The position numbers and the translations under genes were made by a program. Below the pieces are notes generated by a model. It did no database searches and was not told the origin of the DNA. It was given only the letters and a program-made list of their open reading frames with translations. A DNA stretch of 64,000 bases from Micromussa lordhowensis. Its lineage: Eukaryota > Cnidaria > Anthozoa > Scleractinia > Lobophylliidae. The stretch spans positions 124,001-188,000 of the forward strand of contig CAXHUQ010000555.1 of NCBI GenBank assembly GCA_964020085.1, in the 5' to 3' direction. Shown here piece by piece: positions 1 through 64,000 of this stretch (position 1 is the stretch's first letter; each line of letters opens with the position of its first letter).

Positions 1-440
1 TCATTTTGTTATAAAGGGTCGCATAAAGTTACTTTGTATGTTATCAGTATTATTTATTAAAAATAACAAAACACAATGTTAATTATTTGTTAGGATAAAA
101 TATTTAATTTGTTTATGTACATTGAAAGAGCAAATTCAAGTTCATTCCCTATACGTGGTACGTGCATTGTTTCAGGGGATTCTATTTCACTGGCTCTTCG
201 GATGCCAAAGAAGAAGGAACCTGGGTTTGGGCTCCTTCGCACATTGAGATGAACTACAACAACTGGTACATTTCTGTTCATGCCCAGGGGAACAAAGAGC
301 CTAGTGGAGGAATCTCTAAGAACTGCATGTTTATTAGTACCTATAGTCAGAATACGTGGTGGGCCGAGAATTGCAACAACAACAACAAATTCATCTGTGA
401 ATTCGACGCATGCTAGACGCAAACGTACATAGAATCAACA
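1..440 (+). repeat. Inverted duplicate of lectin 3' end, copy A
   Basis: Bases 1-440 match the reverse complement of about 9698-10126. The match covers the last lectin exon, the intron before it and the first bases after the stop codon. It runs off the window on the left and into the gap on the right, so the duplicated unit is longer than seen. Over about 175 bp the intron part shows 3 substitutions and one indel. The exon part is far more diverged. Confidence 0.93.
176..416 (+). CDS. C-type lectin, last exon (partial gene)
   Basis: This is the C-terminal half of a C-type lectin-like domain. The exon begins after a TTTCAG acceptor at about 170-175 and ends at the TAG at 414-416. It encodes about 79 residues with the expected landmarks: the EGTWVW core, an EPS triplet where EPN or QPD sits in sugar-binding lectins, a disulfide Cys, WWAENC in place of the calcium-binding WND motif, and the terminal FICE. 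Upstream exons lie outside the window. Loss of WND suggests weak or no calcium-dependent sugar binding at the canonical site (inference). Compared with its paralogue at 9717-9949, one base is missing at the exon start. The frame then fits a preceding intron of a different phase, or the copy is broken, or the base is a consensus error in a G run. The ORF is otherwise intact. Confidence 0.82.
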
Positions 441-640
441 NNNNNNNNNNNNNNNNNNNNNNNNNNNNNNNNNNNNNNNNNNNNNNNNNNNNNNNNNNNN
501 NNNNNNNNNNNNNNNNNNNNNNNNNNNNNNNNNNNNNNNNNNNNNNNNNNNNNNNNNNNNNNNNNNNNNNNNNNNNNNNNNNNNNNNNNNNNNNNNNNNN
601 NNNNNNNNNNNNNNNNNNNNNNNNNNNNNNNNNNNNNNNN
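441..640. other. Assembly gap (200 N)
   Basis: Exactly 200 N follow the lectin exon directly, so its 3' UTR and poly(A) signal cannot be read. The gap length matches the two others in the window and is a scaffolder placeholder rather than a measured distance. Confidence 0.99.
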
Positions 641-757
641 ACTTGATTAATAAACGTTGGGTATTACACTATATGTGGAATGCTTTGTCTTTTCTCCGAC
701 AGGTATATTAACATATGGTTAAACATAATAAAAACACAACATTAAGACTCATGTTTT

Positions 758-1017
758 TTTTTTTTTTTTTTTTTTAAAGGGGAGACCAGAACGCGCGCCA
801 ATGGTAACGGCTTATGAATGGGTGCCAACTTTGAATTTCGGGATAGGAGCGGGACTTTGGTGATACACCCATTTTTACATGTGGAACGAATACCTGACTA
901 TGGTCAAGCAAAGTTGAAAGTGAAGAGATCAATGATTCGAGCCCTAGTGAGACTCGAACCATCGACCCCTTGCACTACAGGCCAACGCTTAACCTAGTGA
1001 GCTATTCGGCTCCCCCA
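758..1017 (-). mobile_element. tRNA-derived SINE
   Basis: Read on the minus strand, this starts with a tRNA-like head. Box A (TAGCTCACTAGG, 993-1004) and box B (GGTTCGAGTCT, 950-960) are spaced as in RNA polymerase III promoters. A body of about 170 bp of unknown origin follows, then an A tail seen as about 22 T at 754-775. The element is flanked by a perfect 14-bp target site duplication, AAGACTCATGTTTT, at 744-757 and 1018-1031. That duplication fits LINE-driven insertion at a T-run/A junction and suggests a fairly recent event. The parent tRNA is not certain. Confidence 0.88.
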
Positions 1018-1249
1018 AAGACTCATGTTTTAATGCAAGTGTTAATTATATTCTTTGCAAATGCAACCCGAAAATGACACAAAAATAGCGATGTAACAAT
1101 AAATATTTAGTATTCACCATATCTATGTTCTTATTAGCGTCAGATAAGATAAGAACATCAGCAAAATGACAATCGTGTTTGATAGAGCAGCAGTGGAGGC
1201 AATATCAAACATTACTGCCCACTAAACATGTCATTCATACTAATAGCAT

Positions 1250-1400
1250 TTTAGTATGAATTTTTGCGACCCAAGATTATTTGTAATCCAAGGGACTGCA
1301 ACCCAAAATAAATTATTCCCGGGTCGTAGTCTAGGATCATAACCCCGATTATTATAATCTGGGATTAATCCGGAGGTGTGCAACCGGTCAGTAGTCTTTC
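1250..1400 (-). mobile_element. MITE fragment, family of 17055-17885
   Basis: The stretch TAATCCAAGGG...AACCCAAAATAA near 1280-1310 matches, in reverse complement, the interior near 17125-17170. The end GAGGTGTGCAACCGGTCAGTAG resembles the right terminus of that element (GAGGTCATGAACCGAGCAATAG). No convincing left terminus or target duplication is visible, so this is a truncated or strongly diverged copy. Confidence 0.45.
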
Positions 1401-3950
1401 CTATTTGTCGTGAAATAAATAAAGAAGTATTAGGGTAACACAGCTAAAATGCTTTGATAACTGTCCGGGGTTTATTAACGTGGAAAGTATTGTGGATACT
1501 TCAATCAAACCTCATTGCTCATAAACTGGTCATAGAATTTCAGTGAGCTCTTCCGCTTGGAAAATAAAAGCGTAAAGTAAAGACAAGCATTAAATAAAGG
1601 AGATGTAAAGATACCCAATGAATAAAACAAGATATATCAGGGCCTGCCTAATTGTTTCCTGGATCGATTGATTGAAATATAATGTTGCTTATGTATTGTT
1701 TTGTAAATGCATGAGAAAGTGAAATAAAAAGAATTAATAAAGTGCATTGTATCCGTGCATTATCTACTTAATGATGCTTTTCAATATAGATAATTATATA
1801 CATCGAGACGAGTTTCAATGAAATACTTCATCACTTAAAAAATATATTGCCTAGATATTTTGGCAATTATTACAACTAGCAAAGTTATATCTAAATTGAT
1901 ATTAATTCAAAATCGTTAAACCTCGTATTCGACAATGCATAAAAAAGGACAAAGTTGCTTCACAAAACACCGAAAAACACTCACTTTGGTGCCTTTTGGA
2001 ACAATATTGTTACATATGCAAGTATCGTTCTTTTTAGAAACAAGAACCAAGGCGATGAAATGATTTTCTGAGATTAAACGCCTCCTTATTCACTGCAGTG
2101 AATATAAAGGCGTTTAATCTGAGGAACGTTTTATGTTTGTGTGTAAATGTGTACAATAAACGAAACTATTATGTGCCTGTATAGAATTAATCAATTGGTG
2201 AACAAATTTTGCATCAGACGGTCACATAATACTTCACGATACCTAACAATGTATATCGTTTAAGGTTACTGTGTCAAAATCAGCCTCTACTTCGCCAAAA
2301 AAACTGTGAAATATTCTTGTTGGATGTTGACAAATTGAAATCAATAGACCACCCCACCCCCATTCGTCCCTCTCATAATGCATTCATGGTGGCTACATGT
2401 ATAAATGACAAAGCTTTACACTTGGACTCATAAAGCACTCTTATCAATTTATGTAAATCAAATGTCCTCTTAAAAGCCCTTGCACGCTAGAAAAAGTTGC
2501 GTTTTGTTATTTGATAGGTGTATAAGAACAAACTTACAAAGTTAATCACCTGTGGTAAAGCATCCTGAAATTATTTTGCTGTTTGCGTTTGTATAATAAA
2601 CGTTTATTGTAGACACTTTTTTCAAGGAATCCAATTGAAATTTATTCTTATATTCTTGTACTAAACCAGCGCACACCACATAGCGGGTGCATTTATAAAA
2701 ATAGTCCATGTGTGTTAAGGCAAAATGGTGTAATATCTGCCCAAACTGACTTGTCCGAGAGTTGTTGAGTCATTCCGAGACTTGTCAAAAGTGATAAAGC
2801 TTTAGTTACCTTTAATGTTAAACTTGTATCAACTTTATGATGTATAAAATTGCACCGCCTAACTTTTTGCAAAAACAATTTATAGGTGCGCTTTCTTAAA
2901 AATAGTGTGTAAAACTTAAAATTAGTGTGTAAAAATGATAATATAACAAAGCTTTAAACAATTATTTTTAGGAGCTAGAAATAAATCTAAATTACTAATA
3001 GAAGTAATCAGTTGAATATTTTTGAGTTTTGATATAATTAGTAGTATTTTTGAGTAAGCCTTTAATTTTAATCAAGGTAACATTTAAAATTATATAAAGA
3101 ATGAAAATCTTGACCTTTGATCTTTGAACATTCTTGAATGTTTGTTATTCTCTTATATACATTTTAATCGTTATTATGAGTAAAAATGCGGAATATAAGA
3201 CACAAAGACTAAAAAACATTGAAATTGAGATGTTATTCAATTTCTCATAATAAAATGTATGTTTGAATCAGAATGTCAATATCAAAATCAGAGAGGCTCT
3301 TGAAATTATAAAAGGAGAATTAGACATTCTGCAAAAACAACTAAACCAACAATAATAAGGAGAAACAGACACAAGATATGCACAAACTGCAATATAAACT
3401 CATCAACTAAAACTACAAGTATGATGAAAAAAATACCAAACAAAACAACAAGCAAACCAGATGATAAAACATCTCAAAACATTGTGACATTTGATCCATT
3501 CCTGCAATGTAAACTATGCCTTTTTCTATCAGATGTAAATATATATATATATGTTTTTTGTCTAAATAAAACGCTGTTTCCATGGTGAAGTTACAAGGTT
3601 TATGTACATACATCTTAGCTGCACCATACTTGCATATTTACACCATTTACAAATATACATCTGTGTTAGCAGTTCATATGCCAGTGACCCTAATCAAAAT
3701 GACCGGCGCAAGCGTAAAATTTACATGACTTTCTTTGGGTTTCCAGTCTTTATTATTGCAAACCCGAATTAGCTACCTTTACGTGGCATACGACTGCACA
3801 TATATATAGATCGATTAAATTCCTTGGGTTAGTTCGTTTGACACAAAATTTGGGCGTTAGGGAATTTAAACTCACGTCCTACAGCTTCATATGTACTTTT
3901 ATAACAATTAACAGTAATATTGTTTTTACGCAATTGATTAACATCTCTTA
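1401..3950. other. AT-rich intergenic sequence
   Basis: No exon, RNA gene or clear repeat was recognised. Open frames here are short and lack domain-like composition. Confidence 0.5.
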
Positions 3951-4266
3951 GTACTGCAGACCAGTAGACAGATTTTGGACGTGTTTCACAACTCATTACA
4001 TGTGGTGTTTTGATGGTGGATATATTAATGTAACTCGGGCGTATTATGGTAAATACAGTTATACTTGTCACAACGGTGAATGTTGCGTGCCAGACCAGAT
4101 TGAGGATTGTCACGTTTCAGTCGTCGACAATAGACCGAGTCGGCCTTATGGTTACTTAAGATTAAAGCATTTCTTCCTCTTATGAGTATCAAGGATCGGC
4201 TATTGACAAGAGTGTGGAAAACGACTTAGCTGACTACATGCAGATTTATCACAGCTGTGGTATAGG
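3951..4266 (+). pseudogene. Possible SUEL-type galactose-binding lectin fragment
   Basis: After an ATCTCTTAG acceptor-like site at about 3943-3951, an open frame encodes a cysteine-rich stretch of about 78 residues up to the stop at 4183-4185. It contains C-x4-YINVTRAYYGKYSYTC, then EDCHVSVVDN and YLRL. The order of these elements resembles the sea-urchin-egg-lectin (SUEL) fold: C-x-G-x-I-x-V-x-x-A-x-YG early, a C-x-V core, then KYL near the end. The terminal Y-x-C is missing. Another frame opens at 4166 and runs to a GTAAAT donor-like site at 4267, encoding about 33 residues. The shift suggests a decayed exon, or two frames of unrelated chance. No further exons were found nearby. Confidence 0.33.
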
Positions 4267-6474
4267 TAAATTGTTTACATCATAAATTTAATCTGTTCAA
4301 AATAAGTAAAAAAGATGAAGATAGAATCGACGGCCCTACATTTATTTATAACAATGTAAAAAAGATATGACATAACGAGAAAATACCGTGACATATTTCG
4401 TAATGTCCGTTTCGGGGTGTTTATATATTCAGTCTCATCGTTAAGGCGGAGAGTGCTAATTACGGATTCTTTTAAATACTGTGCGATGGTGGGTTTCTTT
4501 GCGAAACTTGGGCAGATAGCGATGGGCATTGCTCATTGATCATTGGTCATTAGTCATTACTCTAGTCGCTGGTCACTGGCCATTGGTTATTGGTCATTAC
4601 TCTATTATGGCAGCTGTTGTAGTGAAATGTGAGGCTGGTCAGGCCTTGTGGGTTAGTACAGGGGATAACTATACCTATATTGAAGGTAGATGGAACCGCT
4701 AATCACTATTTACCGGCTATATGCTGCATCGATATGAAAAATACCTGAATAGTATTGATTTATCATCTGATTAAGAGTCCAAACACTTTATTTATAAACC
4801 TTTTTTTATAAAAATGTTATTCCAAGCTTTGAGAGGCATAGGCTACTATCAAACATCGACAGACTATAAAACATTAACATTGTACTTATACAGGCGTTGC
4901 CCAAGTCCATCCAATAAAAAAAGCGGAATAAGATTGCTAATTGATGTTTTAATTAATTGAGCATTTGAAATCAAATTTTATGATTTTTGTTTTAAGGAAT
5001 AAATAATGATCACATATTTTACCTATTTTGCATAAATGACCGATGTTTATTCATAAAATGATCCATTAATCACAATGCATGATTTTGTCCTGTATAAGTG
5101 TACAACGTTTTATTTCTTATGCGTTGTGCTCTCTGTCCATATGTAAGGTCAAGATTAAGGTTTGGACAATTAATAATCGCAAGGAATTCGAAAAAAACTA
5201 TATCTTGACAATTCATGCCTGTATTAAATAAATGAGTAAGTAACGAAATCGACAATGTGGTGAAAATTTACTTATCAGCTTACTAAGTCACTAGCCAAAA
5301 CTCTAACTTATATACAAGAGAAGGACACACATTGATGGCAAATGAATTGACCTTTATCAGGACGCTGGCTCTAGTTGTGACCATTCTTCAAGTGTTAGAA
5401 TAGTAATAGTATGTCTCTTCAGGCCCTACTTTCTGCAACAATATTGACGTTTTGAGAGCTAATACTAAATTGAACCTGTCGTATCACCCATACTGACATG
5501 GACCTGTATCCTCAATAAAAAGCGCACTATCGTCTACCGTCTAGGTCATTACTAGATGGTGGCTAGTCTTTTATCAAGACTTTTTTGTATGTCACCATAT
5601 ACATTTGAATTTGTATTATAAAATACATAAAATAGCTCGTTACAAAAATATTGAAGGTTAATTGTAGAATAGTAATGAACACAATTACACTCATGATTAT
5701 GCTATTTGCGTTTCAATATATACACATCGTTGATATGATCTGTGCCTTTTTATAGACTTTCTAAGAAAAACCATTCACGACTGAAGAACATAATGCAAAT
5801 TGATATTTATTAAAAATAACTTTAATTATAAACACGTTTAAGCATTCTTTAAGCGTTTATAGCTATCAATAAAAATACATATGAACAATAAGATTTGCTG
5901 GCCTTTTAAAGATAATAAAGAATTTGACAGACGGGTTTGAACTGAAAGCCGTAGATTGTTTTTCAACATTTTATTCCGTTTTAAATATATATAATACATA
6001 TACAAATGTAACAGTAACGGGACATTTTCTATTTACATTACACCACAAAATATGCACATTACGTCTGACCTTTTACCATAGTTGCATTCATCACCATTTA
6101 CCATTTATAACCCAATATACATGTACTTTTTAAAGCCTTGTAGTCGTGCATAATTCATCTATAGATGTGATTCATAGCATTATTCAATGAAAATGTATTT
6201 TTATAAGTTTATACATTCATAAGATATTTTTAAAAATCAAAACTCTAACATTTAGGGCTGGATCGTCAACACCAAAGAGAAAATCTCCTACCTTTACATG
6301 TTTTTGCATAGTCATTTAGGGGATAAATCAAACTAAAAATGTCCGTTAAGAACTTTTTTGAGTATCCACATTGGCATGAGTACTTTGTTGGATCCCATGT
6401 AACTTGCCAGACGGGTTTGTACTGAAAGCCGTAGATGAGTGCTTTAAATAGATGAATACTTTGAGTACTCCCAT
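4267..6474. other. Intergenic sequence with short repeats
   Basis: No gene was recognised. Around 4545-4610 there are degenerate short repeats built on GGTCATTRGTCATT. A 28-bp segment (AGACGGGTTTGAACTGAAAG and the next 8 bases) occurs at 5929-5956 and again at 6409-6436 with one mismatch. Confidence 0.5.
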
Positions 6475-6660
6475 ATAAGCAGGAATACAGCCGACATGAG
6501 AAAGAGGATTGCTCTTGCGCTGACGGCTTGAGATAAACTTTAAAAGATGTGAAGATCATTTTCAAGCAGGATCAAGCTAAGACTGTTCTGCATTGCAGTT
6601 AAAGCCGTTATCCTATACGGGAGCAAGATTCCTCACAAAGTAACTGGTCGCAATATTCAA
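6475..6660 (+). pseudogene. Non-LTR retrotransposon RT fragment
   Basis: Plus-strand frames here read MRKRIALAL, then RIKLRLFCIAVKAVILYGSK (6568-6627). This matches the region downstream of the YADD box in many LINE reverse transcriptases, where KLRLFNSxVKxVLLYGSETW is usual. Stop codons interrupt the stretch between the two blocks, and the flanks do not resemble a full element. It is a dead fragment. The clade cannot be decided from so short a piece. Confidence 0.7.
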
Positions 6661-9615
6661 TAGAAGTTACACCGAGATACTGAGAGCTGTGATCCGGAGC
6701 AGCTGGGAGGTCTACGTCCCAAACAGAGTTATGGAGCTTGTAATATAGAGAGCAATAGAGATATTAGAATACAACTATTTCACATTAATGTATACAATAG
6801 GGATATTTACCCGCGAATCGTGTACATCAAAACTATTTTGCAGGCTTATTTTCATTAAAACTGTTTACATAAAAGAAAAATTCTACCAAAATTGTTGCAA
6901 CAAAGGGCTACCAAAGTTGACCAAAAATGTTTACAAAGAAAAAATGAAAAACGTATATGTATTTCAAAAGGTTATTTGCATTGTTACGGTTCCCATTTGG
7001 TGTATGATATATGTATAATATCATTCACATTTAGAATAATGTATCAAGGTGTAGTCATCAAATTCATTTTTAACATACACTAGATGCTACCCAAGTCCTT
7101 AATATCACTGGTTTAGTTACGAATGAGAAAGTTTTATATACTTTTGCATGTTTATACCACACTCTTTAATATGGTCAGGCTAAATTATCTGCAAACTATA
7201 TTGATGTGCAAAAACTCCTTAGGATCTATTTAATTTCTAAAGACTTTATAACATTACGTGTTTTATAGGTTTCACTACGTTTTATGCCGTATCAGAGAAA
7301 TAACATAGATTCTATGTAGAATCTAGACAATGCCCTAATATTTCTGAATAACTCCTACAGTGCAAAGTAGATGTCAAAGTTTATTTTTTTTCAATATGCT
7401 GATGAAAGACTTTGATATGTAAAATCTGATGTGGCGTTGGTTGAAGTATTTCTTTCGTTCTATTTTTGCTACCTCCATAGTACAATGATCATGCACTTAG
7501 ATTCTGCGTTTGATATGTCTCATGTGTGAATGCATCTAAGGGTTGCAATCGAGCTATTTAAGCGATTCAAGACAAAATCTGAAATAGTTTGACTTAAATT
7601 TGCAATTAATCACTGGTTACTGCGAAATCTATCTGCTATATTACTGAAATATCTCTGAAATATCTTTATTGAACGCGCTTCATTATACGAACCAATGCCT
7701 GAAGCAACCGTTAATATAAGTTAAAGTAGTCAAAGACTAGCTGGGCATTGCGACATGAAAACAAGACTGTCCATGAACAGTACCCTGCTAACCTTTACTC
7801 ATGCAATTGCACAGGTAATGATAAGGATGGGTTCTCACCTACTCAAACATATCTGTGATACGTAATTTATAATTACGTGTTTGCAAATGACATACTGTCA
7901 GCCGAAATCTGTTATGTTTCACTTCGCACAAAATACATATATCCCTGATAGATTGGAACAAGCACATGTAAGACATATCAAGATCTATTTTGCTTGCACC
8001 TGGTAAACATCTCAAATTTAATTACTAACATATTTAAGTGCATTATTTAGAAACCATTCTTTATTAAGCCCCCGATCTAGTATCGATTATATCTTTAGCA
8101 TGTCCTCCATCTGATCAACGGTACCTAAGTAGTTTCTTGGTGCTTTGTTAGTGATTTCTTAGTGGTTCATTCAATGTTTCTTAGTCAATCCATTTTTTTC
8201 TTCAAAAGTAAGATAATCACTGTTAAAATACTTTAAAAACAATGAATTGACAACCTGTGATTGGGTGCTTTTATCATACACGAATGAGTTGAGATGATTT
8301 TTTTTCTGCACTTTTCCGCACTTATAACATACTGTAGCAATCTGTCCAATATCTACAAGCTATATGGTCGGTACAGAATAAGGCGGCTCAAGTTGGTGCC
8401 TTTTGTTTTGACATGTCATTCTTTTTGTACAAAAAAAATAAATTTTTGATTAACGTCAGACCAGGCTCGCAAAACTATTTTTGCCAAGTATAAATATAAT
8501 AGGCTCTTAACTGAAGAAGGAGATCGAGTTTGAGGAAAAGGTATGATAACTAGCGGAGGACGGACACATCATGGTAGCATAAGATCCGCTTTCGTTGGAA
8601 CATGATTCTTAATGATAGTTTATATTAGCTATTTTTGGTGATTCTACTTTTCCTACTTGTCGATGCTTTTAAAAATGTTCCAGTCCAAGTACAATTGCTT
8701 ATCATTCATTATTGCTAAAATTCTCAATATTTTGTGATTTATGAAAAAATATAGTTTTATAAAAAACCATCACCAAAACCTTATTAGTAGAGATATCAAA
8801 AATTTGAATGGGTTTCCAACAAAAAAACTAACATTTAATATATTGTTGTAATATAAAATAAAAATCTTTTAAATCATAAAACAAGATACATTTTGAAAAT
8901 CAAAATTCTAAAATCGTATAATTGATATTTAAACTTTGCAATTTAAGATTATTCAAAATTGTTTAATTCATAATGTAGTGTATTTAAATGTGTATATTTT
9001 AAGTAATTTTATTTGAAATTAAAGAGCGCATCAACGAAATATGCGCATTTTACTTTTAAAACGCAAAGCGTAACTACTGCGGAAATTTTAGTGGCCAAAC
9101 CGATGCCTAAAACTCTCTTAACGCTACGCGTTAGCAGGGTTAAAAAGAAGAAATTATATAATATATAATATATGTATATATATAATATATATACATATAA
9201 GAAAGAAGAGGGAAGCTGGGCTTTACCTATTTTTGCCAGTTAGCGAACTACGTCGGCTGGAACATAAGCGGAATGGCATACTCGATAAACAACAGAGAGA
9301 TGCGGTATACTTTAGCAGGTCGAGGTATTCCACCTCAACCTAATATAATATATAACCTTATTTAATATATATTATTTATATATATAATATATATATACAC
9401 ATATAGTTGATTGATTGATTCACAGATGACAATCTGTAAAGTAAGAGAAAAAACAAAGCAGATAGTTTTTTTATTGATGTACCATAGACATTTATAAACG
9501 TATAATTTTAACAGAAATATTTTACGAGTAAATGTAAGTTAAAGGTGCAATTTAGGTAAATTAAAAGTAAATAAAAGAAAATGGTTGAAACAACACACAG
9601 TATCGATATCATATT
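6661..9615. other. Intergenic sequence with AT palindromic repeats
   Basis: No gene was recognised. Two AT-dinucleotide-rich blocks, at about 9152-9200 and 9342-9405, enclose a GC-richer segment of about 150 bp. The rest is plain AT-rich sequence. Confidence 0.5.
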
Positions 9616-9619
9616 GATT

Positions 9620-9629
9620 TTTATTTATT
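9620..9629 (-). promoter_or_regulatory. Polyadenylation signals of the lectin gene
   Basis: Two overlapping AATAAA hexamers on the minus strand (TTTATT at 9620-9625 and 9624-9629) lie about 90 bases after the lectin stop codon. This spacing suits a short 3' UTR. Confidence 0.6.
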
Positions 9630-9697
9630 TTGAGACGATTTTATATGTCATTTTAAGGATATGTCTAGGCAGAAAAGACATTTGATTCGCTTAATCA

Positions 9698-10126
9698 ATT
9701 CTATGTACGTTTGCGTCTAGCATGCGTCGAATTCACAGATGAAGTATTCGTTGATTTCGCAATCTTTGGAAAGCCACGTATTCTGATCATAGGTACTAAT
9801 AATCATGCAGTTGTAAGAGATTGATTCATATGGCTCATTGAAATACGCAGAAGTGAACCAGTTGGTGTAGTTCATCTCAATGTGCGAAGGAGCCCAAACC
9901 CAGGTTCCTTCTTCTTTGGCATCCGTAGCGCCAGTGTAATAGATTCCCACTGAAACCAATGCACGTACCACGTATAGGGAATGAACTTGAATTTGCTCTT
10001 TCAATGTACATAAACAAATTAAATGTTTTATCCTAACAAATAAGTAACATTGTGTTTTGTTATTTTTTATAAATAATACTGATAACATACAAAGTAACTT
10101 TATGCGACCCTTTATAACAAAATGAG
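9698..10126 (-). repeat. Inverted duplicate of lectin 3' end, copy B
   Basis: This is the partner of the repeat at 1-440. It contains the last exon of the minus-strand lectin gene and part of intron 5. The two copies are arranged tail to tail, with about 9.3 kb between their stop codons. Confidence 0.93.
9717..9949 (-). CDS. Lectin exon 6: C-terminal half of CTLD2 and stop
   Basis: It follows the acceptor GGTTTCAG. It encodes YYTGATDAKEEGTWVWAP, the EPY-containing loop, WLSKDC and FICEFDAC followed by TAG. The last residue of the protein is a cysteine. It is paralogous to the exon at 176-416. Confidence 0.92.
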
Positions 10127-10501
10127 AATGATATATATATAAATATATATATACATATATATATAAGGATGATCATATATATAAGTATGATGAAATTGTT
10201 ATCAGTAGTTTCAAAACCTTTTTTCTTCAGAAACAAAAAAATGATTAACAAGATTTTTGTAATAGATTTGTGGTGTTTTAACAGAAAAAGTAGCATTACA
10301 GGTTTATGCCGAAGTAATTTAACTGCAGAACTATAAATGAATGTAACATATCAAATATCTTCTATCCTTGAGGTATATTTGGCCATTTTGCAGGGGATAA
10401 TTATGTTTTATCTAAATACACGCTTAGGCATCTACAACAAAAATGAAAAAAAAATGTTTTGTGTCGCAGAGCTGTAAGAATATATATATGTATGTAATTG
10501 C

Positions 10502-10550
<49 letters not shown>

Positions 10551-12909
10551 ATTATTTTTTCTTCTCATAAGGGTTTAACTTATTGATTAATAAATTCGTG
10601 AACAACTCACAAATATTTTCTAGCATTATTTGATCCTCAATTTTCTGTTGGATATCAGCATTAAAGATCTGAGCCAGCCTGCCTCCTTCCCTGGTACAGG
10701 CGTCACTGGCGGCTGTCGAATTCAAAAATTCCTGTTTGAATTCGTATCTTACTTCTGAAGTGATATCTGCATTACAGATAAAAACTTATTCATATATATT
10801 ATCAAAACTGTATTATTGTAAAATGTGATTATTAATTTTTTTCTTATCCATTAGCTTATTTTATGTATGAAATTGATGTGAAATTGATGTGACATTCATA
10901 TGAACAAATAAGTGTGTGTATAAGAATAATTAAATAAAAAGAGGCGGTTATCACATCAGTTTGCTGTATAGTTCTTCGTCGTCCAAATCTATTTAAAGTC
11001 ATTATACATAATTCATGTACAGATACTGTTTGCTTCCCATACAATTTACAAAACATTCACCATAAGTCTCCCTTTTCTAATACACATTTAGGAGACGTCA
11101 CAAGAACTAAACATTACTCTTTTATTACTAAATCTGATCGCCTTTAGCATCACTTTAAAATATCACAAAACTTACAAAGCTAAACATATCAACCTATACA
11201 CACAAAATACGCTTGCCACTTAATGTCACACGACAGACTGTAATTGGTATCTAACAGTAAAGACGTTTACTATTAATTGACTTACTACAGTTCATGCCGC
11301 AATAGCCACTGTTACAGGTGCACTCATAGGAGCCGTCTGTATCTTTGCACTCCCCGTGGACACATGGGCTAGCATCACATTCATTTACATCTGTAAAGGA
11401 AAAATATTAGTAAACAAAACATTTTTAATTTTTCCATAGTCTCTTATTACTTTAAATTTGTGTGGCTAATCATTTAGAATATTCTTTATCAATATTAGTA
11501 ATTTACTTTATATTTTGAAATTATGCTTAAGAGTTCATTGTGACTGATAGGTTTTTCCCAAGAGTACATCATAACCTTTGACGTTGCTTTAGGTCAATGG
11601 AATCTAACTGGTATTTTCAAGAGATCGAATTTGTTACATAAACTTAATCAAAGAAGTTAAACTGCAAAAGAAGGCTAGTTGTATTTAAATTAAAGATGCT
11701 ATTAAATACATCATTGATAGCAAAATGTATATATTTACCGGCCACCGTGCTTTTTTCACAAAAATATGGAAACGTTTCGTCACATTGCTTGTCATCAAAT
11801 CTTCCTTTGCGACCCAAGGTAATGATCATGCAATCCTGCCCTCTTCGAGCATTGTTGGGTTGACCGCAAAGCCAGCCGGCGTGAGGGACTGGCTCTCTGG
11901 AACCTTCCCATATAAACTTATCCTCGTTTTCAATGTCATTTCCACCAACCCACACACCTTCATCATTGGCTAAAGCTAAAGTATGACATAAATTAGAGAT
12001 TTAGAGCATATCTGTGATGATAATCACAATTTATTGATGATCAGTACCCACATACATTATTTGTTGTGTTAATTGCAATGAAAAGTTAAATGATACCAAG
12101 AACCTGTGTTGTATGACAACAGCAGGTCGAAATGACAAATATCAATGATTTTTCACGTTTTTGAAGACATTTTAGTTGGACATTATGTTATTTCAAGTAA
12201 AAATTTTGTTTTGCAAATTAACATTAACATCAATCAGCAATTATTTGTGTTTGAATATTTTATCAGTCTTTTAAAAACCTGTAAAATATTAGATTAGGGA
12301 TTGAATAACATACATTTGGCAAAACCATGCATATCCTTGCGCAATTGTTTAGTCTTTGCTTCTGCCAGTCGACCACCCTGGCTTGTACAGCTCGCACTCG
12401 CATCGCTGAAGGTTTTTGGCTCGTTGACAAACCAAACACAAGAGTCTTCTTGTGATAAATCACATTCTAAAGCTAATATAGGAAAACGGAAAAACTATCT
12501 TAGGCTAATCTTGGAAATATAGATTAAACTCTGCAAACTGCCACTAAATGTAAACTCAACGAGTTGTACCATATCCACAACTTTAGCTATTGATAATCCT
12601 TCAACGAAAGATTAAAAGAATGCTAAATTATTTTAGTTAAAATAGTTTTAGATCATACCAAACAATAAACGAGCATTTTAACATTTTAACCTTTATGAAA
12701 CGGATCTTAATTAAGTAGTGGGATACATAACTTTATACATTATCATATGTAAACTTATTTTAGATATACGTTAGTCGATTGAACCGTAGTGAATATATTA
12801 CGCACCCTCATTGTTATAGTCACGTTTTTAACTTTGAAGTATATCTACCTGAAGTAGCAACGTGCACGAGTGCTATCAGTCCACAAATACACAACAGTAA
12901 GACCTTCAT
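9717..12909 (-). CDS. Secreted CTLD-EGF-CTLD lectin, six exons
   Basis: Joining 12909-12849, 12466-12314, 11969-11739, 11390-11286, 10766-10611 and 9949-9717 gives 939 bases, 312 residues plus TAG. Every junction has GT/AG and every intron is phase 1. Residues 1-20 are a signal peptide (MKVLLLCICGLIALVHVATS). CTLD1 spans 21-148, with the WVGGND core, QPN at 108-110 in the ligand loop and F-D-D at 129-131 where WND is usual, so calcium binding is plausible. A calcium-binding EGF domain spans 149-183. CTLD2 spans 184-312, with EPY at 274-276 and WLS at 294-296, so the canonical calcium site is probably lost. Two N-glycosylation sequons (NIT at 184, NST at 199) begin CTLD2. The protein is probably an extracellular recognition lectin. 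Acceptors of exons 2 and 3 have in-frame alternatives 6 bases upstream. A leader exon may exist, since CTTTAG precedes the ATG by 6 bases. Confidence 0.88.
10505..10549. repeat. (TA)n microsatellite in lectin intron 5
   Basis: A 45-bp TA run is flanked by AATTGCAT on the left and ATGCAATT on the right, so the whole block is a perfect palindrome able to form a long hairpin. A second imperfect AT repeat lies at about 10128-10162 in the same intron. Confidence 0.95.
10611..10766 (-). CDS. Lectin exon 5: N-terminal half of CTLD2
   Basis: It encodes RYEFKQEFLNSTAASDACTR and GGRLAQIFNADIQ, the first half of a CTLD. The acceptor is TGCAG and the donor GTGAGT, and both keep phase 1 with the neighbouring exons. 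Confidence 0.87.
11286..11390 (-). CDS. Lectin exon 4: calcium-binding EGF domain
   Basis: One symmetric phase 1-1 exon encodes a whole EGF domain. DVNEC is the calcium-binding signature, and C-K-D-x4-Y-x-C matches the Asp/Asn beta-hydroxylation consensus. There are seven cysteines instead of six. The extra one (residue 179) falls in the GYxGxxC loop. Confidence 0.92.
11739..11969 (-). CDS. Lectin exon 3: C-terminal half of CTLD1
   Basis: It encodes VWVGGND, a tryptophan-containing core, CGQPNN in the ligand loop, QDCMII, RFDDKQC and YFCEK. The donor is GTAAAT. Q-P-N with F-D-D retains acidic or amide side chains at most calcium-ligand positions. Confidence 0.9.
12314..12466 (-). CDS. Lectin exon 2: N-terminal half of CTLD1
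   Basis: It encodes a Cys-rich start followed by the typical first helix region, with SDASASCTSQGGRLAEAKT matching the CTLD pattern A-x3-C-x3-GG-x-LA. It ends in a GTATGT donor. Confidence 0.87.
12849..12909 (-). CDS. Lectin exon 1: start codon and signal peptide
   Basis: ATG is at 12909-12907. The exon encodes 20 residues with a Lys after Met, a hydrophobic core and small residues before the expected cleavage site. It ends TCA G followed by GTAGAT. CTTTAG six bases before the ATG may be the acceptor of a 5' UTR intron. Confidence 0.85.
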
Positions 12910-13243
12910 CTTATTCTAAAGGGAAGAATTAAGATAATTAGCGATGTAATGATTGAGTTGTATGATTTTTAGACACCCGGCTATAAAAAGGATATTCTTT
13001 TATTTTATTTTGCCATATTTTGCCACCAATTATTTATGAATAAACTGCCATTTTAAAACTAATGAGAGAATTTGCGCTACTCACTCCAAATTTACATTAA
13101 ATATTAGCAGTATAGCGAATACCAAAAACCATAAAGTCAAGTGTATTTGATATGATTTTGATATCAGGACACTGGTAATTCTTGTTTTGTAAGTCATTCC
13201 GTTTAGTATATAAACCATGTTTGAAAACTAAATTGTTCATTTG

Positions 13244-13279
<36 letters not shown>

Positions 13280-16200
13280 AGACAGAAATAATAAGGTAGT
13301 AGCTAAAACAAAACTTCATAAAAGCCATACCTCCTATCTTGCTTAGCTGTTATCCAGTTAAGTTGTTAAGTAATCTTATGCTTTGCCGTGCAAGTGTCGA
13401 ACTGCCTGTTTGCTGCTGAATTCATTCTCTTAATTGTTAGAATTAGACAATACTAGTACACTACGATGTTATTGGTTGCATTCCTTAGGTGTAGGAGAGG
13501 CGCGGAAGTGAACTTGCTTCTAATTTATTAATAGCCTATCTTAACATATATGATTAACATTGGCATCTATGTAAAATACCATTTGCTATATAAACATATG
13601 AACTCTATGTTATCTGCGTGACATTTATTAAACACATTGAAAAAAAAACTAAAAAGGGCTCTAAAACTAATTTGAAATAATCAAAATTGTTAGATTCCTT
13701 AAAATTAAAAAACGCCAAAATATATTGAAGAGTAATAAACATTTTAGGATACTTTACATTTTATCATATTTTACATTTCATATATACCAAACAGATATAA
13801 AAAAAGTAGTTTTACATATATATAATTTTCTAGAATGCAAAACATATATAAAATGATAAGAGTTAACTACGATCTAAATGCAGATAAAACATTCGTTATA
13901 CTGTTGTTTAGTGTATTGTTCGGCATTGAATTTTACTTCCACACGAAAATATATATTCGGAATGCACACAACATTAATTTGGGCCTCTGTATTACAGTGT
14001 TCACGCCAAAGTACTGTATTGTTATAGTGCGTTTATTATGGGCAACACAATCAGTGCACTCATATTACAGGTAATTGTCCTTTTCTTTAACTCTTTTAGA
14101 TAGCTGGATCATCGTCCTTGGACGATATTGTTGGTGAACTGTTAGTTTAGTAAAAGAAATATAAATATAAATTCATCAAAAAACATATTCAATAGTTGAC
14201 AAATCCGAGAGGAGGGGGTAGCCACATATGTCTTGTTTCGTTTGTGATTCAGTAAACACCTATATGAGCATATAAAATATGCGGGATTGTTCATTTGCTT
14301 AACATTTTGTTTATATAGATTTTAATTTTAAGCTGCATTGTTTTATTTTCATAATTATACCAGAGCATAGCATGAACGGATGTGTTCACAAAATAATGGA
14401 CATACGTACACCAACAGGTTAAACAATTTATAATTCTCTCTCGAATGGAGCATATAATTGGACAGTATGGACTGTTTCGCATTATAACTATTACACAACG
14501 ACTTATTGAGTACAGACTTTTAAAAGTTGAGCTTGATTTTTATCGCTGAGACCGGTCTACGCCATATAATTATGGGATTAAGTAAACAATATTAGAAAGA
14601 TAAAATTAGTGTTCAATTTTAAAGATTTCTCAATGTATCAGTTTTTAAAAAGGGTTACTTTATATCATATGTTGGCGAAGCATGATATTATTTGAGAATG
14701 CGTAATATAAATGAGCCTTGTGATCTGCCTTTTTATGTGTACAGTCTTACGCTATTGGGCCTTTGACCAGCTATACCTTTGCAAAAAATGATATAAACTA
14801 ATATAAAATAATATTGATCTATACAGTTTGGCTAAACCACCCGTTACTCAATCTCATTATTAATCAAACAAACCATTCAAGTATGCATCCACGTAATTTA
14901 CATTTACTCTTTGGACACAACACAATTAAATTCAAACAAAACAATGTTGATTATTTGTTATATCGATTGATATGTTTATTGCGTATTTCATCATAAATTT
15001 TTGTTCACTCCATCTCCGCCCACAGTTTAAACTGATTTTTTTCTAAAGGAGTTATATTGGCTCTTTTGCGAAGTTACATTAGCGAAGATTTGGCCGTTTG
15101 CATATTAAAAATATCAAAAAAGGATTTATAGAGTAAAATATATTTTTCTCCATAAATTTTACACAGTTTCCCTTATCGTGTATTTGTTTTATGTCATATG
15201 CTAGAAATAACAAAAGTCTGTGTCTTTCCTAAACATGCCCTATGCTTTGAATTACCGTGACTTTTTGGGCAAAATTTGGCTAAGTCCGTCATATAAAGTA
15301 TATGGTGGACTTTTATTTGTTGAAGGAAGTGTGAAATCTTTCTTGCTATATTGCATGTCACTTGCAGAAATACGGAGATTCTCATTTGCATTATTAATAG
15401 GGCGCAAGGATGCTTTTAAAACTTCTATGGAAACCGACATGTTATCAAATATATACTCAGGCTAAAACTGAAAAAAAATTATATAATTGACGCATGGCTC
15501 AAGTATTGTAACATATCTTTTGCAAAAAAATATATATTATAAATGTAAAAGGCAATTTAAAGTTAATTTGATATGGAATGGCTTTTGATTGGATGCCAGA
15601 TTCAAATTATTTTGCATACATTTGCATAATAAAATTATTCAGAAAGCACATAAGAATTGAAATGTAATTTATATAGGATGGTGTTTTGTGTTGTTGCTGA
15701 CACGGACAGCACGTGTTTACTTTTCGTGGTAGGCCTCTATATTATCTTGTCCTATAATAGGAATACTACACAAATATGCACATTCCATGAACTACGATTA
15801 ATGTAAGTGATTTTGAGCAGATAAATATACAAAAACCATTAAACCTAAAAAGATGAGATTGTCAGTCAAATCCGTCACGTGGGTGAAGTTGAGCAGAATA
15901 ATAACAAAAAGTAGACAAAAACTGATAAAGTTAAATACGTCAAATTACAAATTCAAATCTGTCATCTGCACAGCATCCACACAACATGTGGCACATTGAA
16001 GGCACATACAGGTAGGATGCCATATAAATGTCTGACTTGATGTGCAGATTCGATAAAAACTCGTACACTCACAAATATTAAATTGTCAGTCAAATGTATC
16101 ATATACACATGATACCAAAGCATGTAAGCACCTATACCGTAAATTTAAGAAAGAGTACAAACGTAAATTCAGTTTACGTCTATAACGCAAAAGTGTGAAA

Positions 16201-17054
16201 GTCTTTTTGTGTTGAACAGACGTCAATACCGCGTCAAGAAATAACTTCTATTGGTCGTTGTCCGAAAATGGAGTTTAATATTTGTATTTTACATTAATCA
16301 ATTTTGCAGAAATGTACTTTTTTAGCATTTGATTTTTTGTGCTCATTTAAATCCACATGTATTAATTAGAATAAACAATGTATGTTCAAAGTGCAACCAA
16401 TATAGAGCTTCTGCCTTTCAATACATTTCAGGTATGTACACTATATAAACATGTGTGATTTCTAATGACATATTAAAATTCGTCATTAATAGTTCTAAAC
16501 ATATTCATAATGTATAAAATGCTCCTGTAGAAATTAAAAGTTCCGTATAGTGCATCTAATTGTTTCATAAAGTACAATTAAATGCTCCGTGCAGTGCTCC
16601 AAAAGGATCCGTACGGTTTGGTAATTTCCTGCGTCAAATTATGATTTCTTTACTTTGCCAAATATGATTTGCATGTGTCGGTTTTAGCAATACTGTATCA
16701 TTGATTCTTTCTTATTCAAATATTCTAATGCCTAAAAGAAGCAAAAAAAGTAATGATACAGTTTTCTCGGAAAAATCAGTTTAAAAAAAAGAGATGTTTA
16801 ATACAAAATGGCTCATACAGTCAATCAGAGAATTGTAAATTTTAACACAAACAATTACAATATGTATTCAAAAAGGGACTAAAACGCCAATTCTTTATTC
16901 AGGGATGATATAGAGTTATACATTTTCTAAACAATAGCAAGAGAAATAAGATAAAGAGTAGAACCCTGAACGAATAACCAATTTATTCTCTAGATGAGTG
17001 TGCGTTGGAAAAACATTTTTAGAAGCTGTAAATGACTCTAGGTCAGTACAAATC
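12910..17054. other. Upstream of lectin gene and intergenic sequence
   Basis: A (TA)n run occupies 13245-13276. No promoter can be fixed, although CTATATAAAC near 13586-13596 is a possible TATA element. Overlapping open frames on both strands at 15194-15465 have no recognisable domain. Nothing else was supported. Confidence 0.45.
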
Positions 17055-17885
17055 TAATGCCCGGTTTATGACTTCAGGATAAAGTCTAGATTATAAAAAC
17101 GGGAAAATAATGCACGAGCCGAGTATGATTATTTTGGGTTTAAGACCCTTGGATTATAAATAATCGTAGGTCGTAAATATAATCGGAACTTTTTGTAGGA
17201 TTAAGTCTGATAAATGAATTTGAATATTTGGTTTCTAATCAAACCATAAAGCTTTCCAATCAAATGCTTTCGCAAAGATATCATGTCAGCAAAATATAAT
17301 ATTTTTACGCTTATTGTTCTAATAAAATTAAAACTTCATTGTTATGCCATACTATGCTAGAATCTGTCAGCTATATTAGTAGATAAATTTTATTTGAATA
17401 GAGTCTACAGAAGTCTGTTAATGAATCTTTTCGTTTTTTTGAGCAGTGTATTTGTTATTGTGTTACATACTAAAACAGTAAGCTATTGATTTTTTATTAT
17501 CATTGTCACCTAATTGAACACACATACGCCAATAAAACGTTCGATAAACGTCCAATCTGATGTTTAGTTTAGATACTTCTAACTGTCAGAACCAAATTCA
17601 GCCTACGTCCGTCGAACGTTAATCTGAACGCATATGTGATAAAATAATCAAACTAACATTGTAAAATATATAGCAAATGGACGATCTATCAAATTCGTCT
17701 AGGCTTAATCTTAGACTTAATTATCCAAGGTGTGAAATGAGGTTTTAAACCCATATGTAATCTAGGATTAATCTTAGATAAATCCTAGATTCGTAAAATA
17801 ATCTTGGATAAAACAATCTTAGATTATGCTAAATAGTACCCGACGTAATCCTAGATTGAATTCTGAGGTCATGAACCGAGCAATA
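17055..17885. mobile_element. TIR element (MITE-like), about 830 bp
   Basis: The left end TGCCCGGTTTATGACTTCAG and the reverse complement of the right end (TGCTCGGTTCATGACCTCAG) match at 17 of 20 positions, and similarity continues into CTAGATTA/CTAGGATTA. The interior carries several CTAGGATTA-type palindromes near 17700-17860. No transposase frame is present. AAT borders both ends if the element is taken as starting at GCCCGG, suggesting a 3-bp target duplication. The superfamily is not assigned. Confidence 0.6.
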
Positions 17886-18206
17886 GTGATTGTGATCGCA
17901 TAATGATGAGTGACTTTTGCAAAGAATACATTTCAAACCAGACGTACCTTTAAAATAGTAACGCTTTGTGATTTCATAATCAAATTTGTTGTTCAAAAAG
18001 TTGGTCCTATAAAATTCTAGTAATACAGAAATACAGAAAAAAAATACAAATACACCACACAGCTCCTGACTGAATCCCTCCTCTCACAATTTAATGTAAC
18101 GACAGTTATCTCATTTCAGTACACTGGCCATGCTTATAAAAGTAGCAATGCAATGAGCTTGTAAATGCTGAACCGGCGTTTGTGTGTATATTGCATAACA
18201 ATAAGT

Positions 18207-19720
18207 ACTAGACCGTCAGTAAATGGGGTGCATCAGTGAATTGGGTATATCAGTGAATGGGGATAATCTCTGATTTTAGCATGCATAATCATGCTTTTGG
18301 TCACGTCGTTGTATGTTAAATGGTTTATTTCAATCATCCTTATTTAACCAAAAGAGTGAGTTTTCTGACCTTTTCCAGATGCAAACTACTTTGCGTATCA
18401 TCGTTTATCTTTGTTTTGTAAAACAAAAACAAATATGTCTCCCCCTGCCCCCCTCCCCTGTTCATATTTTTCATTCATTCTCCCTGTTAGCGTTTAAAAA
18501 TTATCTTCTAATTTTTTCCTGATGCATCGTTATATTTGACGATAAAAACGAAGGTTACGAGATAACCTTTTAAGCGATGAAGGTTGGAAAACATAGAAAA
18601 CTTATATCTAAATCGTATTTGCATTCTAGATTTTAAAACGAAATTTGGTATCGAGAGTAAATGTGAGATGAATTAAGAATATACATATAGCGGTGTTGTT
18701 TACGAGCATATCTTTTGCTTTTATGAAGGGAGTCACTATCTTTTGACATATTTTCTAAACTATCACTTGAAGCGGAATACGATCCATGTTTAATTAATTG
18801 ATGTTAAGAGATAACGAAATATGTGTATTTCATGCTAATAAACGACTGTATAAGTTGATATGTACGAACCTCGCGTCTATTTTTAGAGGGCTGGGTCATT
18901 GTCCTATGATATCACATTACTATACATTAAAAACGCAAAAGCTACCTCTTACCGATAAAGTTCAGAGCTCATAGATAAAGACAAATCCAGGAAAACTTAA
19001 GTTTATGAAAGCTGAGTCATTGTCCTTTGGCATCATTGCAATCATTAAAAGAGAAGAAACAATGAACCTGTCAATCTAAACAAATAGTCAACAAAATTCG
19101 AAATGTGCATGCTAATTATATAATATAATAAAAAGCCGAAAACGGGGATCCCTTACAAAGCGGGATGCCAGGGCCTGTCAATCAAAACAATTAGTCAACA
19201 AAATTCCAAAAGTATTATCCCGTTAATATAATATTACAAGCAAGGCATTGGCAATAGGTAACAAAGTATAAATGGCTACACAACTTTGCATTAATAGTCA
19301 TAAAAACAGTAGACGAAACTATTCGTAAAGGAAGCAGCTCGACAAATAACACAGCCTCAGAATTATTAAGGTACACATAATCTCAAACTGCTTTTAATTC
19401 CCCTGAGTACAGCGGCTTAAACAGCATACAGGATATCAGTGTTGTTTACATGCCTCGCTTCCAACGACTTCCACACAGGATCGCCGCTGAATTCGCAAAA
19501 AATGCATGAGCGATAATATAAGAAATAAAGCTATTTTTAAAATCAATAACTTCAACAACTTCAATAGATATGTTACTTATGGAAATTTTTTCAATTTGTT
19601 TCTATGAAAGGTTCTAGGAGATATGGCTTGGACAAGGGTAGCGTAACACACGGATATACGGACGGACGGACATACACGGAGGGAAGAACAATATATGTCT
19701 CCCGCAGGGGGAGACATAAT
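18207..19720 (+). mobile_element. Hairpin-ended repeat family, copy 1
   Basis: It starts ACTAGACCGTCAGT followed by three short repeats of CAGTGAATGGGG type. It ends in a hairpin at 19694-19718 (stem TATGTCTCCC). The reverse complement matches copies 2 and 3 over most of its length. About 300 bp present in copy 2 is missing near 19532. An internal half-hairpin, ATGTCTCCCCCTGC, lies near 18435. No coding capacity was seen. One asymmetric end plus one hairpin end resembles non-autonomous Helitron/Helentron elements or the bivalve 'pearl' repeats (inference). Confidence 0.82.
19694..19718 (+). repeat. Terminal hairpin of copy 1
   Basis: TATGTCTCCC, a 5-base loop and GGGAGACATA form a perfect 10-bp stem at the end of the element. 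Confidence 0.9.
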
Positions 19721-20567
19721 TAAGAAAGACACCCGATTGCATTATAAGTATTTTGAGTGTCACTTGTCTGATATATAATTGACCCTTCTCTGCACTGGAG
19801 AGCACTGGGTCGTATTCTGTATATAATTAGTAAGTATATCACTCATTTTAGAACTATAACAGCAGTTACCATTTAATAAATGTTGCTTTTATTAAATGTA
19901 CATTGTAGAATAACATAAGGGAGCCCACAAATGAAATAAATGTAAAGTTTGTCCAAAAAATGTATAAAAGATACAAACATTTTATAATGTACATTTTATA
20001 ATTGTAATGCACATTTTGCATGTATATCAGAATACAATGTAGTCAATCAAAACCAAAAGACACGGAGAACGACTGTGGTCTATTGAATGAAAGTTAAAAT
20101 ACAAAACGGAAATATAGCTACTCTATTCGCTTGATTTTCCTATTTATAGCAAAACGTTGTCTAAAACGTTAAGATGTGCTTCATCTGCAGAAAGGTTGCC
20201 TTTTCAAAATAACGATGAGTAGGATGCACAGATTATTCATCCTGGAATCTCGAGCCATTGCAAGACGCAAAAATATGTTACACGAGAAATGCGACAAAAA
20301 CTGACTTTTTGTTTTATTTTGAATGAGTAAAGATCGTATATAGGAGATATAAGATAGGTTTTAGGTTCCAAACATCATAATCCTACGACAAATTCTCTGC
20401 ATCCGCTGACCAAACCAATGACTGATTGTAAGACAAATGAGGGCGAAAATAATAAACTTTTGGAGGTTCCTTTAACTGCACCTACCAAACAATTTCCGCA
20501 ACAATCCAATTAAACTTTTTTGTCATTCCGTATTAATCATAATTTATGAGTATGATTAGATATATTT
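19721..20567. other. Intergenic sequence
   Basis: AT-rich sequence. No gene or clear repeat was recognised. Confidence 0.5.
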
Positions 20568-21129
20568 TGAAAGCGTTAAACCTGTAGAATGTTTGAAACT
20601 ATCAAATCGCAATAAGTAGGATCATATTATCAGTTCGATAAAATTTAGTTAGAGCGATTGTGTTATAATATATAAAATTCGAACATATTTTAAGAGAAAA
20701 TGTTATCAACATTCATGCGACAATTTGCATTTGTATTGTTAGCAAATCATGGTCAGTGCTGAAAATTCAAAGTGTATGCACAAATATGCATGTTATTCAT
20801 AGTTTGATAGTTACAGTTAAAAAATAAATACGTGAAAGCGCTGATCCTGTGGAATGTTTTAACTTTAAGATCTCAAACTTTAATTAGAAGACACACATCA
20901 TCTGTTTGAAATGATTTAGGTCGAGGTTTTGTATTATAATATTTAGGAATCGACAATAATTGAAGCAAACATCTCATTTAAAATCACATAACCAAGATTG
21001 CATTTACATAGTTTGCTGATCATAATGATGACTACGCCATTTCATTGCTAGATAAAGCTAAACTAAGTAATGAAAAGGGATACGGATTTTTTAAGATAGA
21101 GTTTGAACTGTAGTAAACCTCGACCTAAA
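20568..21129. repeat. Degenerate direct duplication with inverted 15-mers
   Basis: Two strongly diverged copies of about 200 bp begin TGAAAGCGTTAAACCTGTAG (20568) and TGAAAGCGCTGATCCTGTGG (20834), a period of about 266 bp. The second copy is followed by a perfect 15-bp inverted repeat, TTTAGGTCGAGGTTT, at 20915-20929 and 21115-21129. That could be the ends of a 215-bp MITE, but no target duplication is clear. Confidence 0.42.
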
Positions 21130-23479
21130 ATTGTGAAAAACCGTTTGTCAGATGCTACCCTAGTATATGGATGTATGAAATAATATCCGGAAATCGGATT
21201 ACGAAAATGTTTTAATATTTACTTACAGATTTACTTATTAATATTTTACAGAATCTCAGTTCTTGCGAATTAGCTAAGTATGTCAAAATCTAGACTCCAA
21301 GGTAAAGTTTACATTCGTTCTATTTAACAGGCAACCGATGTGATGTATTCTAATGCAAGACTCTATTCTTCAAAGAGTTTTCGTTCTCTGGATTTCGGGT
21401 GAAAGATTGGCGTTTGTCATCAAAACGAATTCCCAGTTGCTATATTGCAGTGTGAACGGCAATTGGCAATTGCACAGATTACGTTGCTCACAAATAAAGG
21501 GTTGCGCCAGATATAATCGTATAATTCAAAGAGTTTACATTTGCAGCTCACTGACTCTGCAATCGTCAAAAACCCGACTCTCAGTTCATTACTTTGTTGA
21601 GCTTTAAAATCGAAAAAATGCTCTTCAGGTTCTCAACGGTCAGCGTTTACAAGGGTAACCCACTTCATGAGCCAACCACCCGTTTACTTACAAACATAAC
21701 GTTAACAGCTCACAACTGATGTGTGCAACATGTTGGTAAGCTTTTTAGTGAGATAAGGAAATTATTTTGAGACGTAACACCACGTGAACTCGCCATCCTG
21801 AGAAAGTAGGCACACCAATTTAACAGTTTGTACCAAATACTAGATATGAAAATGATACACCTATAACATGTTCTAGAAAAAAGTAATCCTCATCTTTCAT
21901 TTTTCTGTCTAAAACAGTGACCTAATTGTAAGCTAGGCCGGCTAATGATGTATACCATACTTCACTAGTCTGCCCCTTTTTACTGACTGACCTAAATATC
22001 ATAATAAATAATAATGCATTACAATCATATAATTGCGCTATTTTGCAGGTTTATAAATAAGTGTATTTATCAGAACCAAGTGTATATCGTACTTACTGTA
22101 CTTATTGTTACTGACTTGCATGTGAGCGGTCATTAGTTGGGTGCATGATTTCTAAATATAGCTGCACTAAATAGATCTATGTCGACAGAGATTGCAAGGG
22201 CATTTGTTAGTTTGTTAAGTATAATGATACGTAAAAAAGACACAATTGTGTTGTTTACCAAAAAGTAATGCATGATAGTGAAGACATAAATGTACGGTAT
22301 TGTTATTAAGTGATAATCCTGATACATTGAAATGCTCCATTCATAACAATAGAGCATATATCTAAAAGGAGTGATTGCTTGTCAGAGCTACCACGAAGAC
22401 ATGCATAGTTTTCTCCCGAACTAATCCACACCATTTATCAAATGCAACAAAAATTAAACTTAAGCATTTCTTTGCTCATTTTAAGATGTACAAAATCGCT
22501 CATGACATATTGTATATATATATATATATCTATATATAATTATAAAGTTGATAGAATCAAGGTCTTTATCCCGGTTCTTGCCACTGAATGTCTGCATGTC
22601 TGTTTACAAACAAATTTACATATACTTAGGCAATGGATGATAAGTGGTATAATATCTTGCAAAAATACGAAGTTACAAACCGGGAACAGAAGAGAGGGGG
22701 TAACAGATCCCATATGTGGCGTACTGGCACTCTAGTATGACTTATTTACCGGAATGGGGTGCTTGCTCAGCGATCAATCCCCTTACAAGAGGACCAGGGG
22801 ACTTCTATTATCACGGATTCACGTTTTGCTGCAGACCAACCTTTTAACTTCCACTTTTATCCAATATCTGTTTTAAGGGAGGGAAAGGATTAAGCTCTAT
22901 TAACACACGTGGTGTAAGCAGTCAGCAGCCAAGACTGAGGCAGTAACTGCGCAATCAGCATAACAATCAACAACGGCTGACACCAAGTAATTAGTGAAAA
23001 ACAAACCTCCGCTGGAGAAAGAAATTTCTAAAACGTAATTAGTAATTGATTTTACTATCAATGCATCTGAAAGGTTTTATGATATCGATTTATGATTTGT
23101 GGCTTTCAGGTACTAAACTGCAAAACAAACTTAATTTCCTGTCAATTAAGATTACCGTTCTTATAAAACGGATGTTATAAAACGTTTCTTTGGCATTTAA
23201 TCAATGGTACATCCTGTCATCTAAAGCATCAAAGCCCTTGAGCGCAACACAATTAAACCTACGCACAGAACAATTAAATGTGAATCATTTAAAATATGCA
23301 TTTGCATACAGTTTTCAAATTATATTGCGTATCACATTGCAAATTTAATGCCTTATGTTAAGAAAACGAAATGCAACAAAATCAACGGTCACCGACGAGG
23401 AGGTTTTCATGTTAGAATTCCTCAAGATAAAATGATATAGTTAGAAACAAATATTTGTAAATGTGATAAAGATGAGCAA
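21130..23479. other. Intergenic sequence
   Basis: No gene was recognised. A short (TA)n run lies near 22510-22540. Open frames are short and without domain-like features. Confidence 0.45.
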
Positions 23480-24173
23480 TCCTAAAACACGTTACGTCAG
23501 GTTCCGTCCTCTGTCCAGGGTTTAGAGGCTATGCAACATTATCTCAGTCGGTTCTGGACTGCCCGTTTAAACACTGCACAATGTTTTACCCCAGCTAGAT
23601 TAAGGACGTTTTCATCCCACAAGCGCCGAGTCCAACTTACACGCCTCATTTACTTAAGCAACCCCATTGCAAATTCGTTCAGTCATGTTTCGCTCGTCTG
23701 AGAAACTGTCCATGTCTCAACTCATTACAAGAGTGTGGACCTCACATAGCACTTTAACGGGATAAAAGTGACAATCTATGGCAACATAGAACATCTCGCA
23801 TGCTATTATAAGCGGATTTACCATCTTCCGTTATTGTCTGGCCGAGGTATGTAAATCACGACACTTGCTCTACAACTTGTTTATCCGATTCGATGTTCAC
23901 TCTAGGCACAATTCCTTTCTTGCTTATAACCTCAGATTTTGTTTTCATTACTTTCATTTTCATGCCAAAATCTTTCCCAGCTTCGTTCACGCCTGTCGCA
24001 ATTGATAAAAGTTCGGGTCCTGAATCCGCTGTCAACGCGGTGTCGTTTGCATACCTTGGGTAATTGATCTTTTTGACACTTACGGAGACTCCCAGTTCAG
24101 GATTAACAACCCTAAATATAATCTCGGGGAATAGATTAAAGAAATACGGTGACAGTACACTGTCACAGTACAC
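23480..24173 (-). pseudogene. LINE reverse transcriptase fragment (YADD region)
   Basis: The minus frame from 24173 reads VLSPYFFNL, then KINYPRYANDTALTADS and GMKMKVMKTKSEVISKK. These are the B, C and D regions of a non-LTR retrotransposon reverse transcriptase. The catalytic YADD is changed to YAND, which removes the second aspartate. A stop follows after residue 105. A second frame then continues with FTYLGQTITEDGKSA, the block that normally comes next, so there is a frameshift near 23855. Further decayed sequence runs to about 23480. Confidence 0.82.
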
Positions 24174-24539
24174 ATATCTTTCTATCTATCTTCAAACATT
24201 TAGCTAACATACGTAAGCGTTCAGAAAAACGTTATTTTAAACAAAAGTCGATCATTTATTCTGAGATTTTCAAAACGTTTTACAAGAACGTTTTTAAAAC
24301 GTTATGTTTAAATAAACACCTCAGAATAAAAGTTTATGGTCTCTAAATTCAAGCAAAACGAACCTTAACGGTAAACGACAAAGTAGACTTCTTCCTTACT
24401 GACACATGGTTGGCATCCTTCCGTCTACGTAAGACAATGGCCATCTGCAGATTGCATTTCATGCCTTTATTTTGTTTTTTTTTCAGCTTAATTTATAGGT
24501 GGGTTTCGCGATTGCTCAGCTACTTTTTGTCGTGGATTT

Positions 24540-24760
24540 CTACCCCGCTTTAAGGCTGAATCTCCATGATGCTCGTTTAATTGCTTCGCTCTCCCACGAG
24601 TTGACGGGAATCCTGAATGTTTTTATATCCCTTTCGCACACTTCTATAAAACAGCATTTTTGTCTACTGACTGCTCTATTTGCCTCTATTTCCCCGTGAA
24701 GGAGGACTTTGGAAATGTTTCTACTTTCTATTCGATGGATGTGACTTCCACAGGCGCCTT
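24540..24760 (-). pseudogene. LINE C-terminal fragment
   Basis: A minus-strand frame reads RNISKVLLHGEIEANRAVSR, then CERDIKTF and NSWESEAIKRASWRFSLKAG before a TAG at 24542-24540. This matches the C-terminus of LINE ORF2 proteins that carry a GRPxLRxKDVCKRDxK...WExxAxDRxxWR motif. It lies upstream, in minus-strand sense, of the reverse transcriptase piece at 23480-24173. A single element would have the opposite order, so the two are separate insertions or a rearranged one. Confidence 0.72.
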
Positions 24761-25810
24761 TTTAAAGCAGTGCTGTGGCGCTTGGTAAGCCGGGTTTTTT
24801 CAGGACTTATTTGTAATTTCATCTCACCAGGTGATTCCGAGAATGTGTTTAAGAATTTTCAACTGAAAATTGCTTAGTTTCCTTTCTTGTGGTTCTACGT
24901 TTCGCTACCAAAGAAAAGCGTACTGAGAATACAGGCTTATATATTTATTGACTTTTGTAGTTAAGATTAGCTGTGAGTTGTTCTAGGCCCCTTCTTCTAA
25001 GACGGCCAAAGGTTGTGGTTGTTTTACCGATGCGAGTGCTCATTTTTGCATTGCGGTTAAGGGTATCACTTATTGTGGATTCAAGTTAAGAGAACTTTTT
25101 GTTGAAGACTCTCTCTAGTTGCTCACATATCGTTCTTAGTACTCTTTCGATATGCATTTTGATTAGATGTAATTTTGCAATATTGGTGAAAATTACATTA
25201 TTGAAAAGATGACTACCTCTATAGGGGGCTTGTTTATAATTCTAAAGAAAATAGCCCTGCATGAGCTGATTCTGATATACTTGTAATCGTCCATATGGTT
25301 ATTGTTATTCTAGTCTCAATCTCGTACCTCGCTTTTTATTTTTGGATTTGGTATTATGTGTAGGTGGGTGATAACCCCCTCTCCCTTAACAGACTACGGA
25401 CTACGGTCAACAATTTAGCAGGCTAAGGACTCGGAGGTCTAAACCACGGATTCAAGAGTAATTATTGTAACAGTCTAGAGGTTCAGGAAGAGGGGAGGGG
25501 TGTAGGTGGATGGAAACTAATTAACAGTAGACAAAACAAGATATAATTACCTTTTTTGCCAGCATATCTCACCTCCTAACAAAAAAATATGCGAGTTGTA
25601 AGGAGAGATATAGTTAACATATATACGATAAAGCTTGGCTAATGTAAAACATTTGGTTTTTGCCAATATTGCCAACGAGCTATAATTTGATAAGGGTCAC
25701 CTTTTGGACAGAACATCTCACTGAGGGCTCGTCAATGTCGTGGCAAATATATACTGCTTAGAAGATGCGTTTGGATTTTAAAGCACGTTGTTGTAGGCAG
25801 GGCTTTGTCG
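24761..25810. other. Intergenic sequence
   Basis: No gene or RNA was recognised. The LINE similarity just below may extend a short way in, out of frame. Confidence 0.4.
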
Positions 25811-26206
25811 ACTTATTCAGTACCCAAACACCTCAACTCGATACCCGAATGCCTTAACTGAATACCCGAATACCTCAACTCAATACCCGAACACCTCAAC
25901 GCAATAGCCGAACACCTCAACTCAATACCCCAACACCTCAACTCAGTACCCGAACATCTCAACTCAATACCCGAACACCTCAATTCGATACCCGAATGCC
26001 TCAACTGAATACCCGAATACCTCAACTCAATACCTGAACACCTCAGCTCAATACCCGAACACCTCAACTCAGTACCTGAACATCTCAACTCAATACCTGA
26101 ACACCCCAACTCGATATCCGAATGCTTCAACCGAATATACGAATACCTCAACTCAATACCCGAACACTTCAACTCAATTCCCGAACACCTCAACTCAATA
26201 CCCGAC
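25811..26206. repeat. 21-bp minisatellite with higher-order units
   Basis: About 19 head-to-tail copies of a 21-bp unit (typical form CTCAACTCAATACCCGAACA plus C). Diagnostic variants recur in order. Unit type CTCAACTCGATACCCGAATG starts blocks at 25832, 25979 and 26105, so blocks of 7 units (147 bp) and 6 units (126 bp) were themselves duplicated. Because 21 is divisible by three, the minus strand stays open for 126 codons with a CSGIELR-type heptad. This is a consequence of the repeat and not evidence for a protein. Confidence 0.95.
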
Positions 26207-27654
26207 CCAAACCTTTCATAAGTGTGACGTTTGACTTTGACTATATACTGCAGTCGTTACTCAATGCGTTATAATTAGATCTAGTTATGAAAACACATAA
26301 GTATCTTTATGAAATTAACTTTTCTATGCTTTCCAAAACTTAAACCTAGTCATTCATGATTTTTTTGCTAACCGAATCTCACCACACTGTATTTTTTAGA
26401 TACCCGAACTCAAAAAAGGATTTGGGTACCCGAGACAACTGTCGGGTACCCAAGGTACCTTACTCAGCTCTACTTGCAGGTGACATTCATACATAATCGA
26501 TGTACAAACACACATAGAACAAGATGTAAAGCAAATTATATATTCATCCGTTGAATTTGATGCGGTATCACTAAATGGCAAAAAATAGCAAATGGCATTT
26601 TGATTTAATTTGCTAGTACGTTTTACAACATTTCAGAGTTTAGCTACCATTGTTTGATCTATTTGATATATTTGAATTAGAATGATTTCCATGGAAAATG
26701 TTTATTTGTGGCTTCGTGTAGAAAAAACATGGACTTAATTGTTCTTGACTTATTGGTCTTGAGCATTACAAGTGTGTCCAAACAATACCCTCACACAGTT
26801 TAAATCGTAGATACATGTTATTCTTTATAATTAAGTTCATCATTTTGTGTCTCAGTCTGTAATTTTCTATAAGAATTAGCAAAGTAAATGCTTATTTCTG
26901 TCATGTTTCTGTAAGCAAAACTGTTTACAATATTTCATACATGAGCTAAAAATAGCTATAAAAATATAGCTCTCTTTTTGAATACGCATGGATAATTAGG
27001 ATGAGGCAAACATTCTATACAGCAATGGAGTTTCTTTGATAAACCAATGATGTGTTTTTGTTTTAAGAGAAAATTGGCTGAGATATAGAGTGTTTTCTGG
27101 AAAATAACTGTAGTTACTTGTTCAAATCGCAAAGTGATTGAAGAAAAACTTTCTGAAAAATTATGTTTGAGAATATTTATATAGAAGAACAAATTCAAGG
27201 TGTAGTAAATGTTTTTGCTCTACCCTGGTGAGCGTGTTGTTAACTGAAATCGCTGATCCATATGACCTAAGACCACTTTGTATTTACATATATAGCTTTT
27301 TACAGTGTTTGGTGTCCTAGAGCTTTTCAATACATTTTCGAACCAAAATTCCGCCTTAAATATCTTAAGCCATTCCAGAGACATTGCATAAGGCAATCTG
27401 AGAAAAGGTTGACCGCTTTGTGTTTGAACTAAGCCAGCTCAAGCGTGACGTGGACCGATTTTTCTTGAAAATTTTCTGCCTCGATGTAAATTTCGCAATA
27501 TTTTCCTTCCTTTCCCCGTTCTAAAAAGCAACAAAATTATCTAAAATCATATGAAATTTGATATCTGCAGAAACGTTTATGTGTTCACTATTAGGAAAGA
27601 ACTGAGATAAAACGTGTGCGTTTTGTTAAATCAAAATTTCTTATGTTTTTAGAT
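26207..27654. other. Intergenic sequence
   Basis: Near 26400-26460 there are three GGGTACCC-containing segments with the TACCCGA core of the adjacent minisatellite, possibly its diverged edge. No gene was recognised. Confidence 0.45.
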
Positions 27655-28393
27655 ATTAGATAAGCTTAATGTGTGGTTTGCTATAAACAAATTGTCATAA
27701 AATTTAGCTAAAACAAATTTTATGGTTTTCACAAACAATAATATTTCGAATGTTTCGTTACGCATGAGCAAAACCGAGATAGAATGGGTTCATTCAACTA
27801 AATTTCTAGGAGCAATAGTGGATGATAAATTGAATTGGAAACAGCACATTGGTCTGCTAAAGAGTAAATTGTCCAAATGTATCGCGGTAATCTATAAAGC
27901 TAGTACCATCTTGGATTTCGCCTCTTTATTAACTCTTTATAATTCAATGTTTTTACCTTATGTATCCTACTGCGTTGAAATATGGGGTAATGCTTTTAAG
28001 AGTAATCTACAATGTATAACGATTGCACAAAAAAGTACACAAACTTGAGCATACTCATTCATTATTTCATAAATACAGTATCTTAAAGTTCACTGATATA
28101 GTCAGATTAAGATAGCGCTAATAGTACATAAAGCAAAGCTTAGGTTATTACCTCCAAGTATACAGCATAAATTTACGTTACTTGATGATAATGTAAGTTA
28201 TGAGTTAAGAAGTTTAGGTAACTTCAAAGTACAATATGCTAGAACTACAAAGAAATCAAGCTGTATAAGTGTATCAGGTGTAAATATCTATAACTCATTA
28301 CCAATGGGCGTAAAACTGGTATCAAATACTCAACTGTTCAAAAAAAGGTTTAAAACAATGATATTCAATAATTATATGTGTAATGAAAATTGA
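27655..28393 (+). pseudogene. 5'-truncated CR1/Jockey-type LINE, 3' part
   Basis: Plus-strand frames read LNVWFAINKLS, then KFLGAIVDDKLNWKQHI, LYNSMFLPYVSYCVEIWG, and after a frameshift RTTKKSSCISVSGVNIYNSL. These follow the order of the C-terminal part of CR1/Jockey-group LINE reverse transcriptases. There is an in-frame TAA near 27700, a stop at 28046-28048 with a frameshift, and another stop near 28114. The last frame ends in a TGA at 28391-28393. The catalytic YADD region is absent, as expected for a 5'-truncated insertion. Confidence 0.85.
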
Positions 28394-29662
28394 CAAATCG
28401 CCAAACACATGTGATTTATTGTCGTCACTGATAAAAGTATTAACAGTTATCGCTTTATAGCATTAGTTACAGTTTTATTGCATTGCTCTGGTTTTCTATG
28501 TATTTTGTTTCATCACATCTCATGAAATGATGGTATATTATTAAGTAATTAAAATTTTTCTTTGCTGGGAAAATAAACGTTTTAAGGTTATAAGAAGGCA
28601 ATTCTCAAGATAAGCTATGCTTTTTAGAATATGCCTTTTTCATGTCACTCATATATCATGGTACAATATATAATTGTGTTTGCTATATACTCAATTGGTT
28701 CCTTGAAAATTTGACTGTGATATGAGGAGAAATGAATTAAAATTGTTGATTTGTTTGAAAAAAAAGATTTACACATACACAGTTAAGATTTACACATACA
28801 CAGTTTAGCTTGATTGATTCATTATAAGTAAAAAAATATAGTTTCTGTAACTAATCTTATTGCACTTGAATTAACTAACAAAAGTCAACTTAACAATCAA
28901 GATCTTTCTCTTGTAATGTGTATCTTTTTTTACCAATTTACGCTTGGCTGAGTACGCTTTGTTCAACGTGCATGCAAAAATCGAGTAGCCATTTTTTAAT
29001 CTTATTTTACAAAATCTCAAATTTTACTCTTTAAATTAATGCAATTCAATTTCTATGTTATAATGCAAAAATGTTTTCTACAGTACTCAGTCTCACTCAA
29101 GGCATAGTTTTCATAAGTGTTTTATAAGGATATAGATCACCTAAGCGCATTTAATTATTAAAAAAGATAATATTAGTCTTAAAACAGGATGACTAGGTCA
29201 GCTGAGCGCTTTGCTTAATGCCTAAATGATATACAGGAGCACCCACCTTTTCTTAAAATATATCTTGTTTTGGAAACTATGGCTGACTAAGAAGAATTAG
29301 CAAGAAATATCACTTTTCATGTAATTTTTGACAATTCATTTAAAAAGTTTTTTCTTTTTTTTTTTCAAAGATTAAACGATCATTAACTTATCTAATTCAA
29401 TATTATGGAATAAATTTCTTGAATGCCAGCACAAACCTGTTTTAAAACATAGCAGTGACTAATTACTTAGCAATTGCTCGTCTTGTAATTAGGTCAAACA
29501 TTGAAATTGATAAATTCAAAGAATTAATCTAAGATTCAGCTAACCAGGTAGACAGGAACAAATGAGCTAAGTCTTCAACAGCAGAATGAACTTGTATAAG
29601 ATTTGTCAATTTCAATAAGAAAAAATAGCTATATTTACCCATCCGAAAATAAGACATCTAGT
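28394..29662. other. Intergenic sequence
   Basis: A 21-22-bp unit, GATTTACACATACACAGTT, is tandemly duplicated at about 28767-28809. Nothing else was recognised. Confidence 0.5.
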
Positions 29663-29953
29663 TCAATTGACCGGCAACCAGTGTAGGCTGACAAGAACGA
29701 GTGTTATACTGTCACGTCTAGGTGTACGTTTGACAAAGCGGGCAGCTTCATTTTGTATTTTCTGCAGTGATTCGATAGCAAAGGCAGGCATGTTCGCATA
29801 TAAACTATTGCAGTAATCAATTCGTGCTAAAATCATAGAATGGGCTAGGGCCTTAGCAGTCTCGACACTGAGGAAGCGTCGAATCTTCCACATGCCCCTG
29901 AGATGGTATCTACAGATTTTCACTACGCTGTTAACCTGTGGTATAAGCGACAT
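29663..29953 (-). pseudogene. LINE reverse transcriptase fragment
   Basis: A 96-codon minus frame reads IRRFLSVETAKALAHSMILA, RIDYCNSLYANMP, LQKIQNEAARFV and SLHWLPV. This is the thumb-region block (AKxLVxAxVxSRLDYCNSL...LQxVQNxAARLV...LHWLPV) of CR1/L2/Jockey-group LINEs. It is uninterrupted but cut off at both ends, so it is a small relic. Confidence 0.85.
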
Positions 29954-29966
29954 ATGCTAGTTGCCT

Positions 29967-30133
29967 AAAAACTGAAGAGTTTTTACTCAATTTCATTGAT
30001 ACCCTGTCACTTTTATGTGTGTAAAAACAGAAGATTTTATATTCAATTTCATCGATACCCTGTCACTTTTATGTGTGTAAAAACAGAAGATTTTATACTC
30101 AATTTCATCGATACCTTGTCACTTTTATGTGTG
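29967..30133. repeat. 56-bp tandem repeat, about three copies
   Basis: Units starting TCAATTTCATYGATACCCTG lie at 29987, 30043 and 30099, a period of exactly 56 bp, with a partial unit before the first. Copies are nearly identical, so the array is young. Confidence 0.92.
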
Positions 30134-31015
30134 CATCTGATCAAACTGATGGGGTATCAAACCCTAGTTTCTTTGTTCGCTAAGTGCTTTTTATACAGCT
30201 TTACTCATTACTTTTTACTTTCTTGAAATATATGAGTTATCAATAAAACATGTGGCCAATTGCTCAATGCATATTTTTGTCGAACACTAGAAATAGTTAA
30301 AGGACACTCAACACAATTGTTAAACTAAATCTTTTAGTCTTAATCTAGAATTAATAAATATTGCTATAAACGGACAATAATTTAGTTCGATCTCGAAACG
30401 CAACATATATTCAAATTTTGAAGAAAAAAAACACGGATATTTTTTAACATTTTATATTTTTAGTGGCAAATCCAATGAATGAAGAAGAAACGGGGGGGGG
30501 AGGACCTCGGGAGTTTTTAGCCTCTCGCCCAAAAAAAGTTCTTTAACATCATACTATATTTCACAAGAAAGCAGCAAAAAGGCGTAAGTGCCAAAGTAAC
30601 TCTTTTTGTGGTTCTGAAATAACCTACTGGGCACAGCACCTATACTGAACGTCATCTAGACGTCCAATAAACGCACATCCGTATTTGAACGTCAAATGTA
30701 CGTCTAAATGTTGTGTTGAGTAGAAAAACTTGTGATTTTGAAGGGAAAGAGAGGGTTTTTTAGGGGAGGAGGGGTGTGTCCACCTTTTTAAAATGTACAA
30801 TCTTTTTGCCAAAACCTGACTATAGTCCAAAATTACCATACATCCCAAGCCCCAGTTCTCACTGTGTACGTTTGCGTATGAAACATTCTGCAAATTTGTA
30901 CAAAAAAACCTATATTTAAAGGACAGATCCGTTGGGCCGGTGCCTCTGTTTTACATATACCAAATCTTGAAAGTATATTTGAAGTCTCTCCTTTTTTTCT
31001 TTTTTCTTTTTTTTT
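30134..31015. other. Intergenic sequence
   Basis: No gene was recognised. A G-run lies near 30493 and a pyrimidine-rich tract near 30985-31015. Confidence 0.45.
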
Positions 31016-31430
31016 TGAGGGGGGAGGGGGAGGTTAAAACAAAAACGTGTATGTCTCTCCCTGCACCCATCACCTCTTCTCCCTGGTTCATAGTTCCACT
31101 GTACCTTTCCTTTTGCTATCTGATATATCTTGCTATTAGATTAAGTACACCGTTATATATAGCCAAAAATGTATGCTTTCGAGATATATCTTTAAATGTG
31201 CAGAGGGATTATACAGCAGATTTATATTTAAAACAAACTAAGTATTCTAAGATACTAAGACAGAAATTGCCTTCTTGAGTAATTTTTGAGATGTATGCTT
31301 ATAAACGTATTAAATTTATGTGAAAGATTAAAACCAAGGAACATTAGGTAAATATGTATATGCTTACAAGCCTAGTTGATATTTTAAGAAAGCTGGGTCA
31401 TTGTTCTATGACATCGCATTATTGTTCTTC
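31016..31430 (+). mobile_element. Hairpin-ended repeat family, copy 4 (fragment)
   Basis: It matches the reverse complement of about 40325-40730 in copy 3, including the ATGTCTCTCCCTGC half-hairpin near 31050 and the motif GGTCATTGTTCTATGACATC near 31393. Both family termini are missing. Confidence 0.8.
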
Positions 31431-31487
31431 CATAACAAGATTGTCCGAGGACAATGGACAAAAGAACCCAATGAGCACCCAATGAGA

Positions 31488-31905
31488 AGAGATGCATTTA
31501 TCACTCACCAGACATTATACCACTATATCAAAATTTCCAAAAAATCGCCAAAAGTACAAAGAAATGGTCCGATCTTCAAAAGAAGCACTAGCCAGGCGGA
31601 TGATATCATACATGATGCCTGTATGAAATTTGAAAACTATCTGATCCAAACTGTAGGAGAAGATGCATTTTGCAGTTACTGTATATTATACAATTATTTC
31701 AAAATTTCAAAAACTCGAAGAAAAATCAAAAATACTCTGATCATAAAAAGAAACACAGCAGGTGAATGCTATCATACTTGATGCCTGCATAAAATTTGAA
31801 AATTATCTGATTAAAACTGAAGGATAAGATGCATTTTACAGACATTATATATATATCGTTATTTCAAAAATTTCAAAAATTGGCCAAAAATACATACATC
31901 TAAGT
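31488..31905. repeat. About 170-bp tandem repeat, 2.5 copies
   Basis: Units begin AGATGCATTT at about 31488, 31663 and 31829, periods of about 175 and 166 bp. Each carries ATTTCAAAATTTC, a GATGMTATCATAC segment and GAAATTTGAAAACTATCTGA or a close variant. It directly follows copy 4 of the hairpin-ended family. A monomer near 160-170 bp is typical of bivalve satellite and 'pearl'-core repeats. Confidence 0.82.
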
Positions 31906-32182
31906 GTTTATAAACCACATATTTTACCTAGAAAATTACTTTGAAATGAATAAAGAATAAGAGATTATTTAAAGATTATTTACAGTTGATTTCGTGTACC
32001 TGATAATCCGTCTCCAGATTGTACTACGAAAATCATTAGTCCGTACTTTTTTCATGATTACAACGTTCAAACTATGAATGTACCACAGAGCGTGGGTTGA
32101 ATGTTTAACAGCAAATCCATGTCAGTGGTAAAAATAAGATTAAAGATACTGTGCTACTCCTACCGTAATTGTATACCGTTTA

Positions 32183-32395
32183 CAGGGTGTCACAAAAACA
32201 AATTGGTCATATATCTTATCTGATCAAAAGAAATGTCGAAACGTTTTTTTTTCTTTTTGCTGAAAGAAATATAACGAATATGAAAGCGGTCATATCCGAT
32301 AAATGGACTACAATTCAAAATACCATTTGGATATTTCAGAGTTATCTTTTGACCGCAACTGCCACATTGAGCAATCCTTTTTTTTGAACACCCTG
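32183..32395. mobile_element. Tc1/mariner-type MITE, 213 bp
   Basis: The ends CAGGGTGTCACAAAAAC and, reversed, CAGGGTGTTCAAAAAAA form terminal inverted repeats flanked by TA on both sides (32181-32182 and 32396-32397). TA target duplication and CAGGGTGT-type termini are the usual signature of Tc1/mariner elements. It is too short for a transposase. Confidence 0.83.
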
Positions 32396-32887
32396 TAAAT
32401 TTCTTAGTTTGGTCATTGATATCTGACACTACCATACAGATCCATTATACACTCAAATTCATCTTATGCCAACAATATTCCTTTGCTTTACATATGAAGC
32501 CGACGTATGTATAAACACTCGTCCATTTATAGGCAATTCAGTAAGAATGGACCGTTTTTTTATGGTAGGATATCGTTGTATTTGGATAACTTTTCAGCAG
32601 ACGGCTTCTATTTATACACAATATTTAGCCTTCGTGCGTAAAGTGGATACATGATTAATTACGAGGACGTCAGAAAATCCTATAGTATTTGCCATAACTT
32701 TTGTGTGCTTAACATTAAGCAGTGTTTAATTGAAGCAAGCAATATAACTTTATTTTACATAATCTTATCGGGTTTATAAATAATAGTTTACTTTATCAAG
32801 TAAATCATTGTATAAAAGTTAGATAACTCATGACGTTCAAACCCCTGTGCGATTATTAATCATGGGTTAAAATATCTGCAGTCTTAA

Positions 32888-33765
32888 GGTGGCTCGCGGG
32901 ATCGTCGGTTAGTTTCCTTTATAGACACAAAATAAGGTCAAAACCACATATGTGGCTGATCCTAAATGGTTTATTCCATATAATAGACCAACATTGGTGC
33001 TTTGAATTTCCTGAAATGAATTGGTTTACAAAACAATATTTTTGTATTTACGATATTTTAGAAATGTATGCTGAAAACTTATAAAGAATTTACCTTATTT
33101 AAATTCTTACGACAAGTTTAGGTCTTTCATTTAATATAATTCAAAAATCCATGAGAAAATATGCCAATGTATTTACGATATCAAAACAATGTATGAGGTT
33201 TTTTCCTCATGTCTGATTTAGGAAATTTTGATAAATAGCAAAAATAGCTTTTTGGTGTAGGGAAAATTACATAAAATTTAATCAGAAATATCTCTAATCT
33301 CAGACATACGATTTTAAAGATATTTTACACACAGTATGATAAGTCATATGTAAATCATTTGCTAGTTTTTGATAAAAATTGATTTGGTGGGGTCTTTAGA
33401 ATTCACGATTCGTGAAAAAAGGACCAATAAAATCCAAAATTTTTAAAACTCAATTTTCAGACATTAAATGCACACATGCAATAATAATTGTTTAATCATT
33501 GCATGCATTTAACTACATTCTTACGTTTCAAGTTCTGTACAATTTTGATTAACTTTAATTAAACACTTTTTAAGAAAATCAACATTTTATCAAAATTTTG
33601 TCATTTTTTTCAGTATAGCTAAATTTGAAAGTTTAAAGCCTCATACATCTGATAACAGACATACCATTTGCTTGAAATTTTACATATGAGTAGAAGTTAT
33701 TATGATAAAGATATAAGCGCATTTTAAAGGAAAACGATTTATGATGAAATTCCCCGCGAGCCACC
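32888..33765. mobile_element. TTAA-flanked MITE, 878 bp
   Basis: A perfect 13-bp terminal inverted repeat, GGTGGCTCGCGGG, is flanked on both sides by TTAA (32884-32887, 33766-33769). TTAA target duplication is typical of piggyBac-like elements, although the termini do not begin CCY. The interior is AT-rich without a transposase frame, so it would be a non-autonomous copy. Confidence 0.75.
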
Positions 33766-33769
33766 TTAA

Positions 33770-34139
33770 ACAAGTTCTTTGATACGGTTATAGCTGATGT
33801 TTTAGTTTGTAAACAAACACAGCTTTGCCTCAATTATGTAATATCTCATGAGTTCTGCTGAAGCTTAGTTGCCATTAAGCGCAATGCATTTTAGCCTTAC
33901 TTTGCGCCGCTAAAAATATTATTTCCAAACATAGAAAAATTCTAAAAATTATACCCGGTATTTGTTTGAAATGTCATCTTTATGGTGAAAATAAAATCAT
34001 AATTTTAGGTGGAGTTTAACTCTATCTAATTTGTATTTGAAAAATGCTAGTAAATCACATTAAAAGCATAGCTAATGCACTTTGTGTTGTGGTATCCAGC
34101 GCTTTGTAGCCAGCCCTCACAATGCCTTATCAGTTGGCA
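33770..34139. other. Intergenic sequence before gap
   Basis: No gene or repeat was recognised. Confidence 0.5.
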
Positions 34140-34339
34140 NNNNNNNNNNNNNNNNNNNNNNNNNNNNNNNNNNNNNNNNNNNNNNNNNNNNNNNNNNNNN
34201 NNNNNNNNNNNNNNNNNNNNNNNNNNNNNNNNNNNNNNNNNNNNNNNNNNNNNNNNNNNNNNNNNNNNNNNNNNNNNNNNNNNNNNNNNNNNNNNNNNNN
34301 NNNNNNNNNNNNNNNNNNNNNNNNNNNNNNNNNNNNNNN
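34140..34339. other. Assembly gap (200 N)
   Basis: A placeholder gap of exactly 200 N. Open frames crossing it are artefacts. Confidence 0.99.
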
Positions 34340-35279
34340 ATAAATAAAAAGATAATGTTAACAATTATTCTATTATTATATTTGTGACGTCAAAATTAAG
34401 TACTTCTAAGTACTGTTTAGCATTTTTCATTGACTGTTTATGTATGAAAAATTAACAAATCGTCATAAAAGACATAACTCCAGTTGAGAAGCACATTCTA
34501 TACCTGATCCTGCAGGGGTCCACTCAGTCGGGACTAAAGAAGTTACCAAGCTTAAGATAATCGACCTAATAATACCCCTTCCTGCATGTCTGAGTCATAT
34601 AACTATTTTAGAATAACGATTAAAAGTCATTTCAGAATCTTCAACAGTTTTTAATGCAGTTTTCAATATTTATACTAGAAAAAATGATATGATATCATGC
34701 GGAAAGCTGTTCATTCCGCGTTTAATGATGATTAAAATATACATGCGCATGGTAATTACTAGAATAGCTTAAGTCCTTCAGTTCTAAGCGTTTAATTGCA
34801 AAATAGTGCATTAATATATATATATATATATATATCCTGGGTCATTTATTATTTTTCTTTTTCACAAATACTTGATAATTTAAACCTTTCAAAATTGACT
34901 CAATAAATTAAGAATAAAAATTGTTGGGTAAAGAAAAGATTCTGGGGCAATCAAGTGTGCAGATTGGTTAGACGGTCGGGTGGACAGTCGAGGGATAGAG
35001 TACGAGATAGGTATTATCATTACTCATGTATAATTTACAGCAAAACAGGTTGAGTTAATAATGATTTTCTTTAGTATTCAATTGAAACCCGTTGAATGAG
35101 TTGTTGGCATTTTCAAAAGCAGAATAATGCTAGCAACAAAACTTATGTATGAGAGGGGATCCTGGAACCCCATTCTTCAAGAGAAGGCTAGAGTAGCCGC
35201 TTTCTACAACCAATGTATTAGAACTTACAATCTTAAATATGTCGCGAGAAGACAGAGACATTGGCAGCACTAAAAAGAC
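34340..35279. other. Intergenic sequence
   Basis: A (TA)n run occupies 34812-34835. No gene was recognised. Weak LINE-like sequence may begin near 35130. Confidence 0.45.
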
Positions 35280-35548
35280 AGCCAGATGGAATATTATACT
35301 CAAGAAATAGAGATTAGCCTGGATTGAGCATGCCGCATGTCGCCTGAAAGAATACTTCGTAAAATGCTTTTTGGGGAACCACGAGGTACAGGGGCAAGGG
35401 TATACAAATGCAGAGATGGTATGACACGCTCTTCAACCTGCTGGTTAATATTATAGACGATGCAGTCCGGCTTGCAAATGATCGAACTAGATGGAAAAAC
35501 ATTGTAACGCCGCTGTGTGGGTTAAAATCTTTCATGACACAACAATAA
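35280..35548 (+). pseudogene. LINE C-terminal fragment
   Basis: Plus-strand frames read MSPERILRKMLFGEPRGT, then after a frameshift RWYDTLFNLL, DDAVRLANDRTRWKNIV and a stop at 35546-35548. This is the C-terminal RM-x-PERI-x2-K-x-L-x-GEP ... A-DR-RW pattern of LINE ORF2. It resembles, but is not identical to, the piece at 24540-24760. Confidence 0.75.
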
Positions 35549-35585
35549 GTAAGTAATGCATTGTTTCTATGAGGTTATACTTTTT

Positions 35586-35612
35586 AGACTTGGCTCTGTA
35601 AGAGCCAAGTCT
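35586..35612. repeat. Perfect 12-bp hairpin
   Basis: AGACTTGGCTCT, loop GTA, AGAGCCAAGTCT. It is preceded by TTTTT and followed by TTTCCCTATCACTATGTGTCCG, which recalls the sequence following the terminal hairpin of the 36652/38550 elements. It may mark the end of a second hairpin-ended family running to the right. The other end was not found. Confidence 0.6.
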
Positions 35613-36183
35613 TTCCCTATCACTATGTGTCCGGCGCACGTTAGTTATATGTTTATTTATTTGCGTGTTTAGTAAACTTTTTGTTTCAAAGTCTACAGTT
35701 TTTAATAGATTCATTTTATATTGCACACGAATCATCCATAGAAAATTCCATATTTGGCTTGTGGTCGGTGTTGCGATATGGTAATTTTTGGCGATTTGCG
35801 ACAATCAACATTTTCTTTAAAAAATGGTCTTGTTTATAGTGAGCATGAAATCAATTCTGGTGTCACAATGGTTTTATTTCTGAATACGGTGTTGGGATAA
35901 GGTGAGCGAGGTGCAAGAAACTATGGTCACAGTCAGCCAATCAGCATTGAGGGCTCGAATTCACAAAAGTACCCCGGTTAGAAAATGTATTTAAATTTAT
36001 AAGCACGTCCTTGCCGATGATTTTAATGTTGATTTAGTTTACAAAATACATTAAGCATTGTATTAAGCAGCATCTGGTTGACAGAAATACATACAAGAAT
36101 ATATTAAGTAATTGTTCGATTAAAAAAATAAATAAACACACAAAAAAGTTGCGATTGTGACACTCGATTAAGGATGTAAATGA
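35613..36183. other. Intergenic sequence
   Basis: No gene was recognised. It may be the body of an element ending in the hairpin at 35586-35612. Confidence 0.35.
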
Positions 36184-36440
36184 GAACGCTAATGAGGAAC
36201 GCCATTCGAAATGCTATTCGGGACGCCATTCAAAACACCATTTGAGACGCCATTCAGGACGCCATTTGGTACACCATTCGTAAAGCCATTCGGAACGCCA
36301 TTGGGATACCATTTGAGACGCCATTTGAGACGCCATTCAGAACGCCATAAGTGACGCCAGTCAAGACGCCATTCGAGACGCTATTTGAGACGGCATTCGT
36401 GAAGCCATTCATGACGCCATTCGGGACGTCATTCGAGACG
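36184..36440. repeat. 12-bp minisatellite
   Basis: About 21 degenerate copies of GACGCCATTCGA in tandem. The GCC(A)TT core is well kept, while the last three positions vary. The length is divisible by three, but stops occur and the array is not near any gene. Confidence 0.92.
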
Positions 36441-36651
36441 CCTAAATGGCGCCATTCATACGTTAAAAATTACAAGCCATTAACCGGGTTACTGTCCTTG
36501 CACAATCTTGTTTTATACTAAACATCAAATGTACTTCCCTGACATATTTACTCTTTTGCATCCATAGTTGTCTTACAACTCCAGTACCCAGTTAAGTTAC
36601 ACTTTCTATATATAAATATTCATCCCATATTAAACACCAAATAATTTGAAT

Positions 36652-36680
36652 TATATGTCTCCCCCTGCGGGAGACATATA
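36652..36680 (-). repeat. Terminal hairpin of copy 2
   Basis: TATATGTCTCCC, loop CCTGC, GGGAGACATATA form a perfect 12-bp stem. Confidence 0.92.
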
Positions 36681-38414
36681 TTGTTTTTCCCTCCGTGTAT
36701 GTCAGTCCGTCCGTGCGTCCGCCAGCCCGTCCGTCCGTGCGTCCGTCCGTTTGTCTGTAACGCTTTGCTTGTCCGAGCCATATCTCCAAGAACTGTTTGT
36801 GCAAAAAATTTGCAAAAATTCCAAAAATAACATACCTACTGAAGTTGTGCAACGAAAAATAAAAATTTAATTTTGCCAAAAATTGTTGAAGTTTTGGTGA
36901 AAAAACCACTTTTTAAAATTGTGTTTTGTCCAGGCCAAATCTCGGTAACTATAAAAGATAGACACCGGAATTTTTTGTAGTACGAGCAAAAACATTTCCC
37001 ATTGTGCAACGTCAGGGTCAAATTTGCAAAATGTCAAATTTTGGTAGATTTTGAACAATTTTTGCAATTTTGATTTCAAAAATGGCTTTATTTCTTATAT
37101 TATCGCTCATGATTTTTTTTTTGCAAATTCAGCGGCGATCCTGTGTGGAAGTCGTTGGAAGCGAGGCATGTAAACAACACTGATATCCTGTATACTGTTT
37201 AAGCCGCTGTACTCAGGGGAATTAAAAGCAGTTCGAGAATATGTGTACCTTAATAATTCTGAGGCTCTGTTATTTGTCGAGCTACTTCCTTTACGAATAG
37301 TTTCGTCTACTGTTTTTTTATTAATGCAATGTTGTGTAGCCATTTATACTTTGTTACCTATTGCCAATGCCTTGCTTGTAATATTGTATTAACGGGATAA
37401 TACATTTGAAATTTTGTTGACTAATTGTTTTGATTGACAGGCCCTGGCATCCCGCTGTGTAGGGGATACCCATTTTTGGCTTTTTATTATATTATATAAT
37501 CGGGATGCACATTTGGAATTTTGTTGACTCTTTGTTATGATTGACAGGTCCTTTGTCTGATTTCTTCTCTTTTAATGATTGCATCCAAAGGACAATGACT
37601 CGGCTTTCATACACTTAAGTTTTCCTGAATTCGTCTTTATCTATGAGCTCTGAACTTTATCGGTAAGAGGTAAGCTTTTGCGTTTTTGATGTATAGTAAT
37701 GTGATATCATAGGACCATGACCCAGCCCTCTAAAAGTAGAAGCGAGGTTCGTACATAATCATCTATACAGTCGTTTATTAGCATGACATACACATATTTG
37801 GCTATCTATTCAACATCAATTAATTAAACATGGATCGTATTCCGCTTCAAGTGATAGTTTAGAAAATATGTCAAAGGACAGTGACTCCGCTTCCTAAAAG
37901 CAAAAGCTATGCTCGTAAACAACACCGCTATATGTATATTCTTTAATTCATCTCAACATTTACTCTCGATACCAATTTCGTTTTAATATCTAAGAATGCA
38001 AATACGATTTAGATATAAGTTTTCTATGTTTTCCAACCTTCATCGCTTAAAAGGTTATCTCGTAACGTTCGTTTTTATTGTCATATATAACGATGCATCA
38101 GAAAAATATAAAGATCATTTTTAAACGCTAACAGGAGAATGCATGAAAAATATGAACAGGGGAGGGAGGGGGCAGGGGGGAGACATATTTGTTTTTGTTT
38201 TAACAAAAACAAAGATAAACGATTATACTCAAAGTGGTTTGCATCTCGAAAAGGTCAGAAACTCGCTCTTTTGGTTAAATGGAGATGTTTGAAATAAACA
38301 TTTAACATACAACGACGTGAACAAAAGCATGATTATGCATGCCAAAATCAGAGATTATCCCGTTCACTGATGTACCCAATTCACTGATGCACCCCATTCA
38401 CTGACGGTCTAGTT
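36652..38414 (-). mobile_element. Hairpin-ended repeat family, copy 2
   Basis: It begins at a hairpin (36652-36680, 12-bp stem TATATGTCTCCC) and ends at ACTGACGGTCTAGT (38400-38413), the exact reverse layout of copy 1. A GTCC-rich microsatellite lies at about 36690-36755. An internal half-hairpin, GGGGGGAGACATAT, lies near 38175. Three versions of the recurring motif GACAATGACCCAGC occur in the distal half. It is non-coding. Confidence 0.85.
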
Positions 38415-38549
38415 CAATTTGATAATAGATTTGAAATTAATATAAACGAAACAGTGTATCTGTCAAGCAATATGAGCTATCGCAATAACATGAAACACAG
38501 TGTTTGCCCATTGTTGTGGTTAGATATCATAAAACGCAACGCTCTTAAT

Positions 38550-38577
38550 TATATGTCTCCCCTGCGGGAGACATATA
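38550..38577 (-). repeat. Terminal hairpin of copy 3
   Basis: TATATGTCTCCC, loop CTGC, GGGAGACATATA form a 12-bp stem with a loop one base shorter than in copy 2. Confidence 0.92.
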
Positions 38578-39743
38578 TTGTTCTTCCCTCCGTGTATGTC
38601 CGTCCGTCCGTATGTCCGTGTGTTACGCTACCCTTGTCGAGACATATCTCCAAGAACCTTTCATAGAAAAAAATTGAAAAAAATTCCATAAATAACATAC
38701 CTACTGAAGTTGTGCAACGAAAAATCAACATTCAATTTTGCCAAAAATTGTTGAAGTTTTGGCCAAAAAAAACACTTTTTGAATTTGTGTTTTGTCCAGG
38801 CCAGATCTCGGTAACTATAAAAGATAGAGACACCGGATTTTTTTGTAGTACGAGCAAAAACCTTCCTATTGTGCAACGTTAGGGTCAAATTTGCAAAATG
38901 TCAAATTTTGGTAGATTTTGAGCAATGTTTGCAATTTTGATTTCAAAAATGGCTTTATTTCTTATATTATCGCTCATGCACTTTTTGCGAATTCAGCGGC
39001 GATCCTGTGTGGAACTCGTTGGAAGCGAGGCATGTAAACGACACTGATATCCTGTATGCTGTTTAAGCCGCTGCACTCAGGGGAATTAAAAGCAGTTTGA
39101 GATTATGTGTACCTTAATAATTCTGAGGCTTTGTTATTTTTCGAGCTGCTTCCTTTATTTCACATCTTCTTCGCTGGTGTCCAAACCACAAATAGCATTT
39201 TATTATTTTTATAGTCTGTGCCGATGTTTTGCCAGGATGTCTTTTCTTTTAGTAGTTATATTGCAATAACGGGATTATGCATTTAAAATTATTTCTTTTA
39301 TTTTCGTTTTAAATGTATAGCATTGCAATGCCATAGGACAATGACCCAGCGTATTAAAAGTAAAAGCTGTACTTGTAAACAAAATAGTTATATGCATATC
39401 TATTTGATTCATCTAGATTTTATTATCTATGTAGTCTATTTCGATACTTTGCTTGAATTTCGTCTCTTTTAATGATTACAACGATGCCATGGGACAGTGA
39501 CCCAGCTATCTAATTATTCAGATTTTTTAAAATAAATGTACTCTTCCCATTCTGAGGCACTGTTCTTCATCAATGGATACTTTCTTCACTAGAACTTTAC
39601 TTTTAAATGTATAATAATGCAATGTCGTAGGACAATGACCCAGCTTACTAAAAAGAAAAGCTGGGCTCGTAAGCAGTACAGCTATGCGTATATTTATAAA
39701 ATCTACCTAGATGTTGATTTGTCACATAGATTTAATAAATTAA

Positions 39744-40319
39744 AGCGTATATATCTCAGAAGTTACTCGAGATGGCAATCTCTTATCATCTAACGATTGT
39801 AACGATGCCAAAGGACAATGACCCAGCTTTTAAATTATTTTGTTAATCGTGGATTTTTTCATTAGATTTAAATATATCATTAACTGTTAGTCAAGGCCAA
39901 TGCTCTGCTTGGATTGCTTGACATTTGATATTGAAGCGATGCCATAGGACAGTGACCCACCTTTCCATTTATCTAATTAACTAGATTTTGTTCTTAACCT
40001 ATGTGCTCTTTCCATTCAATGTCACTGTAAAGCGCATATATCTCAGAAGTTACTCGAGATGGCAATCTCTTATCATCTAACGATTGTAACGATGCCAAAA
40101 GACAGTGACCATGCTATTTAATTATTTTATTAATCGTGGATTTTTTTTCATTAGATTTAAATGTATCATTAATTGTTAGTCAAGGCCAATGCTCTGCTTG
40201 GATTTTTTTTTACATTTGATATTGAAGCGATGCCATAGGACAGTGACCCAGCTTCCATTTATCTAATTAACTAGATTTCGTTCTTAACCTATGTGCTCTT
40301 TCTTTTCAATGTCACTGTT
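39744..40319. repeat. 288-bp tandem duplication inside copy 3
   Basis: Two adjacent units beginning AGCGYATATATCTCAGAAGT are more than 90% alike by eye. Each holds two copies of the GACAATGACCCAGC-type motif. Confidence 0.85.
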
Positions 40320-41050
40320 ATTTTATGGAAGAACAATAATGCGATGTCATAGAACAATGACCAAGCTATCTAAAAGTGTCAATTAGGCTTGTAAGCATAT
40401 ACATATTTACCTAATATTCCTAGGTTTTAATCGTTTACATACATTTAATACGTTTATAAGCATACAACTCAAAAATTACTCGAGATGGCAATTTCCATTT
40501 TGGAATCTTACTATACTTAATTGGTTTTAAATATAAATCTGCTGTACAATCCTACTGCACATTTAAAGATGTATCTTGAAAGCATACATTTTTGGCTATA
40601 TATAACGGTGTACTTAATCAAAAAGCAAGATATTTCAGATAGCAAAAAGAAAGATACTGGGGAATTATGAACCAGGGAGAAGAGGAGAAGGGGGAGACAT
40701 ACATGTTTTTGTTTTAACAAAAACAAAAATTAAGTGGAAACAATTTAAATGGTAAGCATTTTCCAAAGAAAAGGAAATTCACGGAGAATCTTTTTTATGT
40801 AAGTATTTTACATGTATGGAACCGATTAAAAGCATAATTATGCATATCAGAAACACAAACATTCCCATTAACTGTCGCACCCCATTCACTGATGCACCCT
40901 ATTCACTGACGGTCTAGTTACAATCGGCTTGCCTTCGTGCCCGGAACAGCTGATGTAATCTTTGTAAAATGGGGTTTGTTTGTTGCTCTCTCCTATACTT
41001 AACATTCAATACAGTGGACCTTGACCTCTTATATTTGTTTTTAACTTAAG

Positions 41051-41277
41051 TTTAACGGCTACCAAGATAATTGTTAAGAGACGAAATGAGACGAATCGTT
41101 CTCAATTGATGTCTTTTATTTTCGAAACGTCCGTTCGGACCGCAGGACACAGTAAAATGCTGCAAATATATAAAACTGAAACATACCTTAGTAAAAATAT
41201 GAATTTATATATACGAAATATATCACCCGCTTCTTTATAAGGGCAGTTACCCATAATGCCTCTGCGCACCTGTTACA
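41051..41277 (-). repeat. 3' LTR of minus-strand BEL element, internally deleted
   Basis: 227 bp, with both ends matching the 5' LTR (TGTAAC... and ...GTTAAA). About 340 bp between the promoter-proximal part (GATATATTTCG) and AAATTCATATTT is missing. The correct ends and target duplication show that the deletion occurred inside the LTR. Confidence 0.9.
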
Positions 41278-41959
41278 TGGTTCCCTAAAATCACATTTTA
41301 AATAATAACCAAACATGTCAACGTACTTGAATCGTACAAACTTAAGCTAATCCGTCAAAATTTCTACGGCTCAACCGAAAATCTTTACACAGCAACTTAA
41401 GAGCCATTGTCACATCCATATAACATTCCTAATAAAGCATTAACTCGTTTAAGATACGTAACAAGCCATACCCGGAATCAACCCTTATACGTTACATTTT
41501 AAGCATGTGAATTACCGGTTTAACAACTTACACATCATTACATATAATACCGATACACACACATTACACTAATCGTTACACGTAAAGACAATACATGGCA
41601 ACACATACATCATTATTACCACTCGAAACACACTACATTCTATACAATGCAAAAGTCACTATCGGGTAACGGAGAAACGGAGAGAGTGATAGCCAAGCCT
41701 GCACAAAAGGTACTCATGACTGGCACTAGGCCAACGAAATCAGTTCATGAAGCACTGACGGAGAGAAGGAAAAATGCAGGCATATTGACATCACTTTATA
41801 CTGTCGAAATCGGGTTAATAGTAGTTTTACTAGGCTCCTCCTCGGGGATTTCCTAGTCTTCTTCCAGTAAAAGGACTAGTTTGTGTATAGGACGCTCGAG
41901 GATAGTTGGTGTCTTTCTTCTGATTCCCTTTCGATTTAAAGTAGGGTCACCAACTCGCA

Positions 41960-43300
41960 CTTTTAACTCAGTATGAGACCGTCCTTTGATGGCATTAGCT
42001 CTTCAACAATGGCTAGTAACCACTGATGGCGAGGAAGATTTTCGTCTCGGATAATGATGCTGTCTCTTTTTGCTAAATTGCGCATGGGTGAAATCCACCT
42101 TTGCCTTTCCTGCAAGGATTGAATGAATTCTCGCTGCCATCTCAACCAAAACACATTTAACACGTGCTGCATCCGTCTCCATTTATACGCAGGTAGATAT
42201 CCTCCTTCACATAGTTTCCAATGTGGAGGCAAAACTACACTGCTCTTCATCGCAATATATGTGGTTTGGGGTAAGCGGTCGAGGACTCATTGGGTCACTA
42301 AAGTTGTCAACGGTGAGTGGTCTTGAGTTTATTATGTTTGCAGTTTCGTACATAAATGTTCGTAATGATTCATCGTTGAGCTGGGTGCCACATTGTTCCA
42401 AAAGCACCAAGAGTATGGATATCGCTGATCGTATTTGGTGTTCTCAAACTCCTCCCATATGAGACGCTGACGGCACATTTATTTTAAACTCAATGATACG
42501 ATAACCCTTGCCTTGAAGAAACTGAGAAACTTTTGCATTGTCCATTTTCTTTTATTCGTGTTGAAACTCTAACTTATCACCCACTAAGTTCGTCCCTTGG
42601 TAGCATCTTGACTGCCGGATGGGATCAGGCATCGCTATTATCCGTCGAAGGCAGTTTATGAACAAATCAGTGCTTAGCGAGTTGGTCGTTTCTATATGCA
42701 CTGCTCTACTAGACAGGAAAGTAAAGAGTGCACCGTATCGTTTGAGTCCTTTACATCCCTCTTTGATGAGGAATGGCCCAAACAAATCCATTGCGCAGTA
42801 GCAAAACGGCTCTCCAGGCTCACGTAGATCTTTAGGAAATACGGTCATTTTCTGTGTTTGCACACTACTACACCATTTGCGGCAGATTACGCACTTTAAA
42901 ATGTGTGATCGAACAATCTGATTGCAGCCTATAATCCGAAATCCAGACGCTCGAATATGGGTTATTGTCATCCTTCTTCGATGGTGATAGACTTCTTGAT
43001 GACAAAACCTAACAACCAGTTGTGTGATATGGCCTTGCTTCGGAAAAATGATCGGATGCTTTTCTCAATCCGTTGAGGACGATCTATTGAGCCTCCTACA
43101 TACCCTAAGTAGACCATCATTGTCTAAGACTGGATCTAGCTTGTACAAGGGATCCTTTTTTGTAAGCTTGCCTGTGTTCTTCGTAAGGAGCCTTATTTGC
43201 TCACGGAAGGAAGTCGCTTGCACCGCTTCCGCTGAACACAAGTCCATGACATTCAGAGCTTGCTCTGGACTGGATGCTCCTTAATTCTTTCTTGCAGTAT
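41960..43300 (-). pseudogene. Decayed BEL integrase
   Basis: Frames at 43247-43065, 42971-42552, 42410-42207 and 42250-41963 match in order the N-terminal part, the H2C2 zinc-binding region (HILKCVICRKW), the catalytic core (AMDLFGPF, SSRAVHIE) and the C-terminal DUF5641-type domain (FWLRWQREFIQSLQERQRW). The second catalytic aspartate is replaced (CYQGTN where SDxGTN is usual). A TGA interrupts the region of the catalytic glutamate. Confidence 0.88.
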
Positions 43301-43479
43301 TAAAATATATTTCTTACAGTTTACCACTGCTCTCTTGGCTCTACACCAATCAGAAAATCTCTCTAAACGAGTAGCTAAATTTGCCATGGTTCCTTTCGTT
43401 GATGCTGCCAAAACTCGTTTCATCTCAGGATCATTCTCGTTGATTGTAACTAACGGACTGTCCGTGGAAAGGTCTGTTT

Positions 43480-45399
43480 TTTAAATAAACTCTGGCCCTG
43501 CAAACAATGTGGCCGCTTTGACAACTGTGAAGCACTTATCCCTCTCGATGCCACATCGGCTGGATTCACAGCGGGGTCGACGTGTCGCCATTCGCTAGGT
43601 TCTGCGTATTCTCGAATCTGAGCTACACGATTGGCCACATACAGATAAAATGCGTGCGTCATTAGACATATATCCAAGAACTAAATCGCTATCTGGCCAG
43701 AACACTTCAGTAATGTCCTCGTAGTCGAGCTGTCGTCTGACATATTTGGCGATTCAAACGGACAGCACAGCAGCTGTCAATTCCAATCTTGGAATGGTAA
43801 CCGTACATACTTGAGCTACTCTGGCCTTAGCCATTACCAGTGAAAAATTGCCTTGATTTCTGTTTTTTTCACCGTGCGAACGAAAGAAAATTGTCCATAA
43901 TCAATCTTGTCTATAAACAAACTTCCTTCACTTCGCCAAAGTCCTTTGGCTTGTAGCATCGTGGAACTGTCAGTGATTCAAGATTATGAAGATCACTGCG
44001 CCATGTTTCCAAGCGTACTACGATATCTGGCGGCAGTTGTTTATCTCAATCCAGCTGGAGTCTGCATATGTCTTATAAAAGCTGTTTTCCTGTGAGAATG
44101 ACTGGAGACAACAGGCCTAACGGATCGAACCGAGACATAACTGCAGACAATAATCCTCGGCGTGTCAGTGGTCTGTCTTTTATGACTATGAAAAAACTGA
44201 AAGCAGTCGAGCTTGCTTTTCCATTCTAAACCTAGCGCACACTCGATCGAAGTATCTCCACGAAAAAATCTAAAATTTGCATTCCTTCTGCTTATCGTCG
44301 GGAGAAATAGGCTCCAGCACTTCAGCTGAATTTATCGCAAATGTGTGGAGTCTTATTCCGGCTTTTGCACATAACGCTTTGGTGTCAGAGACGAGATCGA
44401 TGGCCTGTTCTACCGATGATGTACTAGCAAGCCCGTCATCTACGTAGAAATTTGATCGGACGAGATTGGCGGCTTGGCTTTCGAATTCTGTTTTACCATC
44501 CTGGGCTGCTTGCTTTAGCCCATAATTTGAACATCCCGGGGAAGAACTCGCTCCGAACAGATGGACAGTGACACAAAATGTCCTGATCTTGAGCGAAGCG
44601 TCTCCTTTAGGCCACTACACGAATTGCAGGTAGTCTATCCTCACTGTAAACTTCAAACTGATAAAAATCTTTTGAATATCACATGTGATGGCTATTTGTT
44701 CCTTTCTAAAGCATAGCAGAACTCCTAACAGATCATTGGTTAGATCCGATCTAGGCAGCAGCATATGATGTAGGCTGATGGATTAAAACCGAGCACTACA
44801 GTAAAAAACGACCATAATTTCATTCCTTTTAGGGTGGAAAACATGGTTTTGAGGAATATACCATATGTTGTGGTCAAAGATCTGATTTTCTTGCTCTTCG
44901 ACTGTCTCTGCAAAGTCTTTTGCAATTATATCCTCCAAAACGATGTGTATTTTGAGAGAACATTTTCGTTGCGGTTGAATTTTTTTATTGAGAAGATTGA
45001 GCCGTTAAAGTGCTTGAACTTGGTTATTTGGAAGTGGTGGCACAGGTTTTTTCAACTGAAGCGGCATAGAGTAATGACTATTATCCATTTGCTTGATTCT
45101 GGATTTCATCATATTTAAGAATAGAATGTCGTTGCACGAGTACTTAAAATTTAAATCTGTGCTGAAAGGTGAGTCTTCCATCTGTATTATATCAGCCGAC
45201 GTAAACAACTCCTTGACTTGTATACAAGGCACAATCCTCACGTTTCCCATCAATCCACGAATGTCTGTTTCAACCGAGACTCGGAAACAAGTACTATTAT
45301 TCTCCTCTTGCTCACAAGGTGTTCCGATTATGCTCCAACCAAGACTAGGTTTCTGTCCAAAAGGACCATCTAGTTGTGAAGATATGATATCCCTAGGAG
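43480..45399 (-). pseudogene. Decayed BEL reverse transcriptase and RNase H
   Basis: The RT active site YVDDGLA is intact at about 44446-44429, and RNase H blocks (LELTAA, and SEWRHVDPAVNPADVASRG near 43600-43540) are recognisable. Stops and frameshifts interrupt the region repeatedly, including one inside the LELTAA helix near 43770. Confidence 0.85.
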
Positions 45400-45769
45400 C
45401 TATGAGCTGCTTGCATTGACGGCATATGAGTAGCGCCATTTTATGAGCAATGCGTTCAAAATATGGCCCCATTTTAGCTGTCTGTTGTGTTGGAATGCTA
45501 GCTCTGTTCGCAGGAATATCTGGCCTTGTGAATGTCGGAGGCAACCTGGTTTTCTGTGTGGAATTGTAGCCACGAACGAAGATATCAGAGATCTTCTCAG
45601 TGCTGACGATCTCATTCTTGGTCGATAGAGTTGACAGTCGTATGGTGGATTTGACTCCGGAAGCGTTCAGTTCTGAGCTGGTACGCTGTGATATAAAGCA
45701 TACGTGGGATTGAACGTTTAAAAAGGCGTAAACTAGACGTTCGTCGGTTCAATTTTTCCCAAAAGGAAT
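45400..45769 (-). pseudogene. Decayed BEL aspartic protease region
   Basis: The residues aligned with the protease active site read NVQS (around 45709-45718), so the catalytic aspartate is replaced by asparagine. The neighbouring sequence (HVCFISQRTSSELNASG) agrees with the other copy. Confidence 0.75.
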
Positions 45770-48250
45770 CAAAGACGTTGAATTACTAGAAGGGAAACTT
45801 CGTGACTGTTTGCTGCCTTAGCAATAACGAATTTCAGTGCAGTTGAAGTTCGGCATATAGCTCTGGCTCTACACTTCTTGAATATGTTATTCGGTTTCAA
45901 ACATGCATAGCAGAGCCCTTTTGTTTTTGCGGTCGTCCATAGGCGTTTTATAAACTTATCGCACATAATAGATGTTGCACTTGGCAAAAGAGGCATTCTT
46001 GCTCAACAGACTTCTTTGCTTGAGCTTCCATTTGCGTCTTCGTGTTGTTGTTTTGCTTCTTTCCAGATGATTTTTTCGTTTGTTTCTTAGCATTGCTTTC
46101 TTCGGTACTGCTTGTGGCTAGCACATGATGTCTACCTTTAGACTTTCTGTTCGTGCCACCTTTGTCGCTCTTGTGAGATCTTAAGAAGATACACGGGTTG
46201 CACGCTATATCTGCCTTAGCTGCCAGAAACTTCACTAAAACTTCAAACGATGGAAAGGGGGCAGCCTTTTTGTGGTTTGTTACCATCCGAACCCACTTTC
46301 TCACAATCTATTCAGGCAACTTCTCCTGCATCCGCTTATTTTTCTAACATCACTGAGCAAATCCATGCATGGTTTCACTTTAGAAGCTGCTAAGCACTGG
46401 TGTAAGAAATCCAAAGACTTGCGAAATGCAGCTGAATCACGCAAACGGATCTTCGGGTAACCTTCCAGCTTACCACGAAAAGCACTTTGAATCACGTACG
46501 GATCTCTTAATCTCTTATGGAGTAGCTCCTTTGCTTCGGGGAATGATGAAACGGAACTGTACAGAAAATAGCCTTCTATGCATTCTCGTGACTTACCACC
46601 AAGGTATCTCTTTCTGCGGGCGGTATCTGTTTCTGCTCGATAAAGGTTTCAAAGGCACTCTTCCACGAAGCGTTGTCAAGCGGGTCAACAGAAAACACAG
46701 GGGGTTCTGGAACTAGAATACTACTAACATTAAATTGTGCCGCCAAATCGGTAAGGACCCTTGTACTATGTATAACCGGATCGAAAGAGGAAGTAGCACA
46801 AATTGATGTAGCTTGTTGACTACCTGGTACAAAATGCTGTGGATTAAAACCCGATGACTGAGAAGTACCCAAGGGCTCCTAAGTGTCTCTGGGGGCCAAG
46901 ACGGAAGCATTGTTATAAGGCTGCTGTTGAACGAAGCCCGTAGGCAACCCCACAAAACCTAGTGGTATAGTTACTTAAGACGAAGGCACGAATTGCGGCG
47001 CATCAGAATTCAACCCGAAACCAGAACTGCAAACATCCCGAACTACGGCACTCAAACTTGTCGAGAAAAAAAGGTGTAGCTCTGAAAGAAAGGTAACATC
47101 CCAAATTGGAAACCAAACAGGAGCCATAACGGACGTCACTGGAACTGTTGCTGAAGGAAACGTAAGCGGCCTTGCAGTTTTGATGGTCAACATTGACGAT
47201 GTCACCACAGGACAGCAGTGCTTGTAGGCGGCATCAAAACTAGAGGAACGACTTTATTCGGTGTTCCTGTGGCAGGATCTACACCAGAAAGACCCACCAG
47301 AACTATATTCACGGAGGTCGACGCTGATACAACGGCTGCTGGCGATTGTTTATTTGATACAGTTGTCTTCATCGGCAAAGTGTGGATATAGCTCTCCACT
47401 CGCTGTTCGTCATCCTCCTGCACTTCTGGTAGTTTTATCAGTGTAGTATCTTCATCTTTTCTCTTCATGGCATGAATACATGCTTTTGCCATGTCTCGTT
47501 CCTTTTGTAACTTTAACCCGTTATTCTTGAGCCCTTATTTATATTTTTAACGCTTCATCATGGCTTCTCAGCTGTTGTTCGTGTTTAATGAGTTTCTTAC
47601 TCGGTTCTGTAGTGCCTCAGTTGTATTTCAACCTCTGCTGTCTTGCAGCTGTCTCTAGTGTCATTATCCTTGCAGAGTGACTCGAAGTAGCGGAAGCCTT
47701 AGATGATATTATCGATATTCGTGAACTTGTGGAACTTGTTCTCCAATCTTGCTATATAGATCTTTCCTTAGCTGACGTGCCTCCTCGCGGATATTCCCAA
47801 TAGGCTCCTTTACGACGAAAACCTGCCTCAGAATTTCTGCTGTCCTATCAACGTCCTCTGATAACACGAGAAGAACCTTTCGCTGCTTTGACAGTGTCAA
47901 TATCATCACAGTCAGCTAATAATCACCAATGTCATCAGCCCTACGCCTCCATTTGTTTATAGCTACAGGTAGGTTATTTCTTCGTAGCTCTTGCTGGTAT
48001 TGCTGTCCCGGTCAATTGGTACCCTTGGGCGCACTACTCAATCTGGTTCTAGTTCAATAGGTTGTTTTACGATTGATTCATACGTTGTCGGTTCATCTGC
48101 TGGTTCTGTTGTTTCTATTCCAAGCCCTGCCTCAGCTACACTAACTAATGGCGGGCTAGCTGGTGGAGGGGTCTCAGCCGTATAGACTGTGGGTGTCAGC
48201 TGCCGTTGTAGGTGACACTTTTTTGCTTCTATTTTTTTTACAAAAATCAC
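45770..48250 (-). pseudogene. Decayed BEL gag
   Basis: Pieces in several frames match the Gag of the plus-strand copy. They include an acidic, proline-rich N-terminus (48250-48038), a linker, the DUF1759-type region (near 46700-46300) and a zinc-knuckle region with CYACLKPN near 45900. The start codon aligned with that at 59180 is ATA here (48232-48230). Multiple frameshifts and stops separate the pieces. Confidence 0.85.
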
Positions 48251-49526
48251 AACGTTAGTGCCAGTTGTATGAACCCTTTGAACTCATACACACCTATATA
48301 AAACCTTGAGTTTACTTTACAGCATTCAAATACGCACACAGTAAGGGACAATTAACTCAAATATCTATTATGAACCAATGATCCTTGATTTACACGTATA
48401 AACCGTTTTAGAACCGCTTTTGAATACAACTCACAGTGTACACCTTCAAACCCAAACATATGTAAGAAGCGGATGATCCACGTCTGTTACTTGTGCAAAG
48501 GTTTCCGAAAATCTTCTAGGCAGCTTAACACCGCTATGTTTTGACATAAACGGCATAAAGAACACGTTATGTGTGTTATTTCAACAGTAAAATGCTCACG
48601 ATTACCTCATAATTATGTTTAACACGCTGTGAATACGTTCCAAGTGCCTTTTAATCTATAAGGTATTATCAGCACTCTTTCAAATAATCACTTTCCTTTT
48701 AAAACGTTGTCCCCTTATTGGTTGACAGTAAACCTGAAACATATAAGCTTACGCGCATTTGTACTTTGGTTACAATTAGTTTACCGGTCCCATACGTTAC
48801 ATAGTTATCTACCCGATAAAACTACCAACAAACACTCAAAAATTCACGAACCTTAATAACGCAAAATAACGACCCCTTTGTCTCTGGAATACTTTATTGT
48901 GGGCAGCAGGGATGGGTGTTTCTCTCCGCTAGATGACGTTTGTGGTGCAGGAATGTTGAGCGTAGCAGTCGGTGTAGGTAGCGTTTCCGCGTTGTCAATG
49001 CGCATAGAAGTAGTTGCATAGATGTTCAGTTCATGTAGTCCACTTATTGGCAATTTCGCGATGATTTGTCTATTCTCGTATGTAACAGACTATTCCAGAA
49101 ACGCGGTATTTGATTGCCGCTCAGAGTCTATGATAACAGGATACTTAACCGGAACAGCGTTCTATAGTCTGGTTGTCAATGTAGTTCAAAGCGTTTGTTG
49201 GTTTGACAAATTGCATTTGGTTGTGTATCGCTCTAAGTTGAGATTTCCAAGGTTTCGCGGCATTCATTGGCCGCTCAAAATCTGTAGCATTCAAATAACT
49301 CACATGATCACGAGATGACGTAATGCTGTACATGGTCTTGATCCCCTTGCGAGTCCTCTGAATATCGCAATTATTGCTGCGATAATTGCGTCACAACAAC
49401 ACCCTACAGACGCTGAATGTAGATCACTGTAGTGTATCTGTGTATCAGCTGTTTCAACTAGCTGGAGAATGCGCCTGGTCGAATGTTAGTTGTAAAATGG
49501 TCGTAACTGGTCTCAAAGTTGTTTAC
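48251..49526 (-). other. Leader region of minus-strand BEL element
   Basis: Non-coding sequence between 5' LTR and gag. It carries a near-palindrome (CAATTATTGCTGCGATAATTG, about 49368-49388 on the plus strand, one mismatch) and two copies of GACTTTGAGCGG-type repeats near 49102 and 49254. All have counterparts in the plus-strand element. The primer-binding site was not identified. Confidence 0.7.
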
Positions 49527-50096
49527 TATAACTGCTACCAAGGTAGTCATGAGGAGACGAAATGAGTCGAATCGTTCTCAACTGATCTCTTTTATTTCGA
49601 AACGTCCGTTCGGACTGCAGGACACCGTAAAAAAGCTGCAAATATACAAAACCGAAACACATCTAAGTAGAAATACGAATTTACGGTTCATTGCAACATA
49701 TAAACGTAGTCTATATACACCGAAATGCGGTTTATCAACACCGTTGAACTCAAAACTTATAACAAACATTTACTGCACATTGGGTGCAAATCAAAACTGT
49801 ACATAAACACCCATATTCTGACAAAACCTCGCATTGAACTATTAAAAAAATTACATCAAAATGATCTATAAAATATACGCTAAAAGATTATACATAATCG
49901 TACCTTTTACGCCTCTTGATTAACTTTCAATTTCTACAAATATCCCAATGCTTCGAACAGTGTATTTATTTGTCCAACATGGCGTACACTCTAAGGTGCC
50001 CGGACGTAATCAGGATCGCGATTTGATTGGTCGAAATATATCACCCCACTTCTTTATAAGGGCAATTACCCATAATGCATCTGTGCGCATGTTACA
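49527..50096 (-). repeat. 5' LTR of minus-strand BEL element
   Basis: 570 bp, beginning TGTAAC and ending GTTATA. It contains a TATA element (CTTATAAAG, near 50053-50061) and AATAAA before the conserved TTCGTCTCCT end region. Confidence 0.9.
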
Positions 50097-50101
50097 TTAA
50101 G

Positions 50102-51249
50102 TGCAAGACATGAGCAATCAGTGCGTATTGGTTCAATCTCACGTGTATGCATTGTAAGGGCAGGTCATGTATGCATAATCAGCTTGTGAGCTCCGGTAGG
50201 GAGAGCTGACGGAGCTCAGAAGCATGCAGATTTGAAAAGCATTTGAGTTATAATCGAGACAAAAGATTTATTATCAATTGTGAACAATTCTTATCTATTC
50301 TGTAGTATACTTAAATTGAAATGTTCAATTTAAGCATTACTACTTACAAAATGTGCACACTTTACTAAGACTGCTGTGCCTTTTTTTATGGGGCACCAAA
50401 CCGATGACGAAAACCCTTTTAACGCTATTCATGAGAGAGATTAATAGAAAAAGATTTTGGTAAAAAGGGTTTGGTATTTTGACCATTAATGAAACCTCCT
50501 CGAAGCCGTCTTACCAGGGTAGGGGGATAAGGACGAACAAGAATCCTATGGTGTCAAAATACTCAAACTGTGTATAACTAGGACTTCGATGGATAAAAAC
50601 AAACATGGTGATGATATCTTTATCTGTATAATCTACGCTTGAACATCACTCCTGGTTAGTTGTCAGTTGTTTTTATTGTTACGCATGTGCAAGTCCGTCG
50701 TGTATAAACATTGCATTTCTTTTTCATTATTTTGTGTGGTTTTTTTTTTTCAATTACTTATTTATTTTTCAATCTCTGTTGCCACTTTTGCTGCATAAAA
50801 GGTTCCCTGTTGCACCACTCAGGCTGGTATATGAGACTATCATAAAAAATCAAAACACTCGCCAAGATGTGTCTGTATTTGTAGCCATGATATCTCGGGT
50901 TACCTACACAGCGGAGACGAGATATGTTGTCTGAATGACTACTAATTCGTGTACAACTTTAAACATCATGACCAGCCGTGCATTGCTCCTTCTTTCTTTC
51001 AGCGCTTACCAGTATAACTGGCTGAGCATTTTAGTGGTGCTATGGAACCTTATTCTTTTTGTCCTAACAGGTGCCGATTTGAGGTTTCTCCTCAGGAATC
51101 CCAGAGTCCTATTGGTTTTTATTGGATTTATTGCTCATGTGTTATTTTTAGTTGAGATCTATTCTGTGACACTGAGCCGAGTTGCTTAATTCTGTAATTT
51201 ACCTTTAAGTGTGTACTTGTAAATAGTTGAGTTTTTTACTAGAGGTTAG
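50102..51249. other. Intergenic sequence with hydrophobic ORF
   Basis: An 84-codon plus-strand frame at 50935-51189 is strongly hydrophobic, with three possible membrane segments. It has no recognised homology and no clear promoter or intron context. It is more likely chance than a gene. Nothing else was recognised. Confidence 0.3.
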
Positions 51250-51741
51250 TCTCTATAACATCTCTTATTTGTCAGAATTGAACTCTATTTCCATATGTTT
51301 CTCCCACCTAGCAAGCACATCTAGATATAACTGGAGGACAATCTCTGCTGCTGGCCATCATTCAATATGCGATAGTGTCATCAATTTACGAATTTGTGAG
51401 CACAGACCATCCGACAGGTTGTCTATGAACAGCAAAAACAAGATGGGACCTAATACTTAGCCCTGGAAAAACTTCGTACACTACAGGCGCTACATAGGAA
51501 AAATCACCATCTAACACCAGTCGCTGAGACATGTCGCTTAGAAAAGAGGATATCCACTTGAGATCCATACAACATGACCACGGAATCTGTATCACTCGAG
51601 CATGTACAGTAGTTTCGTATGTGACACTTTGCCAAACGCTTTCGAAAAATCCTTGACGGCAAAGTCTATTTCGTGTATTTCTGACATGTTGGAGGAGAGG
51701 TCATAAACAAATGATACGAACTGGCCTTTGAAGCCATGAAC
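51250..51741 (-). pseudogene. LINE reverse transcriptase fragment (CR1/Jockey-type)
   Basis: Minus-strand frames read DFAVKDFSKAFGKVSHTKLL, then WISSFLSDMSQRLVLDG, IDDTIAY, and WEKHMEIEFNSDK. These match the A, B, C and D blocks of a non-LTR reverse transcriptase (usual forms LDFSKAFDKVPH, WIxSFLxxRxQRVxLDG, FADDT, WxMEFNxxKC). The catalytic ADD is degraded and frames shift at least twice. Confidence 0.85.
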
Positions 51742-52439
51742 CCGTAATTCATTGTCAGTTTAATATCTTGTTATTTTAAAAGTTTTTTCATTAGAAATAA
51801 TGCGCACGGGTTTAAATTGCAAGATTTTTCAAGTTCCGTCGGCTAAAAACCACCTTTTGAGCACGGCAGAGAGGTCTTGGTAGAATCAAATCAAGTGACA
51901 AACGGTGGTCCAGTGGTCTTTGCATAAATAACCCAAAAGCGAATAACCCAGATAGATGTCCAGGGCCACTACCAGCATGGAGAAATGACCATAGGAACTG
52001 AACTTTCTTGAGCTGTCGCTATGTGTTACGTTTTTAGTATACGGGTATAGAATATTATAACTATTATTTCTTGGCTATTAGATGATGGATTAGATGAAGG
52101 ATTAACCCCGGAAAACACCACAGTGATTCAATCATTCGGGTTGCATTCAATGCGAGATGGTCGAGAGGCTTGTTCTGTTGGGTTATGACATCGGATTGGC
52201 CCTAACCAGCGGTAGGATTTCAAGAAACGGTCATGTCTGCTAGTGGAGACTGAACCTTTCTGCTGGGGCGCCTCCCATTATAATGTCAGTTACAGTGTGT
52301 AAAGCCCCGAAAACTGGCGGGAGGAAGGCTGCTGATGAAGCAGGCAGGGCAAGCAGGCATGTGCGGTAGCACGTGTATTACTTATTTATGTTTGAATATA
52401 TTGTAAAACCTGTTGGATTACTAGTACTTGAAAAAAAAT
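51742..52439. other. Intergenic sequence
   Basis: No gene was recognised. The GC-richer stretch at 52130-52390 looks unlike its surroundings and may be a SINE or other repeat, but no clear pol III boxes or target duplications support this. Confidence 0.4.
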
Positions 52440-54140
52440 AATTTCGGAAGTGATTTTATTAAATGGGTAAGACTATGTTATACAAATATTTATAAACAAC
52501 ACAGTAATAAATAACGGTTATACTTCAGGATAGTTCCAAGTTTTCAAAGGTTTCAAAGGAATGAGACAGGGATGCCCTCTGTCGTCTGTCTTGTTTGTAT
52601 TGTGTGTGGAGATATTGGCGCACTCCATAAAGGGTAACAAAGAGATTCGAGGCTTATTATTTGTTTAATTTGGAAATTAAATTATCACAGTTTGCAGATG
52701 ATATGTGCTCTTTTGTAAGTGATGGAAAATCTATAAAATGTCTGTTTGAAACATGTGATGATTTTAGGCAGTTATCTGGATTAACATGTAATAAGGATAA
52801 AAGTCAGATATTATGGCTAGGACCCTGGAAACTTAAAATTGCTGTTCCATGTGGAGCATTGGTATGCCGAGATTCCTGCCACGCACTTGGTACAGCAATC
52901 TCAAAAACAGCCTGAACACACCCAGGTATTGAATCTAAAATCAAAAATAGGCATGATGAAACAGCAATTTTATTTTATGGTCTGGTGGAAGTATGTCATT
53001 AATATGTAGAATTATGATTTCCACATATGTAGGTTTATCTAACTTAATGCATATCATGACAAATATATGCGTAGTTATATCTATTCTTAATAACGTTCAA
53101 AACATTGTGAATAATGTCATATGGAATGGAAAACCAATAACGGTAAAGCAAAAAACTTTGAAGGCAGATTATTCAAATGGTGGTCTTTGAGCACCAGATG
53201 TAGTAGATAAGTACAGATTATATATATTGTCATGGCTGGCAAGGCTTTTTATGGGAGGGAGTTGGATGGCAAGCTTCAGTGAACATATAACCAAGTATGG
53301 AAATTTCTTGCTACTTTTAAAATCAAATTTTGACAACGATTCTCTTAAATCAAAATTTTATAGAGAAATATTTATATTTACAATTTTTAATACGAAGGGG
53401 GATAGTACATACGAATTGGTAACGAGACAATATTCTAGAAAAGACTGGTTTAACAGAGATATAATTTATATAAATGACCTAATGGCGGGCAAAGAATTTC
53501 TATCATATGAGGCTTTCTGTAAAAAATGTTGACCCAATTTTCTTCAGTACTTCAGCATAATAGATGCTATAAAGCAAGAGAGTAAGCCCTTTTTGGGTAT
53601 TGATGAAATAGTTGATGGTGAATTCAGACCAAAGATTGACTTTGCTTTACCTGTAATGACCACCCATGATGGCATAAAGATTAATATAAAAAAGGCTAAA
53701 AGTAGAATTTATTATGACATTTTTATTGAGTATGATTTTGAACATTCAACATACATGAATAAGTTTTGTACAGTCTTGACAATCGACTATGATGTATACC
53801 TAGAAAGTTTTCCGACAGCGCGAAAGCACGTTAAGGAAACGAAATTACAAGTATTTCAATACAAGTTGCTTAATAACATCATTGCCACAAACCAAAATTT
53901 ATTTATTTAGAAACTAAAAGAAAACAAACTCTGTAAGTTTTGTGGTGAAACGGATACGTAAATATACTATTTTTGGGATTGTTCTGAAACTCAAAAGTGG
54001 TTGCAAGAATGTACTAAAATCTGGAGTTACACTAACCAGTCTTCGATATCTCCAAAATTAAATGTTTAATGGGCTGTCAGATAATACTATGAATCATGTG
54101 TTTTTGATCACAAAGTATTATATAAGGAAAACAAAGTTCG
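52440..54140 (+). pseudogene. L1/Tx1-type LINE ORF2, 3' half
   Basis: Plus-strand frames give FGSDFIKWVRLCYTNIY, RQGCPLSSVLFVLCVEILAH, KLSQFADDMCSFV, SGLTCNKDKSQILWLG, then KLQVFQYKLLNNIIATNQNL and the C-terminal zinc-like block CKFCGETDT...FWDC. The order and motifs fit the L1/Tx1 lineage of non-LTR elements. At least four stops or frameshifts are present (for example near 52664, 52913, 53188 and 53530). The 5' part is missing, and no poly(A) tail is obvious. Confidence 0.87.
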
Positions 54141-54610
54141 AATAATGTTGTGATCTTAAGTAATGAATATTAGAAGAAAAACCGCGATTAAGTAGCCAAA
54201 ATTGTTTTTCAAAATGGAGTGAATTCAACCACTTATATACATAGTGCATTATAATGTATAAGAAGTTATAAATGAAACATATTTCTTGTAGGCAAAACTA
54301 ATGTAACAAACCTATTACCAAAGAGTGTTAATCAACCATTTGAATACTCTGCATCCAGTGCGATGTAACTGCTGTGTATTGTCTCACGTCACATAAATGC
54401 GAGAGTGTGAGTGTATGCAAGAAGTGTGAAAGATCAGTACTATTCATTGTCATGTAACTGTCTGATGATAGATAAAAGGCAATACAATTTTCAAAAATCA
54501 AAAAACAAACAAGTGTTTCATTTAGAATTCGCTATGACATGTTCCTGTATTTTGAAATGATTGAGGTCATAGATGCCGGTCTGTCGTTAGCTGGATTATG
54601 GCGATCCCTA
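54141..54610. other. Intergenic sequence
   Basis: Probably the 3' UTR of the LINE to the left in its first part. No other feature was recognised. Confidence 0.4.
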
Positions 54611-54748
54611 ATTCAGGGGCACCCAACGAGCTCATTTTCTATGTAAGCTCAAAACATCTGTTCTGATCTTCCTAGCTATCTAAATCTTGAAATCACTTAA
54701 ATTTTGTTTTACATGGATTATGTTTTTGTTTCAGTTGCTGAAATGGTT

Positions 54749-54948
54749 NNNNNNNNNNNNNNNNNNNNNNNNNNNNNNNNNNNNNNNNNNNNNNNNNNNN
54801 NNNNNNNNNNNNNNNNNNNNNNNNNNNNNNNNNNNNNNNNNNNNNNNNNNNNNNNNNNNNNNNNNNNNNNNNNNNNNNNNNNNNNNNNNNNNNNNNNNNN
54901 NNNNNNNNNNNNNNNNNNNNNNNNNNNNNNNNNNNNNNNNNNNNNNNN
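54749..54948. other. Assembly gap (200 N)
   Basis: A placeholder gap of 200 N inside the long-TIR element, probably caused by its inverted repeats. Confidence 0.99.
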
Positions 54949-54970
54949 TCAAACAAGCTAAATCTTCTTG

Positions 54971-55150
54971 TCATATACTCTGAGTATATGTAAACGATCT
55001 GTCTCTTTTGATTGCATCATTCCCTGCTAGATTCAGTAGAAGGTAGGCTCGTGTTTTTGCTTCAGCTGTTGGATGGACTGCTTCGACGTAGATGTCATAT
55101 TTCAACTCAAACACTCGCCAGTTCTCTGCACAATTTCTTTGAAGCTGAGG
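54971..55150 (-). pseudogene. Ty3/gypsy-like Gag fragment
   Basis: One minus-strand frame reads AENWRVFELKYDIYVEAVHP followed by AKTRAYLLLNLAGNDAIKR up to a TGA at 54973-54971. The pattern W-x-x-F-x-x-x-(Y/F)-D-x-Y ... K-x-A-x-L-L-x-x-(A/G)-G is the usual N-terminal Gag capsid region of Ty3/gypsy elements. It is either an old insertion into the transposon or captured sequence. Confidence 0.65.
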
Positions 55151-55701
55151 ACTTCGTGCTTTCTCAACGCACAGACATCTGACACCATGTAGATAGGGGT
55201 GAGTTGTTAGTTGAGTAGATATGTTAGCAAACAGGAAGGAAAGCAGAACACAGGTTTCAACATAAATTTAAGCAACTTCACAAACTTCAGTTTCAGCGTT
55301 TGTCTGGCTTGGCTTCTGTTTACAACCGGAAGTACAAAAGTTATGCACACAATTATTCTACGAAATAATCTACAATTTTAAAGCTATTCAAATAAATACT
55401 TTGGTATAAACATGTAGACGCTAATACAAATCGATTGTTATATTTAGTTTAAATTTACTTTTTAGAATGGAAGGTAATGAAATGAGGTCAAAATTCAAAT
55501 TTTAAAAATTCAAGGAACTAATTAAAATTAAAGATAAAGATTTGAATATCTTTTGTAAAATTAGTCATTGTAACAGCTGAAACAAAAGCATAAACCATCT
55601 AAATCTAAAGTCTAATGATTTTAAAATTCAGTTTGCTAGAAAGATAAGAAGAGATGTTTTGAGCTTATATAGAAAAATGAGCTCGCTGGGTGCCCCTGAA
55701 T

Positions 55702-57658
55702 ACATAAGCACTTACATCCGAAAGATTTCATACATGTATAGAATGATCCATATTCAAGTTAATTCATAATATATTTCACTTTTATATAGCAATATTGAAA
55801 AAGAAGCAGAGTTTTTGAACGTATTCGTAAGAAACATGATTTTCCTATAGGTACGTAGGGATGAAATTTACCTTAAATCAGACATTAGCTCAAAATTAAG
55901 CAGTATGATTATTATATTGGCTTGAGATATGCATCAATGATATCACGGGCAAACTTTTGAATTCCTTCTCGATTTTTAATATCCTTGATCCGTAAAAGGA
56001 GAAAAAGAAGATAAAAAGCCAAGGTAATCCCAGGTAAATCACAGGCTACCAACACGTCATATATGCAATATATTAAACATATTATATGATAGTGCATCAT
56101 TAACTAAATGTTTGATCACGTTGAAAATTATTGACCGTCTATGGGTAAAATTGGTGAAAACTTGTAAAAATGACACATTTCGGGTAGTTCATACTTGTTG
56201 ATTGAATTTAGGTACAAATATTGAATGTTTTTATTTACAGGAAAAATCTTAAAACAAAACCTAAATACTAGTTGAAAAGAAAATTGTGAAAAGTAAGAGT
56301 TAACCCTTATTAATACAGAAGCTTATCTGAAAATCTACCGTACATTGAGATAAAGATAAAAAATAAGCATATAGCTGTTAACGATGAGTGGTGAGCGATA
56401 ATAAATGATCGTCACTTATTTTTTCGAAACAGCTGTACGAGGCTCAGAGGGTCTTTTCGGACAGCAACCCTTTACCAGAGGGTGCAAAATAGACCTTTAG
56501 GGCTAGCACTGTAAGATGGTACCTGGTTGTAACAGTTACATTACATGATCTTTCTTCAGTACGCCATAGATTGGAATGAACAATAAATTACTTTTGAAGA
56601 AAAATGACTTTTGTCCGAAAATCGATTTCCCTATTTCGCTCAAAAATCTTAAATAAGATGTCTTTTTTAGTGCAATGCAAGCATAGTTAAGGATGATAAA
56701 TGCTTTAATAAACGAATAGGTACTATATAAATAAGTTTCTGCATTATTTTTTGTTTAGAACGGTCTTTGTAAGCAGTTTTAGTTTCCGGTCGGTAAAGAG
56801 TTTCTCGTCCGAAACGACCTCTTGCACCTCGTAGTGTAAAATTGATCACTGTCCATTTCAAAGCCTCTGGTATCAAACACCATGCAGGTCAGTGAATATC
56901 GCCCACAACTGATTTTTTAACGGTCTTTGTAAGTAGATTCAGTTCTTGCCGGTAAAATTTACTCATTCTCTAGTTATATCGTTCACCATTTTTCTGTTTG
57001 CTATATCCGCTTTCCTTAGTTACGTCCCTCGGAGATGACAACATAGCGATAATGGGAGTATTCTGCTATGTTTTATTCTATTCTAAAATATGAAATAATT
57101 CTATTTTGGCTGTGATTTACGAAATAATAATTAATTGGTTGAAAGATCGAAGTACAAGCTAAAACATATTGAATGGAAACGATTGTGCGTGTCTGCGTTT
57201 TGAAGAAATCTGCTTGTACTTTTACTTATATAAATTATTTAGGGAGCGTTTGTGGCCACCTCCGCAGAGGAAAGTTTTAGGTGTCCTACTTTTTTTAAAG
57301 TGCAGAATAAAGGAACGCTTATGGAAAAAATGACTTTTGCATTCTTTAGTCTTATCGTCCACCATTTTTCTGTCTGCTTCATCCGCTTTCCTTAGTGACT
57401 TCCCTTGGAGGTGACAGCTGAGCGATAATGTGAGTATTCTATGTTTTATTCTATTCTAAAACATGAAATAATTCTATTTTACCACGCTGACAGGATACAG
57501 AAGGTATGCATATCGGGAGTGACATTCACTCGGTCACACTTCGATGCGATGGTACACAAGACTCCTTCATGGGGACAAAAGTCTACACCATTCCTGTGGG
57601 AGACATTGTTCGTAAACATCGCCTTCACTTTAACATTTATCCAGATGACAAGCAACTT
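55702..57658. other. Intergenic sequence with direct repeats
   Basis: A segment of about 140 bp occurs at 56964-57107 and again at 57341-57482 (shared core ATCCGCTTTCCTTAGT and TTTTATTCTATTCTAAAA), roughly 85% alike by eye. A shorter pair sharing ACGGTCTTTGTAAG lies near 56759 and 56920. No gene was recognised. Confidence 0.5.
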
Positions 57659-58216
57659 TGTAACAGGTGCGCAGATGCATGACGGGTAATTGCCCTTAAC
57701 TGGAAGTGGGGTGATATTTTCTTGACCAATCAAATCGCGATCCTGATTACATCCGGGCACCTCAGAGTGAGCGCCATGTTGTATAAGAAAACAAGTGATC
57801 GAAAACATTGGGATATTTTGGAAATTTAAAGTTAATTAAGAGGCGATAAAGGTACGATTATATATTATCTTTTAGCGTATATTTTATAGATCATTTTGGT
57901 ATAAATTTTGTAATGATTTGATGCGAGGTTTTGTCAGAATATGGGTGTTTATGTAAAGTTTCGATTTGCACCCAATATGTAGTAAATGTTCGTTATAAGT
58001 TAAGTTTAACGGTGGTGATAAACTGCATTTCGGTGTATACAGAGTACGTTTATATGTTATAATAAACGTATATTCGTATTTTTACTAAGGAATGTTTCGG
58101 ATTTGTATTCTTGCAGTTTTTCACGGTGTCCTCCGGACGTTTCGAAAATAAAAGGCATCAGTTGAGAACTCTTCGTCTCATTTCGTCTCCTAACGTCTAC
58201 ATCGGTAGCCGTTATA
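57659..58216 (+). repeat. 5' LTR of plus-strand BEL element
   Basis: 558 bp from TGTAAC to GTTATA. AATAAA lies at 58147-58152. The TATA element found in the minus-strand copy (CTTATAAAG) is changed to CTTAACTGG here (about 57695-57703). Confidence 0.88.
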
Positions 58217-59179
58217 ATGAAAAACTTTCCGACCAAAACCGACCAATGTACGACCAGATTTGGATACGCTTACTCCAGTGTGTTACATGCGTGCCGCAAT
58301 TATCGCAGCGATAATTGTGATATTATACACACACTCTACGTCATCACCTGATCACGCGGTTGTCCTGTGTGGTGCCAAGGTCAAGGACATTTGCAATAGT
58401 GCATCAGCTCGTGATCACGTGAGTGCCTAATTCCATAGACTGTGAGCGGTCGTTCAATACCGCGATAGTGACGCGCTCATACCATGAATATAGATGATGT
58501 GAATTGCCACAGACTTTGAGAGGCCAGTCAATGCCTCGCAACGGAATATTGTGAATTATATTTCAACGCGCTACGATTCCAACCACCTTGGTCTACACCC
58601 ATTGACTTTGAGCGGTTATCAATGCCGCGCTTCGATTCGCAACACGGCAACGCTACCTGCAACGACGGCTATGATCGACATTCCTGTACCACAACGCCAC
58701 CAAGCGGAAAGAAACAACCCATCACTGCTCTCCACAAAGAACGATTCCAGTGACATGTAGAACGGTTATGATGTGCTCATGTATGTTTGATGGTTTATGT
58801 GTAGTTTTCTCGTGCAGATAATCGTGTAATGTATGTTGCCCGTAAAAAAAATCGTGTTTACGTAGTTTATGACCGTATATGATGTGGTTGGTTCATCATG
58901 TAAACGTACACACCACTTATGCATAACAGTACCAGTTCAGTATCGAATGTGAACGTTATGAGTTGTGTTTTAAAGCACGTCTAGATGGTATACACGATAA
59001 TCGCAGTTCATAAACAGTTAGTTGGTCATGAATAATGTGATAGGGAGTTTGCGATGTTCGATAATTTAACGTAGGTGTATTTGAACGTTGTAACGTAAAC
59101 GGAAGGTTCGACAAGGGTGTGAATAGGTTCAAAGTTTATGTGTGAACACAAGTGGTACTGAGGTTGAGATCATTGTAAA
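58217..59179 (+). other. Leader region of plus-strand BEL element
   Basis: About 960 bp without coding capacity. It contains a 21-bp palindrome with 10-bp arms (CAATTATCGC, 58297-58317) and three degenerate repeats, GACTTTGAGCGGYCATTCAA followed by TGCCGCG, at about 58438, 58512 and 58602. These are shared with the other copy, so they are family features and may serve packaging or primer functions (inference). The primer-binding site was not identified. Confidence 0.7.
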
Positions 59180-59929
59180 ATGGAACCAGACAACGTGCCA
59201 CCTACAACAACAGCTCCAGATACACCCACAGTTTGTACAGCTGAGGGTCCGTCACCAGTTAGTCCGCCATCAGTTAGTACAGCTGAGGCAGGGCTTACCG
59301 TAGTGACAAGAGAACCAGCAGAGGAACCGGCAACGTATGAATCAATCTCAGAGCAACCGATTGAGTTAGAACCAGAGAGAGTAGTTCGTCCACGAGTGCC
59401 TACAGAACGTGGTCTAGAATACCAGCGCGAGATACAACAACGCAATCTAAGATCAGCAATTGCTAAGTGGAAGCGCAAAGCTGGCAATCTTAGTGACCTA
59501 TTGGCCGACTGTGAAGACATCAATGTCCTCGCTAACCAACGGAGGGACTTATTGTCGCTGTTGGATGAAGTTGAGAGTGCAGCAGAGAGCCTATCTCAAG
59601 TTTCGATTGTAGAGGAGCAGATTGAAACGATTCAGAACAGAACTGAACAATTACGAATGGAAATAAAGTCTAAAATAAGGGAACTGAAGGATGAAATTCG
59701 CTCAACTAGTTCGCAGAGGTCTAAATTTTCGTCTAGAGCTTCATCAGGTAGATCTTCAAGCCGTTCCGCTAAAGCGATGAAACTAGAGGCAGCAGCAAAA
59801 GCGGTGGAGATGGAAGTACAACTAAAGTATCACAGTGCTGAGCAAGAACATAAACGGGTTCAGATACAGAAGGAATTGGAAATCGCAAAGTCACGTTTGC
59901 AGGTTATCAAGGAGACAGAAGAAGATTGA
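59180..59929 (+). CDS. gag: BEL Gag, N-terminal part (249 aa)
   Basis: The ATG at 59180 was chosen because the aligned minus-strand copy begins at the same place (its ATG mutated to ATA). Residues 1-70 are acidic and rich in Pro, Thr and Glu. Residues 75-170 and 200-249 are highly charged, Gln/Glu/Lys-rich and likely coiled coil, with a Ser/Arg-rich segment at about 172-195. The frame stops at TGA 59927-59929, while homology to Gag continues in the +1 frame (59835-62828). BEL/Pao elements normally have one continuous gag-pol frame, so this is probably a disabling indel rather than a programmed shift. Confidence 0.85.
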   Translation: MEPDNVPPTTTAPDTPTVCTAEGPSPVSPPSVSTAEAGLTVVTREPAEEPATYESISEQPIELEPERVVRPRVPTERGLEYQREIQQRNLRSAIAKWKRKAGNLSDLLADCEDINVLANQRRDLLSLLDEVESAAESLSQVSIVEEQIETIQNRTEQLRMEIKSKIRELKDEIRSTSSQRSKFSSRASSGRSSSRSAKAMKLEAAAKAVEMEVQLKYHSAEQEHKRVQIQKELEIAKSRLQVIKETEED

Positions 59930-62828
59930 AACACATCCAATGAAACTACCCAAAGCGGAAGAGGATGCCAAGCAGCGAGTGGAGAGTTATATCCAGGCCT
60001 TGCCTATGGAAACAACCTTGCAACAAGATATCGAAGTGCCAGCAACCGCTGTACCAGTGTCAACCGTGATGAATATAGTGCTGGTTGGTCCGTCTGGTGT
60101 AGTTCCTGTCACAGGAACACCGACGCCAGTCGTGCCACCTACGAGCACTGCTATCACACTCCCTGTGGTGACATCGTCCGTACTGACCAGCAGCACAAGT
60201 TGGCTCACAACGCTGCCATCCGCAACAGTTCCAGTGATGTCCGTTATGGCTCCTGTTTCGTTTCCAACTTCGGATGTAAGCTTTCCTTCGATACCTACAC
60301 CTATTTTCTCAACAAGACTGAGTGCCGTGGTATCGGATGTTAGCATTTCTGGTTTAGGACTGAATCCTAATGCGCCACAATTTGTGCCTTCGTCTTCAGT
60401 AACTAGACCACCAGGTTTTGTGGGGTTGCCCACGGGTTTCGTACGACAGCACTACTATAGCAATGCTTCCGTTTTGGCTCCCAGAGACACTTTGAAACCC
60501 TTAGGTACTTCTCAGTCATCGGGTTTCAATCCACATCATTTCGTACCAAGTGGTCAACAAGCTACACCGATGTATGCTACTTCGTCTTTCAATCCAGCCA
60601 CGGATAGTACAAGGGTCATGGCCGATTTAGCGGCACAGCTTCATGTCAGTAGAATCCCAGTTCCGGAACCCTCTGTGTTTTCTGGTGATCCACTTGATTA
60701 TGCTTCATGGAAGAGTGCGTTCGAGACCCTAATAGAGCAGAAACAGATACCGCCGGCTGAACAAATCCACTACCTAAAGAGGTATCTTGGTGGCAAGGCA
60801 CGAGAGTGCATAGAAGGGTATTTTCTCTACTCTTCTGCGTCGTCATTTGCCGAGGCGAAAGCTCTTCTCGACAAGAGATTCGGAGATCCGTACGTGATTC
60901 AAAGTGCGTTTCGTGACAAGCTGGAAGGCTACCCGAAAATTCCACCACGTGATTCGGCAGCGCTTCGCAAATTTTCGGACTTTTTACGCCAGTGCTTAGC
61001 AGCTTCCAAGGTAATACCATGCATGGATTCTCTCAGTGACGTCAGAGAAAATAAGCGAATGCAGGAGAAGTTGCCTGAATGGGTGGTAAGAAAGTGGGCT
61101 CGGATAGTCGCAGACCATTTAAAGGTTGGCCCCTTTCCATCGTTTGAAGTTTTCGTAAAGTTTCTGGCAGCTGAGGCAGATATAGCGTGTAACCCGTGCA
61201 TCTTTTCAAGGTCCGACAAGAGCGACAAAAGCGGTAAAGCCAACAAGTCTCAAGGTAGACATCATGTGCTAGCCACAAGCAGTGCCGAAGAAAGTGACGC
61301 TAAGAAACAAACGAAAAAATCAGCTGGAAAGAAGCAAAGCAGCAACCCGAAGAAACAATCAGAAACTCAAGCAAAGAAGCCTGTTGAACAAGAATGCCTC
61401 TTTTTTCAGGAGCGACATCTATTAGATGTGTGTGATAAGTTTATGAAGAAGCCTATGGACGATCGTAAAGAGTTTGCAAAAACCAAGGGGCTTTGTTATG
61501 CATGTTTGAAACCGAATCACATATCCAAGAAGTGTAGGGCTAGAGCTACGTGTCGAACTTGTTCTAAAAGACATCCGACAGCTTTGCATTTCGACAAAAA
61601 GGACAACGCAATTAAGGCAGGAGATTCCGCTGATGAAGACATAACTGCACTGAAATCCGTTATTGCTCATGCAGCCAACAATCACTATGTTTCCTCTGGA
61701 GATTCAACGTCCTTGATTCTGCCGGTTTACGTGTCCTTTGGGGAAAATTCAACTGACGAGCGACTAGTCTACGCCTTATTAGACGTTCAGTCCCATGTAT
61801 GCTTTATATCACAGCGTACCAGCTCTGAACTGAATGCTTCCGGAGTTAAATCCACAATACGATTGTCGACTCTATCAACCAAGGACGAGATCGTCAGCAC
61901 CGAAAAGATTTCTGACATCTACGTTCGTGGCTACAATTCAACACAGAGAACAAGATTGCCTCCGATATTCACGAGACCAGAGATTCCCGTGAACCGGGCC
62001 AGCATACCGACACATCAGACAGCTAAAATGTGGCCACATCTTGAATGCATAGCAGATGAAATGGCACCCTTGATGGACGTAGAAGTGGGACTGCTCATAG
62101 GTCGTCAATGCAGGCAGCTCATAGTTCCCAGGGATATAAAACCTGCACAGGAAGATGGTCCTTTCGGACAGAAAACTAGTCTTGGTTGGAGCATTATCGG
62201 AGCACCTTGTGAGCAAGAAAAGGGTCATAATACATGCTTCCGAGTCTCGGTTGAAACAGACATTTGCGGATTGATGGGACAGGTGAGGATCGAGCCTTGT
62301 ATGCAAGTCAAGGAGTTGTTTACGCCGGCTGATATAATACAGATGGAAGACACACATATCAGCACGGATTCGGATTTTAAGTATTCGTACAACAACACTC
62401 TGTTCCTAAATATGATGAAATCGGGAATCAAGCAAATGGACAATGGTCATTACTCCATGCCGCTTCCGTTGAAACAACCTGTGCCACGACTTCCAAATAA
62501 CCAAGCTCAAGCAATTTCACGGCTCAATCTTCTCAAGAAGAAATTCAACCGCGACGAGAAGTTTCGCTCAGAATACACATCGTTTATGGAGGAAATAATT
62601 GCACAGGGCTATGCAGAGACAGTCAACGAACAGGAGACACAGAACGATAGACACAACGTATGGTATATTCCGCACCACGGTGTCTTCCACCCTAAAAAGA
62701 AGAAAATAAGGGTAGTTTTCGACTGTAGCGCCCGGTTTGAAACCATCAGCCTGAATGATCTGCTGCTACCTGGACCAGATCTCACTAATGATCTGTTAGG
62801 AGTCTTGCTACGCTTTAGAAAGGAGTAA
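59930..62828 (+). CDS. gag-pol: BEL Gag C-terminus, protease and RT start
   Basis: This frame is open from 59835 but shows family similarity only after about 59925. In order it carries a Pro/Thr/Ser/Val-rich linker, a DUF1759-type Gag region (about 60640-61110, with VPEPSVFSGDPLDYASWKSA), a Lys-rich basic stretch, a zinc knuckle CYACLKPNHISKKC with a second CxxC-H-H motif (61495-61590), and an aspartic protease with DVQS at the active-site position (61783-61794). The RT begins with KIRVVFDCSA (62702-62731). TAA at 62826-62828 interrupts the RT. The other copy has CAA at that codon, so a single C-to-T change is the likely cause. DVQS instead of the usual D(T/S)(Q/G)S may impair the protease. 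Confidence 0.88.
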
Positions 62829-64000
62829 ACAGCCATTACATGTGATATACAAAAAATGTTCTATCAGTTTGAAGTACATCGAAATGATAGAGACTACCTG
62901 CGGTTCATGTGGTGGCCTAAAGGAGACACTTCGCTCAAACCGAGGACATTTCGTATGACCGTCCATCTTTTTGGAGCGAGTTCTTCCCCTGGATGCTCAA
63001 ATTACGGACTAAAGCAAGCTGCTCAGGATGGCGAAGCAGAATTTGGAACCCAAGCCGCAAATTTTGTCCGATCAAATTTCTACGTGGACGACGGTCTTGC
63101 TAGTACATCATCGGTCAAACAGGCCACAGATCTCATTTCAGACACCAAAGCGTTATGTGCTAAAGCCGGTATAAGACTCCACAAGTTTGCGACAAATTCG
63201 GCTGAAGTGTTAGAGTCAATCCCTCCCGAAGATAGAGCAGATGGTATGCAAAGTCTGGACCTCTTTCGTGGAGATACTTCGATCGAGCGTGCGCTAGGAT
63301 TAGAATGGAATATCAAGCTCGACTGCTTTCAGTTTTCCATAGTCATGAAAGACAGGCCATTGACACGCCGAGGATTATTGTCTGCAGTTACGTCTCTGTT
63401 CGATCCGTTAGGACTGTTGTCTCCAGTCATTCTCACAGGAAAACAGATTCTGCAAGACATATGCAGACTCCAGCTGGATTGGGATGAACAATTGCCGCCT
63501 GATATCGTAGTACGCTGGGAAGCATGGCGCAGTGATCTTCATAATCTAGAATCACTGACAGTACCACGATGCTATAAGCCAAAGGACTTTGGGGAAGTGA
63601 AAGAAGTTCAACTCCACCACTTCAGCGACGCCAGCCAGATTGGTTATGGGCAGTGTTCTTACGTTCGCATGACTGATGACAAAAATCAAGTTCACTGTTC
63701 GCTGGTAATGGCTAAGGCCAGAGTAGCTCCAGTACGTCCAGTCACCATTCCCAGATTGGAATTGACAGCAGCTGTTTTATCCGTTCGTATTGCCAAATAT
63801 GTGAAACTTCAGCTCAACTACGAAGAAGTCACTGAAGTGTTCTGGACGGATAGTGACGTAGTACTCGGATACATCTCAAACGACGCACGTCGGTTTCATG
63901 TGTATGTGGCTAATCGAGTAGCTCATATTCGAGAATACACGGAACCCAGCCAATGGTGACACGTCGACACTGCTGTGAATCCAGCAGATATGGCTTCGAG
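62829..64000 (+). CDS. pol: BEL reverse transcriptase and RNase H (continues)
   Basis: This is the same frame as the upstream segment. It contains ITCDIQKMF (RT motif A), the catalytic YVDDGLAS at 63081-63104, the Peptidase_A17/RT connection (LGLEWNIKLD, RGLLSAVTSLFDPLGLL) and RNase H blocks with the expected acidic residues: HFSDAS, RLELTAA and WTDSDVVLGYI. TGA at 63957-63959 interrupts SQW-x-HVD. The other copy has CGA at this codon, so CpG deamination is a simple explanation. Sequence beyond the stop stays in frame (HVDTAVNPADMAS) to the window edge. Confidence 0.9.

Follow-up and report, generated by a model that had tools for sequence, protein, structure and literature searches.

Two copies of a terminal C-type lectin exon in Micromussa lordhowensis with a divergent loop-region block between near-identical flanks

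Introduction

A 64,000-nucleotide stretch of the genome of the stony coral Micromussa lordhowensis (assembly GCA_964020085.1, contig CAXHUQ010000555.1, positions 124,001 to 188,000; hereafter the window) carries two copies of the terminal exon of a C-type lectin gene, each with a part of the neighbouring intron. The introns are almost the same and the exons are very different. The question raised by this locus is how the coding sequence came to differ so much more than the intron adjoining it, and what the two copies are to each other.

Structure of the locus

Copy A occupies window positions 1-435 on the forward strand and copy B positions 9698-10125 on the reverse strand, where it forms the end of a gene referred to here as gene B. 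The features are as follows.

1..175, forward strand: end of the last intron of copy A, with acceptor AG at 174-175; 98% identity to the inverted 9954-10125 over 172 nt
176..416, forward strand: terminal exon of copy A, C-terminal part of a C-type lectin domain (exon translation against Pfam Lectin_C, E 1e-6; frame analysis)
417..440, forward strand: start of the 3' flank of copy A, the same as in copy B up to base 435
441..640, no strand: assembly gap of 200 N, directly after copy A
9717..9949, reverse strand: exon 6 of gene B, C-terminal part of the second C-type lectin-like domain (CTLD2) and stop, partner of copy A (splice model)
9950..10125, reverse strand: section of the last intron of gene B homologous to window positions 1-175 (inverted match)
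10611..10766, reverse strand: exon 5 of gene B, N-terminal part of CTLD2 (splice model; CTLD2 matches solved CTLDs)
11286..11390, reverse strand: exon 4 of gene B, EGF-like domain (splice model; matches to Notch EGF repeats)
11739..11975, reverse strand: exon 3 of gene B, C-terminal part of CTLD1, with QPN, and FDD instead of WND (splice model and Pfam)
12314..12472, reverse strand: exon 2 of gene B, N-terminal part of CTLD1 (splice model and Pfam)
12849..12909, reverse strand: exon 1 of gene B, start codon and signal-peptide-like segment (splice model; signal peptide by eye)

Gene B is intact. Indeed, the spliced model is complete, with six exons and an open CDS of 951 nt encoding 316 aa, laid out as signal peptide-CTLD-EGF-CTLD, and the product is probably secreted, with two lectin domains. 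Gene B scores 88.6 bits in two stretches against Pfam PF00059 (C-type lectin-like domain; rough hand splice) and the exon of copy A alone scores 29.8 bits, both above the curated cut-off of 22.6 bits, while Pfam EGF models score below their own cut-offs on the EGF-like domain of exon 4. Framework residues, namely both cysteines, W-x-W, QNTW and FICEF, are present in both copies. A canonical calcium-dependent sugar-binding CTLD carries EPN or QPD plus WND residues. By eye, these residues are absent from the CTLD2 translations of both copies, the corresponding positions reading EPS and WWA in copy A and EPY and WLS in copy B; in CTLD1 they read QPN and FDD (also by eye).

The exon of copy A ends with a TAG stop at 414-416, and its 5' end is one base short relative to the phase of gene B. 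After the stop, the first 19 bases are identical in the two copies, and the 200-N gap begins 24 bases past the stop of copy A. Since this gap lies between them, A and B are not joined by contiguous sequence, and their inverted arrangement depends on scaffolding. No further copy of the exon beyond A was found in the window by blastn (next matches E 0.14 or worse). Relatives numbered zero in viral contigs (sequence scan; 3 pattern matches), a scan of bacterial and archaeal genomes gave 10 pattern matches including 2 distant relatives (38% identical; 17-residue match), and no Rfam family matched at gathering scores.

Divergence of intron and exon

The near-identity of the introns reported by the sequence-only reading was confirmed: the first 168 aligned bases contain three substitutions (a divergence of about 1.8%), and one G is missing close to the acceptor. 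In the exon, 38 of the 225 aligned coding bases differ in addition to a 9-bp indel (38 of 224 with the same indel had been claimed), and 26 of the 75 aligned codons differ, 25 of them with a change of residue and one silently (CCT/CCA), close to the roughly 26 against one first counted; the three codons of the indel were left out of all codon counts and models. Two or three hits are borne by 11 of the 26 changed codons.

Amino-acid changes are in excess over intron changes, as in genes whose exons evolve at an accelerated pace beside conserved introns: 34 nonsynonymous differences at 185 sites stand against 4 at 172 intron sites (3 substitutions and the indel counted as one difference; Fisher P 4.5e-7), which bears out the earlier contrast between intron and exon. 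On the exon alone, dN/dS is modest, owing to the many multi-hit codons (NG86 0.213/0.098, Fisher P 0.25; maximum-likelihood omega 3.2, P 0.043). By path counting, silent sites of the exon are also more diverged than the intron (4/40 against 4/172, Fisher P 0.043), as would suit an older exon block, although the Fisher P is 0.32 when the two certain silent changes alone are used. Such a contrast between intron and exon is typical of recognition proteins that evolve fast; here it is seen in two copies only, one of them beside an assembly gap and perhaps out of frame.

Mosaic structure of the exon

Divergence along the exon is a mosaic. Codons 0-6 carry 4 differences, all amino-acid-changing; the core codons 7-25 form 19 consecutive identical codons, as originally described, within an identical run of 60 nt; a block from codon 26 to codon 69 (41 aligned codons), corresponding to the loop region and C-terminal face of CTLD2, holds 34 of the 38 coding differences; and the last eight codons (70-77) show no difference between A and B. 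Chance clustering was rejected, nucleotide shuffles reaching the 60-nt run in 7 of 100000 cases, and the 19-codon run being reached in 174 of 100000. The sequence-only reading had placed the changes in EPN/WND loops that set ligand specificity. Their concentration in the loop-region block holds; a role in specificity was inferred, and it sits poorly with the lack of the canonical residues and with a copy A that may be out of frame.

A possible older block in younger flanks

The explanation that we tentatively favour, at a little under an even chance, is an older block set in younger flanks, with diversifying selection behind the block and copy A as a second terminal exon. This second copy would be a paralogue or, if the animal is highly heterozygous, the other allele. 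The intron, the 19-codon core, the last eight codons and the start of the 3' flank would form a young backbone, and the block of 41 aligned codons would be older than this backbone. Its differences would have accumulated under diversifying selection among family members or alleles, and recombination or gene conversion could spread common flanks around differing blocks. This account presumes conversion, selection for recognition and further members of the family. The 11 multi-hit codons and the 9-bp indel are more readily expected of an old block than of a young one.

No donor or third copy for the older block was found in the window or in the viral, bacterial and archaeal scans. Amino-acid-conserved codons of the whole exon show 1 silent difference at about 26 sites and so look young (probability 0.026 at a rate of 0.195); inside the block they show 1 at about 10 sites, too few to decide. 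Separately, the 4 differences in codons 0-6 are left without explanation by a single older block.

Status of copy A

The term paralogues, used in the sequence-only reading, was not established, given the assembly gap between the copies and an intron divergence within the heterozygosity reported for one bivalve (PMC7653742). That A and B are alleles or haplotigs of one locus under balancing selection, with the contig end bearing A misplaced beside B by scaffolding, is a serious possibility, although somewhat on the improbable side, and it overlaps with either mechanism of divergence. Copy A indeed runs into the 200-N gap 24 bases after its stop, and the visible match between A and B starts 5 bases away from a microsatellite of AT repeats in B (10131-10166), where a contig could easily break. 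However, window base 1 is perhaps a mere tile border rather than a contig end, and true neighbours are also joined by scaffolders. Except in recognition genes, alleles are rarely known to differ by 17% in an exon, which counts against alleles. On the other side, the intron divergence of about 1.8% resembles the mean heterozygosity of the Mediterranean mussel, given as 1.73% in PMC7653742.

At the acceptor junction, CAG is followed by GGGATTC in copy A and by TGGGAATC in copy B, so that A is without the base right after AG. Copy A is therefore out of frame if its upstream exon has the phase of gene B, and the frame-shifted reading meets a stop after 25 codons. This raises the possibility, which we consider rather doubtful and which overlaps with the other readings, that the broken frame has left copy A as a pseudogene or relic exon, no longer under selection. 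Its exon measures 241 nt, against 242 fitting the phase of gene B, and each of the 8 AG dinucleotides in the visible stretch of intron would lead to a wrong phase or a stop. Nevertheless, the lectin frame of copy A is open for 78 codons with the framework residues kept, and neutral decay at the intron rate predicts about 4 differences in 225 bases, compared with the 38 observed. Moreover, at a contig end the loss of one base could be due to faulty assembly, and the upstream exon of A lies outside the view.

Alternatives: selection in place and targeted mutation

The main competitor of an older block, as regards mechanism, is diversifying selection in place, which we judge unlikely: the copies would have split recently (about 2% in the intron) and the fixation of point mutations in the binding face would have outpaced the neutral rate many times over, with no exchange involved. 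Compared with one neutral rate, the joint fit of exon and intron gives an omega of 8.6 (LRT 30.6, P 3e-8), and equality of the silent exon rate with the intron rate stands without rejection (P 0.22), both of which favour selection in place, as does the single silent difference at about 26 sites in amino-acid-conserved codons, a level that does not differ from that of the intron (Fisher P 0.44). Against this, an omega of about 13-18 would be required in the block, the 11 multi-hit codons and the 9-bp indel would have to arise within a short time, and the omega of 3.2 for the exon alone is barely above 1 (P 0.043).

Among the likelihood models, a mosaic with a separate block age and an omega of 1 reaches an AIC of 1334.73, almost equalled by positive selection in place in the block (1335.24), and followed by one rate with one omega (1356.01) and a uniformly faster exon (1357.87), but the block limits were set after the differences had been seen, so AIC unfairly favours the block models over the others. 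One neutral rate for intron and exon was rejected (AIC 1384.62). Purifying selection in the exon or block is disfavoured, an omega of 0.2 fitting clearly worse (block lnL -282.74 at omega 0.2, -275.88 at 0.5 and -271.14 at 3). The neutral block model fits without need of selection. The original proposal of selection or conversion therefore named the right class, one neutral rate being rejected and a purifying exon fitting worse, but strong selection in place and an older block in younger flanks are not separated by two sequences.

In diversity-generating retroelements, changes are confined to template adenines and a dedicated reverse transcriptase lies beside the variable gene. With copy A as origin, the starting base of the 38 coding differences is A 12, G 12, T 10 and C 4 times, and with copy B as origin it is T 13, A 12, C 7 and G 6 times; a MAFFT table of 47 differences was left out of this spectrum, as misplaced gaps had produced spurious differences close to the acceptor and at the end. 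An adenine-restricted mutator was rejected, with 12 of 38 changes starting from A in either direction. More broadly, the suggestion of a mechanism dedicated to varying the lectin pocket found no support in the starting bases of copy A, and the action on the exon of a dedicated mutator (similar to a diversity-generating retroelement, or somatic hypermutation) has a next to negligible probability: its sole point is the concentration of changes in one block between quiet flanks, whereas the starting bases are mixed whichever copy is taken as origin, copy A is the sole other exon copy in the window (next blastn match E 0.14 or worse), and somatic change is not demonstrable from germline copies alone.

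Comparison with known systems

The best matches among solved structures are MRC1 for the whole gene B protein (E 2.7e-23) and MRC2 for CTLD2 (E 1.9e-6). Macrophage mannose receptor 1 and C-type mannose receptor 2 are large membrane receptors; unlike them, CTLD2 is here without sugar-binding residues. Snake venom phospholipase A2 and snaclec genes have conserved introns and accelerated exons, and the present locus resembles them in an intron more conserved than the exon and in amino-acid changes at surface or binding positions. Snaclecs also share the CTLD fold and are among the weaker matches to the gene B protein and CTLD2, but the domain layout is different here, with no evidence of venom and two copies only. 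In oyster sperm bindin, the F-lectin repeats have a diversified binding face and recombine around conserved introns; bindin is likewise an invertebrate lectin, but of the F-type rather than the C-type, and variation in repeat number is its own feature. Mytilus sperm lysins, fast-evolving proteins of the C-type lectin fold, are a further point of comparison; they have a single CTLD and no EGF.

An extension of the older-block explanation, which we regard as quite improbable, is a cassette system in which many copies would swap binding-face blocks of the terminal exon through conversion, with the conserved intron, core and 3' flank as anchors. Each animal or haplotype would then have its own repertoire of secreted two-domain lectins, with silent donor exons that include the frame-broken copy A.

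As they stand, two copies, one of them at an assembly gap, are a further example of a known pattern. Should further copies share this mosaic, the locus would stand for a family of invertebrate lectins whose binding face is set apart from its surroundings by recombination and selection, and would offer a natural series in which the recognition targets of lectins and the upkeep of diversity in a germline repertoire could be tested.

Organization of gene B and copy A

Gene B, a six-exon lectin gene, has a complete model with GT-AG borders and five introns, all phase 1, and its 951-nt open coding sequence, stop codon counted, encodes 316 residues. The features are:

12909-9717, minus strand: gene B, six exons
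Exon 1: signal-peptide-like start
Exons 2-3: first C-type lectin domain (CTLD1)
Exon 4: EGF-like domain, matching Notch EGF repeats of known structure
Exons 5-6: second C-type lectin domain (CTLD2)
176-416, plus strand: copy A, a terminal lectin exon, the sole other related exon within the 64 kb

In Pfam, a rough hand splice of gene B gave Lectin_C (5.6e-25) in two stretches; for the exon 4 segment the EGF models score under their own cut-offs, yet the Notch repeats match. Among solved structures, mannose-receptor domains come closest; the weaker matches include snake snaclec chains. All tblastn hits of the gene B protein in the window with E < 0.02 fall in gene B exons or in copy A, and beyond copy A the remaining hits of exon 6 DNA in the window are no better than E 0.14.

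Copy A and exon 6 of gene B (copy B) are inverted and 9.3 kb apart in the scaffold. However, this arrangement is a statement of the assembly, because a 200-N gap, unreported in the sequence-only reading, begins 24 bases past the copy A stop codon. The other two gaps in the window are likewise of 200 N, so this size looks like the default of the scaffolder. The visible match starts at window base 1 (10125 in B), 5 bases from an AT microsatellite of the B intron, a likely spot for a contig to break.

Copy A also lacks a base at the very start of its exon, directly 3' of the acceptor, a point that had likewise gone unreported. Exon B (233 nt) is compatible with phase 1, whereas exon A has 241 nt and phase 1 would require 242. 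Of the eight AG dinucleotides within the part of the A intron that is visible, none could serve as an open phase-1 acceptor, and B-like splicing would lead to a stop after 25 codons. Possible readings are that copy A is a pseudogene, that its upstream exon has another phase, or that the assembly is wrong by one base.

Repeats elsewhere in the window

59168-64000, plus strand: BEL/Pao-type retrotransposon copy (ORFs of 1000 and 376 aa)
About 43544-48196, minus strand: its inverted partner (no ORF > 247 aa)
25758-26282 and 36172-36457: minisatellites (21-bp and 12-bp units)
23856-24185, minus strand: weak reverse-transcriptase fragment (PF00078, E 8.8e-6, under the curated cut-off)

The two BEL/Pao-type copies are 79-92% alike by segment among the listed pairs, 25 of 47 inverted pairs; ORFs of the plus-strand copy match DUF1759 and Peptidase_A17, with RVT_1 under its cut-off. 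Both minisatellite units are divisible by three, and open frames of repeated peptides therefore remain. A dispersed repeat occurs at three places (18511-19710 and 36662-39157; 86-99% identity by segment), as two direct copies about 1865 bases apart and one inverted to them.

Divergence between copies A and B

The earlier claim of a near-identical intron beside a hypervariable exon was confirmed, its counts agreeing with ours to within one or two. Indeed, the introns differ by three substitutions in 168 bases and by a one-base gap close to the acceptor, and the 19 bases 3' of the stop codon are identical, whereas the exons differ at 38 of 225 aligned bases plus 9 bp. Changed codons comprise 25 residue-altering and one silent (15 single, 10 double and one triple hit). 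Nonsynonymous divergence exceeds that of the intron (Fisher P 4.5e-7, intron indel entered as a difference). Codons 26-69 (the block) hold 34 coding differences and codons 0-6 hold four; the W-x-W segment (codons 7-25) and the stretch with FICEF and the C-terminal end (codons 70-77) hold none. A conserved intron beside an accelerated exon is likewise classical in venom phospholipases, snaclecs and oyster bindin.

For the exon alone, counting gave dN 0.213 and dS 0.098 (P 0.25, not significant) and maximum likelihood an omega of 3.2 (P 0.043). A single neutral rate for exon and intron was rejected (LRT 30.6, P 3e-8). Tying the exon silent rate to the intron raised omega to 8.6, and the tie was not rejected (P 0.22). 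By counting, silent changes are raised in the exon (4/40 vs 4/172 in the intron, P 0.043), but not significantly with the two certain silent changes only (P 0.32). At equal parameter number, a faster exon with omega 1 (lnL -675.93) and selection at one rate (lnL -675.00) fit similarly, and a separate block raised each by > 10 log units.

AIC of the block models, with limits (codons 26-69) set after the fact
Own age, omega 1: 1334.73
Own age, own omega (2.8): 1334.03
Intron age, block omega 13: 1335.24
Intron age, two omegas (17.8, 2.2): 1335.96

No ranking is possible among these four. Block lnL was -282.74, -275.88, -272.78 and -271.14 at omega 0.2, 0.5, 1 and 3, and ordinary purifying selection on the block is clearly disfavoured.

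Origin of the divergent block

Because several codons took more than one hit, an indel is present and the edges are sharp, we tentatively favour a block older than its flanks, together with past diversifying selection in the lectin family. Selection in place, by point changes fixed in the exon of recently separated copies, appears less likely and needs some 30 fixations while the intron gained three. In amino-acid-conserved codons, the whole exon has one silent change among some 26 sites; so few would have probability 0.026 at a rate of 0.195, which leans towards a young exon; the block alone has about 10 such sites (probability 0.39), too few to decide.

A separate question is whether A and B may be alleles of one locus rather than paralogues. 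Their intron divergence is like that of one heterozygous bivalve, the Mediterranean mussel (mean 1.73%, PMC7653742), a figure that may not apply to the animal studied here. The allele and pseudogene readings overlap with both divergence mechanisms; taken together with these, their probabilities do not add up to one.

Implications for the binding face

Rapidly evolving lectins are known from mollusc sperm and from immunity, and an EPN or QPD loop is a feature of sugar-binding lectins. Aligned to solved domains, the block begins with the Y-x-N-W segment, includes the EPN/QPD loop and the WND position, which we take from the usual places of these motifs, and reaches the last loop. In place of the EPN and WND residues, copy A has EPS and WWA, and copy B has EPY and WLS. 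Read by eye, CTLD1 (11739-11975, minus strand) differs from CTLD2, with a QPN motif and FDD at the usual WND place. Calcium-dependent sugar binding by CTLD2 is doubtful because the canonical residues are absent from A and B, and judging from sequence a protein or other surface would be as likely a ligand as sugar. The two lectin domains of the gene B protein may be specialised differently.
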